The notes under the pieces were generated by a model, which was given only the letters and a program-made list of their open reading frames with translations, was not told the DNA's origin and did no database searches. Positions 1 to 64,000 of a stretch of 64,000 bases of DNA are shown here, piece after piece. Every line of letters starts with the position of its first letter. The stretch's first letter is position 1. This DNA comes from Hyperoplus lanceolatus (Eukaryota; Chordata; Actinopteri; Uranoscopiformes; Ammodytidae). Made by a program: the position numbers and the translations under genes. The stretch spans positions 9,614,001 through 9,678,000 of the forward strand of contig CM049416.1 of the NCBI GenBank assembly GCA_026929865.2, in the 5' to 3' direction.

Positions 1-160
1 ATTTCATTGATCATGAGTTCAATTTACTATCAATATATGACTGGAACTATCTAGTTTATTTCTTTGAAATGGTGAATGAAATAGCTAGTCTACATACGTA
101 ATGTTAAGGCTAACCTTCACACATGTGTGCAGGTTTGTTTTACACATCAAGCGGACTTAC

Positions 161-3100
161 CAGCAGCTATTCGTGCAGCTTTTGCAAAATTCCCGGTTTC
201 GATGCAGGCGATTAATTCGCTTTTATCATCCACAGTGTTTCTCCGGACCAAGGCGGGTTTACCCTTCCCACATTTTGGAAGACTGAGAATAGTGCTAGAG
301 ATAAAACATGAAAACAAACACACACACACACACACACACCAGCGTCACCTTCAGAAAGAAAACATCTGGTGCTGATGATGGCTTTGGACCAAAGTTTTGG
401 ACAGGCAGCGAGTTGGAAGGACAACAAAGACCAGCTGACACTGCAATCTTTAGATGCTGCTTCAAATTCAAATCCAGATGTATTGACACATGTAATGTCT
501 GGTGGGTTACCTGGTGCTCCCTGGCAGACTGCTACATGAGGAGATGGAGGACTCAGAGGCACAGCGTCTTCGTGGCTCCACAGGCCTACTGGCTCGACAG
601 GAGTCTTTCAGCACCTTATCCTCTTCCATCTCAAGAAAACCACTCGACAGACCTGAGTGGAGGAACAAGATTGGCACCCGATTAAAACAATAGAGATTTG
701 AGTGAGAATAGAGCTGTGCCTTGGATATAGGTTGTGCAAACAACAACTAGTCCAATTTAAGCCCTAACTGATGTAAACAAGTGTCTTTTGTTACTTATTG
801 CTGCGCTCAGCAGAATTTGGCTGTGATGCCTTGTAAGCGGTGTAACACTTAATTGCAATGTTTGCACTGTCAGTTTCAGGCATTAGCAGCAGAGCTAAAT
901 ACTCTTCTGATAATCTAAAATGGAGCCGTGAAGAAATGTCACTCAAATTGTAAGTCGAAGAAATGTTTAGCCATGCAGAAAATTGTGAAAAATGTTTGAA
1001 AAGTGTGTAAGTTAGTAGGAGACAGTGAGATTGTAGAAAGCAATAAATTAACACCCCAATTCGTATGCGTCTGCGACAGCCGGAGGCATTATGTTTTTGG
1101 GTTGTTCGTAGTTCATACAGGTCATTCTTGTGAGCACAATATCTCATGAGCTTTGAGGGATAATCTTCAAACGTTGCACAAAGGTCCACTCTTATTCATG
1201 AATGAACCGAGGTCAAAGGCCAAGGTCACTGTGACCTCATGCCTCATGATTGCAATATCTCAAGAACGCTTTGAGGGATTTTTGTCAAATTGGAGGACAA
1301 ACATCAAGGCCACTGTGACCTTGCTTACTATTTTCTCACACCCTTTCTTACCAGTGTCAAGTCGTTTGACGGGGGATTCTCCCTCTTCTTTGTGCCCTGC
1401 CTCCTCTCCCTCGCTGTCCTTGCCGCCACCACCGTGCTTCCTCTTCTTGCCGTGTAGCAGCGTCTCTAGCCGCGGTATGACCACCGTCAGGAAGGACTTG
1501 GAGCCCAGCTGTGCGCCATCCTCATCCTCCTCCAACACTACCTCTTCTTCTACACCCTCTTTTCTGTCCACTTTCTCTGCACCCTCGCCTCTGCCATTTT
1601 GGGGCTTGTGGGGACTGGGTGTCTTTGATTTGCGGAAGAGCACGGCGGTGCGGCGGTTGACCTTGCCGATGGGTTTGGCCAGTGTGGAGGTGGCCACCAC
1701 GCTCACGTCTCCGTCCAGCAGGTTGTTGTTGTTGTGGGAGAAGCCGTTGAGCCGTGGCATGGCGGGGAGCAGGTCTGGGGTGTCCTCGTGCGCCTTGGAA
1801 CGCCTGCAGTGGGTCTTGTCGTCACGGTCGGGCGCGGCATCGATGGGTTTCAAGGTGGGGGGCCCGGGGTCAGTGTCTGAGTGAATGAGGGGCGGGATGG
1901 AGTCTGAAAGCTCCAGCAGGGGAGGCAGAGACTTGTCTCCTGAAGGGGAGAAGAAGAGGAGAAAAAAGGCAAACGGAGACGATTAGACCACACAATCAAT
2001 ATTATTAAGCAAAACTGTTAACTGTAAGTACAAAAACACTTTACGCATGCAGGGTGTTTTTACTTCGGACAATTATGCACCACATTTTGTATCGTTTTTT
2101 GGTTGCAGTGCATTGATTATATTTGTGTTTTATTAAATGTATTTTCTCGTTTTATTTCAACAACATTTACATTTCTGCATGGTGCTATAGAAGTAAAGTA
2201 TTGTGGTAAAGGATTAGCTATGCAGAGGAACACAATGAAGACTTGGCCATTTTTTGAGGGGGAAAGAAAACATTAACAAAATAACAAAGGTCTAGTCATG
2301 ATGACAAAGACTTGAAAATATGGCCCCCAGTCTAACGCTATTAGCAAAAGTAATGCACAGTAACACCTCCACTTTGTCCTTGTGTTTGGGGAAAATGCCG
2401 ACTGTGTACTTTATTGTACGGCTTTTAGGTTTATCATAAAAAGTAAAACAAGGCCCTGTTTAGCATAACGCAGAGGCACTTTTATAAATAAATTTTTTTT
2501 TAGCAAAATTACTTTTTCCTTCTTTTTTTCCTCCTCAGTAGCTTTATTATAACGCTATTCATTCAGGGATCCGATCCAAAGAGAGACATACCGATGTTGT
2601 TAGGATTGACCCATAACACTTTTCCTCTGCTGCTACAGCACGGGCATCTCACCACCGTTTAATACTAATATTGTTACTGTCTGGTTCTGTTATTCGGAAT
2701 TTGAATTTTTTTGAAGGCTTTGTTTATCAGGAAGCTGTTTTCAGTGAAACAATCCGTTATGTAGGGACTGTGTGAATATTCTCTAAGAATGTCATGCTTT
2801 ATTGATTTTTTTAATGATTTTTTAGCTCTAACAGTTAGAACCCAGTGAATCGGAGTTAAAACTACAGTGCCATTTGGATATAAATGCTCCACTTGATTTT
2901 TACAACAGATTTCTCCGTCACAAAGATGTACTTTTATTGGTGCAATGAATATTGCTAAGTATGCGCCAATGTTAATTAATTCTTAACTGTTAAAGACTTT
3001 TTATGTCTAATAACTAAGATGATTTTGGCTGTCTGGGATTTCTAGTTTCGGGAAATAAAGCTTAATGTTCCCAACCATATGCTCTGCTTTCTCAAATACC

Positions 3101-6100
3101 AGGAACATCTGTATCGTTTTTGGCAAATTTCCCCTTCACAGCAGACAGATGCTTAACTCCACACATACTACAGGGTGAAGTTTATACAGATCACGTGTTA
3201 CTGTAGCTGTTCATTTCAATCACAAAACAAGACAATCCGAGATGTAATTTAAAAAGGTGGAGTCAGTCACTCTGAAGAAAGCTTGTTGACAAAATCACTT
3301 CTAAGAGAATATCTCCTACCGATCTGCTACCTGTTTGTACTGTGTGCACTGAAAAAGAATCTGGTGTTAATACACAGCCTAGGCTCTGTAAACTTTTATG
3401 TTAACAAATGGTATGTTAACAAAGGGGGCCCACTGTAGCTAGCAACATGCCCGTTTACAGAGCCTAGGCTATGTATTAACACTGAATTTTGTTTACAGTG
3501 CACACAAAGTACAGACAGGTAGCTGATCATGAGGAGATATTCACTGATTTTGACGACAAGCATTCCCCAAAATCAATGACTCCACCTTTAAATACTCTGG
3601 AACCAGGCTAGTGTTATACCACTAAAAGCAGTAAAGACATACTTGTTGTAGGGAACAACATGTGACTTTGCCCTTCGTGGCTAATGCCTGGGTCAGGGGC
3701 TAATCTCTGAACTTTGACCTGCACTTGAGGATATTGAGGACATGTGATTCTTTTTTTTTTTTTAATCTGAGAGGCTCAATGACCATCACGGTTAAAACAT
3801 TGTTATCCAAAAATCCAAAGCAAGATCCGTACACACCCTCGTCATCTGGGAAATGTCCATTGGGCTTGGGTCCCTCCTCTGTGGGTTTAAGCACTTTGTG
3901 GTGGGAGGCGGTGGATGATGAAGATGACAGTGATGTGGATGGAGTGGTGATGGAGGAAGAGGAGGAGGAGCAGTGGTTGTGGTGGGGTGGTGGTGGGAGG
4001 GTAGCGATCGCTTTAGGCTCATTTCGCTGCGCACGTCGTTGATGGTCTTCTTGAGCAGCTTGAGGCGTTTGCTGCGGGAGGGGCTGGACTTCATGGCACA
4101 GGTCAGGTCAAACTTCTCCAGCAAGTACTGCAGCTGCTTCTCCTGAGACAGATGCTCCCGGTTGGCCGGCACTAGTAGGCGGTCCACTGAAAGGAGAGAA
4201 TGAAAGCAATGAGCAGGACATAGAAACACGGTTTTGTTCAACAAGTTGTTCTGATTGTAATTTTGTGTTTGACGTAGGTAGGATTGTTGTGTTCTGTCAC
4301 ACACTATGGCACAATGGCATGACTGAATGTTATAAAGTGTGTACTGTTGGTCTGGAGAGGTGGATATGGTAGCTTCCTGCATCTAGAATGCTATCTGAGC
4401 CTGTGCATGTTATCCTCCTCATGTATACATTTATTTTTATTTTATTTATTCATTTGGTTATTGTTGTATCTTGTTATTGTTTTTTTTTTTTTATAAAGGT
4501 ATTAGCATTCACTTTTTGTGTTGTCATTTGGCTTCTACACTCCAACTGGTCTCTGTATATAGTGTTTTGTTGATTGTAAATAAAAAGTTGATCATAATTT
4601 TTTTTCTTCTAATTCTAACAAGAACACGCCACAGAAGCATTTGTCTTTGCTTCGGCTACTCACCGTCCTGCCAAGAGAACGACGGTGACGTTTTGATTTC
4701 GGGCGCTTCGGTCAGGTGCATGCCGCTCTCCGGGTCGAAGCCGATTCTCTCCACATCTCGCCGCGCCTTTCGAAGCAGGGCCCCGCCCAGGTCTCGGAGG
4801 CGCACGCCGGCCCGGTGGAAATACGTGTCCTTTGAGTTGTACTTCATGCAGTTGTCCACGATGAGGTTGAAGTCGCTCTCAAACTGCTCCAGGTTGTTGT
4901 ATTCCTGCGCGTCGATGCGCTGACGCATGGTGGAGAAGTCCATCGGGTTCTTGATGTGGTTGAGGTAGTCAGGCACCTGCAGGAAACAGCAAATAGAGTG
5001 AATTATGTTTATATATTTGACCGTTTAAAAAAAAATGTTAACTCAACATATTTAATTCACTGATGATTAATTTAGATAAAGCATCTAAGTTATTTATGTC
5101 AACAAGGACCGCTGAAAATTTGACTGCAAAGTAGACCATCTTTTATTCTGTGACAGAAATTCAGAATCAAAAAGAAAAAAACATAGACAACATTATAAGA
5201 CATTCATTGATATGAAAAAGTTACACACTATAGCTTTAAAGCTTAGAAGTTTGAATGCCAATACAATCACTTTAAGCACGTGCTCAGCTAACCAAGAAAA
5301 TTAATAATCTATATATAGTGGACTCAACAAGAGTCAAAAGGAATGCCCAGCTTGGGGCTGGGACGCACACCACTGAAAGTCCCATGATCTGCCTGTACTA
5401 TAAAGACAAGCAACTTTGAGCCCTTTAACGGTCGTCTGCTGATGGACCCTGTTCTCAAGTTACTCATTGTTCTTAGCAGGAAGTTTGCTAAACATTGCTC
5501 AACAGAGTCTACAAAGGGAGGGGACGTTGATGTTTAAACGCAGTCACTGTGGTCAGAGTTTGTGCTGGTCGTTTTCATATAGTTCTACTTGTTCTGTCGT
5601 GGCTCTTAGGAATTACGGAAACTCATATTATTGACATGCTATCTAACAACTTCCCCTGAATTCCAATGTACAAATTGTTGGAGTTTTAATGCACTAAATG
5701 TTTGCATGGCTTCTTTAGAGATACACATCATTCATGCCAATTATTTGAACATATTTGAACCTGGCAATCAGGCAAAGAACAGAGAACTCTTAGTACAGTA
5801 TTGCTAGTGGGTTATTGGGCTTTCGTCCTTTAAACAGCACAATGGCAAGATGCAAGGGGCTGTGTTGAAACAAAAACCAGCAAGTCAAGTTTTGAAGCCT
5901 TGTCAAACAGGACACGCATGGCTATGCAGATCCTTGTGTTTGTTTAATGCCGTATTTTTCACCTCTTAAAAAGGTTAATCAATGCTGCAGTTATTTGATT
6001 CTTTAATTCATTGCCTGGAAGCAAAACAACAATTGGCTTTGAAAAAAATAAAAAGGCTAGAGCCAAAATCAGTTTTTTCTTTTTTTCCAGCACTATCTGT

Positions 6101-9100
6101 GTTTCCTTGTGGAGCAATGAGCAACGAGCCCTCTGGTAACAATGCTACAATTTCCAACTTCCGTGCAATAAATAATGATAATAATAAAAACACCCAGTGC
6201 CTCAGAATGAGATAAATTACATCTGCATAATAATATAAGAAAACTAAATCACCCCTTAAGAAATGCAACACTTATCGCACAAACAAGAAATAATATGTTC
6301 ATAATAAAATGGTTTTGCAGCATTATTGTTCTCATTGTGTTGATATTCTGCCAGAGGTAAAGGGTTGGGGATGTTTACGTGGCATCCAAACAATACACAG
6401 TCTTTGAAGACAAATTCAATGAAACAACAGCTTTAATAAGGGGTTGAGCATCCACTGAAGTTCACCTCATTGATATCAACCGGCTGCGTGAAGATCTTGG
6501 CCTGGTCTTTGGCCTGGAGCTGGTCCAAAAGAGTTCGGAGCAAAATACTGAAGGGAGTCAACTGCATCTCCAGGAGGGTCTCCTGCTGTCTTATCTGCAC
6601 AGAGAGGAAACCATGGGATTAATGGCGTCATTTTAAATATTTTGTGGAATTTTCCCCTGAAAGCTGGTCGAAGTGTATTTATCTACCCCGCTGATCCCTC
6701 CGTTCCTACCTCTTCCCTCTTGAGCTTCTCCCTCTTGCGGATGAGCTCCAGCAGCAGCCGGGCTCTCTCCAGGTCGTGTCTGAGTCGATGCCATTCCTTC
6801 AACTGGTCCTTCAGTGCCCGGCTCTCTTCCTCTATCTGCTTCTGGAGAGGACATTTAAATAGAAAAATGCATACATTTTAGCAGTGATTCTCAGATGGGG
6901 TACTGTAGGGTGGGGCATGTGTGATTTTCTTTTAAAAGTTTCATTAAAAATTAAAAAAATATGAGTTACACATAATTACTAAGTTCAATTAAAAAAACGT
7001 TGCACTCCATTAAAAGTGAAATTATAACTACATTCTATTTATTATTGCAAGTGTTGTCAGTTACAATGTTGTTTAATGAATTAGACACTGATGCCACTTC
7101 ACTGTATTTTAATTATTTGTATAGGCTTGTTATTCTTTCACAGAACTGTCTGGGGCCAGTCAAAGCATACGAAAAGTTTGAGCAGCACTGCATTAAAAGA
7201 CAGAAAAGTATTAAAACAATATAAAAAAGTATCAACTTGTATAATAGGTACATGCAGATAGATACAATAAAAACATATTTCACTTCTTCACTACTTTGGT
7301 AAAGGGCAAAACGAAGACAGAAAGTCTCCTGTGGTGGACTGACAGATGAACAAACCGGCTGTGCATTCTTCTGAGAATGCAGGCTTGTCTGAAGGCGTCT
7401 GATGAGGGGAAGCCCATTCCTGGATTGCCTCTTTAGTGCCCAGTAATTGAGGACCAGCTCCACAAAGGCTCTCTTCTTCTGGATGGACACCTGGATCAGA
7501 ATGGTTTGTAACCTAGGAGAAGCCAGGAAGACGGGCGTTAGGCATAGGTCACTAGCTGCTCATGTGACTATTATACAAGTATCCTTTATTTAAGAAAACA
7601 GACTATGCAAACAGAACTCCTCCTCAGAGTAATATTACACTTAACAGCCACAGACGACCTTTAACCAGCATTTGAGGAGACTGACCAAAGGCATGCAAGT
7701 TGATCAATGAAGCTTCTATTTGTGAAGCAAAACATTCCCAGGGTCACATGCTCAAAAATCCTGCAACAGCCAGGGTTTGCACATCAACACGCTGTGTCAG
7801 TGTCCTCGAGAAAGCCCTCTCAATCAATGCAACCACTCACTCGCCAAGCATCAACTGAACGTTGAATCCAATACCACACCTCCCATCAATAACACAACTC
7901 ATACCTGTGAGCAGGAAACGTATGCACAGTAGCAGGGGTCGCGGCTTCACTTTCAATTTCAGGTTCAGGCTTCTTCATTTTACTCTTCTTCCTCTGTTTT
8001 CCTTTTGAGCGTCCTTTACCAACCCCTCTCCCCTTAACAATGTCCGTTTTCTTACATAGTCCGTTTTTGGGTTTGCCGCCGTCGTATATGCTGAGCGGCC
8101 TCCTGACGCACCCATTGGGCGTGTGAGCTCCACAGTAAGCAGTCTTTTTCACAGAGAACGTAGGCTCTCCCGCGTCCGTCACCTCCTTGATGGGCTCCAT
8201 CTTCATGAAGAGGCCGGCCTTTTGGGCGCAGCTGACGTGGAAGGCGGTGTAGCAGTTGGCCTTGTGGCACTGTATACACGCCCCTACGCCTTTCTCCTTG
8301 CAGAGGTAGCAGGTGAGCTTCCAGCGGGCCGCGGGGATTTGACTGACGCCGTCTATGGGCTCGATAAAAGTTGTGTTGGAGAAGCCCACCTCGGGGACCC
8401 ACAGGGCGCACACCACGTGGCCCCAGCGCTCGTCGTCGGTCTTCTTCACCGCCCCGCCCGCGTTGGGACAGAGAATGCAGTCGGCGGGCCGGCCCGGCGA
8501 CTGCAGGCAGTGTCTGCACAGCCACTGGCCCTCGGGAATGTAAGGGACGCCGTAGCACTCCTGGTGCACGGCCACGTTGCACGCGTCGCAGAAGAGGATG
8601 GCGTTGCTGTTGTGGCACTCGCCGTCCACGCAGATGCAGCAGACGGCATCCTCGTCCACGGGGGCGTGCTCCTGGCCGCTCTTGTCCAGACTCTCCAGGT
8701 GAAGCTCCTTCTCGAAGCGGTCCACCAGGAACTCAAAGACGTTGTGTGAGACCTGGCTGACGCCCTCGCCGCGCCGCTTCTCGTTGACCAGCTCCAGCCA
8801 GGCGTAGTCCTCCTCGTCCATGTCGTACTCTGTGTCCTCGTCCAGCTCCTCCTCTGTCTTCTCCTCGAATTTAAAAAAAGCGGCCGGGCGCTTGGGCACC
8901 GCGGGGAGATTGTATTCCACCGTGCGAAATTTGGGCTCCAGGAACTTTGGACCAGCATTCACCACGGTGTTTTGTCCACCTCCTCCTCCTTCCTGCTCCT
9001 GCTTGAGCAGTGAGGCCCAGTGCTGCGTTTCTCTTCTCCTGGTTGTTTTTTAGTCTCACCGAGCGGAGGAGGACCTGCTGCTGCGGCTTCTCGGCGTTCT

Positions 9101-9346
9101 CCTTATTGCTGGTACACTCCATCATCTCCTGCGCCGTGGGGTCGTCGTCAGAGATCACGTCCAGCTTGTCAAGGACGCTGATGCGGTGGAGGCGGCCGTC
9201 GATGTCGAACTCCACCATGCGCTGCGCCTGCTCGTAGGTCAGGATCTGCTTGTTGGGCGAAGGCCTGATGGGAGAGGGTGGACGCTGCGGCACCGCCACC
9301 CGGTGAGGCCGGACCTTCTTCTTCATCTTCCCGCAGCTCCGTGTTG
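161..9346 (-). CDS. brd1: brd1 (BRPF2), bromodomain and PHD finger scaffold protein, 3' end off-window
   Basis: BRD1 is a nuclear scaffold and histone reader that targets HBO1/MOZ-type acetyltransferases. Coding exons, in transcript order: 9326-7905, 7512-7356, 6841-6710, 6594-6466, 4976-4664, 4186-3837, 1939-1352, 652-511, 282-161, all with GT-AG borders. The ATG is at 9326, after an acceptor at 9347. Visible parts are an N-terminal acetyltransferase-binding segment ([20 protein letters not shown]), a PHD-zinc knuckle-PHD module (about 8660-8110; [26 protein letters not shown]), a basic stretch, a coiled helix (6841-6710) and a bromodomain over 6594-4664 with the acetyl-lysine-binding Asn in DNCMKYN. 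The 1939-1352 exon matches the long BRD1 isoform ([16 protein letters not shown]), and 652-161 carries [12 protein letters not shown] and GKPALVRR; these separate BRD1 from BRPF1 and BRPF3. The PWWP domain lies beyond position 1. Exons 9326-7905 and 4186-3837 each seem to shift frame once (see findings). Confidence 0.93.
316..339. repeat. (CA)n microsatellite, 24 bp, in a brd1 intron
   Basis: Perfect ca run about 35 bp upstream of the acceptor of the exon 282-161. Confidence 0.9.
1020..1330. repeat. Teleost interspersed repeat with internal tandem units, in a brd1 intron
   Basis: Two related units of about 116 bp can be seen. Each has an aatatctca...tttgaggga segment (about 1138 and 1254) followed by a gtcaaattgg- or acaaaggtcc-like part and ending in caaggtcactgtgacc (about 1221 and 1305). 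The same ttgagggatttttgtcaaat core recurs in a creld2 intron near 25,995-26,075, so it is a dispersed family. I cannot assign a class. Confidence 0.5.
1352..1939 (-). CDS. brd1: brd1 long-isoform exon (serine/proline-rich linker)
   Basis: The acceptor is ccccttcag|GAGACAAG and the donor CACTG|gtaaga. The exon reads [54 protein letters not shown] and SPVKRLDTG. As I recall the human long BRD1 isoform, the corresponding exon is alternatively included and has the same landmarks in the same order. Entry phase is 1, which fixes the frame needed at the end of the preceding exon (4186-3837). An internally repetitive interspersed repeat begins only some 25 bp downstream of the donor. Confidence 0.88.
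1940..3836. other. brd1 intron, 1.9 kb, with one palindromic MITE
   Basis: This is AT-rich intron sequence between the long-isoform exon and the exon ending at 3837. Apart from the palindromic element at 3247-3593 and short poly(T) tracts (for example about 3752) I see no exon, RNA gene or other repeat. Confidence 0.7.
3247..3593. mobile_element. Palindromic MITE, family A, copy 1
   Basis: A 347-bp imperfect palindrome lies in a brd1 intron. The outer ends are atttaaaaaggtggagtca and its inverted form tgactccacctttaaat. Inner arms carry gctacctgt, tgtgcactg, acacagcctaggctctgta and gggggccc on one side and their inverted forms on the other. No coding capacity. Related copies occur at about 35,655, 58,108 and 60,178. 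The superfamily is unknown; I found no clear target duplication. Confidence 0.7.
4664..4976 (-). CDS. brd1: brd1 bromodomain exon
   Basis: The exon begins gcag|GTGCCTGAC and ends GGACG|gtgagt. It encodes [20 protein letters not shown] through [10 protein letters not shown] and [19 protein letters not shown], the ZA loop to helix C of a BRPF-type bromodomain. The PMDFSTM segment and the Asn of NCMKYN, which contacts acetyl-lysine in this family, are both present, so the pocket looks functional. It joins in phase 1 to the exon starting at 4186 ([13 protein letters not shown]). Confidence 0.93.
4977..6465. other. brd1 intron, 1.5 kb
   Basis: Intron between the two bromodomain exons, with canonical borders. 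It holds a short fragment at about 5,217-5,245 (aaaaagttacacactatagc) that resembles the end of the family B element described at 62,613. Nothing else recognisable. Confidence 0.6.
7905..9326 (-). CDS. brd1: brd1 first coding exon: N-terminal segment and PHD-zinc knuckle-PHD module
   Basis: This is the largest brd1 exon, 1,422 bp, ending CACAG|gtatga. It encodes the start ([14 protein letters not shown]), the HBO1/MOZ-binding motif and the double PHD module that reads histone H3 and binds DNA. The second half reads [20 protein letters not shown] and onward in a frame one base off from the first half. The first-half frame turns to nonsense after about 9020, and the second-half frame meets a stop just upstream of about 9045. 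The donor phase (2) is reached only if one base is dropped, so a single extra base near the ccc run at 9016-9018 is the simplest reading. It could be a sequencing or assembly error or a real variant; an intron here would be under 60 bp. Confidence 0.9.
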
Positions 9347-10464
9347 CTGTGGGAGACGCAAGAGGAGTACGTAAGATAAAGGGTTAGAGAGCTCCTGCAT
9401 GGGTTTTTTCATGGGGGTCAGATAAGTTAAATTTGAGGCGTTTTTATTGAGGGATCTGTCCTTTGGTGGGGGTTAGAAAAACAAAAGGCCATACTGGAAG
9501 GACACAGTGTTCTGTGGTGAAATGAAAGCTTATTTACAAGAAGGGTTTCTTTAAACAGTGCAAAACATTATTGGCAAAACATAAACTTAACCAAATTGGT
9601 AGGTTACTCAACATCATGAGAAAGTGACAATCAAAACAGCATGTAAAGTGCTAAACTAATAACTGTAAAAACAACAACATTCATCATGACTTAGTGTGCA
9701 TGTGTCACCCATGCATTCAGCCTGTTGTGTCACCACTACTCTTATTTCTATTTTCTTACTTTGGCTTATTTTTTACTTTTTTGTGCAAGTTATTTTTCAA
9801 AGTTACTTACTACCCCCCCCCCCCAAAGTTAAACTACACCCTCCTATAATATTCTGATTTTAAAATGTCTGATTCTGGTATAACTGGAAGCTACATTAAT
9901 CACTGAATAATTGGGTACTCTGATACACCAAAGAGATAGTGTGTAACATTGAGTGATGTAAACACCTCGTACTTTAATAAAGGTTAAGATAACCAGCTGA
10001 TTGAGTGAGCAAAGGGAAGGTGCGACTTTCATTGAAGTTCAATGTTTTAAACTACAAAGACCATATCTGTTGTCAACTGTAATGTAGCAGCCAGCTGTAC
10101 GTTACAGCTTTGTCAATGAGCTGGGGCATTTAAACGGAGTGGGAGGCGGCCACACCGGGCACTATCAACCGGGACGGCGCAGGGGTTAGCACTTGCCCAT
10201 TTGGTGCAGAGGTGCGATTTCCTTCTCTTTTTTTCCACTAATGATTCAAAGTGGAAAAGTTGCTAACAATAACATTAGCTAGCCAGCTACCTAGCGAGAG
10301 GAGTTAGCCACCCCCTAAACGGAGCAAATGGCGTCAAAAAAACAACACTCGAGCTCTTTAAAACATTTGTTTCTTCATTAACACGTTGCAACATCAAATA
10401 CACATTTGGAAAAGGCGGTGTATGCCGCCTGGACACCACCACATGAAAAAAGCATAGCACATAC
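9347..10464. other. brd1 5' leader intron (putative)
   Basis: AT-rich sequence with a short C run (about 9811-9823). Borders fit minus-strand GT-AG splicing of a 5' untranslated exon. No repeats or other genes seen. Confidence 0.4.
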
Positions 10465-10690
10465 CTCGGGTAGATGAACAGTTTTGCTAGTTGAAGAAGA
10501 CGGTGGCTAGCCCGCAGCCTTACAAAGCAATGGCGACACGGCCTGCTAAGTGGCTCTGATTCCGTACACTGTGTTCTCATCCAACGGACGATACTGGGGT
10601 CTTTTCGGCTACGCATAAAAAAGAGCAGGAGGCCTGCTTGGTGCCTGTGAAGTTTCGGTCTTGAATTCTACAGAGAACACTCCGTTATTT
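10465..10690 (-). other. brd1: Putative brd1 5' non-coding exon and promoter area
   Basis: On the minus strand a strong donor (CCCGAG|gtatgtgct) ends at 10465. It could join the acceptor at 9347 (tctcccacag), giving a 1.1-kb intron in the 5' leader. The sequence upstream to about 10,690 is locally richer in CpG than its surroundings. The outer end (transcription start) is a guess; transcript data would be needed to fix it. Confidence 0.4.
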
Positions 10691-11762
10691 TGCTTTGTGG
10701 ACCATTCATAGGCTGGAGTCGCTCGCTTAGCCACAGTCGAGTAGGAGCGGATAGCACCAGCAGCACTACTATGGAGAACGGCTCATCCCCCAACACAACA
10801 ATGCGTTTCACCAGACAACTCCCACCCGCACGCACTACTCTACGTGTGACGCTGGAGGTCATGTTGGTGGTGAGTCGTACATTTCGCACAAAAGCCCATC
10901 TGTCACACTATCAACGCATTGCCCTTTGTCAGTCCTTACTAGACACTACACACGCACGCACAGACAAAGCTGCAAACAAAGCGCGAATATGGGGCAGTAG
11001 CACCGTCTGAGTAAAGATGAAACCTATTTATGTGTTGGCTCTATCCAGTGGATATTGAGTCTTTCAAAATGGTATTGCTGTTTGTCATGGTATGGGCTAC
11101 TGATTCAGCATGGTCTCGCCAAGTCACAGAGGACTGTCAGACAACAACTAGATACTTTATGCCCCACCCTGTGACCAGTTCGCATCAGATGGTATCCGTT
11201 AGGTCAAGAAAGCCCTGTCGGTTTAACGTAGTCATAACGTGATACGGCGATGAAAACCATACACACCATTGTATGTTCCTATTTAATATCGAAGCGTTTG
11301 TCCCAGGCCGTGAATGCAACATAAAAGCGAAGTAGTAGTCGCTTAGAAGTTCACGCCTTCGAAGTCCACCTAGTTCGGTTATTTTTATACAGTGTACGGT
11401 TACTTTTCAAAGCGAACACAACCCAAAGCTATTCTAAAATTCGATAAGCTTTATTGTCAAAAGTGTAATAAGAAAAGCATGGCCAAAGCAGAATGTAAAA
11501 ATACATACAAATGCAATAACAATAGTAATAATCCAAATGATTATTTTATTTAAATAATAGGAGGATAATAATAAACTAATTCAAATATCATACAAATAAG
11601 TGTAAGTGTTCCATGCCTAATGTGCGTGTTTATTTAAAAGTGTGTTGTGGTTTGACAGGTATATGCTTACAGGTAAAAACTGCTAATTCAATAAACATAT
11701 AATATATGCAGTTTTATAATATTCAAAGGTATAGATTCTGGTATTCAAAAGGGTATCATGGA

Positions 11763-11829
<67 letters not shown>

Positions 11830-12000
11830 GACACAGAAAGACTGTGAAATGGTTCAATAAGTTAGCATTACTGTTAATAGTACAAGTTAAGTTTGTTAAA
11901 GAAAACAATAACTAATCGCAATAACATAACTGACTGACACATGTTAAAGGATAAAACGTGTAAGTAAAGCACGTTGTTGTTATGGGACATGATAGTGAAG
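10691..12000. other. Intergenic region between the divergent brd1 and zbed4 genes
   Basis: About 1.3 kb between the presumed 5' ends. The brd1 side is moderately CpG-containing up to about 11,000; the rest is AT-rich and includes a perfect (ATT)n run at about 11,763-11,828. No convincing coding sequence. Confidence 0.5.
11763..11828. repeat. (ATT)n microsatellite, about 66 bp
   Basis: Uninterrupted attatt repeats of about 22 units. They lie between brd1 and zbed4, roughly 370 bp upstream of the putative zbed4 first exon end. Confidence 0.95.
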
Positions 12001-12197
12001 CCCCCGAGCCCTGTGACATCATTAAAACATGTTCCTTCCGTCCGACGCTGTGTGGAGCTGCTCCGGCCGAACGTAAACTGCTAGTAGCAAGCCAGGAGAC
12101 AAAAGCAACAAAGTGAACCCCCCTTCGGATCAATCAAATGTGTCATATTTAACCGTTTAGGAGCCGAAACCTAGTGATCACGCCGTCACATTTCACA
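12000..12197 (+). other. zbed4: Putative zbed4 5' non-coding exon
   Basis: A CpG-containing stretch ends in a consensus donor (TTTCACA|gtaagtatcc, intron starting 12198). It would join the acceptor at 14420/14421, matching the two-exon layout of mammalian ZBED4 (non-coding exon 1, all coding sequence in exon 2). The start is not determined. Confidence 0.45.
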
Positions 12198-14420
12198 GTA
12201 AGTATCCAGAGCACACGAACACGTTTAAAGGACGGGGTTTATTGCGACTGGGGCGTCGTGGTGAGTGCTGGTCTGATTCGGATCCCGTGTGGTTCGTGTG
12301 TTGCCACGGCTGGGTTCTGCCTCGCCAGGTTAGCTTGCATGTCCTGTCTATGGTGTGGCCTAGCTGGCAGCTAACCAGCTAGCTGTCGTGGTGTGGTCCG
12401 AAATGTGCCAAATGCCGTCCCCCGGCTCATTACAACGTAAACGGGGTAGTTGTAGAAGTTGCATTGTCTCGAATATTTGTGCTACAAATCCACGTGACGG
12501 AAGTACCTGCCTGTTGTTTTTTTATGTGTTTATTAGCCTTGTGGCTAAACTAGTTAGCACCAGAATAGCCACCGTGGTGTTTACTGATGATGTAGCGTTA
12601 CTGCCAGCTATGTAACATTATGTTAAACATGGATTCGTACAGTGCTTGTACAATATTCGGGATGAGTGTTAACTGTTTTTCATTGAGAACAAGCCGAAAG
12701 CCGGTGTGTTGATAACCATTTACTAGTTTGTGCGTTGTGTGAAGATGAACGCTTGAGAGCGTTGGATATGTTCTGCTTTCCTCTCGCATCTTCCTGACTA
12801 GCACTTCAAGCCAAACCCGGAAAAACTGGTTGTCACTGCTCTTAGGAAATGGCTTAACCTTACTTGTTTTTTTGGATCCCCTGCCCAATGAAGGCATTTT
12901 GACCACACGATTGATACCAGCTAGGTTATATCTAGGTTGAATGAACGAGTATTTGTTTTAAAGCATTTATTAAAGATTATGACGGACTGCATTTGGGTCA
13001 TGCTTGTGTACTAAAGCTAATGTAATCAATGTGTCTCTTGTGCATTGTTAACTTCCCGCTCGGTCTTGTATTAGTTGCTTGTGTATTGTGAAAGATAATA
13101 TATGCAATGTTTCTTCCTCCGTGCTTATTTTACAACTTGCTTGATCTTGATTGTGTTGGTTCTATAGAAGATGTTGACACACAAACGTTACATGCACTGC
13201 AAAATAAGGGGACATTGAAACTATTGCATTATACTGAGGTGTTTCTAATATTTTGACCACCCAATTGATACCAGTGAGGCTAGACTAAATAATGTATAAA
13301 CACCTCGCCACCTCTTTATTATGGTAGTAGCCTAGGGCTTCTGTAAATAGACTTAATTAGCTTTAGCTAAATGGCGACCACATTTAAACATATGGCCTCA
13401 TCTCACCATGTGTTCATTGAAAACAATGTCACACTCATACCCATAGACCTACATGCAATTTGACAGGGTCACAATATTGAAGTTGTTGTGGTGATAATGC
13501 ATTCGTTAGATCCTAATGCTATAGCAAAAATCTAGACACTAGAGTCCATAGTGACCCTCAACCAGACATTACCCTTTTAGTCATTAATTCCTCAAGATGT
13601 GTTCCTCATTATTTGTCACTTTAGAGTTTCCTTGGAACAAAAACATGTATGCTCAAGGATCCTCGTTCATTACACAAAAAAAAAAATGAAAACGGCACAT
13701 ATGTTTAGTTTAGGAGTGCATTGATCTACTTTACAGTACATGATTCAATGTCATCCAAAATAAAGTTACAGACTCAACACTAAAAATATCAGAATAAATA
13801 AAGTGAATATTCTATAGCACAATGTTTCCAGTAAATAAGAACATTTAAAAAAAGTTAGCATCATTCTTTTTGGGGATGAGGACAGGCTATTCTGATTCAG
13901 AAAACTAACCCAACACAAGAAGCGTTTTGAACGGTTCCTGCTGTTGATAGATGATTACTATTTTCCAGGTGGCTGCTTTCATGTAAGCTGTGAGCCTTGA
14001 AGGCTAGTTAACCAGAGGATCTGAAGGCCGGGATGAGCCTGCACATGGAAATGAGACTGTGTAGACCAAAACTAATACTGTGTCCCGGCTGTTATTCAAA
14101 CATTTTCAAGTTCATAATCACACAACTGCTTTCAAATTAAATTCTAAGTGGTTTAGAAAGGGGCAGTAAACTTAGATTTATGACACTTGATTTTACAGCA
14201 GGAGAAGTTGTAACTTTTAACTTCAACAAACCATTTGTTCTTGCCAAACCTTGATAAAAAATCCTGATCAACCAGCTTTGGAAGAATAAAAAAAACTATG
14301 GTAAAATGTTATGTGCAGGACTTCTTTGTCATCACAGAATACCCATCTTACCTGTTTGTTTGGACTATTGTTATTGCTGAAGAATGCGCTTTGATCTCTT
14401 TTCTCCCTCCCTCTCTCTAG
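12198..14420. other. zbed4 intron 1 (putative), 2.2 kb
   Basis: The left 400 bp is CpG-rich, as expected next to a promoter; the remainder is plain AT-rich sequence. It ends in a long pyrimidine tract and ctctctctag. No repeats or genes recognised. Confidence 0.5.
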
Positions 14421-17400
14421 GTTCTGTGCAGAGACGTGGAACTACTTCAGTCTTAAATGGAGAGGGACAAGCAGACACCCTGTGTCCCCGACAGCCACTC
14501 ACTCATTACAACACCTGTTTGAGAGGCACAGAATCGATGACTACACCTGAACAAAGTGATTACATTTGACAACGCAGACCTGACCGTTCTACCAAAACCC
14601 TTGGGCTGCCGCCATGGATGGGGAGGAAGATGTCGCTCAAATGAGTGACGATATGGTCAGTGAACCTAATGGCTCCATGGAAAGTAAAAAAAGAGAGGCA
14701 AAGGGAACGTGCCTGAAAATTGAGGGCCAGGATGGCTACGTATTCAAATCCTACAGCTTTAGCCCTCATGAAAGTGCAGATGCAAAGTCACCTGCTTGCT
14801 CCTCAATAACACTGGATAAAGACTCTCCCCCTTCTTTTCATTTATCTTCTCAGGACGAAAAACAGTTGGAGTCAGACCCAGCCAGCGAGACTGAACCAGC
14901 TTCTCCCACTCCCTCAAACAAATGCCTAAACACTGATACTGAGGGAAATACGGAGAGTGAAAAAAATGAAAATGGTAACGAAGAAAGTCCACACATCAAA
15001 GAGGAGACTGAGGATGCAAATGGAATGGAGGAAGAAACGCAGGATGATGAAAGGCTAGCATTTGGTAGCTCAATTGGCCCCTTTGTTACTAAAGATGGTG
15101 AAGAGTATAATAATCTACTAAGTGGATACACAAGCACCCTTTATGATGTTGCCATGGACGCTGTCACGCAGAGCCTTTTGTCATCTATGAGGAGCAATAC
15201 TAATCCGAGGAAAAAATCCCCAGCGTGGAATCATTTCTGCATATCGCCACGAGACAGTACCAAAGCAATCTGTTTATACTGCATGAAAGAGTTCAGTCGG
15301 GGTAAGAATGAGAAAGACCTCAGTACAAGTTGTTTAATGAGGCATGTGCGAAGGGCTCACCCCACTGTGCTTTTACAAGACGGAGCAGACATGTCCTCAA
15401 TTAATCTCAATAGCCCTCTTGCCTCATCTGTGATACCTTCCTCCCCAAACTCACCAAAAAATGGAGACATAACAAATAGTGTTATCTCTTCTGCCTCAAA
15501 GAACACTTCACCGTCCACCTCCTCAGCTGAAAATTCAGATCTGTCATCCAAAGAAGTGTTACCCAAAGTTGAACCAAAATCAGAACCATATGCCATTGCC
15601 AACACTGACACTGTTTGCAGCACGCTCTCATCCTCACATTCCAACGAAAACCTCCTCGAAGAAATGTCAGACGGAGGGGCCGAGCGCCTCCCTGGGACCC
15701 CCAAGAGCTCGAGCTCCCGTCGGAGATCTGCTGTATGGAAACACTTCTACCTGTCGCCTGCAGACAACTCCAAAGCAGTGTGTATCCATTGTATGAATGA
15801 ATTCAGTAGGGGTAAAAATGGGAAGGATCTGGGGACGAGCTGTCTTATTCGTCACATGTGGAGGGCCCACAAGGAGGTTGTCATTGAGGAAAATGGACAG
15901 GGAAATCACATTCCCCCACCCTATACAAACCCTCCCTCAATGTTGCCCCGCATGGTAGTACAGGATCCAATTGAGTTAAAAAAAGAATCGCCGCATCTTC
16001 CATCCTCACCTGAAACTATACCAGATGAATTACCCCAAAGCATGGAGGAAAGTATGGATATCAAAGAGGAATCTGATGAGGCGATGCATCTCTCAGGGCA
16101 GGAGTCTTCTCTCAATTTTTCCTTCAAAACCCAGGGGGTAGAGTCACCTATTACTTCCTCACCATGCGACCTCTCAGAGGGCCCCAGCCTCAATCAGGAT
16201 CATTCAGTTTTCCAACAAAACAAAAGGATCATGAAACGGGTGAAATCGGAAGTTTGGCACCATTTCATTGTGTCACCGGTTGACCAGTTAAAAGCACTGT
16301 GCCGTTACTGTCCATGCGTTATCAGTCGGGGTAAACGAGGCGACTTTGGTACAAGCTGCCTGATGAGGCATCTAATGAGACGCCACCCAGACGTCCTCAA
16401 AAACCAAAAAAGCACAGATGAGAAGGAAACCTCCCCTCATCCCTACACCAATATTCAAGCAAAGGACGAAGTTTCAACAAAAGAAACTGAGAACCCTGCC
16501 AGTAAGAAAAAGCCACAAACCCTGCCCGTTTTCAGCAAAAAGACGTCAAAACTGTGGAACCATTTTTCCATTTCACCCGATGACCCCACAAAGGTGGTTT
16601 GTTTGCACTGTAGCCGCACAATTAGCAGAGGCAAAAAGACTACAAATCTTGGCACAAGCTGCCTCTTCAGGCACATGCAGAGGTTTCATGTACATGTTCT
16701 TGAAAGTAACAATACTATCTCAGGTGATGTGCCGTCTGCTGACATTCACGTTAAAAAAGAGCTCATGGACACTTCCGTTTATGAAATGGAACAAACCCTT
16801 GAGAAGTTTGATGAACACCACACGGTTGCCAAAAAAATCACCAAACTTATCGCAGAAATGCTCGCACTGGATCTTCAGCCATCAGCTATGGTGGAGAATG
16901 CTGGATTGAACAGACTACTAGAGTACCTCCAGCCTCAGTATTCTCTACCGACCTCTTCTTTCTTCACCAGCACTGCCATACCAGATATGTACGAAAGGGT
17001 GAAAGACGTAGTGCTGACCCACCTGAAAGAGGCTGAAGGTGGTGTTGTCCACTTCACAACTAGTATCTGGGTCAGTAGCCAGACTAGGGAATTCCTGACC
17101 CTTACTGCCCACTGGGCAACGTATGAGTCGAGTGTCCGGCCCCAGGGTCAGGACTTTCATTGCTCCGCTCTCCTAAGTGTCTCGCAAATAGACTGTGATC
17201 AAGATATGCATGACATCCCAAAGCAGCTCGAGTATCTATGGGATTCCTGGATCACCTCATCAGGACTGAAAAAGGGGTTCACTGTAACTGATAACAACAA
17301 CATCCAAAACACCTTGGAGGACCATGGCCATGTCACCATGCAGTGTTTTGGACACACTATAGACCTCATTGTTAGCGAAGCCATAAAGAGCCAGAGAATG

Positions 17401-19215
17401 GTTCAGAACCTTCTGAGTATTGCACGAAAGATCTGTGAACGTGTGCACCGCTCAGCAAAGGCCAAGGAGAAGCTGGGTGAGCTCCAAAGGACCCACCAGC
17501 TTCCAGAGAACCAACTGATTCAGGACGTTCCTTCCAAATGGAGAACCTCCTTTTTTATGCTCGAGCGGCTAGTGGAACAGAAGAAAGCCATCGACGAGAT
17601 GTCGATCGAGTGCAATTTCAGGGAAATCATCAGCTGCGATCAGTGGGAGGTGATGCTGTCGGTCTGCAATGCACTGAAACCTTTTGAAGTCGCCTACAGG
17701 GAGATGAGCAATCGCACTGCCACTCTGGGACAAGTGATACCACTCATTCATATCCTCAATAGGAAGATAGACATGCTGTTTGACGAAACTGTGGGCATAG
17801 ACAACATGCTTAAATCTCTAAAGGAAGCCATGGTGAGCAGAATGTCGGCGACTCTGCACGACTCACGGTACACCTGGGCGACCATGCTGGACCCACGATA
17901 CAAGTCTTCATTGTTCACAGAGGAGGAAGCTGAGCAATGTAAACAAGATCTAATCCAGGAGCTGGACTCGTCCTTGTCTACCTCAGTGGCAGTTAAGCCT
18001 CCGCTGCCCAATGGCTGCAACGAGGCCCCTGTTTCTTCCAGCCCCCCACGTTCAAACAAGGACAACCTCTGGTCTCTAATGGCCGACATCCGACAAAAGA
18101 TAAAACATGAGGAAAAGCCAAAGTCCTCAGAGCTGGCAGTGCTGGAGTACCTTGAGGAAGACATTCTCGATCAAAGCTGTGACCCCCTCGACTATTGGAA
18201 CCTGAAAAAGTTCCTGTGGCCCGATCTTGCCAAAGTAGCCGCCCGTTACGTGGGCTGCCCTCCCAGCATCGTCCCAGCAGAGACACTGTTCAGCACAGCT
18301 AGTGTCAACTGTGCCCTAAATCAGCCCAGGCCTTTACTGGAAAACATGGAGGGTCTGCTGTTCCTCAAGGTCAACCTCCCCTTGATTTACTTTCAGTACT
18401 GATTATGGTTTAGCATTAACTTGAAACCCCTTATCAAGGACCAAGTTGCATAGCTGTGAAATTGTTTTGTTTTTCTGTTGGGCAAAATGTAAAATATCAA
18501 TTTATACACTGATTCTCAATGCAATGGCCAGATTTTGAGGTTTAATTGTATTTGTGTACTACTGTTAAACACTTTGGAGCTGTCTCAGTCAAAAGTGTAT
18601 CAGGGAGGGAGGGCTTTTCTAGCTGTAGGGGTTGGTAATAATGTGTGTGCGTGTGTGTGTGTGTGCTTGTAAATCGATGTTTTCGTTTTCTGTCTACTCT
18701 CTCCTTGTGCCTTATCCAAAACTACTTCAGGTCAAAATGCTGTATATATTTTGTTAAATTGTGCAGATCACGTCAGGATGCTTTTTTGATTATGTATTAT
18801 AAATAGATGCAGAGATGTTTTCTGAATGAAAACATGGCCCAAAAATAAATGCTGTGACTGAAAGATGTTATAAGTTAATGTTATTTAATTTTCATTGTGA
18901 ATTTGTGGCTCATGGTACTGTTGTTTAGAAATAGACTTCTTTTTTTTAACTTGCTGAAATGTTTTTAATAAGTTCATGTATGATATCGCTGTATTTTCAG
19001 AATAAGCAGTTTGTTTGGAATATACAATTTTGTCTCTTAAGCACAATTTAAGTTTATGTCCAGGGGATTAAATTATGGGTTTATTATTGAGTTAAACAAT
19101 GTACTGTACATTTTTTATATTAAATAAACCTAATTTGATAAATGTGTTAGCATTGAGACTGGAACCATGCAAAATGTTGTGGTTTGTAAATAAAGGTTTT
19201 CCTTATGCAATATTG
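14421..19215 (+). CDS. zbed4: zbed4, four-BED-finger hAT-derived DNA-binding protein (coding part 14614-18402)
   Basis: This single exon carries the whole 1,262-codon reading frame. The ATG at 14614 sits in an ideal Kozak context (gccgccATGg). Four BED zinc fingers follow, each with W..HF, CxxC and HxxxxH spacing, at about residues 202-250, 370-422, 543-596 and 643-697 (for example [27 protein letters not shown]). They are separated by acidic, serine-rich linkers. The C-terminal half resembles hAT transposase, ending in the dimerisation region at about 1190-1255 ([28 protein letters not shown]). ZBED4 is a host gene domesticated from a hAT transposon; human ZBED4 is about 1,170 residues. It is a nuclear protein known from cone photoreceptors and Muller glia. 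The 3' UTR has AATAAA at 18844, 19123 and 19189. The flanking genes confirm orthology. Two short upstream reading frames lie in the leader. Confidence 0.96.
14457..14522 (+). promoter_or_regulatory. zbed4 upstream ORF 1 (21 codons)
   Basis: The ATG (taaATGg) in the exon-2 leader opens a 21-codon frame ([13 protein letters not shown]...) ending with TGA, 92 bp before the main start. Its context is moderate to good (G at +4, purine at -3), so it could lower translation of zbed4. Conservation is unknown. Confidence 0.4.
14537..14569 (+). promoter_or_regulatory. zbed4 upstream ORF 2 (10 codons)
   Basis: ATGACTACACC... runs ten codons to TGA, ending 45 bp before the main ATG. Together with the first small frame it makes two upstream frames in the leader. 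This is seen in sequence only; the regulatory role is inferred. Confidence 0.35.
19123..19194 (+). terminator. zbed4 poly(A) signals
   Basis: Two AATAAA hexamers at 19123-19128 and 19189-19194 end the 3' UTR (an earlier one is at 18844). The alg12 poly(A) signal, on the other strand at 19306-19311, is only about 110 bp away. Confidence 0.7.
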
Positions 19216-19305
19216 CAGGGTGTGTTATGATTATCAATTAGTGATGTTTTAATGTGCAGAGTTACGTCCAATTTAAGAATCGGGTTGCTTCCATCCAGTT
19301 TTAGC

Positions 19306-19311
19306 TTTATT
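19306..19311 (-). terminator. alg12 poly(A) signal
   Basis: AATAAA on the minus strand (ctttatt on plus), 380 bp past the alg12 stop. Cleavage would fall near 19,285, leaving about 70 bp between the ends of the convergent alg12 and zbed4 transcripts. A second minus-strand AATAAA lies near 19,400. Confidence 0.6.
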
Positions 19312-19688
19312 CATATGTTAAATCTATAAAATATACAAATACAGTCTGAGAATTCAAAGATATATAATAGAAAAATGTTCCTTGTCTGCTAGTACACTTT
19401 ATTTTCTCTTTGCTGTGAATGGTGAAACGCATTGCATGACAGCATGAGAACTATTTTAACCATCAGAAAAAATGCATGAAAGTTCAATGCAAAATATTCA
19501 TATTTATCTGCTCGGGTAGATACATTTCAGCAGTTAATCTGTGTTGGGACAAACAGACGTGTTTGTGAATAAATCGCCTTAACATTCCAATCTGTCCCAT
19601 TATAACCTTTTGAAAACACTCAATTTATTCACATTTGGTCTTTTTCTTTTGGTCACCAAGAAAACATTAATCCTTAATCCACAACACA

Positions 19689-22639
19689 TCATGAAAGTCC
19701 CTCTTCTTTTTGCCCGGACGCAGTCTTCCTCTCCATCAGTACAGTTTTTTTCTCCAATCGGACAGTTACGGGAGGGAAGTGAAACCCGTTGAGGGCAATG
19801 TTGTTGTAACCTTCTATGAAGGCCAGAGGCTGATGAGTGTCCTGCAGTAGCCGTATCTTGGTGACATTAGCCTCCATCAGTAGGTGTGAGTACATTTTGA
19901 TCTCGGGATTAGTGAGACTCAGGTCCTCACGTTTGTCATATCTGTTAAAAAGATTTATATAAAAAAAATTAAAAATAGGCATGGCATTACAGAAGTCATA
20001 TTGGGTATGTTATTTTTGAAAACAATACAAATTCACTGACCTCCAGTTTCTGTTCTGCTCCAAGAAGCGAGATACTCCAGTTTCAGCAGCATAGGTGTCA
20101 ATATGAACAAAGACATCTGAGGGGACAAAGGCAGAATGTAACAAACCTTTTATGCATGTTTTCAGAGATTGATTATAATATACAGTTTTGAATGATTGCT
20201 AAAAAAATACATCTTAAAGCCAAAATGATTTTGTCTCATACATAGTTAATGCACTTAATCATACCAAAATGGTTTAGATACGAGTACAAATAAAAGCTAA
20301 TGATTAAATCCTAAATACTTATTAACTTTATAGCTCTTGTTAAAGATGGCCAGAATGACCAGTATTTCTGGTTTTCTGTACATAAGAAACTCCCAGCAAA
20401 TAAAAATGGGCTGAGAGGGATCCAACCTGTAGTGACTGGCAACAGCCTGTGCAATTCCTGCAGGCCTCGGCCCCCTGGGTAGTTGTGGTGGGAGACGTAG
20501 AGACAGACACTCGAGTAAGCTGCATTGATCAACAGCTGGCCGACCACAACCGCAGAGCCCAGTTTATACATCCAGGATTTCTGGTAGTTACACAAACTGA
20601 AGAAGAAAAGGAAAAAGGAAATGATCGAGTGGTACTTAAAATAAAATGTCAAGTTCCTGTTAAATGCTAGAATTGAGTAAATGTGTTTCGACTTACATGA
20701 AAGAGCAGCCTCGGCTAGCCACCAAGCTGAGCACAGGGAAAGTGTATATGATGAAGCGCATCTCCTTGTGGGGCAGCAGCGAGTAGATGAGGATGAAGCC
20801 CACGGTGGGAAGCAGCAGCAGCCTCATCCGCCTGTCGAGGAGGCCGAGGGGGACGAACAACAGCGTGCAACCCAGAGCACGGGGCACAGCAGAGTAAAAG
20901 TACCAGAGAAATGGAGAGGTTTACTGGGGGAGAGGAGTTAAGGAGAACTGGTGGGAGTGGAGGTCATCCATGAGGATTTTATTGAGGATTTGATAAACCA
21001 ACATCAGTGTGCTTAAGTAAGTCAAAGGATATTCCCCAATCAGAACTTTTGTTGAGTATGGTGTTGTACCACAAAACCTGACCTTCAGGCCACAACAACT
21101 TCCCCCAAAAAAAGGTGTCAATGGCAACCGTCAGAGCTGTAAAAGGAAAAACAGGTGATCAATATCCGTTTTGACAGCAGGAGCAATTTACTGTTACCAA
21201 GTATGTACTTTTTTTTCCACATACTGCACATTCTCTACTCACCCAGGGACAAGATCCCAGCAGGGACAGCGTAGTAAAGCATCTGTAGCAGCCCAAGCCT
21301 CCTGCTCAACAATGATATCAATAACATGAGACCCAGGAGGATGCAGAGCTCCGACCGAAACACAATGATGACCAAAGCGGAGAGGCTGATGAACCGGCCG
21401 TATTTCTGAGCCATCCAAGACGTGAATGCTGCAAGAACTGGAATAAAAATAAAAACCAATGTCACTTGTAGATTAACTCAACAATTTATGAAAACAAAGA
21501 TATAAGCTCAACCCCAGAGTCTTAAACGTAGCTTACCTATTGGCAGCGCAAACACATTTGGGAGCGTCCTGGTGCTGTAAAACATTAGGTGAAACTGGGA
21601 AGCACACGTCAGACAGAAGAGCCCCGCAACCGTGGAGCCAAACTGCCTCCTCACCTCCCTCTGCATGTGCCACAGTGCTCCGATAACACACACTCCGAGG
21701 GAGGCTCTAACTACACAGAGCACATAAAGAAAAAAAGTGTTTAAACTGTAAGCCAACTAAAAGAGCCAGTATTTATTAACATTGGACAGGGAAAGTGCAT
21801 ATTGATGAGATATAAAATTTTTACCTGTGAGCTGTGTGTAGAATTTCGGTGCGTCCAGCAGAGAGGACAGAAACACGACAGGGGAGACAAACAGGGAGAC
21901 AAACAGGGGGCCAAGAAAAGTCCTTGGCACCACGCCGGGGAACTGGTGGTGGTCATACTGAAAGACAGGACAGGCTCTGGTATCAGCCACATTAATACAG
22001 CAGTCTACACTCAGTCTTCTGATGAAAATCCTCAAAATCAAAAGTTTTAAACCAGTTACTAAACTGATATTGAGATTATTGATAAATTGTACAGGGACAG
22101 GTTTTTTACAATTCTTTTGTATTTGAGGTAGTGTAATGATATGACTTAATATAAATGGTTCTGTAAAACCCCCAACTGTGTGACATGGGAATGGTGACGC
22201 TAAAGAGGTAAGATTAAATGTAGTAGTTAAGGAATAATGATAAAAATGATCTGTATACAATACAAATTATGATTATTCATTTAACTTTGTAATGCATTTA
22301 GTATAAAATTTGCATTTACAGGGACTGTTATAATTTTTCCACATACTAACTGTGTTAGCCTAAGTCTTGTCTCTATGGCTTTTGTAACGTTTTAGGAAAT
22401 AGCATGAATTGCATCAACTGTTGCTGTGTACAGTTAGCATGTTAGCACACCTGCTACCTGCACCTATAACTCTCGCTTACCTTAACAAAGTTCAGTCTGT
22501 GATACAGAATGTCATGCGAAGCTTGTAAATTAAAGCTCTCCTCGACTTTGGTGAACGGGCAAATGAACAAATGCAACAGAGCCACAGCTATTAATAAAAA
22601 CAGCAGTGGCAGCCCCAAAATATTCTTTTTCTCAGCCAT
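19689..22639 (-). CDS. alg12: alg12, dolichyl-P-Man:Man7GlcNAc2-PP-dolichol alpha-1,6-mannosyltransferase
   Basis: ALG12 is a GT22 multi-pass ER enzyme that adds the eighth mannose to the lipid-linked N-glycan precursor from dolichyl-phosphate mannose. Exons in transcript order: 22639-22481, 21957-21825, 21710-21537, 21437-21243, 21136-21033, 20920-20697, 20596-20427, 20116-20041, 19941-19689. They sum to 1,488 bp (495 residues plus stop; the human protein is 488) and all phases agree. I chose MAEKKN at 22639 over an in-frame ATG at 22690, because the hydrophobic first segment follows at once as in the human protein. Landmarks are [19 protein letters not shown] in the first lumenal loop, [60 protein letters not shown] and YDKRED. 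All introns are GT-AG except 21032-20921, which has U12-type signals. The gene shares a promoter region with creld2. Confidence 0.95.
20921..21032 (-). other. alg12 U12-type intron with apparent AT-AA ends, 112 bp
   Basis: The exon ends GATTGGGGA and the intron opens ATATCCTTTGAC, the textbook U12 5' splice site; no GT occurs at this junction. A U12 branch-site match tccttaac lies at 20944-20937 (minus strand). Keeping the conserved [10 protein letters not shown] frame requires the next exon to begin ACC at 20920, so the intron ends ...ccccagtaa. Use of the nearby cag at 20924 would put an in-frame TAA at the junction. AT-AC ends would break the frame. Confidence 0.6.
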
Positions 22640-23159
22640 GACAGCTGAAAGGTTTTCATCACTTCCTGTCAACACAGGAAGCGTTTCCACGTATTGTTAA
22701 AAACAATATTAAAAAATGTGTAGTAATAGTATGGATATAATGTTTACGAACATTGACAAACACATGAGCCAAAAATGAAAAACAAATACATTTTTAAAGC
22801 TACTACTAAAATGTATTAATATTTCACGTGGGGAAGCCGCTCTTTGTCCCGAGCGTGGCGGCTTGTGATTTGCTGCACTTTTGATAGACAGGCAGTCCGA
22901 ACAAATCAGCGCGAGCCACAATACAACCAAGAGGCTGACGCGGAAATCTAAAACAGCAACTGTTTTTTTTTTATTCTTCAACCGGCATGTAAATACTACC
23001 ATGTTGCACTTTGCATAGATAACCCTTACTAACACTTAATGTTAAGAGCAGCCCATTTAGATGTGTCCCAACCGTGCAGCGCTTTAGTTTTTGTTGAAAG
23101 CTTGCCTCGACGCGTGTGTCCTGACTGATATGAACGTGTGTGTTAATTGATAGTCTGAG
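22640..23159. promoter_or_regulatory. Divergent alg12/creld2 promoter with ERSE-like sites
   Basis: This 520-bp spacer separates two head-to-head start codons. It holds CGTGG-N9-ATTTG at 22854-22872 (the minus-strand ERSE form, one base off CCAAT-N9-CCACG) and CAAAT-N9-CCACA at 22902-22920 on the plus strand (two bases off). Both have exact nine-base spacing and they face opposite ways. A CACGTGG core lies near 22,825. In mammals CRELD2 is strongly induced by ER stress through an ERSE in the promoter it shares with ALG12. The same use here is inferred. Confidence 0.6.
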
Positions 23160-26100
23160 ATGCTGTCAACCGGGCCACAGCTGCGGCTGCTGCTGCGGCT
23201 ATTGTCCTGTGTAACTCTAGTTTTACTTTTACAAGTCACAGACGCCAAGAGAGATTTAAAAAGTGCCTGTACGACCTGTCAGCAAATTACTAATAACTTC
23301 GACAAGGTAAGAGAGCATTTCTATTTGTTCTAATCATATATTGTTCTAATATTGTGTGTTTTTACTCCTATATTAAATAACTGAAATGTCTTTAAGGTCG
23401 TTCAGATCCTTCTGTATGCTACTAACAAATTACACTATTGTGTAGGGCTTCGAGAGAACAGCAAAGCAGAACTTCGGCGGGGGCAACACAGCCTGGGAGG
23501 AGAGAAAACTGTCTAAATATGAGACAAGGTGAGACAAAGTGCACCCTGTCCAGACAACAGGTCATTCTGCCCCAGGAGCCCTGGGTCATTATTAAACTCT
23601 GTTTGCTTTGCCATAGCTGCAGCCAGCCAGGAACAAGAAGCAAATGGAAGTTTTAGATAAGCAATGGAAGCTATAGTTCACTGTGCCCAGGTGGTTGGAA
23701 GCATAGGCAATAGGCACACTTTAAAACTACAGCGATCGCAAAGGTAGGGTGTTCCCAAATCATGCAAAAGACCTGCAATATTTAAATTGTTGTTTCACAC
23801 ATATAATCCTGCAGTAACTTCCTGTTTTATCACACAGTCTAAGTGGTGACACATATTGCTACCTCTACCCCTTCTATCTCTCTCTTTGGATGTGTTGCGT
23901 CTAACCAGCTCACCCCTATGCTTCTTCCTCACAGTGAAATCCGCCTTATGGAGATCATAGAAGATCTGTGTGACAGCAGCAGCTTTGACTGCAACCGTAT
24001 GTTAGAAGAGCACGAAGATGACCTGGAGACCTGGTGGTTCAAGAGGTGGGTGGTCAGCCACAGATGAACAAGCCGGTTGGGTTTCATTTATTTACGGCTC
24101 GCCTCGTGACCATTATATCATGGTATGGAGCACAAACATACATTACAAAAACGAAACAATGACGTGCCGTACAATATGGTCAAAATACAACCAAAATGAC
24201 TTCAAGAATTGGAGGACATTTTTCAAGAAGCCCCTTTTTTACCAATACATTTTGGCATATCTGACCTCAAAAACGGAAAATAGTGTAAACAGAGATGGGA
24301 AGTTCACATAATAGTTTGGCAGATACTTTTTTTCCCAATAATTCATTACATTTACATTCTTGCATTCAAACAGGACATGATACTCATCTCCAACACAGAA
24401 TTGTCAACACAAAGGTTGCATATCCTCTGGTTTCTATCCAGCCATTTATATCTTGCAATGACCTTAGGAATTCTGGTGTTATTCACTCTACTACAGATAG
24501 CCTGCCTGTGCTTTCAGTATCCAATGACTATTTTTTTGAACTATGACACAAATCTTCAAACTTCCTGATACAGAATATAAGTGCAGGTTGTCATTTTAAC
24601 ATATCACTAGGATTTCAACGCCATATATAAAATAAAGATTGATGATGCCTCAGTGACATGTATTTAACCTCATCTCATCTTGTTGCAATGCAGGAAATCA
24701 AAAAATCCTGATCTGCATAAATGGTTCTGCATTGAAAAGCTCAAAGTGTGCTGTCCAAAGGGAACATTTGGGCCGGACTGTAATGGTGAGGAAAAATCCT
24801 TTTGTAAATAATGCATAGGAACAGATAACCCCAAAAGAGCCAGTGGAATACAGCGCTTGCAATGAATTTGTTTAATATTCCTGTGGTTGTGCTGTGCTGT
24901 CTTTCTGATTTGACTATCTGAAGCCTGCGTGGGAGGCTCTGAATGGCCGTGCCACGGTAACGGACAGTGTGACGGAGATGGGACTCGTGGCGGGGACGGA
25001 AAGTGCAGCTGCGACAACAATTACAAGGGTGAATTCTGCCTGGACTGCATCGACGGCTACTTTGCCGAAGTTCGGAACGACACCTTCGCTCTGTGCACAG
25101 GTAGGCCCTCAACACACATGAGCCCAACACTGTCACACAAACTGCATTTCCTGAGACACAACCCAATACCTTCCCTGCTTTCCAAATCGCATACTCTTTT
25201 TTTTTTTTTACTATTCTACATACTACATCCGACCATAAAAAGAATCTAGTAGCATGCAGTAGGCATACAATTGGTACATACTTTTACTTATTTATTTCAT
25301 CATAAAATTGCGCCTTGATCTTGCCTCTTGCTTTTATATCCGTCGAATCCCGGGTTGTTTTCATACGGAGGCTCCGTCGATGTGACGTCACGTCCGGTGC
25401 GCACGGGAATGTGGCCAAGTAGCATGATGAGGGCCGGATGTAGTATACATAGTCATATTTTCATGCATACTAAATCTGACCACAAGAATTGGGAGATCCT
25501 AAATCTTTTTTCTACCATAAGTATGGGTATTGGAATGCAGCCAAAGTCATACACAACAAGGAAGTGGTTGAGTGATAAATCTGTGGTGATCCTGAATGTG
25601 AACTTCCCCACCACCTCCTCCTACAGAATGCCACGCCTCCTGCAAAACCTGCACTGGAGCGACCAATCAAGACTGTGACGAGTGCAAGGAAGGCTGGGAG
25701 GACGATGACCAGGAAGCTTGTGTTGGTAAGAGAACCACAAGATAGGCGCCATGAAGAACGGCTGAAACTGAAACCATTTATGAATTGCTGTTGAACTAAG
25801 GGACATTATGCTCTGTGTGCAGTCAACCTAACAGCAGTTACATTCCATGTGTTACAGATGTAGATGAGTGCTCTCAAGACTCCTCTCCATGTGATGAAGA
25901 TCAGTACTGCCTAAACACTGAGGGCTCCTACTCCTGCAAGGGTAAGAGAACATGTCATACGGTCTCAACTCATAACACTTTACTCATGCATTGAGGGATT
26001 TGTGTCAAATTTATCTCAAACTTACACTTGGACTCTAGGGTGACGTGATTAGATTGTGAAGGTCAAAGCTCAAAGACTTTCTGTGATATTCATCTAATAG

Positions 26101-27025
26101 AACTTTTTTTTGGTTTTTGTGTGTGTTCGTCTTTCACAGCCTGTGACAAAGCATGCTCGGGCTGCACTGGAGACGGTCCTGATAAGTGCCAGGTCTGTGT
26201 CAGCGGGTACCAAAACACAGAGGACACCTGCACAGGTATGATGTGAATAATTCACTATTTGAAGAGTTTAATAACACATTTCATGCTGTACCAGCCAGGG
26301 GGCAGTATATCAAAAATACATGTATTCTAAATTGGTATTGGTATAAATATAATTTTGTAGGTATGGGACAAAATATTCTTACATGCAAATTGTTGTATTT
26401 TGGTGCATGGAGGTCCTTAATAAGAATGGCGAAAAAATAATTTTTTTATTAAACTTGTGTTTTGGAGATAGCTGCAAAAATATTCAAGAGACTAAAGGAA
26501 AAGTCTGATGTGATTCTATAACTTGAGTATTTACAACTAATGTGGGTGGTGTTCAGGTTGGGGTATGCGGAAAAAAACATTTCAATATCAACGTGTGAGT
26601 TGCTGTGTTTGTATCTGCTCGTGGTAATTGACAATAAAGAACTTTGGGATTTGTTTAGATTGAGAACGTGTTGGTACCAACAATTGTGTTTTCCAGATAT
26701 CGACGAGTGTTCCCAGCCAGAGTCGGTGTGCACCGCGGAGCACCAGGAGTGTGTCAACAACAAAGGCAGCTACCAGTGCATCTGCTTGAGTGGCTACGAG
26801 GAGCAGGATGGCGAGTGTGTCCAAACGCCACAGCAAGGTGAAGATTAGTGCTGGTTTAAGGAGTGGTTTCAAATGATCAGCCTTTCTACAGATGCAGTAC
26901 TTAAAGTGACTGTTGGATTGCATCTAAACATGTATTATTGCTTTCTGCTTCCATTCTTAACAGAAGAAGAAGAGGACATGGAGGAGACTGAGACGACCAC
27001 AAGCCAGCATGGGGAGGAGCTTTAA
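23160..27025 (+). CDS. creld2: creld2, ER-resident cysteine-rich EGF-like domain protein 2
   Basis: CRELD2 is a secreted or ER-resident, ER-stress-induced protein with disulfide-isomerase-like features. Exons: 23160-23306, 23446-23528, 23935-24045, 24694-24785, 24924-25100, 25627-25725, 25858-25941, 26140-26235, 26697-26837, 26964-27025. They total 1,092 bp (363 residues plus stop; human 353) with consistent phases. The parts are a leucine-rich signal peptide (about 1-28), a CTTC CxxC motif, the family hallmark FGGGNTAWEERKLSKYE, a CRELD helix region (RLMEIIEDLCDSSSFDC), an EGF/laminin-like module (24924-25100), furin-type cysteine repeats, and two calcium-binding EGF domains opening DVDEC (25858) and DIDEC (26697). 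The C-terminus is GEEL after an acidic tail; the human protein ends REDL, a weak ER-retrieval signal. Poly(A) signal at 27310. There is no transmembrane pair, which excludes CRELD1. Confidence 0.96.
24046..24693. other. creld2 intron 3
   Basis: About 650 bp of AT-rich intron with canonical GT-AG ends. No repeat family or exon recognised in it. Confidence 0.6.
25185..25545. mobile_element. Non-autonomous DNA element, family C, copy 1 (creld2 intron 5)
   Basis: The sequence starts ccaaatcgcatactc, passes through ggcatacaattggtacatac, atttcatcataaaat, ggctccgtcgatgtgacgt and ends near agtatgggtattggaatgca. A clearly related copy lies at 45,640-46,008, sharing each of these blocks in the same order. 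The ends are loosely inverted (ccaaatcgcgtac against tcaaatacccatac). No coding capacity; the class is uncertain. Confidence 0.5.
25990..26085. repeat. Fragment of the ttgagggatt repeat, in a creld2 intron
   Basis: The block ttgagggatttgtgtcaaat, then ctcaaacttacacttggac and gattagattgtgaaggtcaa, resembles the repeat at 1,020-1,330 in brd1. Confidence 0.4.
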
Positions 27026-27309
27026 TGTCAAAGCTAGAACCAATGGGAACGAACCAGGAAGAACGGCACGATTTTCTGCACATCCGAAGCCGTTACATTT
27101 TAAATATGTCAGCTACATGCACTTATAAATGTTCCAGCTGCACGTGGAACCTTCAACAGCCATCCAGGTTTCCCAGCAGTGGATTAAAGGACAACACAAA
27201 AGAGACATTTTATGCTCTCAGTATGCTGGTCGTGGTTGCTGTTGTCTGGTGTGCTCAAACTACCACTTGTCTTTATTTGTTATTTGATTTTTAAAATCGG
27301 AAGTGTTTC

Positions 27310-27315
27310 AATAAA
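27310..27315 (+). terminator. creld2 poly(A) signal
   Basis: AATAAA followed by a GT-rich stretch (ggtgatttctgttg), 285 bp past the stop codon. A fold-back Tc1 element begins only about 100 bp beyond. Confidence 0.7.
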
Positions 27316-27929
27316 GGTGATTTCTGTTGAATTTCAGATTAACCCATGTCGACATATTGTGTATATTTTCTTGTTCAAATTATTGTCTCTTTGTATTCCC
27401 TAAGGAGCAAATGCAGTGTAGTACAGTTACAGTCATATGAAAAAGTTTGGGAACCCCTCTCAGCCGGCATTATAATTGACTCTGCTTTCACAAAAAAAAA
27501 TATAGAAGTGGTATGTCTTTAATTTACCAGGAACAGCTAAGTACTGGGATGTTTTCCAAACAAAGATTTTTTGAAAAGCAGTATTTGGTTGTATGAAATA
27601 AAATAAAATGTGAAAAACTGGCTGTTCAAAAATATAGGAACCCTTGTGGTTTTGTTGATTTTAATGCCTGTAACAGCATGTAAAACTGAGGACTTTTAAC
27701 ACAAAGTTGGTTGGATTATGTTGTTAAGCCTTGAACCTCATAGAAATGTCTGTTTAATCATGAGAAAATGTATTTTAGGTGCCTAAATGCAAGTTGCACT
27801 TCTCTTTGACTCTGCTGAAGTGAGACAGAATGGGATCATCAAAGCAGTTCCCAAAAGATCTGAAAAACAAAGATTGTTCATTGTCATGGTTTAGGGGAAG
27901 GCTACAAGAAGCTTTCCCAAAGGTTTCAA

Positions 27930-28165
27930 TTGTCAATTTCGACTGTAGGGAACGTTGTCAGGAAATGGCAGGACACAGGCATAGTGGCAGTTAAACCCAG
28001 GCATGGCAGACCAAAAAAAAAACAGGAGCGGCATAGGTGGAGGATTGTGAGAATGGTTGCACACAACCCACAGATCACCTCCAAAGGCCTGCAAGAACAT
28101 CTGGCTGCAGATTGTGTATCTGTACATCGTTCAACAATTCAGCGCAATTTGCACCAAAACATCTG
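27930..28165 (+). pseudogene. Tc1-like transposase N-terminal fragment, left arm
   Basis: It encodes about 79 residues of the paired-like DNA-binding region (MSISTVGNVVRKWQDTG, RPKKKQERHRWRIVRMV), then breaks off at the loop junction after CACCAAAACATCTG. Truncated by the fold-back structure. Confidence 0.85.
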
Positions 28166-28169
28166 CTTT

Positions 28170-28560
28170 TTATAAAGACCAAATAACTTAATTTTTGTCT
28201 CATCAGTCCAAAGCATTTTCTTCCAATATGAATCTGGCTTGTCTAAATGAGCTTTTGCATGCTCCATGCAACTGTAACTGTGGCGTGGGCGCAGAAAGGG
28301 CTTCCTTCTCATCACCCGGCCATACAGATGTTTTGGTGCAAATTGCACTGAATTGTTGAACCATGTACAGATACACAATCTGCAGCCAGATGTTCTTGCA
28401 GGTCTTTGGAGGTGATCTGTGGGTTGTGTGCAACCATTCTCACAATCCGCCGCATATGCCGCTCTTGTACTTTTCTTGGTCTGCCATGCCTGGGTTTAAC
28501 TGCAACTGTGCCTGTGTCCTTCCATTCCCTGACAACGTTCCTTACAGTAGAAATTGACAA
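28170..28560 (-). pseudogene. Tc1-like transposase N-terminal fragment, right arm plus loop
   Basis: Starts MSISTVRNVVREWKDTG at 28560. It continues through the arm (LHQNICMAG) and then, in another frame, RKPFLRPRHSYSCMEHAKAH and SYWKKMLWTDETKIKLFGLY up to the loop junction. The catalytic core stops after the first Asp. The frame break lies near 28,310. Confidence 0.8.
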
Positions 28561-29059
28561 TCGAAACCTTTGGGAAAGATTCCTGTAGCCTTCCGCTAAA
28601 CCATGACAATGAATAATTTTTGTTTTTAAGATCTTTTGGGAGCTGTTTTGATGATCGCATTCTGTCTCACTTCAGCAGAGTCAAAGAGAAGTGGAACTTG
28701 CATTTAGGCACCTAAAATACATTTTCTCATGATTAAACAGACATTTCTATGAGGTTCAAGGCTTAACAACATAATCCAACCAACTTTGTGTTTAAAGTCC
28801 TCAGTTTTACATGCTGTTACATGCATAAAAATCAGCAAGACCACAAGGGTTCCCATATTTTTGCACAGCCAGTTTTTCACATTTTATTTAATTTCATAAA
28901 ACTAATTGCTGCTTTTCAAAAAATCTTTGTTTGCAAAACATCACAGTACTTAGCTGTTCCTGGTAAATTAAAGACATACCACTTGCATCTTTTTTGTGTG
29001 AAAGCAGAGTCAATTATAATGCCGGCTGAGAGGGGTTCCCAAACTTTTTCATATGACTG

Positions 29060-31092
29060 TAATTAGAGCATGTTGTTTTGTGCTGCAGTTGTCATAGATG
29101 ACCACATGGTGGCAGTCTAGCCATATGAAATATGGATGCTCACCACTGTGTACAGAACAGTGCCATACTTGAATTGATCTAGAATGGACAAGTTTGTCTC
29201 ACTGTTTTTGCTGCATCTCTTATCTTCATATCTCATTGCTATTCAGATGCATGAGAATATTTGTTTGCAATTTACTAAAATGAATCAGTATTTTTCTATA
29301 TTTAGTTTCTACTATGTTGTGCTATGTTGTTAATCTTAGATGGGATGTCCACATAGGCTACAATGTTAATCTGCAGTTGTCCAATATGTCCCCACGTAGG
29401 TGTTGAGAGATCTTTTTGGAAAGACCTTCCTTTGGCCCCGTATGGATCAAAGCATATTTTCCTAACCCAAGTCTCACCTTGCAAAAAGGCTTCCCGTGGG
29501 ATGATGACAGCTGTTTTGACTCCACAGGCTTGCCAAGGTGGAGGAGCAGCTAGTTGAGACCTGTCTGAGCTGGTATTGAGGAAGCAGACATCACTTACGT
29601 TACCCCCCATCCCCCCCCCCCCTCACAAACACACACACACACACTTTCCACTCAATGGAAAGGTTGTATCAGGGAGAATGGGTAATGGTACCTGTGATTT
29701 GTTTTTGGAACTGCGTGTTCAGGTACAACGAGAGCAATTTCAAACAGGTCAAATTCTTTGAGTGTGATCACACACTTGGCTGATGTCAACCCAAGGACTG
29801 CACAATTATCTTGATGTAATGGTAACCTAGGCCACCCCCCAAAAGATTTATTTTTTCCATTTTTGTCAGCAAAATAGCCTAGTAATGTATGTCAAGTATA
29901 TACTGTAGGCTATTTAGATTCATGTATACCTTCAGACAAGTTATCCCACTGTACCCCCCTTAAGATAACGTCTACCTGTGGTTCTTTCATATTCAACGTA
30001 GGCCTAGAGGTCGTCTATCTTCTTAGCCAACTCTCGGCAAAAATAGCGAATAACCATATTGACAAAATATGAAACTATTCCTTAATATGTCTTCATTACC
30101 ACAATTCAAGCAAATATGTGACAGTGCAAAGAGACAGACAAACAGCACAAAAGCAGCAAAACAACAAAAATAAAGGGAGAACATGTGTTTATAAGAGGGG
30201 TAAGGGAAGACGGAGACAGCAACTGAGGACGTTAGCATGAATCATATCCCTGACTAATACATGAGTCAATCTTACTACTGCCAAAATTCCCATCTAGGTG
30301 AATATAGCCTTTATGAGAGCGGTGACATAGAGGAGATATGTTTGATATGATGTTTTTGTCGCTTGGAAACGACTTGGACTCTACCTTTCAGCACCTCTGT
30401 GATAGAAACAGCTCAAGCAGAGTGAATGCAGTGATGGCAGTCATGTGTGAGTTGGCCGGTACAGTGAGTAATCGCTATAGATCCACCTGGCTTTTCCCTC
30501 ACTCAAGGGCTTTCTTCATTTGCTACACACACCCAAGCAGCGCCGCAACAGAGATTTGGTGATTCAAGCTAAAGTGAGATAATATAGGCCTACTCCACCC
30601 GCCTTATCAGTCTGAACCACAAAGTGGGGCTGCAACAGGGTTCTCTTTCATGTAGAGATGTAGATTCACTCTGTTTGCCAGGTTTTCCTTTTATAGTAAG
30701 GGATTTCAGACTTGTACCGGTATTTTAAATTAGGTTATGTATCAAAACCTCACAACATTTCCCAACCTGGATTGTATCTGTCATTATTGGGGCCAAAATC
30801 TGGAAAAATCAAAATTTGTCTACGGCTCTACGCCATGTCTGGTATGAAGATATGGGAAGTGTGTTAGCCATGTCTAATCAAGATGGCTACTTTCTTTGTT
30901 CAGTCTCTGTCTGACTCAGAGACTTATTTGGATAGCTTTAGGAGTCCCAAGCTGCTTTCCCCCAACGTACTTTTTTGTTTTGTTTTCTGATCTCTACAGC
31001 CAAGAATAGCATGTCTTTTTAGGTGCAATGGCTAATTAAGGTGGCTATACTTTGTGTGAGTATACTGTACCTGAGGTTACATTAGTTACAAT
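29060..31092. other. Gene desert segment with no recognised gene
   Basis: Two kilobases of unremarkable sequence. The only structure seen is a C run at about 29,609-29,621 followed by a short (CA)n at about 29,630-29,645. Confidence 0.5.
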
Positions 31093-31858
31093 TAGGGTTG
31101 CTAAATTCCGGGAATTTTCAAAGTTTTGGGTGGGAATTAACGGGAATTTACTTGGCCTAATTTAAAACAACCCAAATGCACTAAATCCTTCTAACTATGT
31201 TATTTCAGTCCAGGCAAACGTTCTAGACTGTAAAAGCAGTTTTTTCAACTAAGTTTTAATATATTTATGAACATTTAATTTCAAATCAGATTTTTTTTTA
31301 AGTTTATTGAGACACCCAACTTGATATCATATATTGATTTTTACTAGACCAGGTTTACAGAGGCTTAAACAGTGATTTTAGATATAGTTGGGGAAAATAT
31401 ATTTTAGCATAATCTTGACTTAAACAACCAGATTTTATGCAAGTACACTTGGCAAATTGCACATAGCACACATCCTACTGCAGGGGTACTGAGGCCATGC
31501 CCCTTACATGCAATGTGCATTCCTCCATCACATGGGGGGGGCGGGGCATTTGACTTTATTTATTGAATGGGTTGGGTCAGACAGATGAGTAATATTTTAC
31601 TCAACATTCATCTTTTTTGTTTTTTCAGTGAAATTATTGATTGTTCATAAAATAATCAAAACTTGATAAAGTTCTTCTTACAAATAAATCTCTTCAAATA
31701 TAATGTTTTTTGATTGTATTATTTTGCATGGATGTCTGCCTATGACCAAACATAGTGTTTAAATGTTTAGATTTATGTTTGGTTATGAAAAAAAATCATT
31801 TAAATTACCGACATTTAGTTAATTCCTATAATTTCCAATTTTGAATATTGCAACCCTA
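31093..31858. mobile_element. Non-autonomous hAT-type element, 766 bp
   Basis: The ends are inverted: TAGGGTTGC at the left and GCAACCCTA at the right. The element is flanked by an exact 8-bp target duplication GTTACAAT (31085-31092 and 31859-31866). An 8-bp duplication with short inverted ends is typical of hAT elements. The interior is AT-rich with no open frame. Confidence 0.85.
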
Positions 31859-32225
31859 GTTACAATGTACTCGCTTCGCCAGAGCTAGCATTTCCAGAAT
31901 CTCTCCAAAACAGGTTTAAAATAAGTGTAATGTTCTTAAAAATAAGACCTGGGTTTGAAAATAGAATACATTTCCAAATGGTGGTGGGGAATTCACTATT
32001 GTTTCAATTTGTTATATAATTTCAACAACTGATCTTTGTGTAAGTGGGTTGTATGCAGTTCAGTTAGTATGTCACTTGATATGAAAATTAAAATTCCTGC
32101 AAAAAAGTGATTTTTGCAAGATTTTTTCTGTTGTTGTTGCTAAACCTTGATGTTTGCATGGAAGAATACATGGAGATACTCAATGAGCAGGCAGGTTGTT
32201 GTTCAGGAGATTTCCTCAAATATTC

Positions 32226-32285
32226 AGTATTTTGAACTTGTGACCTTCCTGCGACAGCTCTTCTAACCACTGGGTCTGCTTGCTG
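32226..32285 (-). repeat. tRNA-derived SINE head fragment (tentative)
   Basis: On the minus strand, gacccagtggttagaagagc resembles an A-box region and ggtcacaagttcaaaat a B-box region, at about tRNA spacing. No tail recognised. Confidence 0.35.
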
Positions 32286-32418
32286 TTGAAATTAGAATAT
32301 TGTTTATTCCATATGCTGGCCTCCCTTTTTTCGTGCGGCGTAGTGAATCCCTGGTGGGATTTCTTAAGACATACACCAAGGAGTGGATCGTGCGTGCACA
32401 TGCACAGCGTTGCCCGTG

Positions 32419-32420
<2 letters not shown>

Positions 32421-32476
<56 letters not shown>
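32421..32476. repeat. (CA)n microsatellite, about 56 bp
   Basis: Near-perfect ca repeat, preceded by imperfect tgcacgca units. Confidence 0.95.
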
Positions 32477-32477
<1 letters not shown>

Positions 32478-32642
32478 TGGAGCATGTGCACAAACACTAT
32501 GTGGTATGAGGGGCACCCTGCTCTTTTCTCTTGACTTTGTGGTGGTTTTCTTCTGCCAGTAAACCTCAGCTGTGGAGCACATGGCCCAGCTGTCCCGGGG
32601 TGACTACGAGGACACTGACGGGGTTACTGAGGAAACCTGCAG

Positions 32643-32940
32643 AACTTAAAGCTATAATGTGTAATTTCCTTTGCCTCCATGAGTAATTCTGAGTAATTAC
32701 AACAACACTTTCGACTAAACCTACTTGAAGTAAGCCTTCGGTGATCGCAAACATATTTTATACCTTCTGCTGAACGTCCATGTTTTTTCTTAGCAGTAGA
32801 ATCAACAACCATTGAGAAAAACAGAGAAGAGTTTTGTGGAACCGATAGGCTTAATCAAGTTTGTGTCTTCTCATTTGGCAATGACTTGAATGTAACCGAC
32901 ATTCATTTATATGAAATTGTATGCGCTAGCTTCAAAACTA
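32643..32940. mobile_element. Palindromic MITE, family B, copy 1
   Basis: Starts cttaaagctataatgtgtaa and ends tgtatgcgctagcttcaaaa. Internal blocks (acaacaacact, ggtgatcgcaaacat, ccttctgctgaacgtcca, aataggctta-like) match the reverse complement of the element at 62,613-62,970. It is shorter than that copy by an internal deletion. Confidence 0.7.
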
Positions 32941-34382
32941 AACAACACAACATTGTCACTGTGCAGTTAGCGACGCAACCTCCTCTATTCAGAGATGCTT
33001 TCTATTCAAGCAGGCCAGGACACTCTGCCCTCTTCTCCCTAGCTGGCACCAAGTTACGGCTGTGATGATTCCCCTCTTCCTCCTCATTCATCGGTGGTTA
33101 GATCTCGGGGCGCGCTGTTTCCCAAAGCTATCCTTAGACAACAATCCCCTTTGTTCCATTGTGTGGCAGTGGGACGGAGATAATCATAGTGCTGAGGTAC
33201 TGCTGAGGGGAAACTGCAAGTGAAAAACTAGAAGCCAGATGTGGCACCATGTGCTTTTGTTCAGCTGTCAGTGGCCTGCACAGCCTCTGATGTCAGGCTC
33301 TCCTTTAAACCTGCTGCCCTCTCTGTGCTGCGGTGGTGACTGCCTTGCTTTCACCCAACCGGACGCTCCTCCGCCAAACAATTAAGCCGGACAAACTGGA
33401 AGCTCTGCAGAGGAACTCAAATATAGATCCAACATTTTGTTTGTTGTCCCTTTCCGGGCACCGCGACAGAGGTGCCAGAGAGAGCCTCGGTGAATGAACT
33501 CACACTCCGCGCCTCTTGCTTCAAGATGCTTTATGAAACACAGACTTTAGGAGGGAAGTTAAAGCATTAGATGCATGAGTGAGCGGAGCAGCTGTGGAGG
33601 CATGTGTAGAATTAACCCTCTGCCTGGGATTAAGGAGGGGGAAATTGGAAAATTTGTGCTGTGTGCAGAAGGGTTACAGTCTGTGTGACCCCTGAAACAC
33701 AGTAGAACCCACATGCTGGTTTTCACCAAAGAAAGTGGTGTCTTTTAGAAAAATTCTAGTTTGGGTCTGAGGACACAAACAAGAATACGCATTTTCAAAA
33801 GTGAAATCTTAGAATATGCATGTGAAATTAAAACGGTATTCATTGATGTATTTTATTGTCCCACATTGAAGATAATATATTATAAGTGTATTAGGTCAAT
33901 ATGGCGAACTTGATCGCAGCACATGATTGTGTTTTTGTAAGAACAATAGTCACTCTCCTTTGCCCTTTTTTGGTCTTCACCATCTTTTCAGGTAAATATC
34001 TGTCTCCTTAGCTGCCAAGGGCTCCTTTATGTTCACCACCTAGCTTTAGCTTTCTTAACTACAACAGTCCTGTCTGTTGATTGGTGCTGAAATGGGGTTG
34101 ATTAGAGCAGCAAGACTGAACTGAAACGGCCAGGTATACCGGTCCAGAAAAGCGAAACAATGACCTTGAAGAAGCTAACATTCTCAGATCAAGATGACAA
34201 ATCACTGTGGGTTCGTCACTACGAGCGAAACATTTCACATTTGATTAATACTTACACTAAATTTTTTTTTTTTTTTGTATCGCAGTTTCAACGCGGTTGG
34301 GGGTATTTTAGATTGACATTAGAAATCCAATATGCTGAAACCTGAAAATATATCCATTCTGTGCATTTCTTAAAGCAGGAAT
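32941..34382. other. Gene desert segment
   Basis: No gene, RNA or repeat recognised; base composition is slightly higher in GC around 33,000-33,500 than nearby. This part could be worth a conservation check for enhancers but shows no direct signal. Confidence 0.4.
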
Positions 34383-34408
34383 GTTATTATTATTTACTAT
34401 TATTATTA

Positions 34409-34504
<96 letters not shown>
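34383..34504. repeat. (ATT)n microsatellite, about 120 bp
   Basis: Long near-perfect trinucleotide run, the longer of two (ATT)n loci in the window. Confidence 0.95.
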
Positions 34505-35654
34505 TCGGACAATTCCACACAATACACAATTATCTCTTTCACATCATACATCATACTTTGTGTTGTCCGGAGGGTGACGGAAGAAGCCAAAGGATTATCA
34601 GGTCCCGCCCCCATTTTCATCAGATTCAGATTCCCAGATACACATTTACTGTTGCAGAAAAATAAAAAAATAAAAAACACAATTTTGTGATGTTGATGTA
34701 TAAAAGTGGATTACGGTTGGTTCACTTCACTGAATCAATCCACGCAGCAGAGCCTGCATGCACGCTCAGTGTGTGCATATTGTTGGTTTGACAGACATTT
34801 CGATTTATTGAAGAAGCAAACAGGGGGAACATAACAAGAATCTGAATTATTTACGTCAGACAAGTCGCTGTTCAAGGTGCGTCTGGGCCTCAAGCATCAC
34901 AGAAGTAATATAATAGCAAAACATTCAATAACACCGGGGTTTTCCTCTCGTGTGTAAAAGTGATATTCTACGAGCTGCACTCCACTGTTCAATAGGAGCG
35001 TGAAAACCAATCCAAACATTTTAAATTATTTAGTTGCGTGGCCCTGTTTGTTCATTGTGCTGGAAATGAGAATTTGGAGAGAAAATAGTCCTTACTACAC
35101 ATATTGTTTTGTACTTCTGCTGGAACTATTAATATTGAATAGACATAGATTTGCTGTGGGAATCTTCCATCATTAGATCAAGTCCATTCCCTGAGCTGAT
35201 TTTCTATGGAACAATGCACACACTATAGTATTTTTTTTTAATTGCACTTCTCAAGAGAGCAGGAGGAAGAGGTAGTGGTGTGGTGCTAGATGTTTGTTTT
35301 TTTTGCAGACAGGTAGGCTGGATTGCTGTTACTCACCTTGGGTTGATGTTAAAGCCATGCAGCGCCCATGTCTAGGTCTTTGTCTGTGTCTGTGTGTGTG
35401 TCTGCACGCTAAGGTGTCTGTGTGTATGCCCGCACGGCAGTATGACGAGATGTGTCTCATGTGCGGCTCCACGGTGCATCGTCTGGCCTTTGGTCTCTTA
35501 CAACCGACAGGAATGAGAGGAGACAGTGAGGGCTGCTTTGATCTTTCTTTGAAGGAGGTGCAGCACTCTTCCTTTCTAAAAATCTGTTCTTTTTCTTCTT
35601 CCAGGTGCTAAGAGGGAGATATCTAAAGAGAAATAGTCCATGTAAATATCACTC
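34505..35654. other. Gene desert segment
   Basis: Nothing recognised except short T and (TG) tracts near 35,300-35,410. Confidence 0.4.
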
Positions 35655-35960
35655 ACAATCAAATTTTTATCAAAATCTTTGAATATCTCCTCATGATCCT
35701 CTGCTGTGTGAACTGAAAATAATCTGGCGTGTATACACAGCCTAGACTCTGTTAACAGGCGTGTTGCTTGGCGGGCCCCCTTTGCCCTTTGTCCAAATAC
35801 CAGTTTACAAAGCCTGGGCTGTGTATAAACACCGGGATTTTTTTTCAGCTCACACACAGTATCAGGTAGCGGATCGTGACGGTGATATTCACTGATTTTG
35901 ATTTTAAAAAAGTGTTTTTGAAAACAAGCTCTTCCAGAATCACTGGCTTCCCCTTTAAAT
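35655..35960. mobile_element. Palindromic MITE, family A, copy 2
   Basis: It shares with copy 1 the blocks gaatatctcctcatgatc, tacacagcctagactctgtt, gcgggccccctttg, caaagcctgggctgtgta and the right end ggcttcccctttaaat. Arms are inverted around about 35,780. The outer left end has decayed. Confidence 0.65.
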
Positions 35961-38900
35961 GACACAGAGGCAAACTGACAACACTATAGGATCAAATTCC
36001 TCCAAAAAACAATTTCCTTATTAGCAGTCACATGCCACTGACGGAGAGTTCTAGCAGCTGCAATCGTGGCCGGCCAGCCCGCCAACTCTTTTTGGTTGCC
36101 ATAAATTCTTCATATTCCCTTTGTGAACATGCCAAATCCTAATTAATTTGGAGTATACTACCAGCCGTGCGGATCAAGCCTGTGGTTTTCTAAGTTGCGG
36201 GACCATCTCCACCCTGTCACATCCTAACCAACCAAACAGATGCTCAACAGATCCTAAGATTGCATGCATCGGAAAGGCACATTTGAACTGCAATAACTTG
36301 ACGATTCATCTTCGGATATCTCCAGAGCCCCTCAAAAAGCTCACCTAAGAAGAGAGAAAAACACAAAGAGTAATACTGACAGGTCCCACCAGATGTTCAA
36401 CACCTGGTTGAATAAACCCTGGTGTCAGGACCCTTAAATCCGACATGCGCCTAAAGCTGGGAGGTTCCATACCATGTCTAAGTTTTACAGTCAGAAGTAG
36501 TTATGGGTATAAAGAACAGGTACTAAATAAGCTCACGTGTAATGCTATCTATCGACATCCCTGTAACGTTTATTCCTGCTTACATGGCTGCATTTTCAAA
36601 GTCCTCACCGTGGGTTGAGAAAAAGTGTGGACTCACTTTAGGAAACTGAATGAAACTGCAGCTCAATGCAATATACTGCTGTACATAGTTGCATGTACAG
36701 CAAGTGATGCGCTCACACTTCTGCCAAAAAAGTTATAGTAAAATCTCTTTTCACGTCTTCTCATGTCCTGTCTTTATTGCCTGCAAAGAATGATGGAGAG
36801 TAATATCAATAGGATGGTCCATAAGTATGGGTCAATATCTGTATCAATAAAATCCTAACGATGCCCATCCCTAGTGTTCAGAGCTTGCACTTAAACAAGT
36901 CTATCAGTCATTGTATAGATTATACTACATGAAGCACCTTGCACTGGGGCTGCAGAACTGGATTTTGTGCTACATGAATGGGCCACATTTTGCATTGTCA
37001 ACCCCATGTTCACACCTGCAGTAACATAAAACGCTCGTCGGCTCCCCCACATCAAAGGCATATTTCTCTCTCACTGTTGGATACCAGCTTCAAAATATTT
37101 TCCCAGACCTCTCTGACACCAGTTGTAAAAAAAAAACCCTTGTGGAAGCAGAAGGCCCCATGTTCCCTCCTTCTCGTGGCGGCGGTGTGTGTGTGTGTGT
37201 GTGTGTGCGTGCGTTGCCATGGGGATCAGGCGCTGTTGACACTGCGAGGTGTAAACAGAGGTGGAGGAGAGGGGGAACAAGGTGGTGGTGTGAGGGGGAC
37301 AGAGGAGGTCACACACACACACAGTCTCAGACAGACAACACAGTCTGGCCGGCGGGCGGGATTAGTGTTTTGGTGAGACTGGCTGGAAGGGTCACAGGTT
37401 CAATTCTGTGTGTACCTTTTACCGTAAGCCGCGCAGAAATTCGGCTAAACATACTTACATTTGTTTGATGATTTTTTTCTTATTCGACTGATAAATGGGA
37501 CTACTGCAGCTAGGACTGGACGCTTTCAAGAACGTAGCATTCATTTTCAAATGGCACACAGAGTGAACTGAGTCGCCACTGTCTCCTTTGACCATAAGAG
37601 CTGAGCAAACTCAACATTTCACCATTGTTGTTTTGAACCAAGGAAACACATAAAAAATGGTTGATAAACAGTAGATTCTTTTGAGGTCATATGGAGTCAT
37701 GTCTCTGGTCAATTGTAGCCCCAATTTCCACTCTCCTTTTAGCTCTGTTTTTGGTCTCCACCAACCCCAGAGGTAAATATGTAGCTTTTAAGCAGCTTGA
37801 GTATGTCCATCCACTAGTTACTAACAACAGGTATACAGTGGACTTATCAGACGTCTTCTTTTGTGTTGCAAAAAACAATTGCCGGGAGCAATGCCGATGA
37901 GAGCCGTGAGACTCAATGAAAACAGTTACGAATCAGGCCATAAAACGAGAGATACCATAAAACAAATAATCATTAGATCCATTGTCAATGTAAATATATT
38001 GATTGGTGCAGCTTTAATATCATGGTGACTTGAATCACAAGCAAACAGTTGTTAATTTTTGGTGGATTTTTCAATTTAATATTGGTTTTAAATGTATTTT
38101 TGAACATTTAAGGAAAATATTCTTCAAATGTGGAGAGGATTAAAAGTTAGTGCAACTCAGTGTCAGTGCCTGACCCTTATACTCTAATCTAAATAAACCA
38201 AAGCTGACTCACCCCTGTGTCACTGTACTGGAGAGTGGTTTGGCCATCTGCACATCTGCACATGTGCGGGGAGAATCTGGGCAACAGGTGGGAGTTTTAC
38301 CAGAGACTAAAACAACAGTGCACAAAGAGTCAGACATTCCAAATTTGTAAGGGAACGAATATACTCTTTTTATTATTATTATTTAACCCCAAAAAATACC
38401 ACATGGTTGTCCAAGCTGTTGTTAATGTAACATCATCATGCCGTTTGGCTAGTTAAAAACAGATATTACAAAGAAAGCATCACAAAGTACAAAGTACTTT
38501 AAATAAGATTTTTGCTCTTGAAGTGTTACGGCATTCAAAGAGGCCGGATGTATGCTAGACTGCAACCCTGTCTCCTCGGTGGAGACTGTGACAGACTTGA
38601 ATGCTGTTCTGGGGGCTGAAGTGGGAGACTGTCTCTTCGCTGATGAGTGGTTCGCAAATAGCTAAGTGTGTACATATAGCTTCGGCCTCCGAGTCTAATT
38701 TGCGGTATTTGTTTTTGTTGGTACAAATGTGCTCCATTTAAAAACATGTGTGGTATATTCTTAAATAGCAGTCACGGTATTATTTCAATTCCATTTTTTT
38801 TGTCAGCTGCACACAGCCAAAATACAGCCTACTGCTGCTGGGTCATCAAAACATCCTCACATATTGGGCTAGCTGCTTCCTCAACGTGACTGGGTCTGAT

Positions 38901-39500
38901 CCACGTTTTATTGGGGCAGTTTTAGTGGATGTGTTTTTCGCTGCGACGTAATAAGAGGGGACACAAGCCTCTTGTGAGCCTTCAAAGCCGCACAGGCCTA
39001 ACATGAAAGCAAAAGGCGGCCCTGTTAAAACAACAACAACAAAGGGCATCAATTCCATTTTCCCCCTTATTATAATCTGGATATGAAACAGCTTCTGTGT
39101 GTTTCTCTCTCTATGGAACTCATTTCCTGGCTCTTATCAGTTCATATGGCTTTGTTTTTGTCTAGAACAGGAACTCTAGAAAGGAGAGAGAGCCGCGATC
39201 ATAGGAGGGCCTAGCCGTGCTGACCACCCCATTGCTGGCAGTTATGCAACTCAAGAGGCTACTTTCGGTCAGAGCAAACGGGTAATTCGCGGTCAGTTGA
39301 ATAACCCCGGAGTAAAAAAATAAAAAATCCTTCCATACGTGATGACAGATGTTTCTGGTGTGGGCAGATTTTGAAATGACTGTAGTTTGAAGGTTTGTTG
39401 GAAATGAACTCAAATCAAAACCTGCCTTTATTGCGTGAATAGTCAGGTTTCAGGGTGAGAGAGTGCGTTTTTTGTATTGAGGGCTATATGCTGATGAGTC

Positions 39501-39503
<3 letters not shown>
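35961..39503. other. Gene desert segment, 3.5 kb
   Basis: It holds a (TG)n tract at about 37,186-37,208, a short (CA)n at 37,309-37,322 and a possible B-box-like SINE scrap at about 37,388-37,415 (gggtcacaggttcaattc). No coding sequence supported. Confidence 0.4.

Positions 39504-39560
<57 letters not shown>
39504..39560. repeat. (GA)n microsatellite, about 57 bp
   Basis: Perfect ga dinucleotide run. Confidence 0.95.
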
Positions 39561-39562
<2 letters not shown>

Positions 39563-39971
39563 CACTGCTGGGTCAGCTAAGCCTTGCCTGTCACCTCTCT
39601 GTCCGCTCAGCACTTTTGGACATATATCTGCCATGTAGAGCCGCTGGGCCCGTGGCATGCCACTCATTCCCCCACTGCAAGCAAGCTCTGCTAAAGCCTA
39701 CATCCCTTGCTTTAACTGTTCACAGGCACAGCATATTACAATACTCCAGAAATGAACCCAATTAAGTTCAACAAGCTCTGCTTCTCAGAATTGTGGCTAC
39801 TGGATTAGCTACTGGTTATAAAACCCACTTAATCTTCAATTTTAAAAGATTAACTTAGAGTGAATAACAAATCAAGAAGAAAGTTAAATAGTCCTAAATG
39901 ACTTAAAGATTGTGCCATTCAACTTGGGAATGACATAAAAGTGGTATAGCTTTGAGTTGCATAAGTATCAG

Positions 39972-41324
39972 TTAAAGCTGCAGTTGATCGTTTCAGCCGT
40001 TTTCAGCCGTTGGGATCCCAACGGCTGTTTTCCCAACGCTCTACCTGCTGTAGCTCCTCCCTCTGAACGACAGCTACGCGCGTTCATGTGAATTCAGTTA
40101 CATTGACAGGAGACAAACACCATGTCCGATTCCGAGGTGATTAAACATTAGTAATGATAACTACATACGTACATATTGAGCATACATTTTAATCACAGAC
40201 ATACCATGTATGTTAGCTTAAAATCATTTTAAGTGTGCTGGTAGGCCTAACAAAAGTAGCTGTAACTGCCAGGCAAGATAGCAAACTAATTGTAACAGAG
40301 CAGAGAGGTGTGTGCTCCTGACCTGCTCTGACCGCAGCAGGGAGGGGCTGCTCGGGCAGTGTTGCCAACTTAGCGATTGTGTCGCTATATTTAGCTACTT
40401 TTCAGCCCCCCTGGCGACTTTTTTTCAAAACAGCGACAAGCAACACATCTAGCTTTTTTTCTGGTGTAATTGGTGACTTTTTCGCAGAAGCAAATATCAC
40501 TTGTAACGCTTCTCAACGAGCAGCGGGAGCCTCCCGGCCCGTCCCCCGTCACAGAGCACTGACAGACGGCCCGGTCCTCGCGCAGCAGCCCCTGCCAGCT
40601 GCGGTCAGAGCAGGAAAGCACCTCTCAGCTCGGGGCTGCTGCGCGAGGAGCACCTCTCGCTCGGGGCTGCTGCGAGGAGCGGGCTGCGTGTCAGTGCCCC
40701 CGCTGCTCGTTGAGAAGAGATGATACTTGCTTTGGCGAAAAAAGTCACCAATAACACCAGAAAAAAAGCTAGATTTGTCGCTTGTCGCTGTTTTGAAAAA
40801 AAAGTCGCGAGGTCGCGGTCGGAGAGGTCTTGATGTGATAGGGCAAGAAGACATGGCCGGTGTACTTTTTTTCAAGCTCTCTCCGTCTCCCTTTCAGCAG
40901 TTAACTTTTCAATATTCGTCTTTCCTCGTTTTTTTGCTGTCTTAGCGGTGTTAGTTGTTAGTATCCTGGGAATGGTGAATTGAGGGTTCGTTTGTGAAGA
41001 CATTGCTACTCGCTGTCCGCCGTAGTAGCCTTGTACCAAACAGTAGGCTAGTGTCAGACTGCTAGGGTCGTGAACGCTCACGCATCTGACGCATCAACGT
41101 CGTTGCCAAGGTCCCACAGCCAATAAGAACGGAGAATCTGACCTCGCTCTGATTGGTCAAAATTAACATGAGCGGTGGCAATTTTGGGGGGCAGCACACA
41201 GAGGCAGGGGGGAGCAATGTGATAAAAAAATATTTTCAGACCACTTCACCTACATATAGCTGAATGGCTATTATGACAGTTTTGCCAAATATTACAGTAA
41301 AAAAACTCTCAACTGCAGCATTAA
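39972..41324. mobile_element. TTAA-flanked non-autonomous element, about 1.35 kb, with nested palindrome
   Basis: The left end is TTAA+AGCTGCAGTTG and the right end CAACTGCAGCA+TTAA, so 11-bp ends are inverted with one mismatch inside a TTAA at each side. TTAA target sites are a mark of piggyBac-type elements, but the termini lack the usual CCC start, so the class is not settled. The interior includes ccaataagaacggagaatct and the palindromic repeat at 40,414-40,808. No transposase frame. Confidence 0.6.
40414..40808. repeat. Long inverted repeat with GC-rich loop (nested)
   Basis: Arms 40,414-40,527 and 40,697-40,808 are inverted copies (gcgactttttttcaaaacagc; gcttctcaacgagcagcggg), about 112 bp each. 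The 170-bp GC-rich loop holds two tandem copies of a unit around ctcggggctgctgcg. The left arm has extra outer sequence (ttgccaacttagcgattgtg) not seen on the right. No coding potential supported. Confidence 0.75.
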
Positions 41325-42429
41325 CCTGACTGTGTTTGGAGTTATTTCTCTTCCTTTCAACATTGCGTATAGCTTTTATAATTATAATGCAGTGTTGGCA
41401 CAAATGATTGGACCCCTTTGGCACTGGAAAACTATCATATCAAATGTGTGTTGACTAAAAGGTTTAAAAATGTAAACGTATCCCCAGATACTTAGTGTTG
41501 AACTTTCATAAAATATGTTACAGTTAAAAAAAAAACTTTAGTCTCCAGTATGGGCCAAGCTCCGGAGACTTCCCATGATGCACTGACCGCATCTTTCATT
41601 ATACCTTAGTGGCTACTTTGATAGCCATGTCTTTCAAAACTCCACACCTCTAGTTTTTCAAAGCAGACCTTCCTTTAAAATACTCAAGCTCTAAGCCAAA
41701 CACAATATGACCCTAATGACATCATCATGGGTTCTTTTCGCAGACTTTGGTTTGTATCCCTCCAGCGCCACAGAATACATTGTTTCCAAGAGACGGGTTA
41801 ACTGAACATTTGGAGCACAAATGCTAATGCTGATTGGCATTCACTCTCAACTATTTTGTACAGAGTTTATACATACGACTAATTTTCTTCTACTTCAATG
41901 AGTTTAAAAGAAAAGTTAAATGACAGAAGTACTATCAGTAAGTGTCAATTAAAATGACTTAGAATTAGGATTTTTCTTTCTGGATGTTCACTGGATCTGT
42001 TCACGCCCTCTAACCAAAGAGCACCGTTTCAGTTTCACAAAGACTATAGCTCCAAGAAGCTCTCCAGTTCTTCGTTTTCATTTCATTACTGACAGATGTT
42101 GTTTGAATGACAGCTCCCCTCCTGTCTTCACACCTCTGGCCATTAGGTGGCAACATGGTGTGAGAGGCGGTGGAACAGTGTGTGGCCCACACATGCACTG
42201 AGTTAATAGGCCCCAAACATCTGGACACACAGGCAATTCTAAGGCTGGACACAGCTGTAGACAGAAAGCATCCAGCAGGGAGTTTTCCTCCAGGCGGCCT
42301 GTCTTTGTTTTACTGTTCCGTGTTGGTGCCTGCACGAGGCTCTCTCTCTCGCCTCGGGACCTGAATCTTTTAGTTTACGGCAAGCAGCTAAAAGACACTG
42401 CAGTTCCGTAAACAACACTATACCTCCTT
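41325..42429. other. Gene desert segment
   Basis: No gene or repeat recognised. Confidence 0.4.
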
Positions 42430-42535
42430 TGTATTTGTATTCTTTATTTGATTTTAACCTTGTGAAGCACCTTGAGTGGCCCTGTGCCTGAAATGTGCTC
42501 TATAAATAAAATTGCCTTGCCTTGCCTTGCCTTCC
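42430..42535 (+). repeat. LINE 3' tail fragment with (TGCCT)n tail
   Basis: cttgtgaagcaccttgagtg followed by aaatgtgctctataaataaa and tandem ttgcc units. This pattern matches 3' ends of fish L2/CR1-like LINEs and the SINEs that borrow them. Only the tail is present. Confidence 0.45.
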
Positions 42536-42608
42536 CATTATGTCCTCATCTGCTAGAACATACCCTGAGGTCATGATCCTCAGACGTATCAGACTTGTTG
42601 TGAAATTG

Positions 42609-42610
<2 letters not shown>

Positions 42611-42671
<61 letters not shown>
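42611..42671. repeat. (CA)n microsatellite, about 61 bp
   Basis: Perfect ca run. Confidence 0.95.
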
Positions 42672-42676
<5 letters not shown>

Positions 42677-42913
42677 AAGACTGAACTGCAATCATTTTTT
42701 AAGGATGCTGGTTACTGCAGGATTGGCACACATGAATCTATGCTTGCATGGATGGTATGGTAGCATTTTGGATTGGTTCTTCTGGCCTGTAAGAGGTTAA
42801 ACGGTGATGGTGACATAACCCACCCACTCCCTTTAATCTGCAGGCTTTTTTATCTTCAGGTATTTCCCCCCTTTTCCTCCAACCTGCACGCCTTTGCTCA
42901 AGAGTTGAAAAGA

Positions 42914-43012
42914 AAAGAGGAGAGGAGAGGAGAGGAGAGGAGAGGAGAGGAGAGGAGAGGAGAGGAGAGGAGAGGAGAGGAGAGGAGAGGAGAGGAGAGG
43001 AGAGGAGAGGAA
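42914..43012. repeat. (GGAGA)n pentanucleotide repeat, about 98 bp
   Basis: Nearly perfect tandem aggag units (about 19). One strand is pure purine, so the tract could adopt triplex structure. Confidence 0.95.
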
Positions 43013-43461
43013 AAGAAGGGCTTCCGGTGTTTCATTCCGATGCCGAGAATGCAAATGAAGCGTGTGACTGAATGACTACACAGCCTGATCTGGCAGGCTT
43101 ACATAATGCTAGAACCCAGTCGCTTTGCCGTGGCCAAGCAATAGCAGCTCCGGCTTGGCCTGCATCCTGTCTCTGGGACTCTTCAGTGATGGTTGTGAAT
43201 GGCTCTGCTATAAAAAAAAGAAAAGAAAAAAAAAATCTCTGACTGAAGAGAGAATGGAAGGCAGTGAGCAGCCCACTCACCAGCCTGCTGATGCTGCTGC
43301 CCCCGTGCGCGCATCACACATTCACAAAAATACACTCGCATAAAGAAGAACACTTGCTTATTGGCTCAAAGGATGGCTTTGGTGCACTATTCTATTCAAA
43401 TCAATAGGTGGAAATAATAGAAATTACTAAATTAAAGTTTTGATTTATTTGATAATGCACG

Positions 43462-43462
<1 letters not shown>

Positions 43463-43548
<86 letters not shown>
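43463..43548. repeat. (CA)n microsatellite, about 86 bp
   Basis: Perfect ca run followed by imperfect actcactcat units. Confidence 0.95.
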
Positions 43549-43549
<1 letters not shown>

Positions 43550-45155
43550 GCTCACTCACTCATACACATATACACACTCACTCACTTGTCTCTTTCCATC
43601 TTGCACTCGCCCACACATGTACATGCCGAAAAGCATACTCCCAGATGGACTTCTACCAGAGCAGGAGTTGCATAACAAAAGGCCCGTTTCAAAGTACAAA
43701 CTTTCTACTCGAAACCAGTGAGGCACAGTGAGAAGACTTGGTTCCAAACCTATGCCTGTTTTGCCATCTCGTGATACTCTCCATGGCAGAAAGAGGATGG
43801 CTATAATTCAGCCATGAGGTTATCGTTATTGGGTAATTGCAAATAATTGCACAGATCTGGTAACACTGACAATGCTAAAACGATGTCGGAAAAAGTCAGA
43901 AAGCAGGCTAACAGTTCTGCTACATTAACTTTAACTCAAACAAAAAACGAGGGCAGCCAAATGTGTTTGTAATAGTCCCTCATTGAAAACAGTGTGTCAC
44001 CCAATACAGCAGGGGAAGCTCTAACACGGTAGCTCTATTTACATCTATGTTTGCTGCTGGCCAATATTTTGATAATAAGACCTACATCGATTCTTTATAC
44101 ACAGTCTGTGCACCTGCTTTTAGTTTTAGATCTATTTTGAAAAAATGTTACGATACATTTCAGAGGTGTGTTGACTTCTCATTAGCACGACACAGCTGCA
44201 ATTGAGCCTGTCCTAACTCTTAATTTCTGTTATTGTCTTTTTGCAACCAAATATGTTTGCAGACATTAGGTACTGCTAAAGCTAAATAGAGGTGGAAAAA
44301 GAAGGAAGTTTCTGTTGATAAGTTAAATTGACTCATGCTTCTTTCGCACAACTCAAGCTAGCTGCGAGTTAGCTTGTAAACTCAGCGACCTTTGGCTTTA
44401 TAGGTCGTAGCAGCTCCTTGAAAGTTTCCCCAACTGTGATGGATGTTCATGACTGACAGTTTCATTTAACATTTCACACATGTTCTTCTTTTTTTTCGCT
44501 AAATTATAAGCTATACTGTCGCAATCATTTCTTGTTAGTTCATGCTAGTTTTAGTGTTGTTGCTAAGTTCCCACATACTATAAGTTACCTGCTGAGTACA
44601 AATGTAGTGTTACAGATGAAAAAAATGGCAAAACTACAAAAATAAGACCAAAGTTGTAATGATTATCAATGAACCAATCAAGGAAGCACTAAAACACCTC
44701 ATTAGCCTAGCGCAAGAATCAATAATGCAAATAGAACTGTAACCACTCCTTTCCACACTACGAGCACACTACTATTTATTTATTTAGAACTAATCTCTAT
44801 CCATTTCTTTACTACAGAGAAGGCTTGCTCCTTAGCTACCTTTTACTGAAAGCCATGACTCATTCTAACCTCCTTTTCCAAAAGTTCAAATGGGTCCCGA
44901 TCTCCCCATTTTGAATGCAACGAGCAAGATTTGCAACCATCTTGAACTTTCACCCCGTCTGGGAGGCACTGGTTACACAACTGTATAAGGTTGCGAGAGC
45001 GAACAAGATTCGACTGTTAAAGGGAGTGCATCTCGCCTCATCTCCCGCCAAGCAGCGAGAAAGAAAAAAAAAAGCCTTGCCCCTCAACGGCCCCACATGG
45101 CTGGCAGAATGCTACCTTTTACAAGCCGGGGAAGAAAAACAGGGGTTGGAGGTGA
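43549..45155. other. Gene desert segment
   Basis: No supported gene or interspersed repeat. A 105-codon open frame at 44,915 owes its length to the following (GGA)n run. Confidence 0.4.
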
Positions 45156-45212
45156 AGAGGAGGAGGAGGAGGAGGAGGAGGAGGAGGAGGAGGAGGAGGA
45201 GGAGGAGGAGGA
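45156..45212. repeat. (GGA)n microsatellite, about 57 bp
   Basis: Perfect gga trinucleotide run; a (CA)n run follows 30 bp later. Confidence 0.95.
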
Positions 45213-45241
45213 AAAACTGGGAACAGATGTAACTTCTGCCA

Positions 45242-45244
<3 letters not shown>

Positions 45245-45289
<45 letters not shown>
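45245..45289. repeat. (CA)n microsatellite, about 45 bp
   Basis: Perfect ca run. Confidence 0.95.
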
Positions 45290-45291
<2 letters not shown>

Positions 45292-45639
45292 TCAAGTCTC
45301 TTAATCCTGCTCTCCCTTGGTTGTGTCCTCCACTCTCTTTTGACCATGTTTTCAATATTGCCTCCCTCCTTTTCATTTTTATTTTATTTTCCCAGCTCCC
45401 TTACATTGCTCCCCCCCCCCCCACCATGTCTTACACCCAAGCCCCTCTCCTTAACCCCCATTACCCCACCACTCCTAACATGCAGGGTTTTAACAACAGG
45501 CTCAGTGTGGACCATTGGCGTCACTTTGCTACTCCACCTGGACACAGGCCACTTGTAAGCAGGAGGGCCTACGTGACTCTCCACTCACCCAGCATCACCG
45601 TAATTAAGCAGAGAGAGCAAATATGAAGCTGACCCTGCG

Positions 45640-46008
45640 TCCCAAATCGCGTACTCTTTATTTGTACTATTGCTCTACAGCTGATCCTAAAACGTATGTG
45701 TTTATAATGCAGTTTGCATACAATTGGGACATACTTTAATTATTTCATCATAACATCGCACCATCGCATCACTGGTTGTTTTCACACAGAGGCTCCGATG
45801 TGACGTAACTTTTGGCGCGCAGTGGATTGTGGGTCAGAATCACTCTTAAAGCACGCCTATTTCCACACTAAACATCACGATTAGATGAAGTGGGATACCT
45901 GGCAATGTTTAACGCATGCTGCTTCAGACTGCATTGTATCTGGACATCCTATATCATTTTCTACCATACTAAATAGCAGGGAAGTATGGGTATTTGAAGG
46001 CAGCCTGA
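45640..46008. mobile_element. Non-autonomous DNA element, family C, copy 2
   Basis: Starts cccaaatcgcgtactcttta and ends agtatgggtatttgaaggca. It shares gcatacaattgggacatac, ggctccgatgtgacgtaact and accatactaaat with the copy in creld2 intron 5 (25,185-25,545). Confidence 0.5.
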
Positions 46009-46227
46009 ATTGACATTCAGGATGAGTAAAGTGGTTTGATTTGAATTTTGAATTGAATAAGAAGGAGAATGAGAATCTCCAATGCCATTTCTGCATCCTC
46101 TCTGTCCGTCTGTCTATTCCCTCGCCCACACCTGTCTTGCAGGTTAAACAACACATGCACTGTCATTGTTACATATTATTCCCTCCCTATCTCTGTTTTC
46201 CTCTCCTATCTTCCCCACCTGGCCACA

Positions 46228-50268
<4,041 letters not shown>

Positions 50269-50427
50269 CACCTATGGGAGATTTTTTTGAGCGAATCTAC
50301 AGTTCTCAACAGCCACTAGTTGGAGCAACATGGCTCCAGTTGAATAAAGCACCTCCATACCGATTAGTAAAGCCAGAGGTCGTTGACCAATTCAAGTAAA
50401 AACCAACAAAAAAATCTCCCATAGGTG
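50269..50427. mobile_element. MITE, 159 bp, with perfect 21-bp terminal inverted repeats
   Basis: Positions 50269-50289 and 50407-50427 are exact inverted copies (start cacctatgggagattttttt). No open frame; no clear target duplication seen. The perfect ends suggest a recent insertion. Confidence 0.75.
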
Positions 50428-51273
50428 TACAATTGGTGATTGCGATGCTGTAGCATATGATTCACAACATTTGTTTACAATCAAACCACTAAGTGACTCC
50501 TCACGCCCCATATAGAAGACTCAAACTGTATATTTTACCCGGTGTTTTCTTTACTTTGTCCGACATCTTTACTTGTATCAAGTTAGAGCCTAAAGAGGGA
50601 CACAGAAGCCACAGGAAGTTCAAGGAAGAAGCAGTTTCATGCAATTAGGGAGATAGCAATGAACACTTTTGCCCAACGACACAGTCAGATGACCCGTGAG
50701 AAAGAACTGGTTTGTTTGAAGCATACTGAACCATTGAAACAGCCATTGTGTAATGATGTAGCCTCGGACAAACTGAATAAGGCCAACAATTAATCAGTGC
50801 TGTTGCATTATTTTCTGAAAGAAATATGATTAGGCTATCTGTACCTTTCTTCCAAACAGTCTTCCATCCTTTTCAGTCGATGAAAAGGAGACAGACTATG
50901 TCATTGGGCTAGACCCGATATGAAAGAAAGAGAACAATGAAGAGATAGAGAGGATGAAGTAGAGGGGCACAAAAGGCGACAAGGAAGCGAGAGTTGGTAG
51001 TGATTGAACCAGTGTCTGACTAACCACAGGTGACAGCCAGGGAACAAAAGGTGTTACGGAGGTGGTGGATGTGACGCGCAGGCCAGGGGCACACCAGAAC
51101 GTAAACAACGGCACACCATCGTCATCCCACGCAGTGACTTGTCACCTTGATGACTGCTACAGACAGCAGGAAAAAAAGGCATCTATCTCTTCCATTCAAG
51201 GTCCATTCAGTATTGTCAAGCATGCAGTGAGTTATGGGGTTTCTTTATACTTTGAAATGTTGCTACATACTTA
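50428..51273. other. Gene desert segment
   Basis: Nothing recognised. Confidence 0.4.
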
Positions 51274-52312
51274 GGGGCACTTTACACGACAACACGAAAC
51301 GGTGCATACGCGAAAATATTTTCACGGTTGCACTATATCATTTACATGAATAGAGCAAACGCAGGCATGAAACCGCAGGTTTTTGAGATCACCTCCCAGG
51401 GAGGATTTTTTGGAAAACACAACGGTTTTGGTTTCTTGTAAACACCGAAACCATTTTCCCTGGTAACGCTGACGTCACGGCTCCAACCTCACACACGTGT
51501 AGTCTATAGCATTTGCTGTCAAAATACCCACACGTGAGTTATAAAGTTAGAAGACAACATGCACGGTGTCTCCACGGCACCATCACTGTGATCAGCGGAG
51601 AGTGTCATGCAGGGCTAAAATATAGGCTAACACTCGCCAATTTAGTCCAAGCGATTACCGCAGTAAGTTATTGAGACCATCCGCCACTTTGGCTGGGGAA
51701 AGATTTGTGCTCTGCCTGTTTTTCTAGCTAAATAAACGTGTGTCACTTCTATATGCCAGGGACACGGCTCTCTCTACATTAAAAACACTATCAGCGCGCA
51801 GTGTTAAGTTAGGCTACTGTTCAACAAAAGGAGCATTAAGGCTTCACAGTAAAAGCATTTCACTGGCTAAACATTAATAGCATTTCACTGGACAAACATG
51901 AGTTGACTTTTATTTTGAAGTATGCCTAACAGGAAAGTAGCCGCTCACAAAGCACCTTCACTATCAGCATGTCTTCTGTTTTCACAAGTTCAATGTGGTG
52001 AAATAAGAGGACAGAAAGCTTGTCATTTACATTACTTGTAACCCCAAGCTTACACCAACCGCTTTATGAACGTTAGTGGCATTACTTTTCGGTTACAGTA
52101 AGGTTTTATGCATCAAATTGTACCGGAAGAGCTATCTACTTGGCTAAGTGTCACCGCTGACTATTGGCTTGGCATGCTTACAACAGCGATTTCGGACCGT
52201 TTCCTCTGAAAACATGTGTACAAGTGAATATTTCAAATAAATTGTGTCTGAACGGGGTTTTTTTAAACCAAAAACGGGAAAACTGTCACGTTTTCACCGT
52301 GTAAAGTGCCCC
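51274..52312. mobile_element. Non-autonomous DNA transposon, about 1.04 kb, GGGGCACTTTACACG ends
   Basis: The left end GGGGCACTTTACACG and the right end CGTGTAAAGTGCCCC are perfect 15-bp inverted repeats. The interior has no transposase frame. Flanks (ctta at the left, ttta at the right) give no clear duplication, so the superfamily is open. Confidence 0.7.
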
Positions 52313-53985
52313 TTTAAACCTATTTCCAATAGATGTCCAAAAAGTAAAATGTACTTAAATGTAAAAGTACTTTCATTTATTTTAGGACTACATAGTTACC
52401 TAAGACGTGTTAGCTATTGTCAGATGCGGATACATACACATTTGGCATGCTAGTTTGTATTCATGACAAGGGACAAGGCTGAACGCGTGAACTTTCTTTA
52501 AAAAATCGAAAAGACAAATTAATGTTTTAATTTTAAATTGCGTGGCAGTTAATGTACATCACTGAGTGACAAGATAACGAGTTACCTCCCACTTGATGCT
52601 ATGCTAACAGTATTGTTAAACAATAGAGTAGCTATGGTTTTGAATCCAAAGTTCTTCAAGAAGTTACTGGCGGTGTCGAGGTTTGGGGTCCTGACAATGC
52701 TTTCAACACTCTTTCCTCTATTTTACATTAACAAAGAGGTCAACAAATGTCTAGCTTACTGACAGGGAAGTGGAGCATGCAGGTTAAAAAGGTAGGTCAA
52801 ACTTGAACAGACAGCGTCAGCCATACGTGGGAGTGACTCAAATACACTTCCCATGTTTGTCACAATGATTTCATGTACAGTATTTATGTATTTTTAATAG
52901 TTTTTCGGAAAACAGAATAGCCCCATAGAAGCTTTCACATGCTAGCCTACTGGTTAATTAGGTAAATACATGGGATTTGTTCATGATAAATACAATCTAG
53001 ACTATTGAAAGCCTTATCTTATTGGGATTTCATGCAAAGGAATCTGTGCACATGAACATGACCACCATCCTCAGAAAAATTAACAATTTCAGCACAAAAA
53101 TGCCAAAGATAGACGATATCTTATTATCACTACCAGCAAGATATCATGTTGGCGCTTGTTTTATCCCTCTGGGCGTCCAGATACGATCAAGAAATATGAG
53201 TGAACCTAATGCTCTGTGAAGAGGAAGAGTCAGTATGTTACAGTCTGTGTTAGGCATTAGACAGGGGGAGAGATAAGGGGAATCACTGTGTTTTTGTGTG
53301 TCCCTCCTGAGGGTAAAAGCATGTGACTATGCGCCTCCTACTCTTGATGACGTTGGATGTTGTTCACGGACAGCGTGAACGCGCATGCACACACGCAGAT
53401 CGTGATGTGGGGAAAAGCCTAGGAGATATTATTATCATCCAGCGGCAGTGGGTGAATGACACAGTGACACGCACTCAGTGGTGACGCAGGGGGCTCTCAT
53501 CTGCCTTGCACTTCACGTCCTGGATACCAAAGACGGAGGGAGGGAGGGAGGGAGGGAGGGTGGGAGGGTGAGTGAGGGAGAGAAAAATATCAGTCCTCAG
53601 CCTTTTCCAGGTCTTGAATAATTAAGCAGTGCTGAGCAGTTCACTGAGCTGATAAGTGAAACTCATTTTAGCCAGCATGCATGAGCCAACGCTCGCTGCA
53701 TGGTCATGACTCATTAAAATGTAAGAGGCGGAGCGCACGCAAAGCACGTAGGCAAACACGCATACGTATACGTATAGTATGGATGATGCTCGCATTGGAG
53801 GGCATGCATACACATAATGGAAACTCAATCTAGTTTTTAGTCTGTACACAGGAGTTCTCTCCCTTGCATCATATTTGCATCTACAGTAGGCCTGCACACA
53901 CAAACACACATACACACACACACACACACATGCACGCACACACATACAGTCTTATAACCACTGCATTTGTTTTAACTGAATTAAT
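52313..53985. other. Gene desert segment
   Basis: It holds a (GGGA)n tract at about 53,538-53,570 and an imperfect (CA)n at about 53,897-53,943. No gene recognised. Confidence 0.4.
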
Positions 53986-53999
53986 TTCTTAAGCTCTTT

Positions 54000-54195
54000 T
54001 ATTGTAATTCTTTATTTCTTTTGATCTTTGTTATCTTGCTAGGATTTTTTGTTTCTCTGTTTTATTCTGTCACTCTGTTGTTGTTATTGTTGTTGTTGTG
54101 TTTGTTGTGCGCTCGACGGCGTTGTAAATGAGGGGAACCTCAATGCCTTTCGAGTTTGTATAAATAAAGGTTTTCAATTCAATTCAATTCAAACA
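54000..54195 (+). repeat. LINE 3' tail fragment with (AATTC)n tail
   Basis: gcgttgtaaatgaggggaac, then cctcaatgcctttcgagttt and tataaataaaggttttcaat, ending in tandem aattc units. This arrangement is typical of the 3' end of a fish L1-like LINE. Only the tail remains. Confidence 0.45.
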
Positions 54196-54524
54196 TGGTA
54201 GCTCTGTGCCTCTGGCCAAAACAATGGGCCTACCTTCAAAATATACAGTAACGAGAACAATGTCGTAAATCTCCCCAGATGAGTTTCTCAAACAAATCTG
54301 GTTTTATCTCAGTGAGACTTCCAGGGCCGTAAAGGACATCACTTTGTTACGAAATAAGCTTCACCAAAACATTAAATAATCACTGACCAGAAGGGCCCAA
54401 TAGCTATACAGTAAAGGTAAATATAATTTCCTGAAAAATATGGCATGTGTCTGAAGGCCTAAGATTCCATTTTCCTTCAGTGCCATAAAACAGAATATTT
54501 GAAATGTAGGCTTCCTTGATATTA

Positions 54525-56158
54525 CACTCAACAAAAATATAAACGCAACACTTTTGTTTTTGCTCCTATTTTTCATGAGATGGACTTAAAGATCTAAAAT
54601 TCATTCCAGATACACAATATTACCATTTCTCTCAAACATTGTTCACAAATCTGTCTAAATGTGTGATAGTGAGCACTTCTGCTTTGCTGAGATAATCCAT
54701 CCCACCTCACAGGTGTGCCACATCAAGATGCTGATCTGACATCATGATTAGTGCACAGGTGGCACACAATGTCCACAATAAAAGGCCACTCTGAAATGTG
54801 CATTTTTTTGCTTTATTGGGGGTCTGGGGACTTAGAACCAGTCTGCCACCGGTCTGGTGTGACCACCATTTGCCTCATGCAGTGCAACATATCTTCTTCG
54901 CATAGAGTTTATCAGATTGTCAATTGTGGCCTGTGGAATGTTGGTCCACTTCTCTTCAATGGCTGTGCGAAGTTGCTGGATATTAGTGGGAAGTGGTGCA
55001 CGCTGTCGTATACGCCGGTCAAGCACATCCCAAACATGCTCAATGGGTGACATGTCCGGTGAGTATGCTGGCCATGCAAGAACTGGGACATTTTCAGCTT
55101 CCAAGAATTGTGTACAGATCCTTGCAACATGGGGCTGTGCATTATCTTGCTGAAACGTGAGGTGATGTTCATGGATGTATGGCACAACAATGGGCCTCAG
55201 GATCTCATCACGGTATCTCTGTGCATTCAAAATGCCATCAATAAAATGCACCTGTGTTCTTCGTCCATAACAGATGCCTGCCCATACCATAACCCCACCA
55301 CCACCATGGGCCACTCGATCCACAACATTGACATCAGCAAAGCGCTCACCCACACAACGCCACACACGCTGTCTGCCATCTGCCCAGAACAATGTAAACC
55401 GAGATTCATCCGTGAAGAGAACACCTCTCCAACGTGCCAGACGCCATCGAATGTGAGCATTTGCCCACTCAAGTCTGTTACGGCGACGAGCTGGAGTCAG
55501 GTCAAGACCCCGATGAGGACGACGAGCATACAGTTGAGCTTCCCTGAGACGGTTTCTGACAGTTTGTGCAGAAATTGTTTGGTTATGCAAACCAATTGTT
55601 TCAGCAGCTGTCTCAGTGGCTGGTCTCAGACAATCTTGGAAGTGAACCTGCTGGATGTGGAGGTCCTGGGCTGGTGTGGTTACACGTGGTCTGCGGTTGT
55701 GAGGCCGGTTGGATGTACTGCCATATTCTCTGAAACGCCTTTGGAGACGGCTTATGGTGGAGAAATGAACATTCAATGCACGAGCAACAGATCTGGTTGA
55801 CATTCCTGCTGTCAGCATGCCAATTGCACGCTCCCTCAATGCTTGTGGCATCTGTGGCATTTTGCTGTGAGACAAAACTGCACATTTCAGGGTGGCCTTT
55901 TATTGTGGACAGTCTAAGGCACACCTGTGCACTAATCATGATGTCAGATCAGCATCTTGATGTGGCACACCTGTGAGGTGGGATGGATTATCTCAGCAAA
56001 GCAGAAGTGCTCACTATCACACATTTAGACAGATTTGTGAACAATGTTTGAGAGAAATGGTAATATTGTGTATCTGGAATGAATTTTAGATCTTTAAGTC
56101 CATCTCATGAAAAATGGGAGCAAAAACAAAAGTGTTGCGTTTATATTTTTGTTGAGTG
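54525..56158 (-). mobile_element. Intact Tc1-like transposon
   Basis: The element is 1,634 bp with TA target duplications at 54523-54524 and 56159-56160. Terminal inverted repeats of about 278 bp begin cactcaacaaaaatataaac on both ends (54525-54802 and 55879-56158), with few differences. The inner part is filled by one complete transposase gene on the minus strand. Length, TA target and DD34E enzyme all fit an autonomous Tc1/mariner element. Elements of this type are widespread in teleosts and known to have moved horizontally to lampreys. Confidence 0.95.
54832..55875 (-). CDS. Tc1-like transposase, full length, 347 residues
   Basis: This cut-and-paste transposase recognises the terminal repeats and inserts at TA. 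The N-terminal helix-turn-helix (RERAIGMLTAGMSTRSVARA, STISRLQRRFREYG) is followed by an AT-hook/GRPR-like basic linker (RPHNRRPRVTT). The catalytic triad is complete: Asp in LFTDESRF, Asp in FQQDNAQPH and, exactly 34 residues later, Glu in SPIEHVWD (DD34E). A glycine-rich box (AHGGGGVMVWAG) sits between the Asp residues. There is no stop or shift in the frame, and the start codon abuts the inner end of the terminal repeat. Activity cannot be judged from sequence alone. Confidence 0.95.
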   Translation of the reverse strand: MSHSKMPQMPQALRERAIGMLTAGMSTRSVARALNVHFSTISRLQRRFREYGSTSNRPHNRRPRVTTPAQDLHIQQVHFQDCLRPATETAAETIGLHNQTISAQTVRNRLREAQLYARRPHRGLDLTPARRRNRLEWANAHIRWRLARWRGVLFTDESRFTLFWADGRQRVWRCVGERFADVNVVDRVAHGGGGVMVWAGICYGRRTQVHFIDGILNAQRYRDEILRPIVVPYIHEHHLTFQQDNAQPHVARICTQFLEAENVPVLAWPAYSPDMSPIEHVWDVLDRRIRQRAPLPTNIQQLRTAIEEKWTNIPQATIDNLINSMRRRYVALHEANGGHTRPVADWF

Positions 56159-56565
56159 TAAATATAACCAACTTTAAAAAGGCCACGACAAGGTCACAGA
56201 ACAACACCACAGACAGAACCAGCCAGAAAACCAAAGCTTTTCATTCCCAGTTTGCATATTCAGCCGACACCTCTATACACTATCCACCTCAACCTGAATA
56301 TTCACTTTAAATCCTCTCATTTCTGCTGAAAATCACCGCACCAGAGCACAGGGCTTAATTCATGCTTGGGTGCACAATGTTCAAAGAAACACATTAAGGC
56401 ATAACCGACTAGAAGTCGCTGTATTATTAAGATGTATGTATGCAGGACTATTATGGTCAAAGTAGATATCCGTTTCCCTCAAGCTTCTTGTGCTCTGGCC
56501 TACCATTGAACCCCCTCATATCCCCCAAATGCCTGCTGGGTATGACTCTTTCCTAGGCACTGTGT

Positions 56566-56569
<4 letters not shown>

Positions 56570-56661
<92 letters not shown>
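56570..56661. repeat. (TG)n microsatellite, about 92 bp
   Basis: Nearly perfect tg run ending in a short (TA)n. A 12-bp G run follows at about 56,923. Confidence 0.95.
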
Positions 56662-56664
<3 letters not shown>

Positions 56665-58107
56665 AAATATATATATAGATGTCTTAGCAAGCCTTAACTC
56701 AGTGTAATAAAGTTGCTGACCAGTGGGGTTCTTTTTCCGACCATGCCTTGCATTTGTGCTCTACGCTTCAGTAACCAGCATAACCCATGCTGTCATATCA
56801 TGTCTTATCATCCAGCTGTGGATATAAAAAAAGAAATAAGTTCATGTGGAATATCACATCAAGCAGGGATGAGAGAAAGGGAGAGTGTGTATGTGGCCAC
56901 GCGTGTGAGCATATAGAGTACGGGGGGGGGGGGGTTCAAAAAGTGCATGGGTGTGTACTGTATGTGCTTAAGCCTGACAAGGGAATGTAGGAAAATGCGA
57001 CGGGGAATGTTGACACGCTCAAACGTCTTGAATACACAGGCGCGATACAAAATTTGCCTCTCCCTGACGCAATCCGTATTCTGCGTGACTCCGAGGTCTT
57101 GACAACTGGCTATTTGCATGCCAAAGTCACCAACGGTTGACCAGGGATGATGTCACTCAAAGCAAATAAAATGTTCAACCATGGCAGCTGCCCCATTATA
57201 TCGCCCACAATGACAATCATGTTTGATGAGGAAAATTATTTAGACCACGTGACAACAAGACAATGAAGCGGATCTTTTAAAATGCAGTGCCATAAATAGA
57301 GGGGTAAAAGAGCAACAAGTCATGTTTGCTGTATCTAATGCAGATACATTTAAAAGGTATTTGGACATTTGGTGAAATAATCCACTAAGTCACTAGCAGT
57401 ATTCTTGTATACAACAACAAGTTATGTTTGCATTTTGGGCTTTTACACCAACTGTCACTGTGTGCGATGTATAACAAATGTGCTAAATGCATTTCCCTAT
57501 AGCACATTTGCAAAGATGAGCAACAACAGCTAGCAGTCTTCTTCTTTGCCGTGCTTTAGTGCTACTATAGGTCAAAAACTCCACAGGATACCTTTGACAG
57601 TTAAAACCAATTACAATCCAAAAAACAGTAATCATTCCAGATATCATTGTGCACCTGCCCACAAAAAAAAACAATCAATTTCGGTGGAGCTACTCTGTTG
57701 CAGTCACGTCACGTAGAGCTTTTCGTCTCATTTGGTTCCAGCCTAAATGTCAAAGAACAAGACAATAGGACTTCTTTATTTTTTTCGTGAATTCCACCAT
57801 GTGGCACATCACTGTCAACATAGATTCACCCAGGGTCCAGTTTGACACGCATTGTTTATACACAGCGGAAAGCTCCAGAAATAGAGGCATTCGAATAAAC
57901 AGACGGGTTACCTGATACGTGTAACCTTTTATTTTGACAGGGTTGGGTGCGTGAGGCGCTTTGCTGACATCACCGCGGCCTGGCTGACGATCAGAGAGCA
58001 AACAGAGAGAATGCAAACAACATTGTGAATGAACTGACGTAGAAACCTCACACACAGAACACTGTGGTTTGTTATTGGTTTAAACACACACATAGATAGG
58101 GGTACCT
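56662..58107. other. Gene desert segment
   Basis: No gene or repeat family recognised beyond the G run. Confidence 0.4.
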
Positions 58108-58356
58108 GTCCATACTGTGTGCGCCGGAAGAAATCCAGTGTTAATACACAGCCTAGACTCTGTAAATGGTCATGTTGTTAGCTACGGTGGACCCCTTTGT
58201 TTAGATACAGTACCTGTTAACAGAGCCAAGGTTGTTTATTACAGTAACACCACACTGTACGTACAGAAAGTGGATCATGAGGAGATATTCACTGTATATT
58301 TAAGAAAAGGTCATTTTGACTACAAGCATTCTTCAGAATCACTGACTCCAACTTTA
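58108..58356. mobile_element. Palindromic MITE, family A, copy 3 (partial)
   Basis: Contains atactgtgtgcgccggaaga, ccagtgttaatacacagcct, gtaaatggtcatgttgttag, atcatgaggagatattcact and cttcagaatcactgactcca. The left outer end is missing; the right arm is nearly complete. Confidence 0.6.
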
Positions 58357-59352
58357 GGCACCCCTCATAGGCTCAAAGCTTGTGGCCTGTTTGCTGCCCT
58401 GTGTCCTCAAAAACATATAATAAAGTTCTGCGTGCACAGGCCCTTGCTGGCAGCATCATGGCTTGTTGTGTAACAAAGTATCCTGCCATCCACCTGAACA
58501 CCCACATTAACAACTCTCTCTGGTTGACTTCCAGAGCCTTCCTGTGCTACTCTGGCTCCTTGTGTGCATTCAGCTTTGGCTTGGCACAGAACAAGAGAAC
58601 AAGGTGGTTTGTAGAAAGGCTATTTTTAAGCGAATGCGCTCACGCTCAACCTCCAAACGGAACACAGGGATCACGCGAAAATAAAAGGTAAAGCATCCTT
58701 GTGTTGGAGGAGACTGCTTTGATCCAATGACCCTTTCTGTTTATTCATTGTGTACTTCAAATCTGTAGAGAATCCATTATTTAAACAACCATTTTATGGG
58801 AAATATACAAGATTTGATACTCGCAGAATGTAAGCTGCTCTTAAAATGTGTGTGTCAGTGAGGGTCAATGGGGATCATTCATTGAATAGTTGGACTACAT
58901 GTATTTCTTGTGTCAAAGCTCTTTTTTGTGCGTCATATAACAAAATATTGCAGAAACTGGGCCGTAATCAGTGGCCTCGCTGCTCCACCGTATTTTGCAA
59001 GTTGCCCGTGGAGTGTTATGACGCTTGATGTGACCTAGTTCTGTTGGGCCCAACATCTGAGCTCCCTGCTGCAGGTTATACTGCATTGCACTCACTGCTT
59101 GCTTCACTATAAAGCTAAAGCGCTGTCTATTCTGCAGGATGCGGTACGGTACTGTGCTGCTGCTATACACTGACGAGGGGGGGGGGGGGCTGTGGGGATT
59201 GGTGCTCGACTGCAGTGGAGCCGGAGGAACAGCGGTGCGGCTTCTACAAAGACAGCACAAGTGAAAAAAAAACACTGCTCAGCACTGACCTCAGCTCAGT
59301 TGTTTTCTTCCCATGGCCACACCTAAGCCAGCCCTCCCTCTGATTTTACTCA

Positions 59353-59355
<3 letters not shown>
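58357..59355. other. Gene desert segment
   Basis: Nothing recognised apart from a G run at about 59,178-59,189. Confidence 0.4.
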
Positions 59356-59405
<50 letters not shown>

Positions 59406-59408
59406 TCA

Positions 59409-59477
<69 letters not shown>
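59356..59477. repeat. Compound (CT)n(CA)n microsatellite, about 122 bp
   Basis: About 36 bp of ct repeats passing into ca repeats with two cactcact interruptions. Confidence 0.95.
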
Positions 59478-59479
<2 letters not shown>

Positions 59480-59784
59480 TGGAGTGGCAGCACAAGTCAA
59501 GGATTTTGCAGTTGCTGTCCTATAGACGTGTCACGTGTCAAAGAAAAATCCATGAATGTGTATCTACAGTACATTCATGCTGTCATCTAGCCGTGTTCAT
59601 CGATAATTCTGTAAAAGTGTTTTGCTTGTGGATTCACAATGCGTTTATGCCATGTTGACAGAATGATGGGGAGTACTACTACGCCTGTGAAATTAGTTGT
59701 ATTTCCTAATATCTTGTGTGTTTTAAATTTGGAGAAATGAAACGACAAATATACACAAAAATAAAGCCTGGCTTGAGATGTCTT

Positions 59785-60178
59785 GTTCAGCTATTTAATA
59801 ATAATAATTAAAAATAATTAATAATAATTGATAGGTTTTATATAGCGCTTTATTGCCTAGGCACTCAAAGACGCTTTACAGGGTTCCTGGTTCAATTCGT
59901 TCACACACAGTCATACCGGTGGTGGTAAACTACGAGAGTAGCCACAGCTGCCCTGGGGCAGACTGACGGAAGCGTGGCTGCCATTCAGTGCCAACGGCCC
60001 CTTCGACCACCACCTCAAACATACAGCAATCATACACATTCACACAAGGCAAGGTGGGTGAAGGGTCTTGCCCAAGGACACAACAACCATGACACAGGTG
60101 GCCGGGCGGGGATCGAATCGCCAACCCTTGGATCGTTGGCCAACCCGCTTAACCACCTGAGCCACAGTTGCCCCATTT
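59785..60178. repeat. Teleost interspersed repeat (gcgctttatt / cacagctgccctggggcaga)
   Basis: Begins with aataat-type simple sequence, then tatagcgctttattgcctag, agccacagctgccctggggc, cttgcccaaggacacaacaa and ends ccacctgagccacagttgcc. I recognise this combination as a common fish repeat but cannot name its class. It abuts a family A fragment at 60,178. Confidence 0.45.
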
Positions 60179-60262
60179 AAAGATGGAGTAAGCGATTCTT
60201 GAGTGCTGTGTGTGCATTGACAAAAAAAAAAACATTGTTTATATACAGCCTAGGCTCAGTAA
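60178..60262. mobile_element. Palindromic MITE, family A, copy 4 (half)
   Basis: Left arm only: tttaaagatggagtaagcga, gctgtgtgtgcattgac, tatacagcctaggctcagta. It stops abruptly at the next repeat (60,263). Confidence 0.5.
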
Positions 60263-61410
60263 TCTGGGGCCTCATTTATAAACGTTGCGTACGCCCAGAA
60301 GAGGGCGCCCGCCAATTTCCAAGCAAATATTGGGATTTATAAAAACCAAACTAGACGGGAGATGTGCGGTCCTCCACGCAAACTCTGACCCATGCGTACG
60401 CACAGAAAGTGGAGAAAGGAGAAACGGCGACTCCGTCGGCACATGTATGAAGTGCGAGAACGAATGTGTTTGTGTAAAATGAATCCAGATAGGCCTATTA
60501 TAAGCCATGTAGGTCTATCATATATTGGGAGTTCCTTTGCAAAACGGATGAAGCCATTCTTACAACTAATGAACAAATGCCTCCACGGATTATTCCATGG
60601 AGTGATACCAACAAAAACAAAACGAATTAGGATCTTACACAGCCTACAAACGGAGATAGGCTATATGAGTGCAAATAAAAACAAAATAGCGTTCGAATAA
60701 GCTCTGCAGTTAGAATAACCTATCTGCATGTTGTGGAATTAATTCTGATAATATTGAGGTGGAATACAGCCTATTACTTTTACACTGACGCTGTTCTCGA
60801 TGCCTCAGTCAGGCAGACAGGAGTGCGCCTTTTCATACACTAATGATAAGCCTACTGTACATCACATAGGCTACTGTGATCTTTTTCACGACTTTTAGTC
60901 CGTTTTATCTATGTTTTTCTTTTAGTTTAAGCACGTCGCAATTGTGTTTTGAAAGGGACTGTGAAGTTTATTATTAACCCTCCGCCGCCCGCCACTGCCC
61001 CGGGATGAATTCTCCGAATCTGTATCTCATGGGGGGTCTCAGTGTCCTCGTGGCACAAACACTGTTATGTGAGGATATGCACATGTTTGCGTCCACTTTT
61101 ATGTCGGATCGCTTCTTTTTATTTCGGCCACAGCGTTCACAGAGATCGCCTCAGGCTGCACTCTGACGCCTTTACGCTCACACTGCCACCAAACGATATT
61201 TTCCCTGGTCGCCACTTCTCCAACGGGTACTTCGGCGTGACCGCAGTGATCCACACCGTGTGGAGTCTATTTTTCCATTTCCCTTTCAGTCGGCGATTGC
61301 CACTACCGCCTTCATGCACTCAGTAAAGGATATTAATTTGGGCGTGTCGATGACTATGTATGGGTAAATATGGGCGGTACGTGAAGCCCGCAATATATAA
61401 ATCCATGGAT
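60263..61410. mobile_element. Possible non-autonomous DNA element (ggggcctcatttataaacg end)
   Basis: The left end (60,264) ggggcctcatttataaacgt, with ttgcgtacgc and gcgtacgcac motifs, resembles a common fish DNA-element terminus. A weak inverted counterpart (tacgtgaagcccgcaatata) lies near 61,380. The right boundary and class are uncertain, and there is no coding capacity. Confidence 0.3.
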
Positions 61411-61561
61411 CTTCTATTTACCTGTAACTTCCTATGTACTGTATCTGAAACTGTGAATGAACCAACTCTGTAGCCTGTTTGTTTGTTCATCGGCTGGTGT
61501 GTACATATTTGTGCCTTCATGTACCAGTGTGTATCACAGTGTCCCTTTTCCCTGTGTGTTC

Positions 61562-61668
<107 letters not shown>

Positions 61669-62067
61669 GGGAGTAAAGTGGCACTGAGAGAGAGAGAGAG
61701 CTAGCCTTTTGGGAACAATACGGCCGGGTATTATTGGGAATCCCTTGTTTCCCCCTTCTCAGAACTGGCTGTCCTAGTTGTAACGTGATCACCGTGACAA
61801 CCGTGGCCATCGCCGTGGCTACAGAGCTTGCAGGTAAACAAGAGGGAGCTGGCACGAAGAGGAGGGGAAAAGGGCGGTAGGCAACATGAAAGAAAAGGGG
61901 GGGGGGGGAGGGTAGTCAAGAGATGTTGAGAGTTGACCCACATGTAGAGAGGAGTAGATTCAGGTAAACAGGATAGCCTGGAGATGGGTGTGTTGTTATT
62001 TGTGGCACATTAGCAAGACATCTAGGTCACACTGTTCCAGAACACCAGAGAGTTTTTTGAATTGTTT

Positions 62068-62452
62068 TAAAGGTGCAGTGTGTAATATGACATCATCAAG
62101 AAAGTTCTACAAAGTTCTAGAATGCAACGCTCCCTAGGTAACCCCAACCCTTTCGAATATTAACAGAAGCTACAGTGGCCTTCAAGGACAAGAACAATTC
62201 TAAATTTTAAACAATGCACCTGATGACATTCCAACTATGACACTTCCAAAATGGCGTTAACATTTTGGAAGTGTCCAAAGTATGGAGAAATATGGACATA
62301 TATGAGGCCCTGTCTAAGGAAAAAAATAATAATTAAAAAAAAGAAATTCAACTATTATGCACTAAATTAAACATACTCATGGATATTATAATTATTTTCT
62401 ACAAAATCCGCTAGGAAATAAAACCCAAAATTCTACACACTGCAGGTTTAAG
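62068..62452. mobile_element. MITE with gcagtgtgtaa ends, about 385 bp
   Basis: Left end ttaaaggtgcagtgtgtaat, right end ttctacacactgcaggttta, inverted to each other with few mismatches. AT-rich interior, no open frame. A common teleost type of short element; class not settled. Confidence 0.6.
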
Positions 62453-62612
62453 AAGTGAAAGCAAGGCTGAGGAGGTTCACATGCAATAATGCTGAGTCAC
62501 ACCTTGAGCACAAATGCTCTAGTGAATAGGGTCACCTTGAACATAGTAGGAGGGACAAACGTACAGCACCATGGTGGTTGGACAGTTACTGACAGCAATC
62601 TTTATAAAGTGA

Positions 62613-62970
62613 TTAAAGCTATAGTGCGTAACTTTTTTCATATAAATAAATGTTGGTTACTTTCATGACACACAAGTTGATTAAGCCTATGATCTAAAAA
62701 AAAATCTCTGTATTTTTCAGTATAGCAGTGTTTACAAGCTGGTGTCGTCCCTCACAGACACTGGCGCAGTAGCTCAGAAAGCGCCCACAAAATATTTCAG
62801 TTGTTGATTGTACTGCTTGAGAAAAGACCTGGACGTACAGCAGAAGGTAATACAATCTATGAGCGATCACCGACGGCTAACCTCTTGAAGATGCGCCGAC
62901 AGTGTTGTTGTGATCACTCAGAATTCCTCATGAGGGTGACAGAAGTTACGCACTGTAGCTTCAAAACACT
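62613..62970. mobile_element. Palindromic MITE, family B, copy 2
   Basis: Left end ttaaagctatagtgcgtaac, right end gttacgcactgtagcttcaa, perfect inversion over most of 18 bp. Internal blocks match the reverse complement of 32,643-32,940. No coding capacity. Confidence 0.75.
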
Positions 62971-63160
62971 ACTTGTTTATACTAGGTTTGGTGGGTTTGA
63001 GATTTGATTTTGGTAAGTCATGCATTGGTTGCAAATTTTCCTTGGTTGACATGATTTAATTGAAAATTCATGTTACCCAGTTTTCCAGCGCATTGCAGAG
63101 CAGAGTGTTACATTAGTGGTATCAGTTTAGGACAGAGAGAGGGGCTGAGAGAGAGAGACA

Positions 63161-63206
<46 letters not shown>

Positions 63207-64000
63207 TCCCTGAAGCATAGACCAGTAGTGGAGCACTGACATAACCATCTGGAAACACGGGCCTTGGCTAACTGGGTCACAGCCACGCACACACATTACA
63301 ATACACTGTTATCACGAGTCTTCCCCTCCTATGACCCCACACAAGGAGTGATACTAATTTCCATTCTGCTTCTTTCCCCTCTCTTTCACTTTCTCCTTCC
63401 AATCTTACATCTCTCATGCAGGGTCCATTTTCATGCAAATTATTGTTTGTTCCATCACATGCTATCATGTAACCACTATCCGCACCAATCTACATGTTAT
63501 CCGTCATAAGCATGTGAACAGACACCTTGGCATTTTGATACAATATGGAGCTTTTTCCCTATGTTCAAGATCATGTTGTCAGGGCGTCGATTCTAGGCAG
63601 GGGCACTCTAGTAAACCCTTAAAGGGTTGTGGGTTTAAACCCCCAATAGGTATGTTTATTTGAACAACCTTCAGTATGATTCCAACAAATTGCTTCTTGG
63701 ATTGTTGATCATTTTCTGAACCACCTAACACTCCTTTCTTGTTTTCATTCTTCTGCTTACTGTGTAAAAAAGTGTACCTTGAACACTTTCAATTGCGGCC
63801 ATTTTAAAAAGATTTTTTGGTTTGAAGCATAATGAACCCTTGAACCCTTACAACAATGTTCTTGCTGGAGTTGGTTGTAAAGATAACCTGTATCAACTAC
63901 TAAGTATTTAAATAAGAACCTATGTGATATGTGTTCGGTACAAAAAAACAAACAATAATTGAATGTGTGTTAAACAGTGTGCTATCAGTTATATTGAAAC
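62971..64000. other. Gene desert segment at the right edge
   Basis: Contains a (GA)n tract at about 63,163-63,202 and a possible tRNA-derived SINE scrap near 63,578-63,655 (ggttgtgggtttaaaccccc as a B box). No gene recognised up to the edge. Confidence 0.4.
63163..63202. repeat. (GA)n microsatellite, about 40 bp
   Basis: Perfect ga run. Confidence 0.95.

Follow-up and report, generated by a model that had tools for sequence, protein, structure and literature searches.

A dispersed, non-autonomous fold-back Tc1 family in Hyperoplus lanceolatus, likely formed by tail-to-tail joining of two frameshifted 5' halves

Introduction

Tc4 and Tc6 of C. elegans are about 1.6 kb long and consist of long arms and a short loop, with Tc1-like ends in the case of Tc6. 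The family described here has the same fold-back structure in another host and another lineage, and its arms have been traced to two ordinary subfamilies. With the Sleeping-Beauty-type Tc1 elements of fish it shares the TA target, the CAGT ends, two direct repeats per end, the SB HTH and Tc3_2 domains and the first catalytic Asp, whereas a 3' end and a complete transposase are absent and both of its ends are of the 5' type. Tc1/mariner MITEs are also non-autonomous and thought to be moved in trans. They are short deletion derivatives (under about 600 bp), which as a rule carry a 5' end and a 3' end, in contrast to the present element, which is of full size (1,630 bp), has two 5' ends and no 3' end, and thus falls outside the MITEs. 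Long inverted ends are likewise found in Galileo of Drosophila, a P-superfamily element reported to be structurally highly variable in its ends, while the present arms are nearly constant in length in the 40 copies examined and share one junction. Tetris, a Mutator-like Foldback element, is non-autonomous with long inverted arms as well, but is reported to have 8–10-bp target duplications and internal tandem repeats in the arms, unlike the TA target and the lack of a tandem array here (PMC4079207). Among the titles and abstract openings screened on fish or Tc1 fold-back families, none describes the present element.

The element lies in a 64-kb stretch of H. lanceolatus DNA, hereafter the window. 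It is one copy of a dispersed, non-autonomous family that probably originated in one tail-to-tail end joining of two frameshifted Tc1 5' halves and was probably spread in trans.

Architecture of the element

The 1,630-bp element at 27430–29059 carries the 5' end of a Sleeping-Beauty-type Tc1 twice, in inverted orientation, together with a 159-bp loop. Its features are:

27428–27429, no strand: left TA target-site copy, seen in the sequence (TA on both sides in 40/40 copies)
27430–28165, plus strand: left arm, 5' terminus and initial portion of a frameshifted Tc1, A1-like by arm comparison (clade with 7 A1 ordinary copies, 99/98, 31-copy tree)
27438–27456, plus strand: outer direct repeat of the left end, resembling a transposase site, from repeat comparison
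27625–27643, plus strand: inner direct repeat of the left end, resembling a transposase site, the mirror of 28847–28865 (at both ends in 40/40 copies, up to 3 mismatches in 16 nt)
28165–28166, no strand: the sole novel junction, from native ..AAAAAG to antisense CAGATG.., with an overlap of no more than 1 nt, C (found at 262 places, against 0 in the reversed control)
28166–28324, minus strand: loop, extending the right arm as native sequence and ending shortly after the first catalytic Asp, from alignment to ordinary copies and 5cr4
28325–29059, minus strand: right arm, 5' terminus and initial portion of a frameshifted Tc1, A2-like (clade with L055 and L056, 100/99 with 31 copies and 96 with all 40; A2 state at 19/20 diagnostic sites)
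28721–28784, minus strand: right-arm stretch with left-arm states, a likely inter-arm conversion tract (5 adjacent diagnostic columns, 281–346)
28847–28865, minus strand: inner direct repeat of the right end, resembling a transposase site, from repeat comparison
29033–29051, minus strand: outer direct repeat of the right end, resembling a transposase site, from repeat comparison
29060–29061, no strand: right TA target-site copy, seen in the sequence (TA on both sides in 40/40 copies)

The two mutually inverted arms, 736 bp (27430–28165) and 735 bp (28325–29059) long, are 93.8% identical, differing by 45 substitutions and one 1-nt indel, and their pairing is far above chance (E 0.0). They make up nearly the entire element (735 + 736 of 1,630 bp), as in a fold-back element. 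Each arm opens with the Tc1 end CAGTCATATGAAAAAGTTTGGGAACCCC, the termini of the window copy read CAGT...ACTG, and in both arms a copy of the outer repeat recurs 186–187 bp further inward, a layout known from Sleeping Beauty as IR/DR. The preliminary description, made from the sequence of the window, had recognized inverted arms of about 735 bp, each starting at a bona fide Tc1 end, and this agrees with the arm identity, the termini and the TA flanks.

In a domain search, HTH_Tnp_Tc3_2 was matched by the coding remnant in both arms, and HTH_SB was matched above the cut-off by the left-arm reading and below the cut-off by the right-arm reading. The loop is an unbroken extension of the right arm, as in ordinary copies, and its segment WTDETKIKLFG aligns with WSDETKIELFG of the Sleeping Beauty catalytic core 5cr4. 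Judged by this alignment, the loop does reach the first catalytic Asp, as initially described. The coding sequence stops after this Asp and carries two frameshifts, leaving no complete DDE transposase, and from its sequence the element is classed as non-autonomous. The 64-kb window contains neither a second fold-back copy nor an Rfam match, and no tandem arrays were detected in the element (0 at score 30).

Dispersal in the genome

The window's own 806.7-Mb assembly, in which it corresponds to contig C22, 9614001–9678000, was searched at the DNA level with the element. The best 40 of 666 candidates were scored, a sample of best-scoring places that is biased to whole copies, and comprised the window copy and 39 others at 95–98% identity, all aligned over the full length. 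These copies are 1,621–1,637 bp long, with nearly constant arm length and a single common junction. TA is present on both flanks in 40/40 of these best-scoring copies and exact CAGT/ACTG ends in 37/40, the other three having one changed base; the inner repeat is found at both ends of all 40 when up to 3 mismatches are allowed. The target-site match between the flanks is usually TA alone, so that duplications of 8–10 bp are not seen. The 600-bp flanks of the 40 copies are mostly unrelated, with similarities confined to 14 pieces of 66–315 bp, 12 of them between copies and two between both flanks of one copy. The latter concern L003 and L033, in each of which one flank repeats part of the other in inverted orientation (146 bp at 96% and 315 bp at 89%, respectively), suggestive of an insertion into another inverted-repeat element.

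A 26-mer spanning the junction, searched with up to 3 mismatches, was found at 262 places (124 forward, 138 reverse), with a reversed control giving 0, and the exact junction 20-mer is present in 33 of the 40 copies. Five further copies were taken from the junction list: three are full-length with TA on both sides, and two match only partially and lack the left end. The 262 junctions, TA on both sides in 40/40 copies and the mostly unrelated flanks indicate that the family moved and multiplied after its formation, in line with the early suggestion that the element may have moved once formed.

On average, the 40 copies diverge from the family majority by 1.3%. The minimum pairwise distance among them is 0.7%, hence the sample holds no very recent pair. 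Under assumed rates, a mean-copy age of 1.3 to 5.2 My can be computed, which depends on those rates only and is not taken as a result.

Ordinary copies and the junction

Ordinary copies were collected by a search with P0001 as the query, in which 114 of 21,681 candidates were scored and 20 loci fetched; 16 of these 20 match the native half. Eleven loci with full matches were used for the frameshift and junction comparison and 13 loci for the trees, from which L052, L053 and L062 were excluded (incomplete 5' part or rearranged). L066–L069 and L042–L049 gave no match to the native half at E 1e-8. Ordinary copies with both ends are flanked by TA on either side in 9/9 cases, and seven of these nine are 1,612–1,629 bp long, the remaining two measuring 1,841 and 1,898 bp; the fold-back element is thus of ordinary Tc1 size, as had been noted.

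In the frameshifted group of ordinary copies (group A), the 5' end reads GGGAACCCC, and the 3' end, found in seven copies, reads GGGACCCCC in six and GGGACTCCC in one. Among the fold-back ends, 39/40 on the left and 40/40 on the right have this 5'-type sequence, GGGAACCCC, which supports the original statement that both ends represent the same 5' terminus. In the older group B (L050 and L051), the 3' end is also GGGAACCCC, so that this mark of end type is valid within group A only. A +1 and a −1 length change of the fold-back arms are common to 9/9 group A ordinary copies, two of which, L054 and L055, have an extra indel next to the −1; neither length change occurs in L050 and L051.

Where the left arm ends, the sequence ..AAAAAG is followed by C in 8/11 ordinary copies and by T in 3/11, including both A2 copies. 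At this point the fold-back element has CAGATG; in its own native setting, CCATA comes before this sequence. Given these native neighbours, the two sides of the junction have no more than a single base (C) in common. Of the two junctions initially proposed, 28165/28166 is new and stands; 28324/28325 lies in native sequence and is merely the end of arm pairing. A 24-mer of the ordinary continuation, searched with up to 3 mismatches, was found at 194 places (reversed control 0). The fold-back junction is therefore commoner than the matching parental site (262 versus 194), where both counts are of surviving sites and not of insertion rates, the patterns differ in length (26 versus 24 nt), some copies are favoured by the spelling chosen, and both counts are influenced by age.

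A separate, independent inverted rearrangement of the same Tc1 family is present in L062 (638–1943 of G000:C14:790402-793365), in the order sense 1–529 with a gap, then antisense 1125 to 252, and no second end was found at this locus. Judged from this sequence, inverted joins recur in this Tc1 family, L062 being without an end needed for moving.

Relationship of the arms to two ordinary subfamilies

Left arms diverge from one another by 2.0% and right arms by 2.7%, while left and right arms differ by 6.3%, with nearly equal left–right distances within a copy (0.0621) and between copies (0.0629). A tree of the arms by themselves separates all left from all right arms with a support of 0.992. 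The ordinary copies of group A fall into A1, seven copies nearer the left arms, and A2, comprising L055 and L056, which are nearer the right arms; A2 is thus represented by two ordinary copies, and the ordinary copies have a mosaic look. When all sequences were placed in one tree, 35 left arms formed one group and five of the 40, including that of L041, were positioned at the base of the group of right arms and A2. The copy groups L005, L006, L009, L010 and L020, and L021 and L025, recur in the left and right parts of the tree, the pattern that copying of whole elements would give.

The clade tests followed inspection of the all-in tree. With 10 copies picked by eye, right arms grouped with A2 (100/99) and left arms with A1 (96/97), and a single clade for both arms was rejected (lnL 91.9 lower, p-AU 4.7e-5). 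With all 40 copies, right arms and A2 retained a support of 96, but a single clade for both arms was not rejected (lnL 50.5 lower, p-AU 0.079), and constraining the left arms with A1 gave a slightly better tree than the free search. In a third test, the nine copies with a swap run of 3 or more (see below) were dropped; the remaining 31 copies gave 100/99 for right arms with A2 and 99/98 for left arms with A1, and a single clade for both arms was rejected (lnL difference 92.5, p-AU 3.1e-9). The 31-copy test is preferred because exchange between arms breaks the tree model, and its outcome depends on dropping these nine copies.

Diagnostic arm sites were defined as those at which at least 5/7 A1 copies agree and both A2 copies agree (n = 20). 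The right arm has the A2 state at 19/20 and the left arm the A1 state at 18/20 of them. The loop contains two diagnostic sites, each polymorphic (6/7) in A1, and shows the A1-like state at both; over 158 positions it differs at 1–2 from five A1 copies, at 4–5 from the other two A1 copies and at 5–6 from A2. On these comparisons, the fold-back element is most likely a hybrid of two subfamilies, either from birth or through later replacement of an arm. The arms thus resemble two ordinary subfamilies instead of two halves of one transposon, as the preliminary description had it, although this is weaker when all 40 copies are included.

Two other approaches were set aside. Reading the 6% difference between the arms as a clock since formation is wrong, the difference being fixed in the family and mirrored in the ordinary subfamilies. 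The distribution of derived states between the arms was also put to a runs test (P 0.004), which was post hoc, preceded the 40-copy set and is not relied on.

Sequence exchange between the arms

Swapped states were scanned at 39 sites where the left and right majorities differ and compared with 2,000 permutations that ignore shared descent. Runs of at least 3 adjacent swapped states occur in 10/80 arms (null mean 2.9, maximum 9), and the longest run spans 13 sites, compared with 7 in the permutations. For instance, in L032 and L033 some 350 bp of the right arm show left-arm states, both copies sharing the same tract, which probably goes back to one event. The left arm of L041 carries right-arm states and is identical to its own right arm at 50/50 bases, as it is to other right arms, and the right arm of the window copy has left-arm states at five adjacent sites (28721–28784). 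We infer that such runs reflect conversion between arms, although recombination between copies could give some of them.

Occurrence of the junction in an outside contig

A protein search with the coding remnant found P0022, a protein of 183 aa on a 1,546-bp contig, which aligns to the window element without gaps over 181 residues (158/181 identical), running from the right arm through the loop and across the junction into the antisense of the left arm. The relatives found by this search include many fish proteins, in line with a fish host. In the 806.7-Mb genome, 150/150 scored places (of 5,625 candidates) match P0022, and the best match is 92%, hence P0022 is not one of the scored genome copies. 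The antisense arm of P0022 has non-A1 states at two codons (arm 591/592 and 607), and a third (612) is ambiguous. No other junction-crossing protein was found among the eight new ones of the 17 proteins matched by P0022. Six proteins matched a query made of the left-arm frame as far as the junction; of these only P0009 is close, and none was shown to end at the junction.

The TIR pattern was found 0 times in viral_contigs and 0 times in genome_contigs. A shorter 18-mer matched one viral contig, with about 21 bp shared, most likely by chance. No match for P0009 was found in viral_contigs, and blastn against phage sequences gave no match.

Mobility and RNA

The frameshifts shared by the arms and the nine sampled ordinary copies suggest that the parents were probably already dead before the fusion, with transposase supplied in trans. 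Because the fold-back element codes for no transposase and group A shares its frameshifts, the enzyme is expected to come from elsewhere, and the family was likely spread by a Sleeping-Beauty-type transposase acting in trans. No intact close transposase was seen among the 114 of 21,681 candidates scored; the stop-free, near-full-length frames among these have about 42–56% identity to P0001 and hence belong to other subfamilies. The genome is rich in Tc1-like places (21,681 candidates), several with stop-free open frames among those 114. About 91% of bases are predicted to be paired on either strand, a property that follows from the arms and is silent on expression.

Origin of the family

We favour a birth, likely a single one, by tail-to-tail joining of 5' halves that came from two different Tc1 copies, both frameshifted beforehand. 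The joining could have occurred by a deletion between two neighbouring tail-to-tail copies, or during repair of an excision gap, with the second broken end copying the 5' half of another Tc1. The product would then likely have been multiplied by a Sleeping-Beauty-type transposase in trans, and the arms would later have exchanged sequence by conversion. End joining is favoured because at most one nucleotide is shared at the junction; inverted template switching during gap repair, proposed at the outset, is fitted by this overlap no better than end joining, and perhaps less well. Taken as a whole, the account of two dead Tc1 copies of different subfamilies fused into a passenger with two 5' ends, which travelled better than its parents and outnumbers them, kept full size and had its arms reshuffled by conversion, is offered tentatively, at somewhat less than even confidence.

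A single A1-type copy may instead have folded back, by template switch or wrong-end gap repair, with the right arm overwritten by ectopic gene conversion from A2 before the family multiplied. We regard this as possible but rather unlikely. The A1-like states of the loop at 2/2 diagnostic sites and its overall closeness to A1 agree with it, as do the inter-arm swap runs that exist in the family, P0022, which shows the junction yet lacks A1 states at two codons, and the 40-copy test, which leaves a single clade for both arms unrejected. However, it requires a second event over at least arm positions 64–613, and the supporting loop sites are just two, both polymorphic in A1. Birth from two copies is given the larger share because one event suffices and end joining yields two 5' ends with at most one shared base; confidence in it is slightly lowered by the single-clade option that the 40-copy test keeps.

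Apart from how it arose, the hairpin could act as a source of double-stranded RNA for silencing Tc1 relatives, beyond parasitism; the preliminary description had raised double-stranded RNA or piRNA production as a possibility. The predicted pairing of about 91% of bases on either strand and the abundance of the family (262 junction places) are compatible with such a role, which we nevertheless think improbable.

The joining of two copies is also to be weighed against fold-back priming, in which a broken 3' end would have annealed to a short inverted repeat of its own strand and been copied outward. In yeast, this process is reported to produce inverted duplications at short inverted repeats (PMC10622511), but here the junction shares at most 1 nt and the arms match two subfamilies and not one template, making this origin very improbable. 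An assembly artefact or single local rearrangement, for which the preliminary description had proposed a genome search for further copies of the junction, is ruled out for practical purposes by arms that are 6% apart, by 262 junctions and full-length dispersed copies with TA on both sides in 40/40 and mostly unrelated flanks, and by the identical junction in an outside contig (P0022).

With birth by tail-to-tail joining of two copies as the preferred reading, the origin of the family is legible in one junction with at most one shared base and in arms resembling two distinguishable parents, and it can be read because relatives of the parents persist in the same genome. The occurrence of a two-5'-end element at 262 places, compared with 194 for the ordinary site, provides a natural test of the end rules in Sleeping-Beauty-type transposition, and a numerous hairpin is available for testing input into small-RNA silencing.

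Other features of the window

A second, different Tc1 is located at 54522–56161, flanked by TA; its inverted ends span about 288 bp and are 96.5% identical. It contains one open frame of 347 aa (54832–55875, minus strand) with DDE_3 and HTH_Tnp_Tc3_2 matches, and its sequence has the look of a young, possibly intact element. A self-inverted, MITE-like repeat family (about 70% identity) occurs at 3253–3589, 35670–35964 and 58103–58355, and a self-pairing inverted stretch (74% over about 400 bp) at 40410–40812. Further open frames presumably resemble a BRPF/BRD1-type PHD-finger protein (7886–9326, minus strand) and a ZBED4-type BED-finger protein (14614–18402, plus strand).
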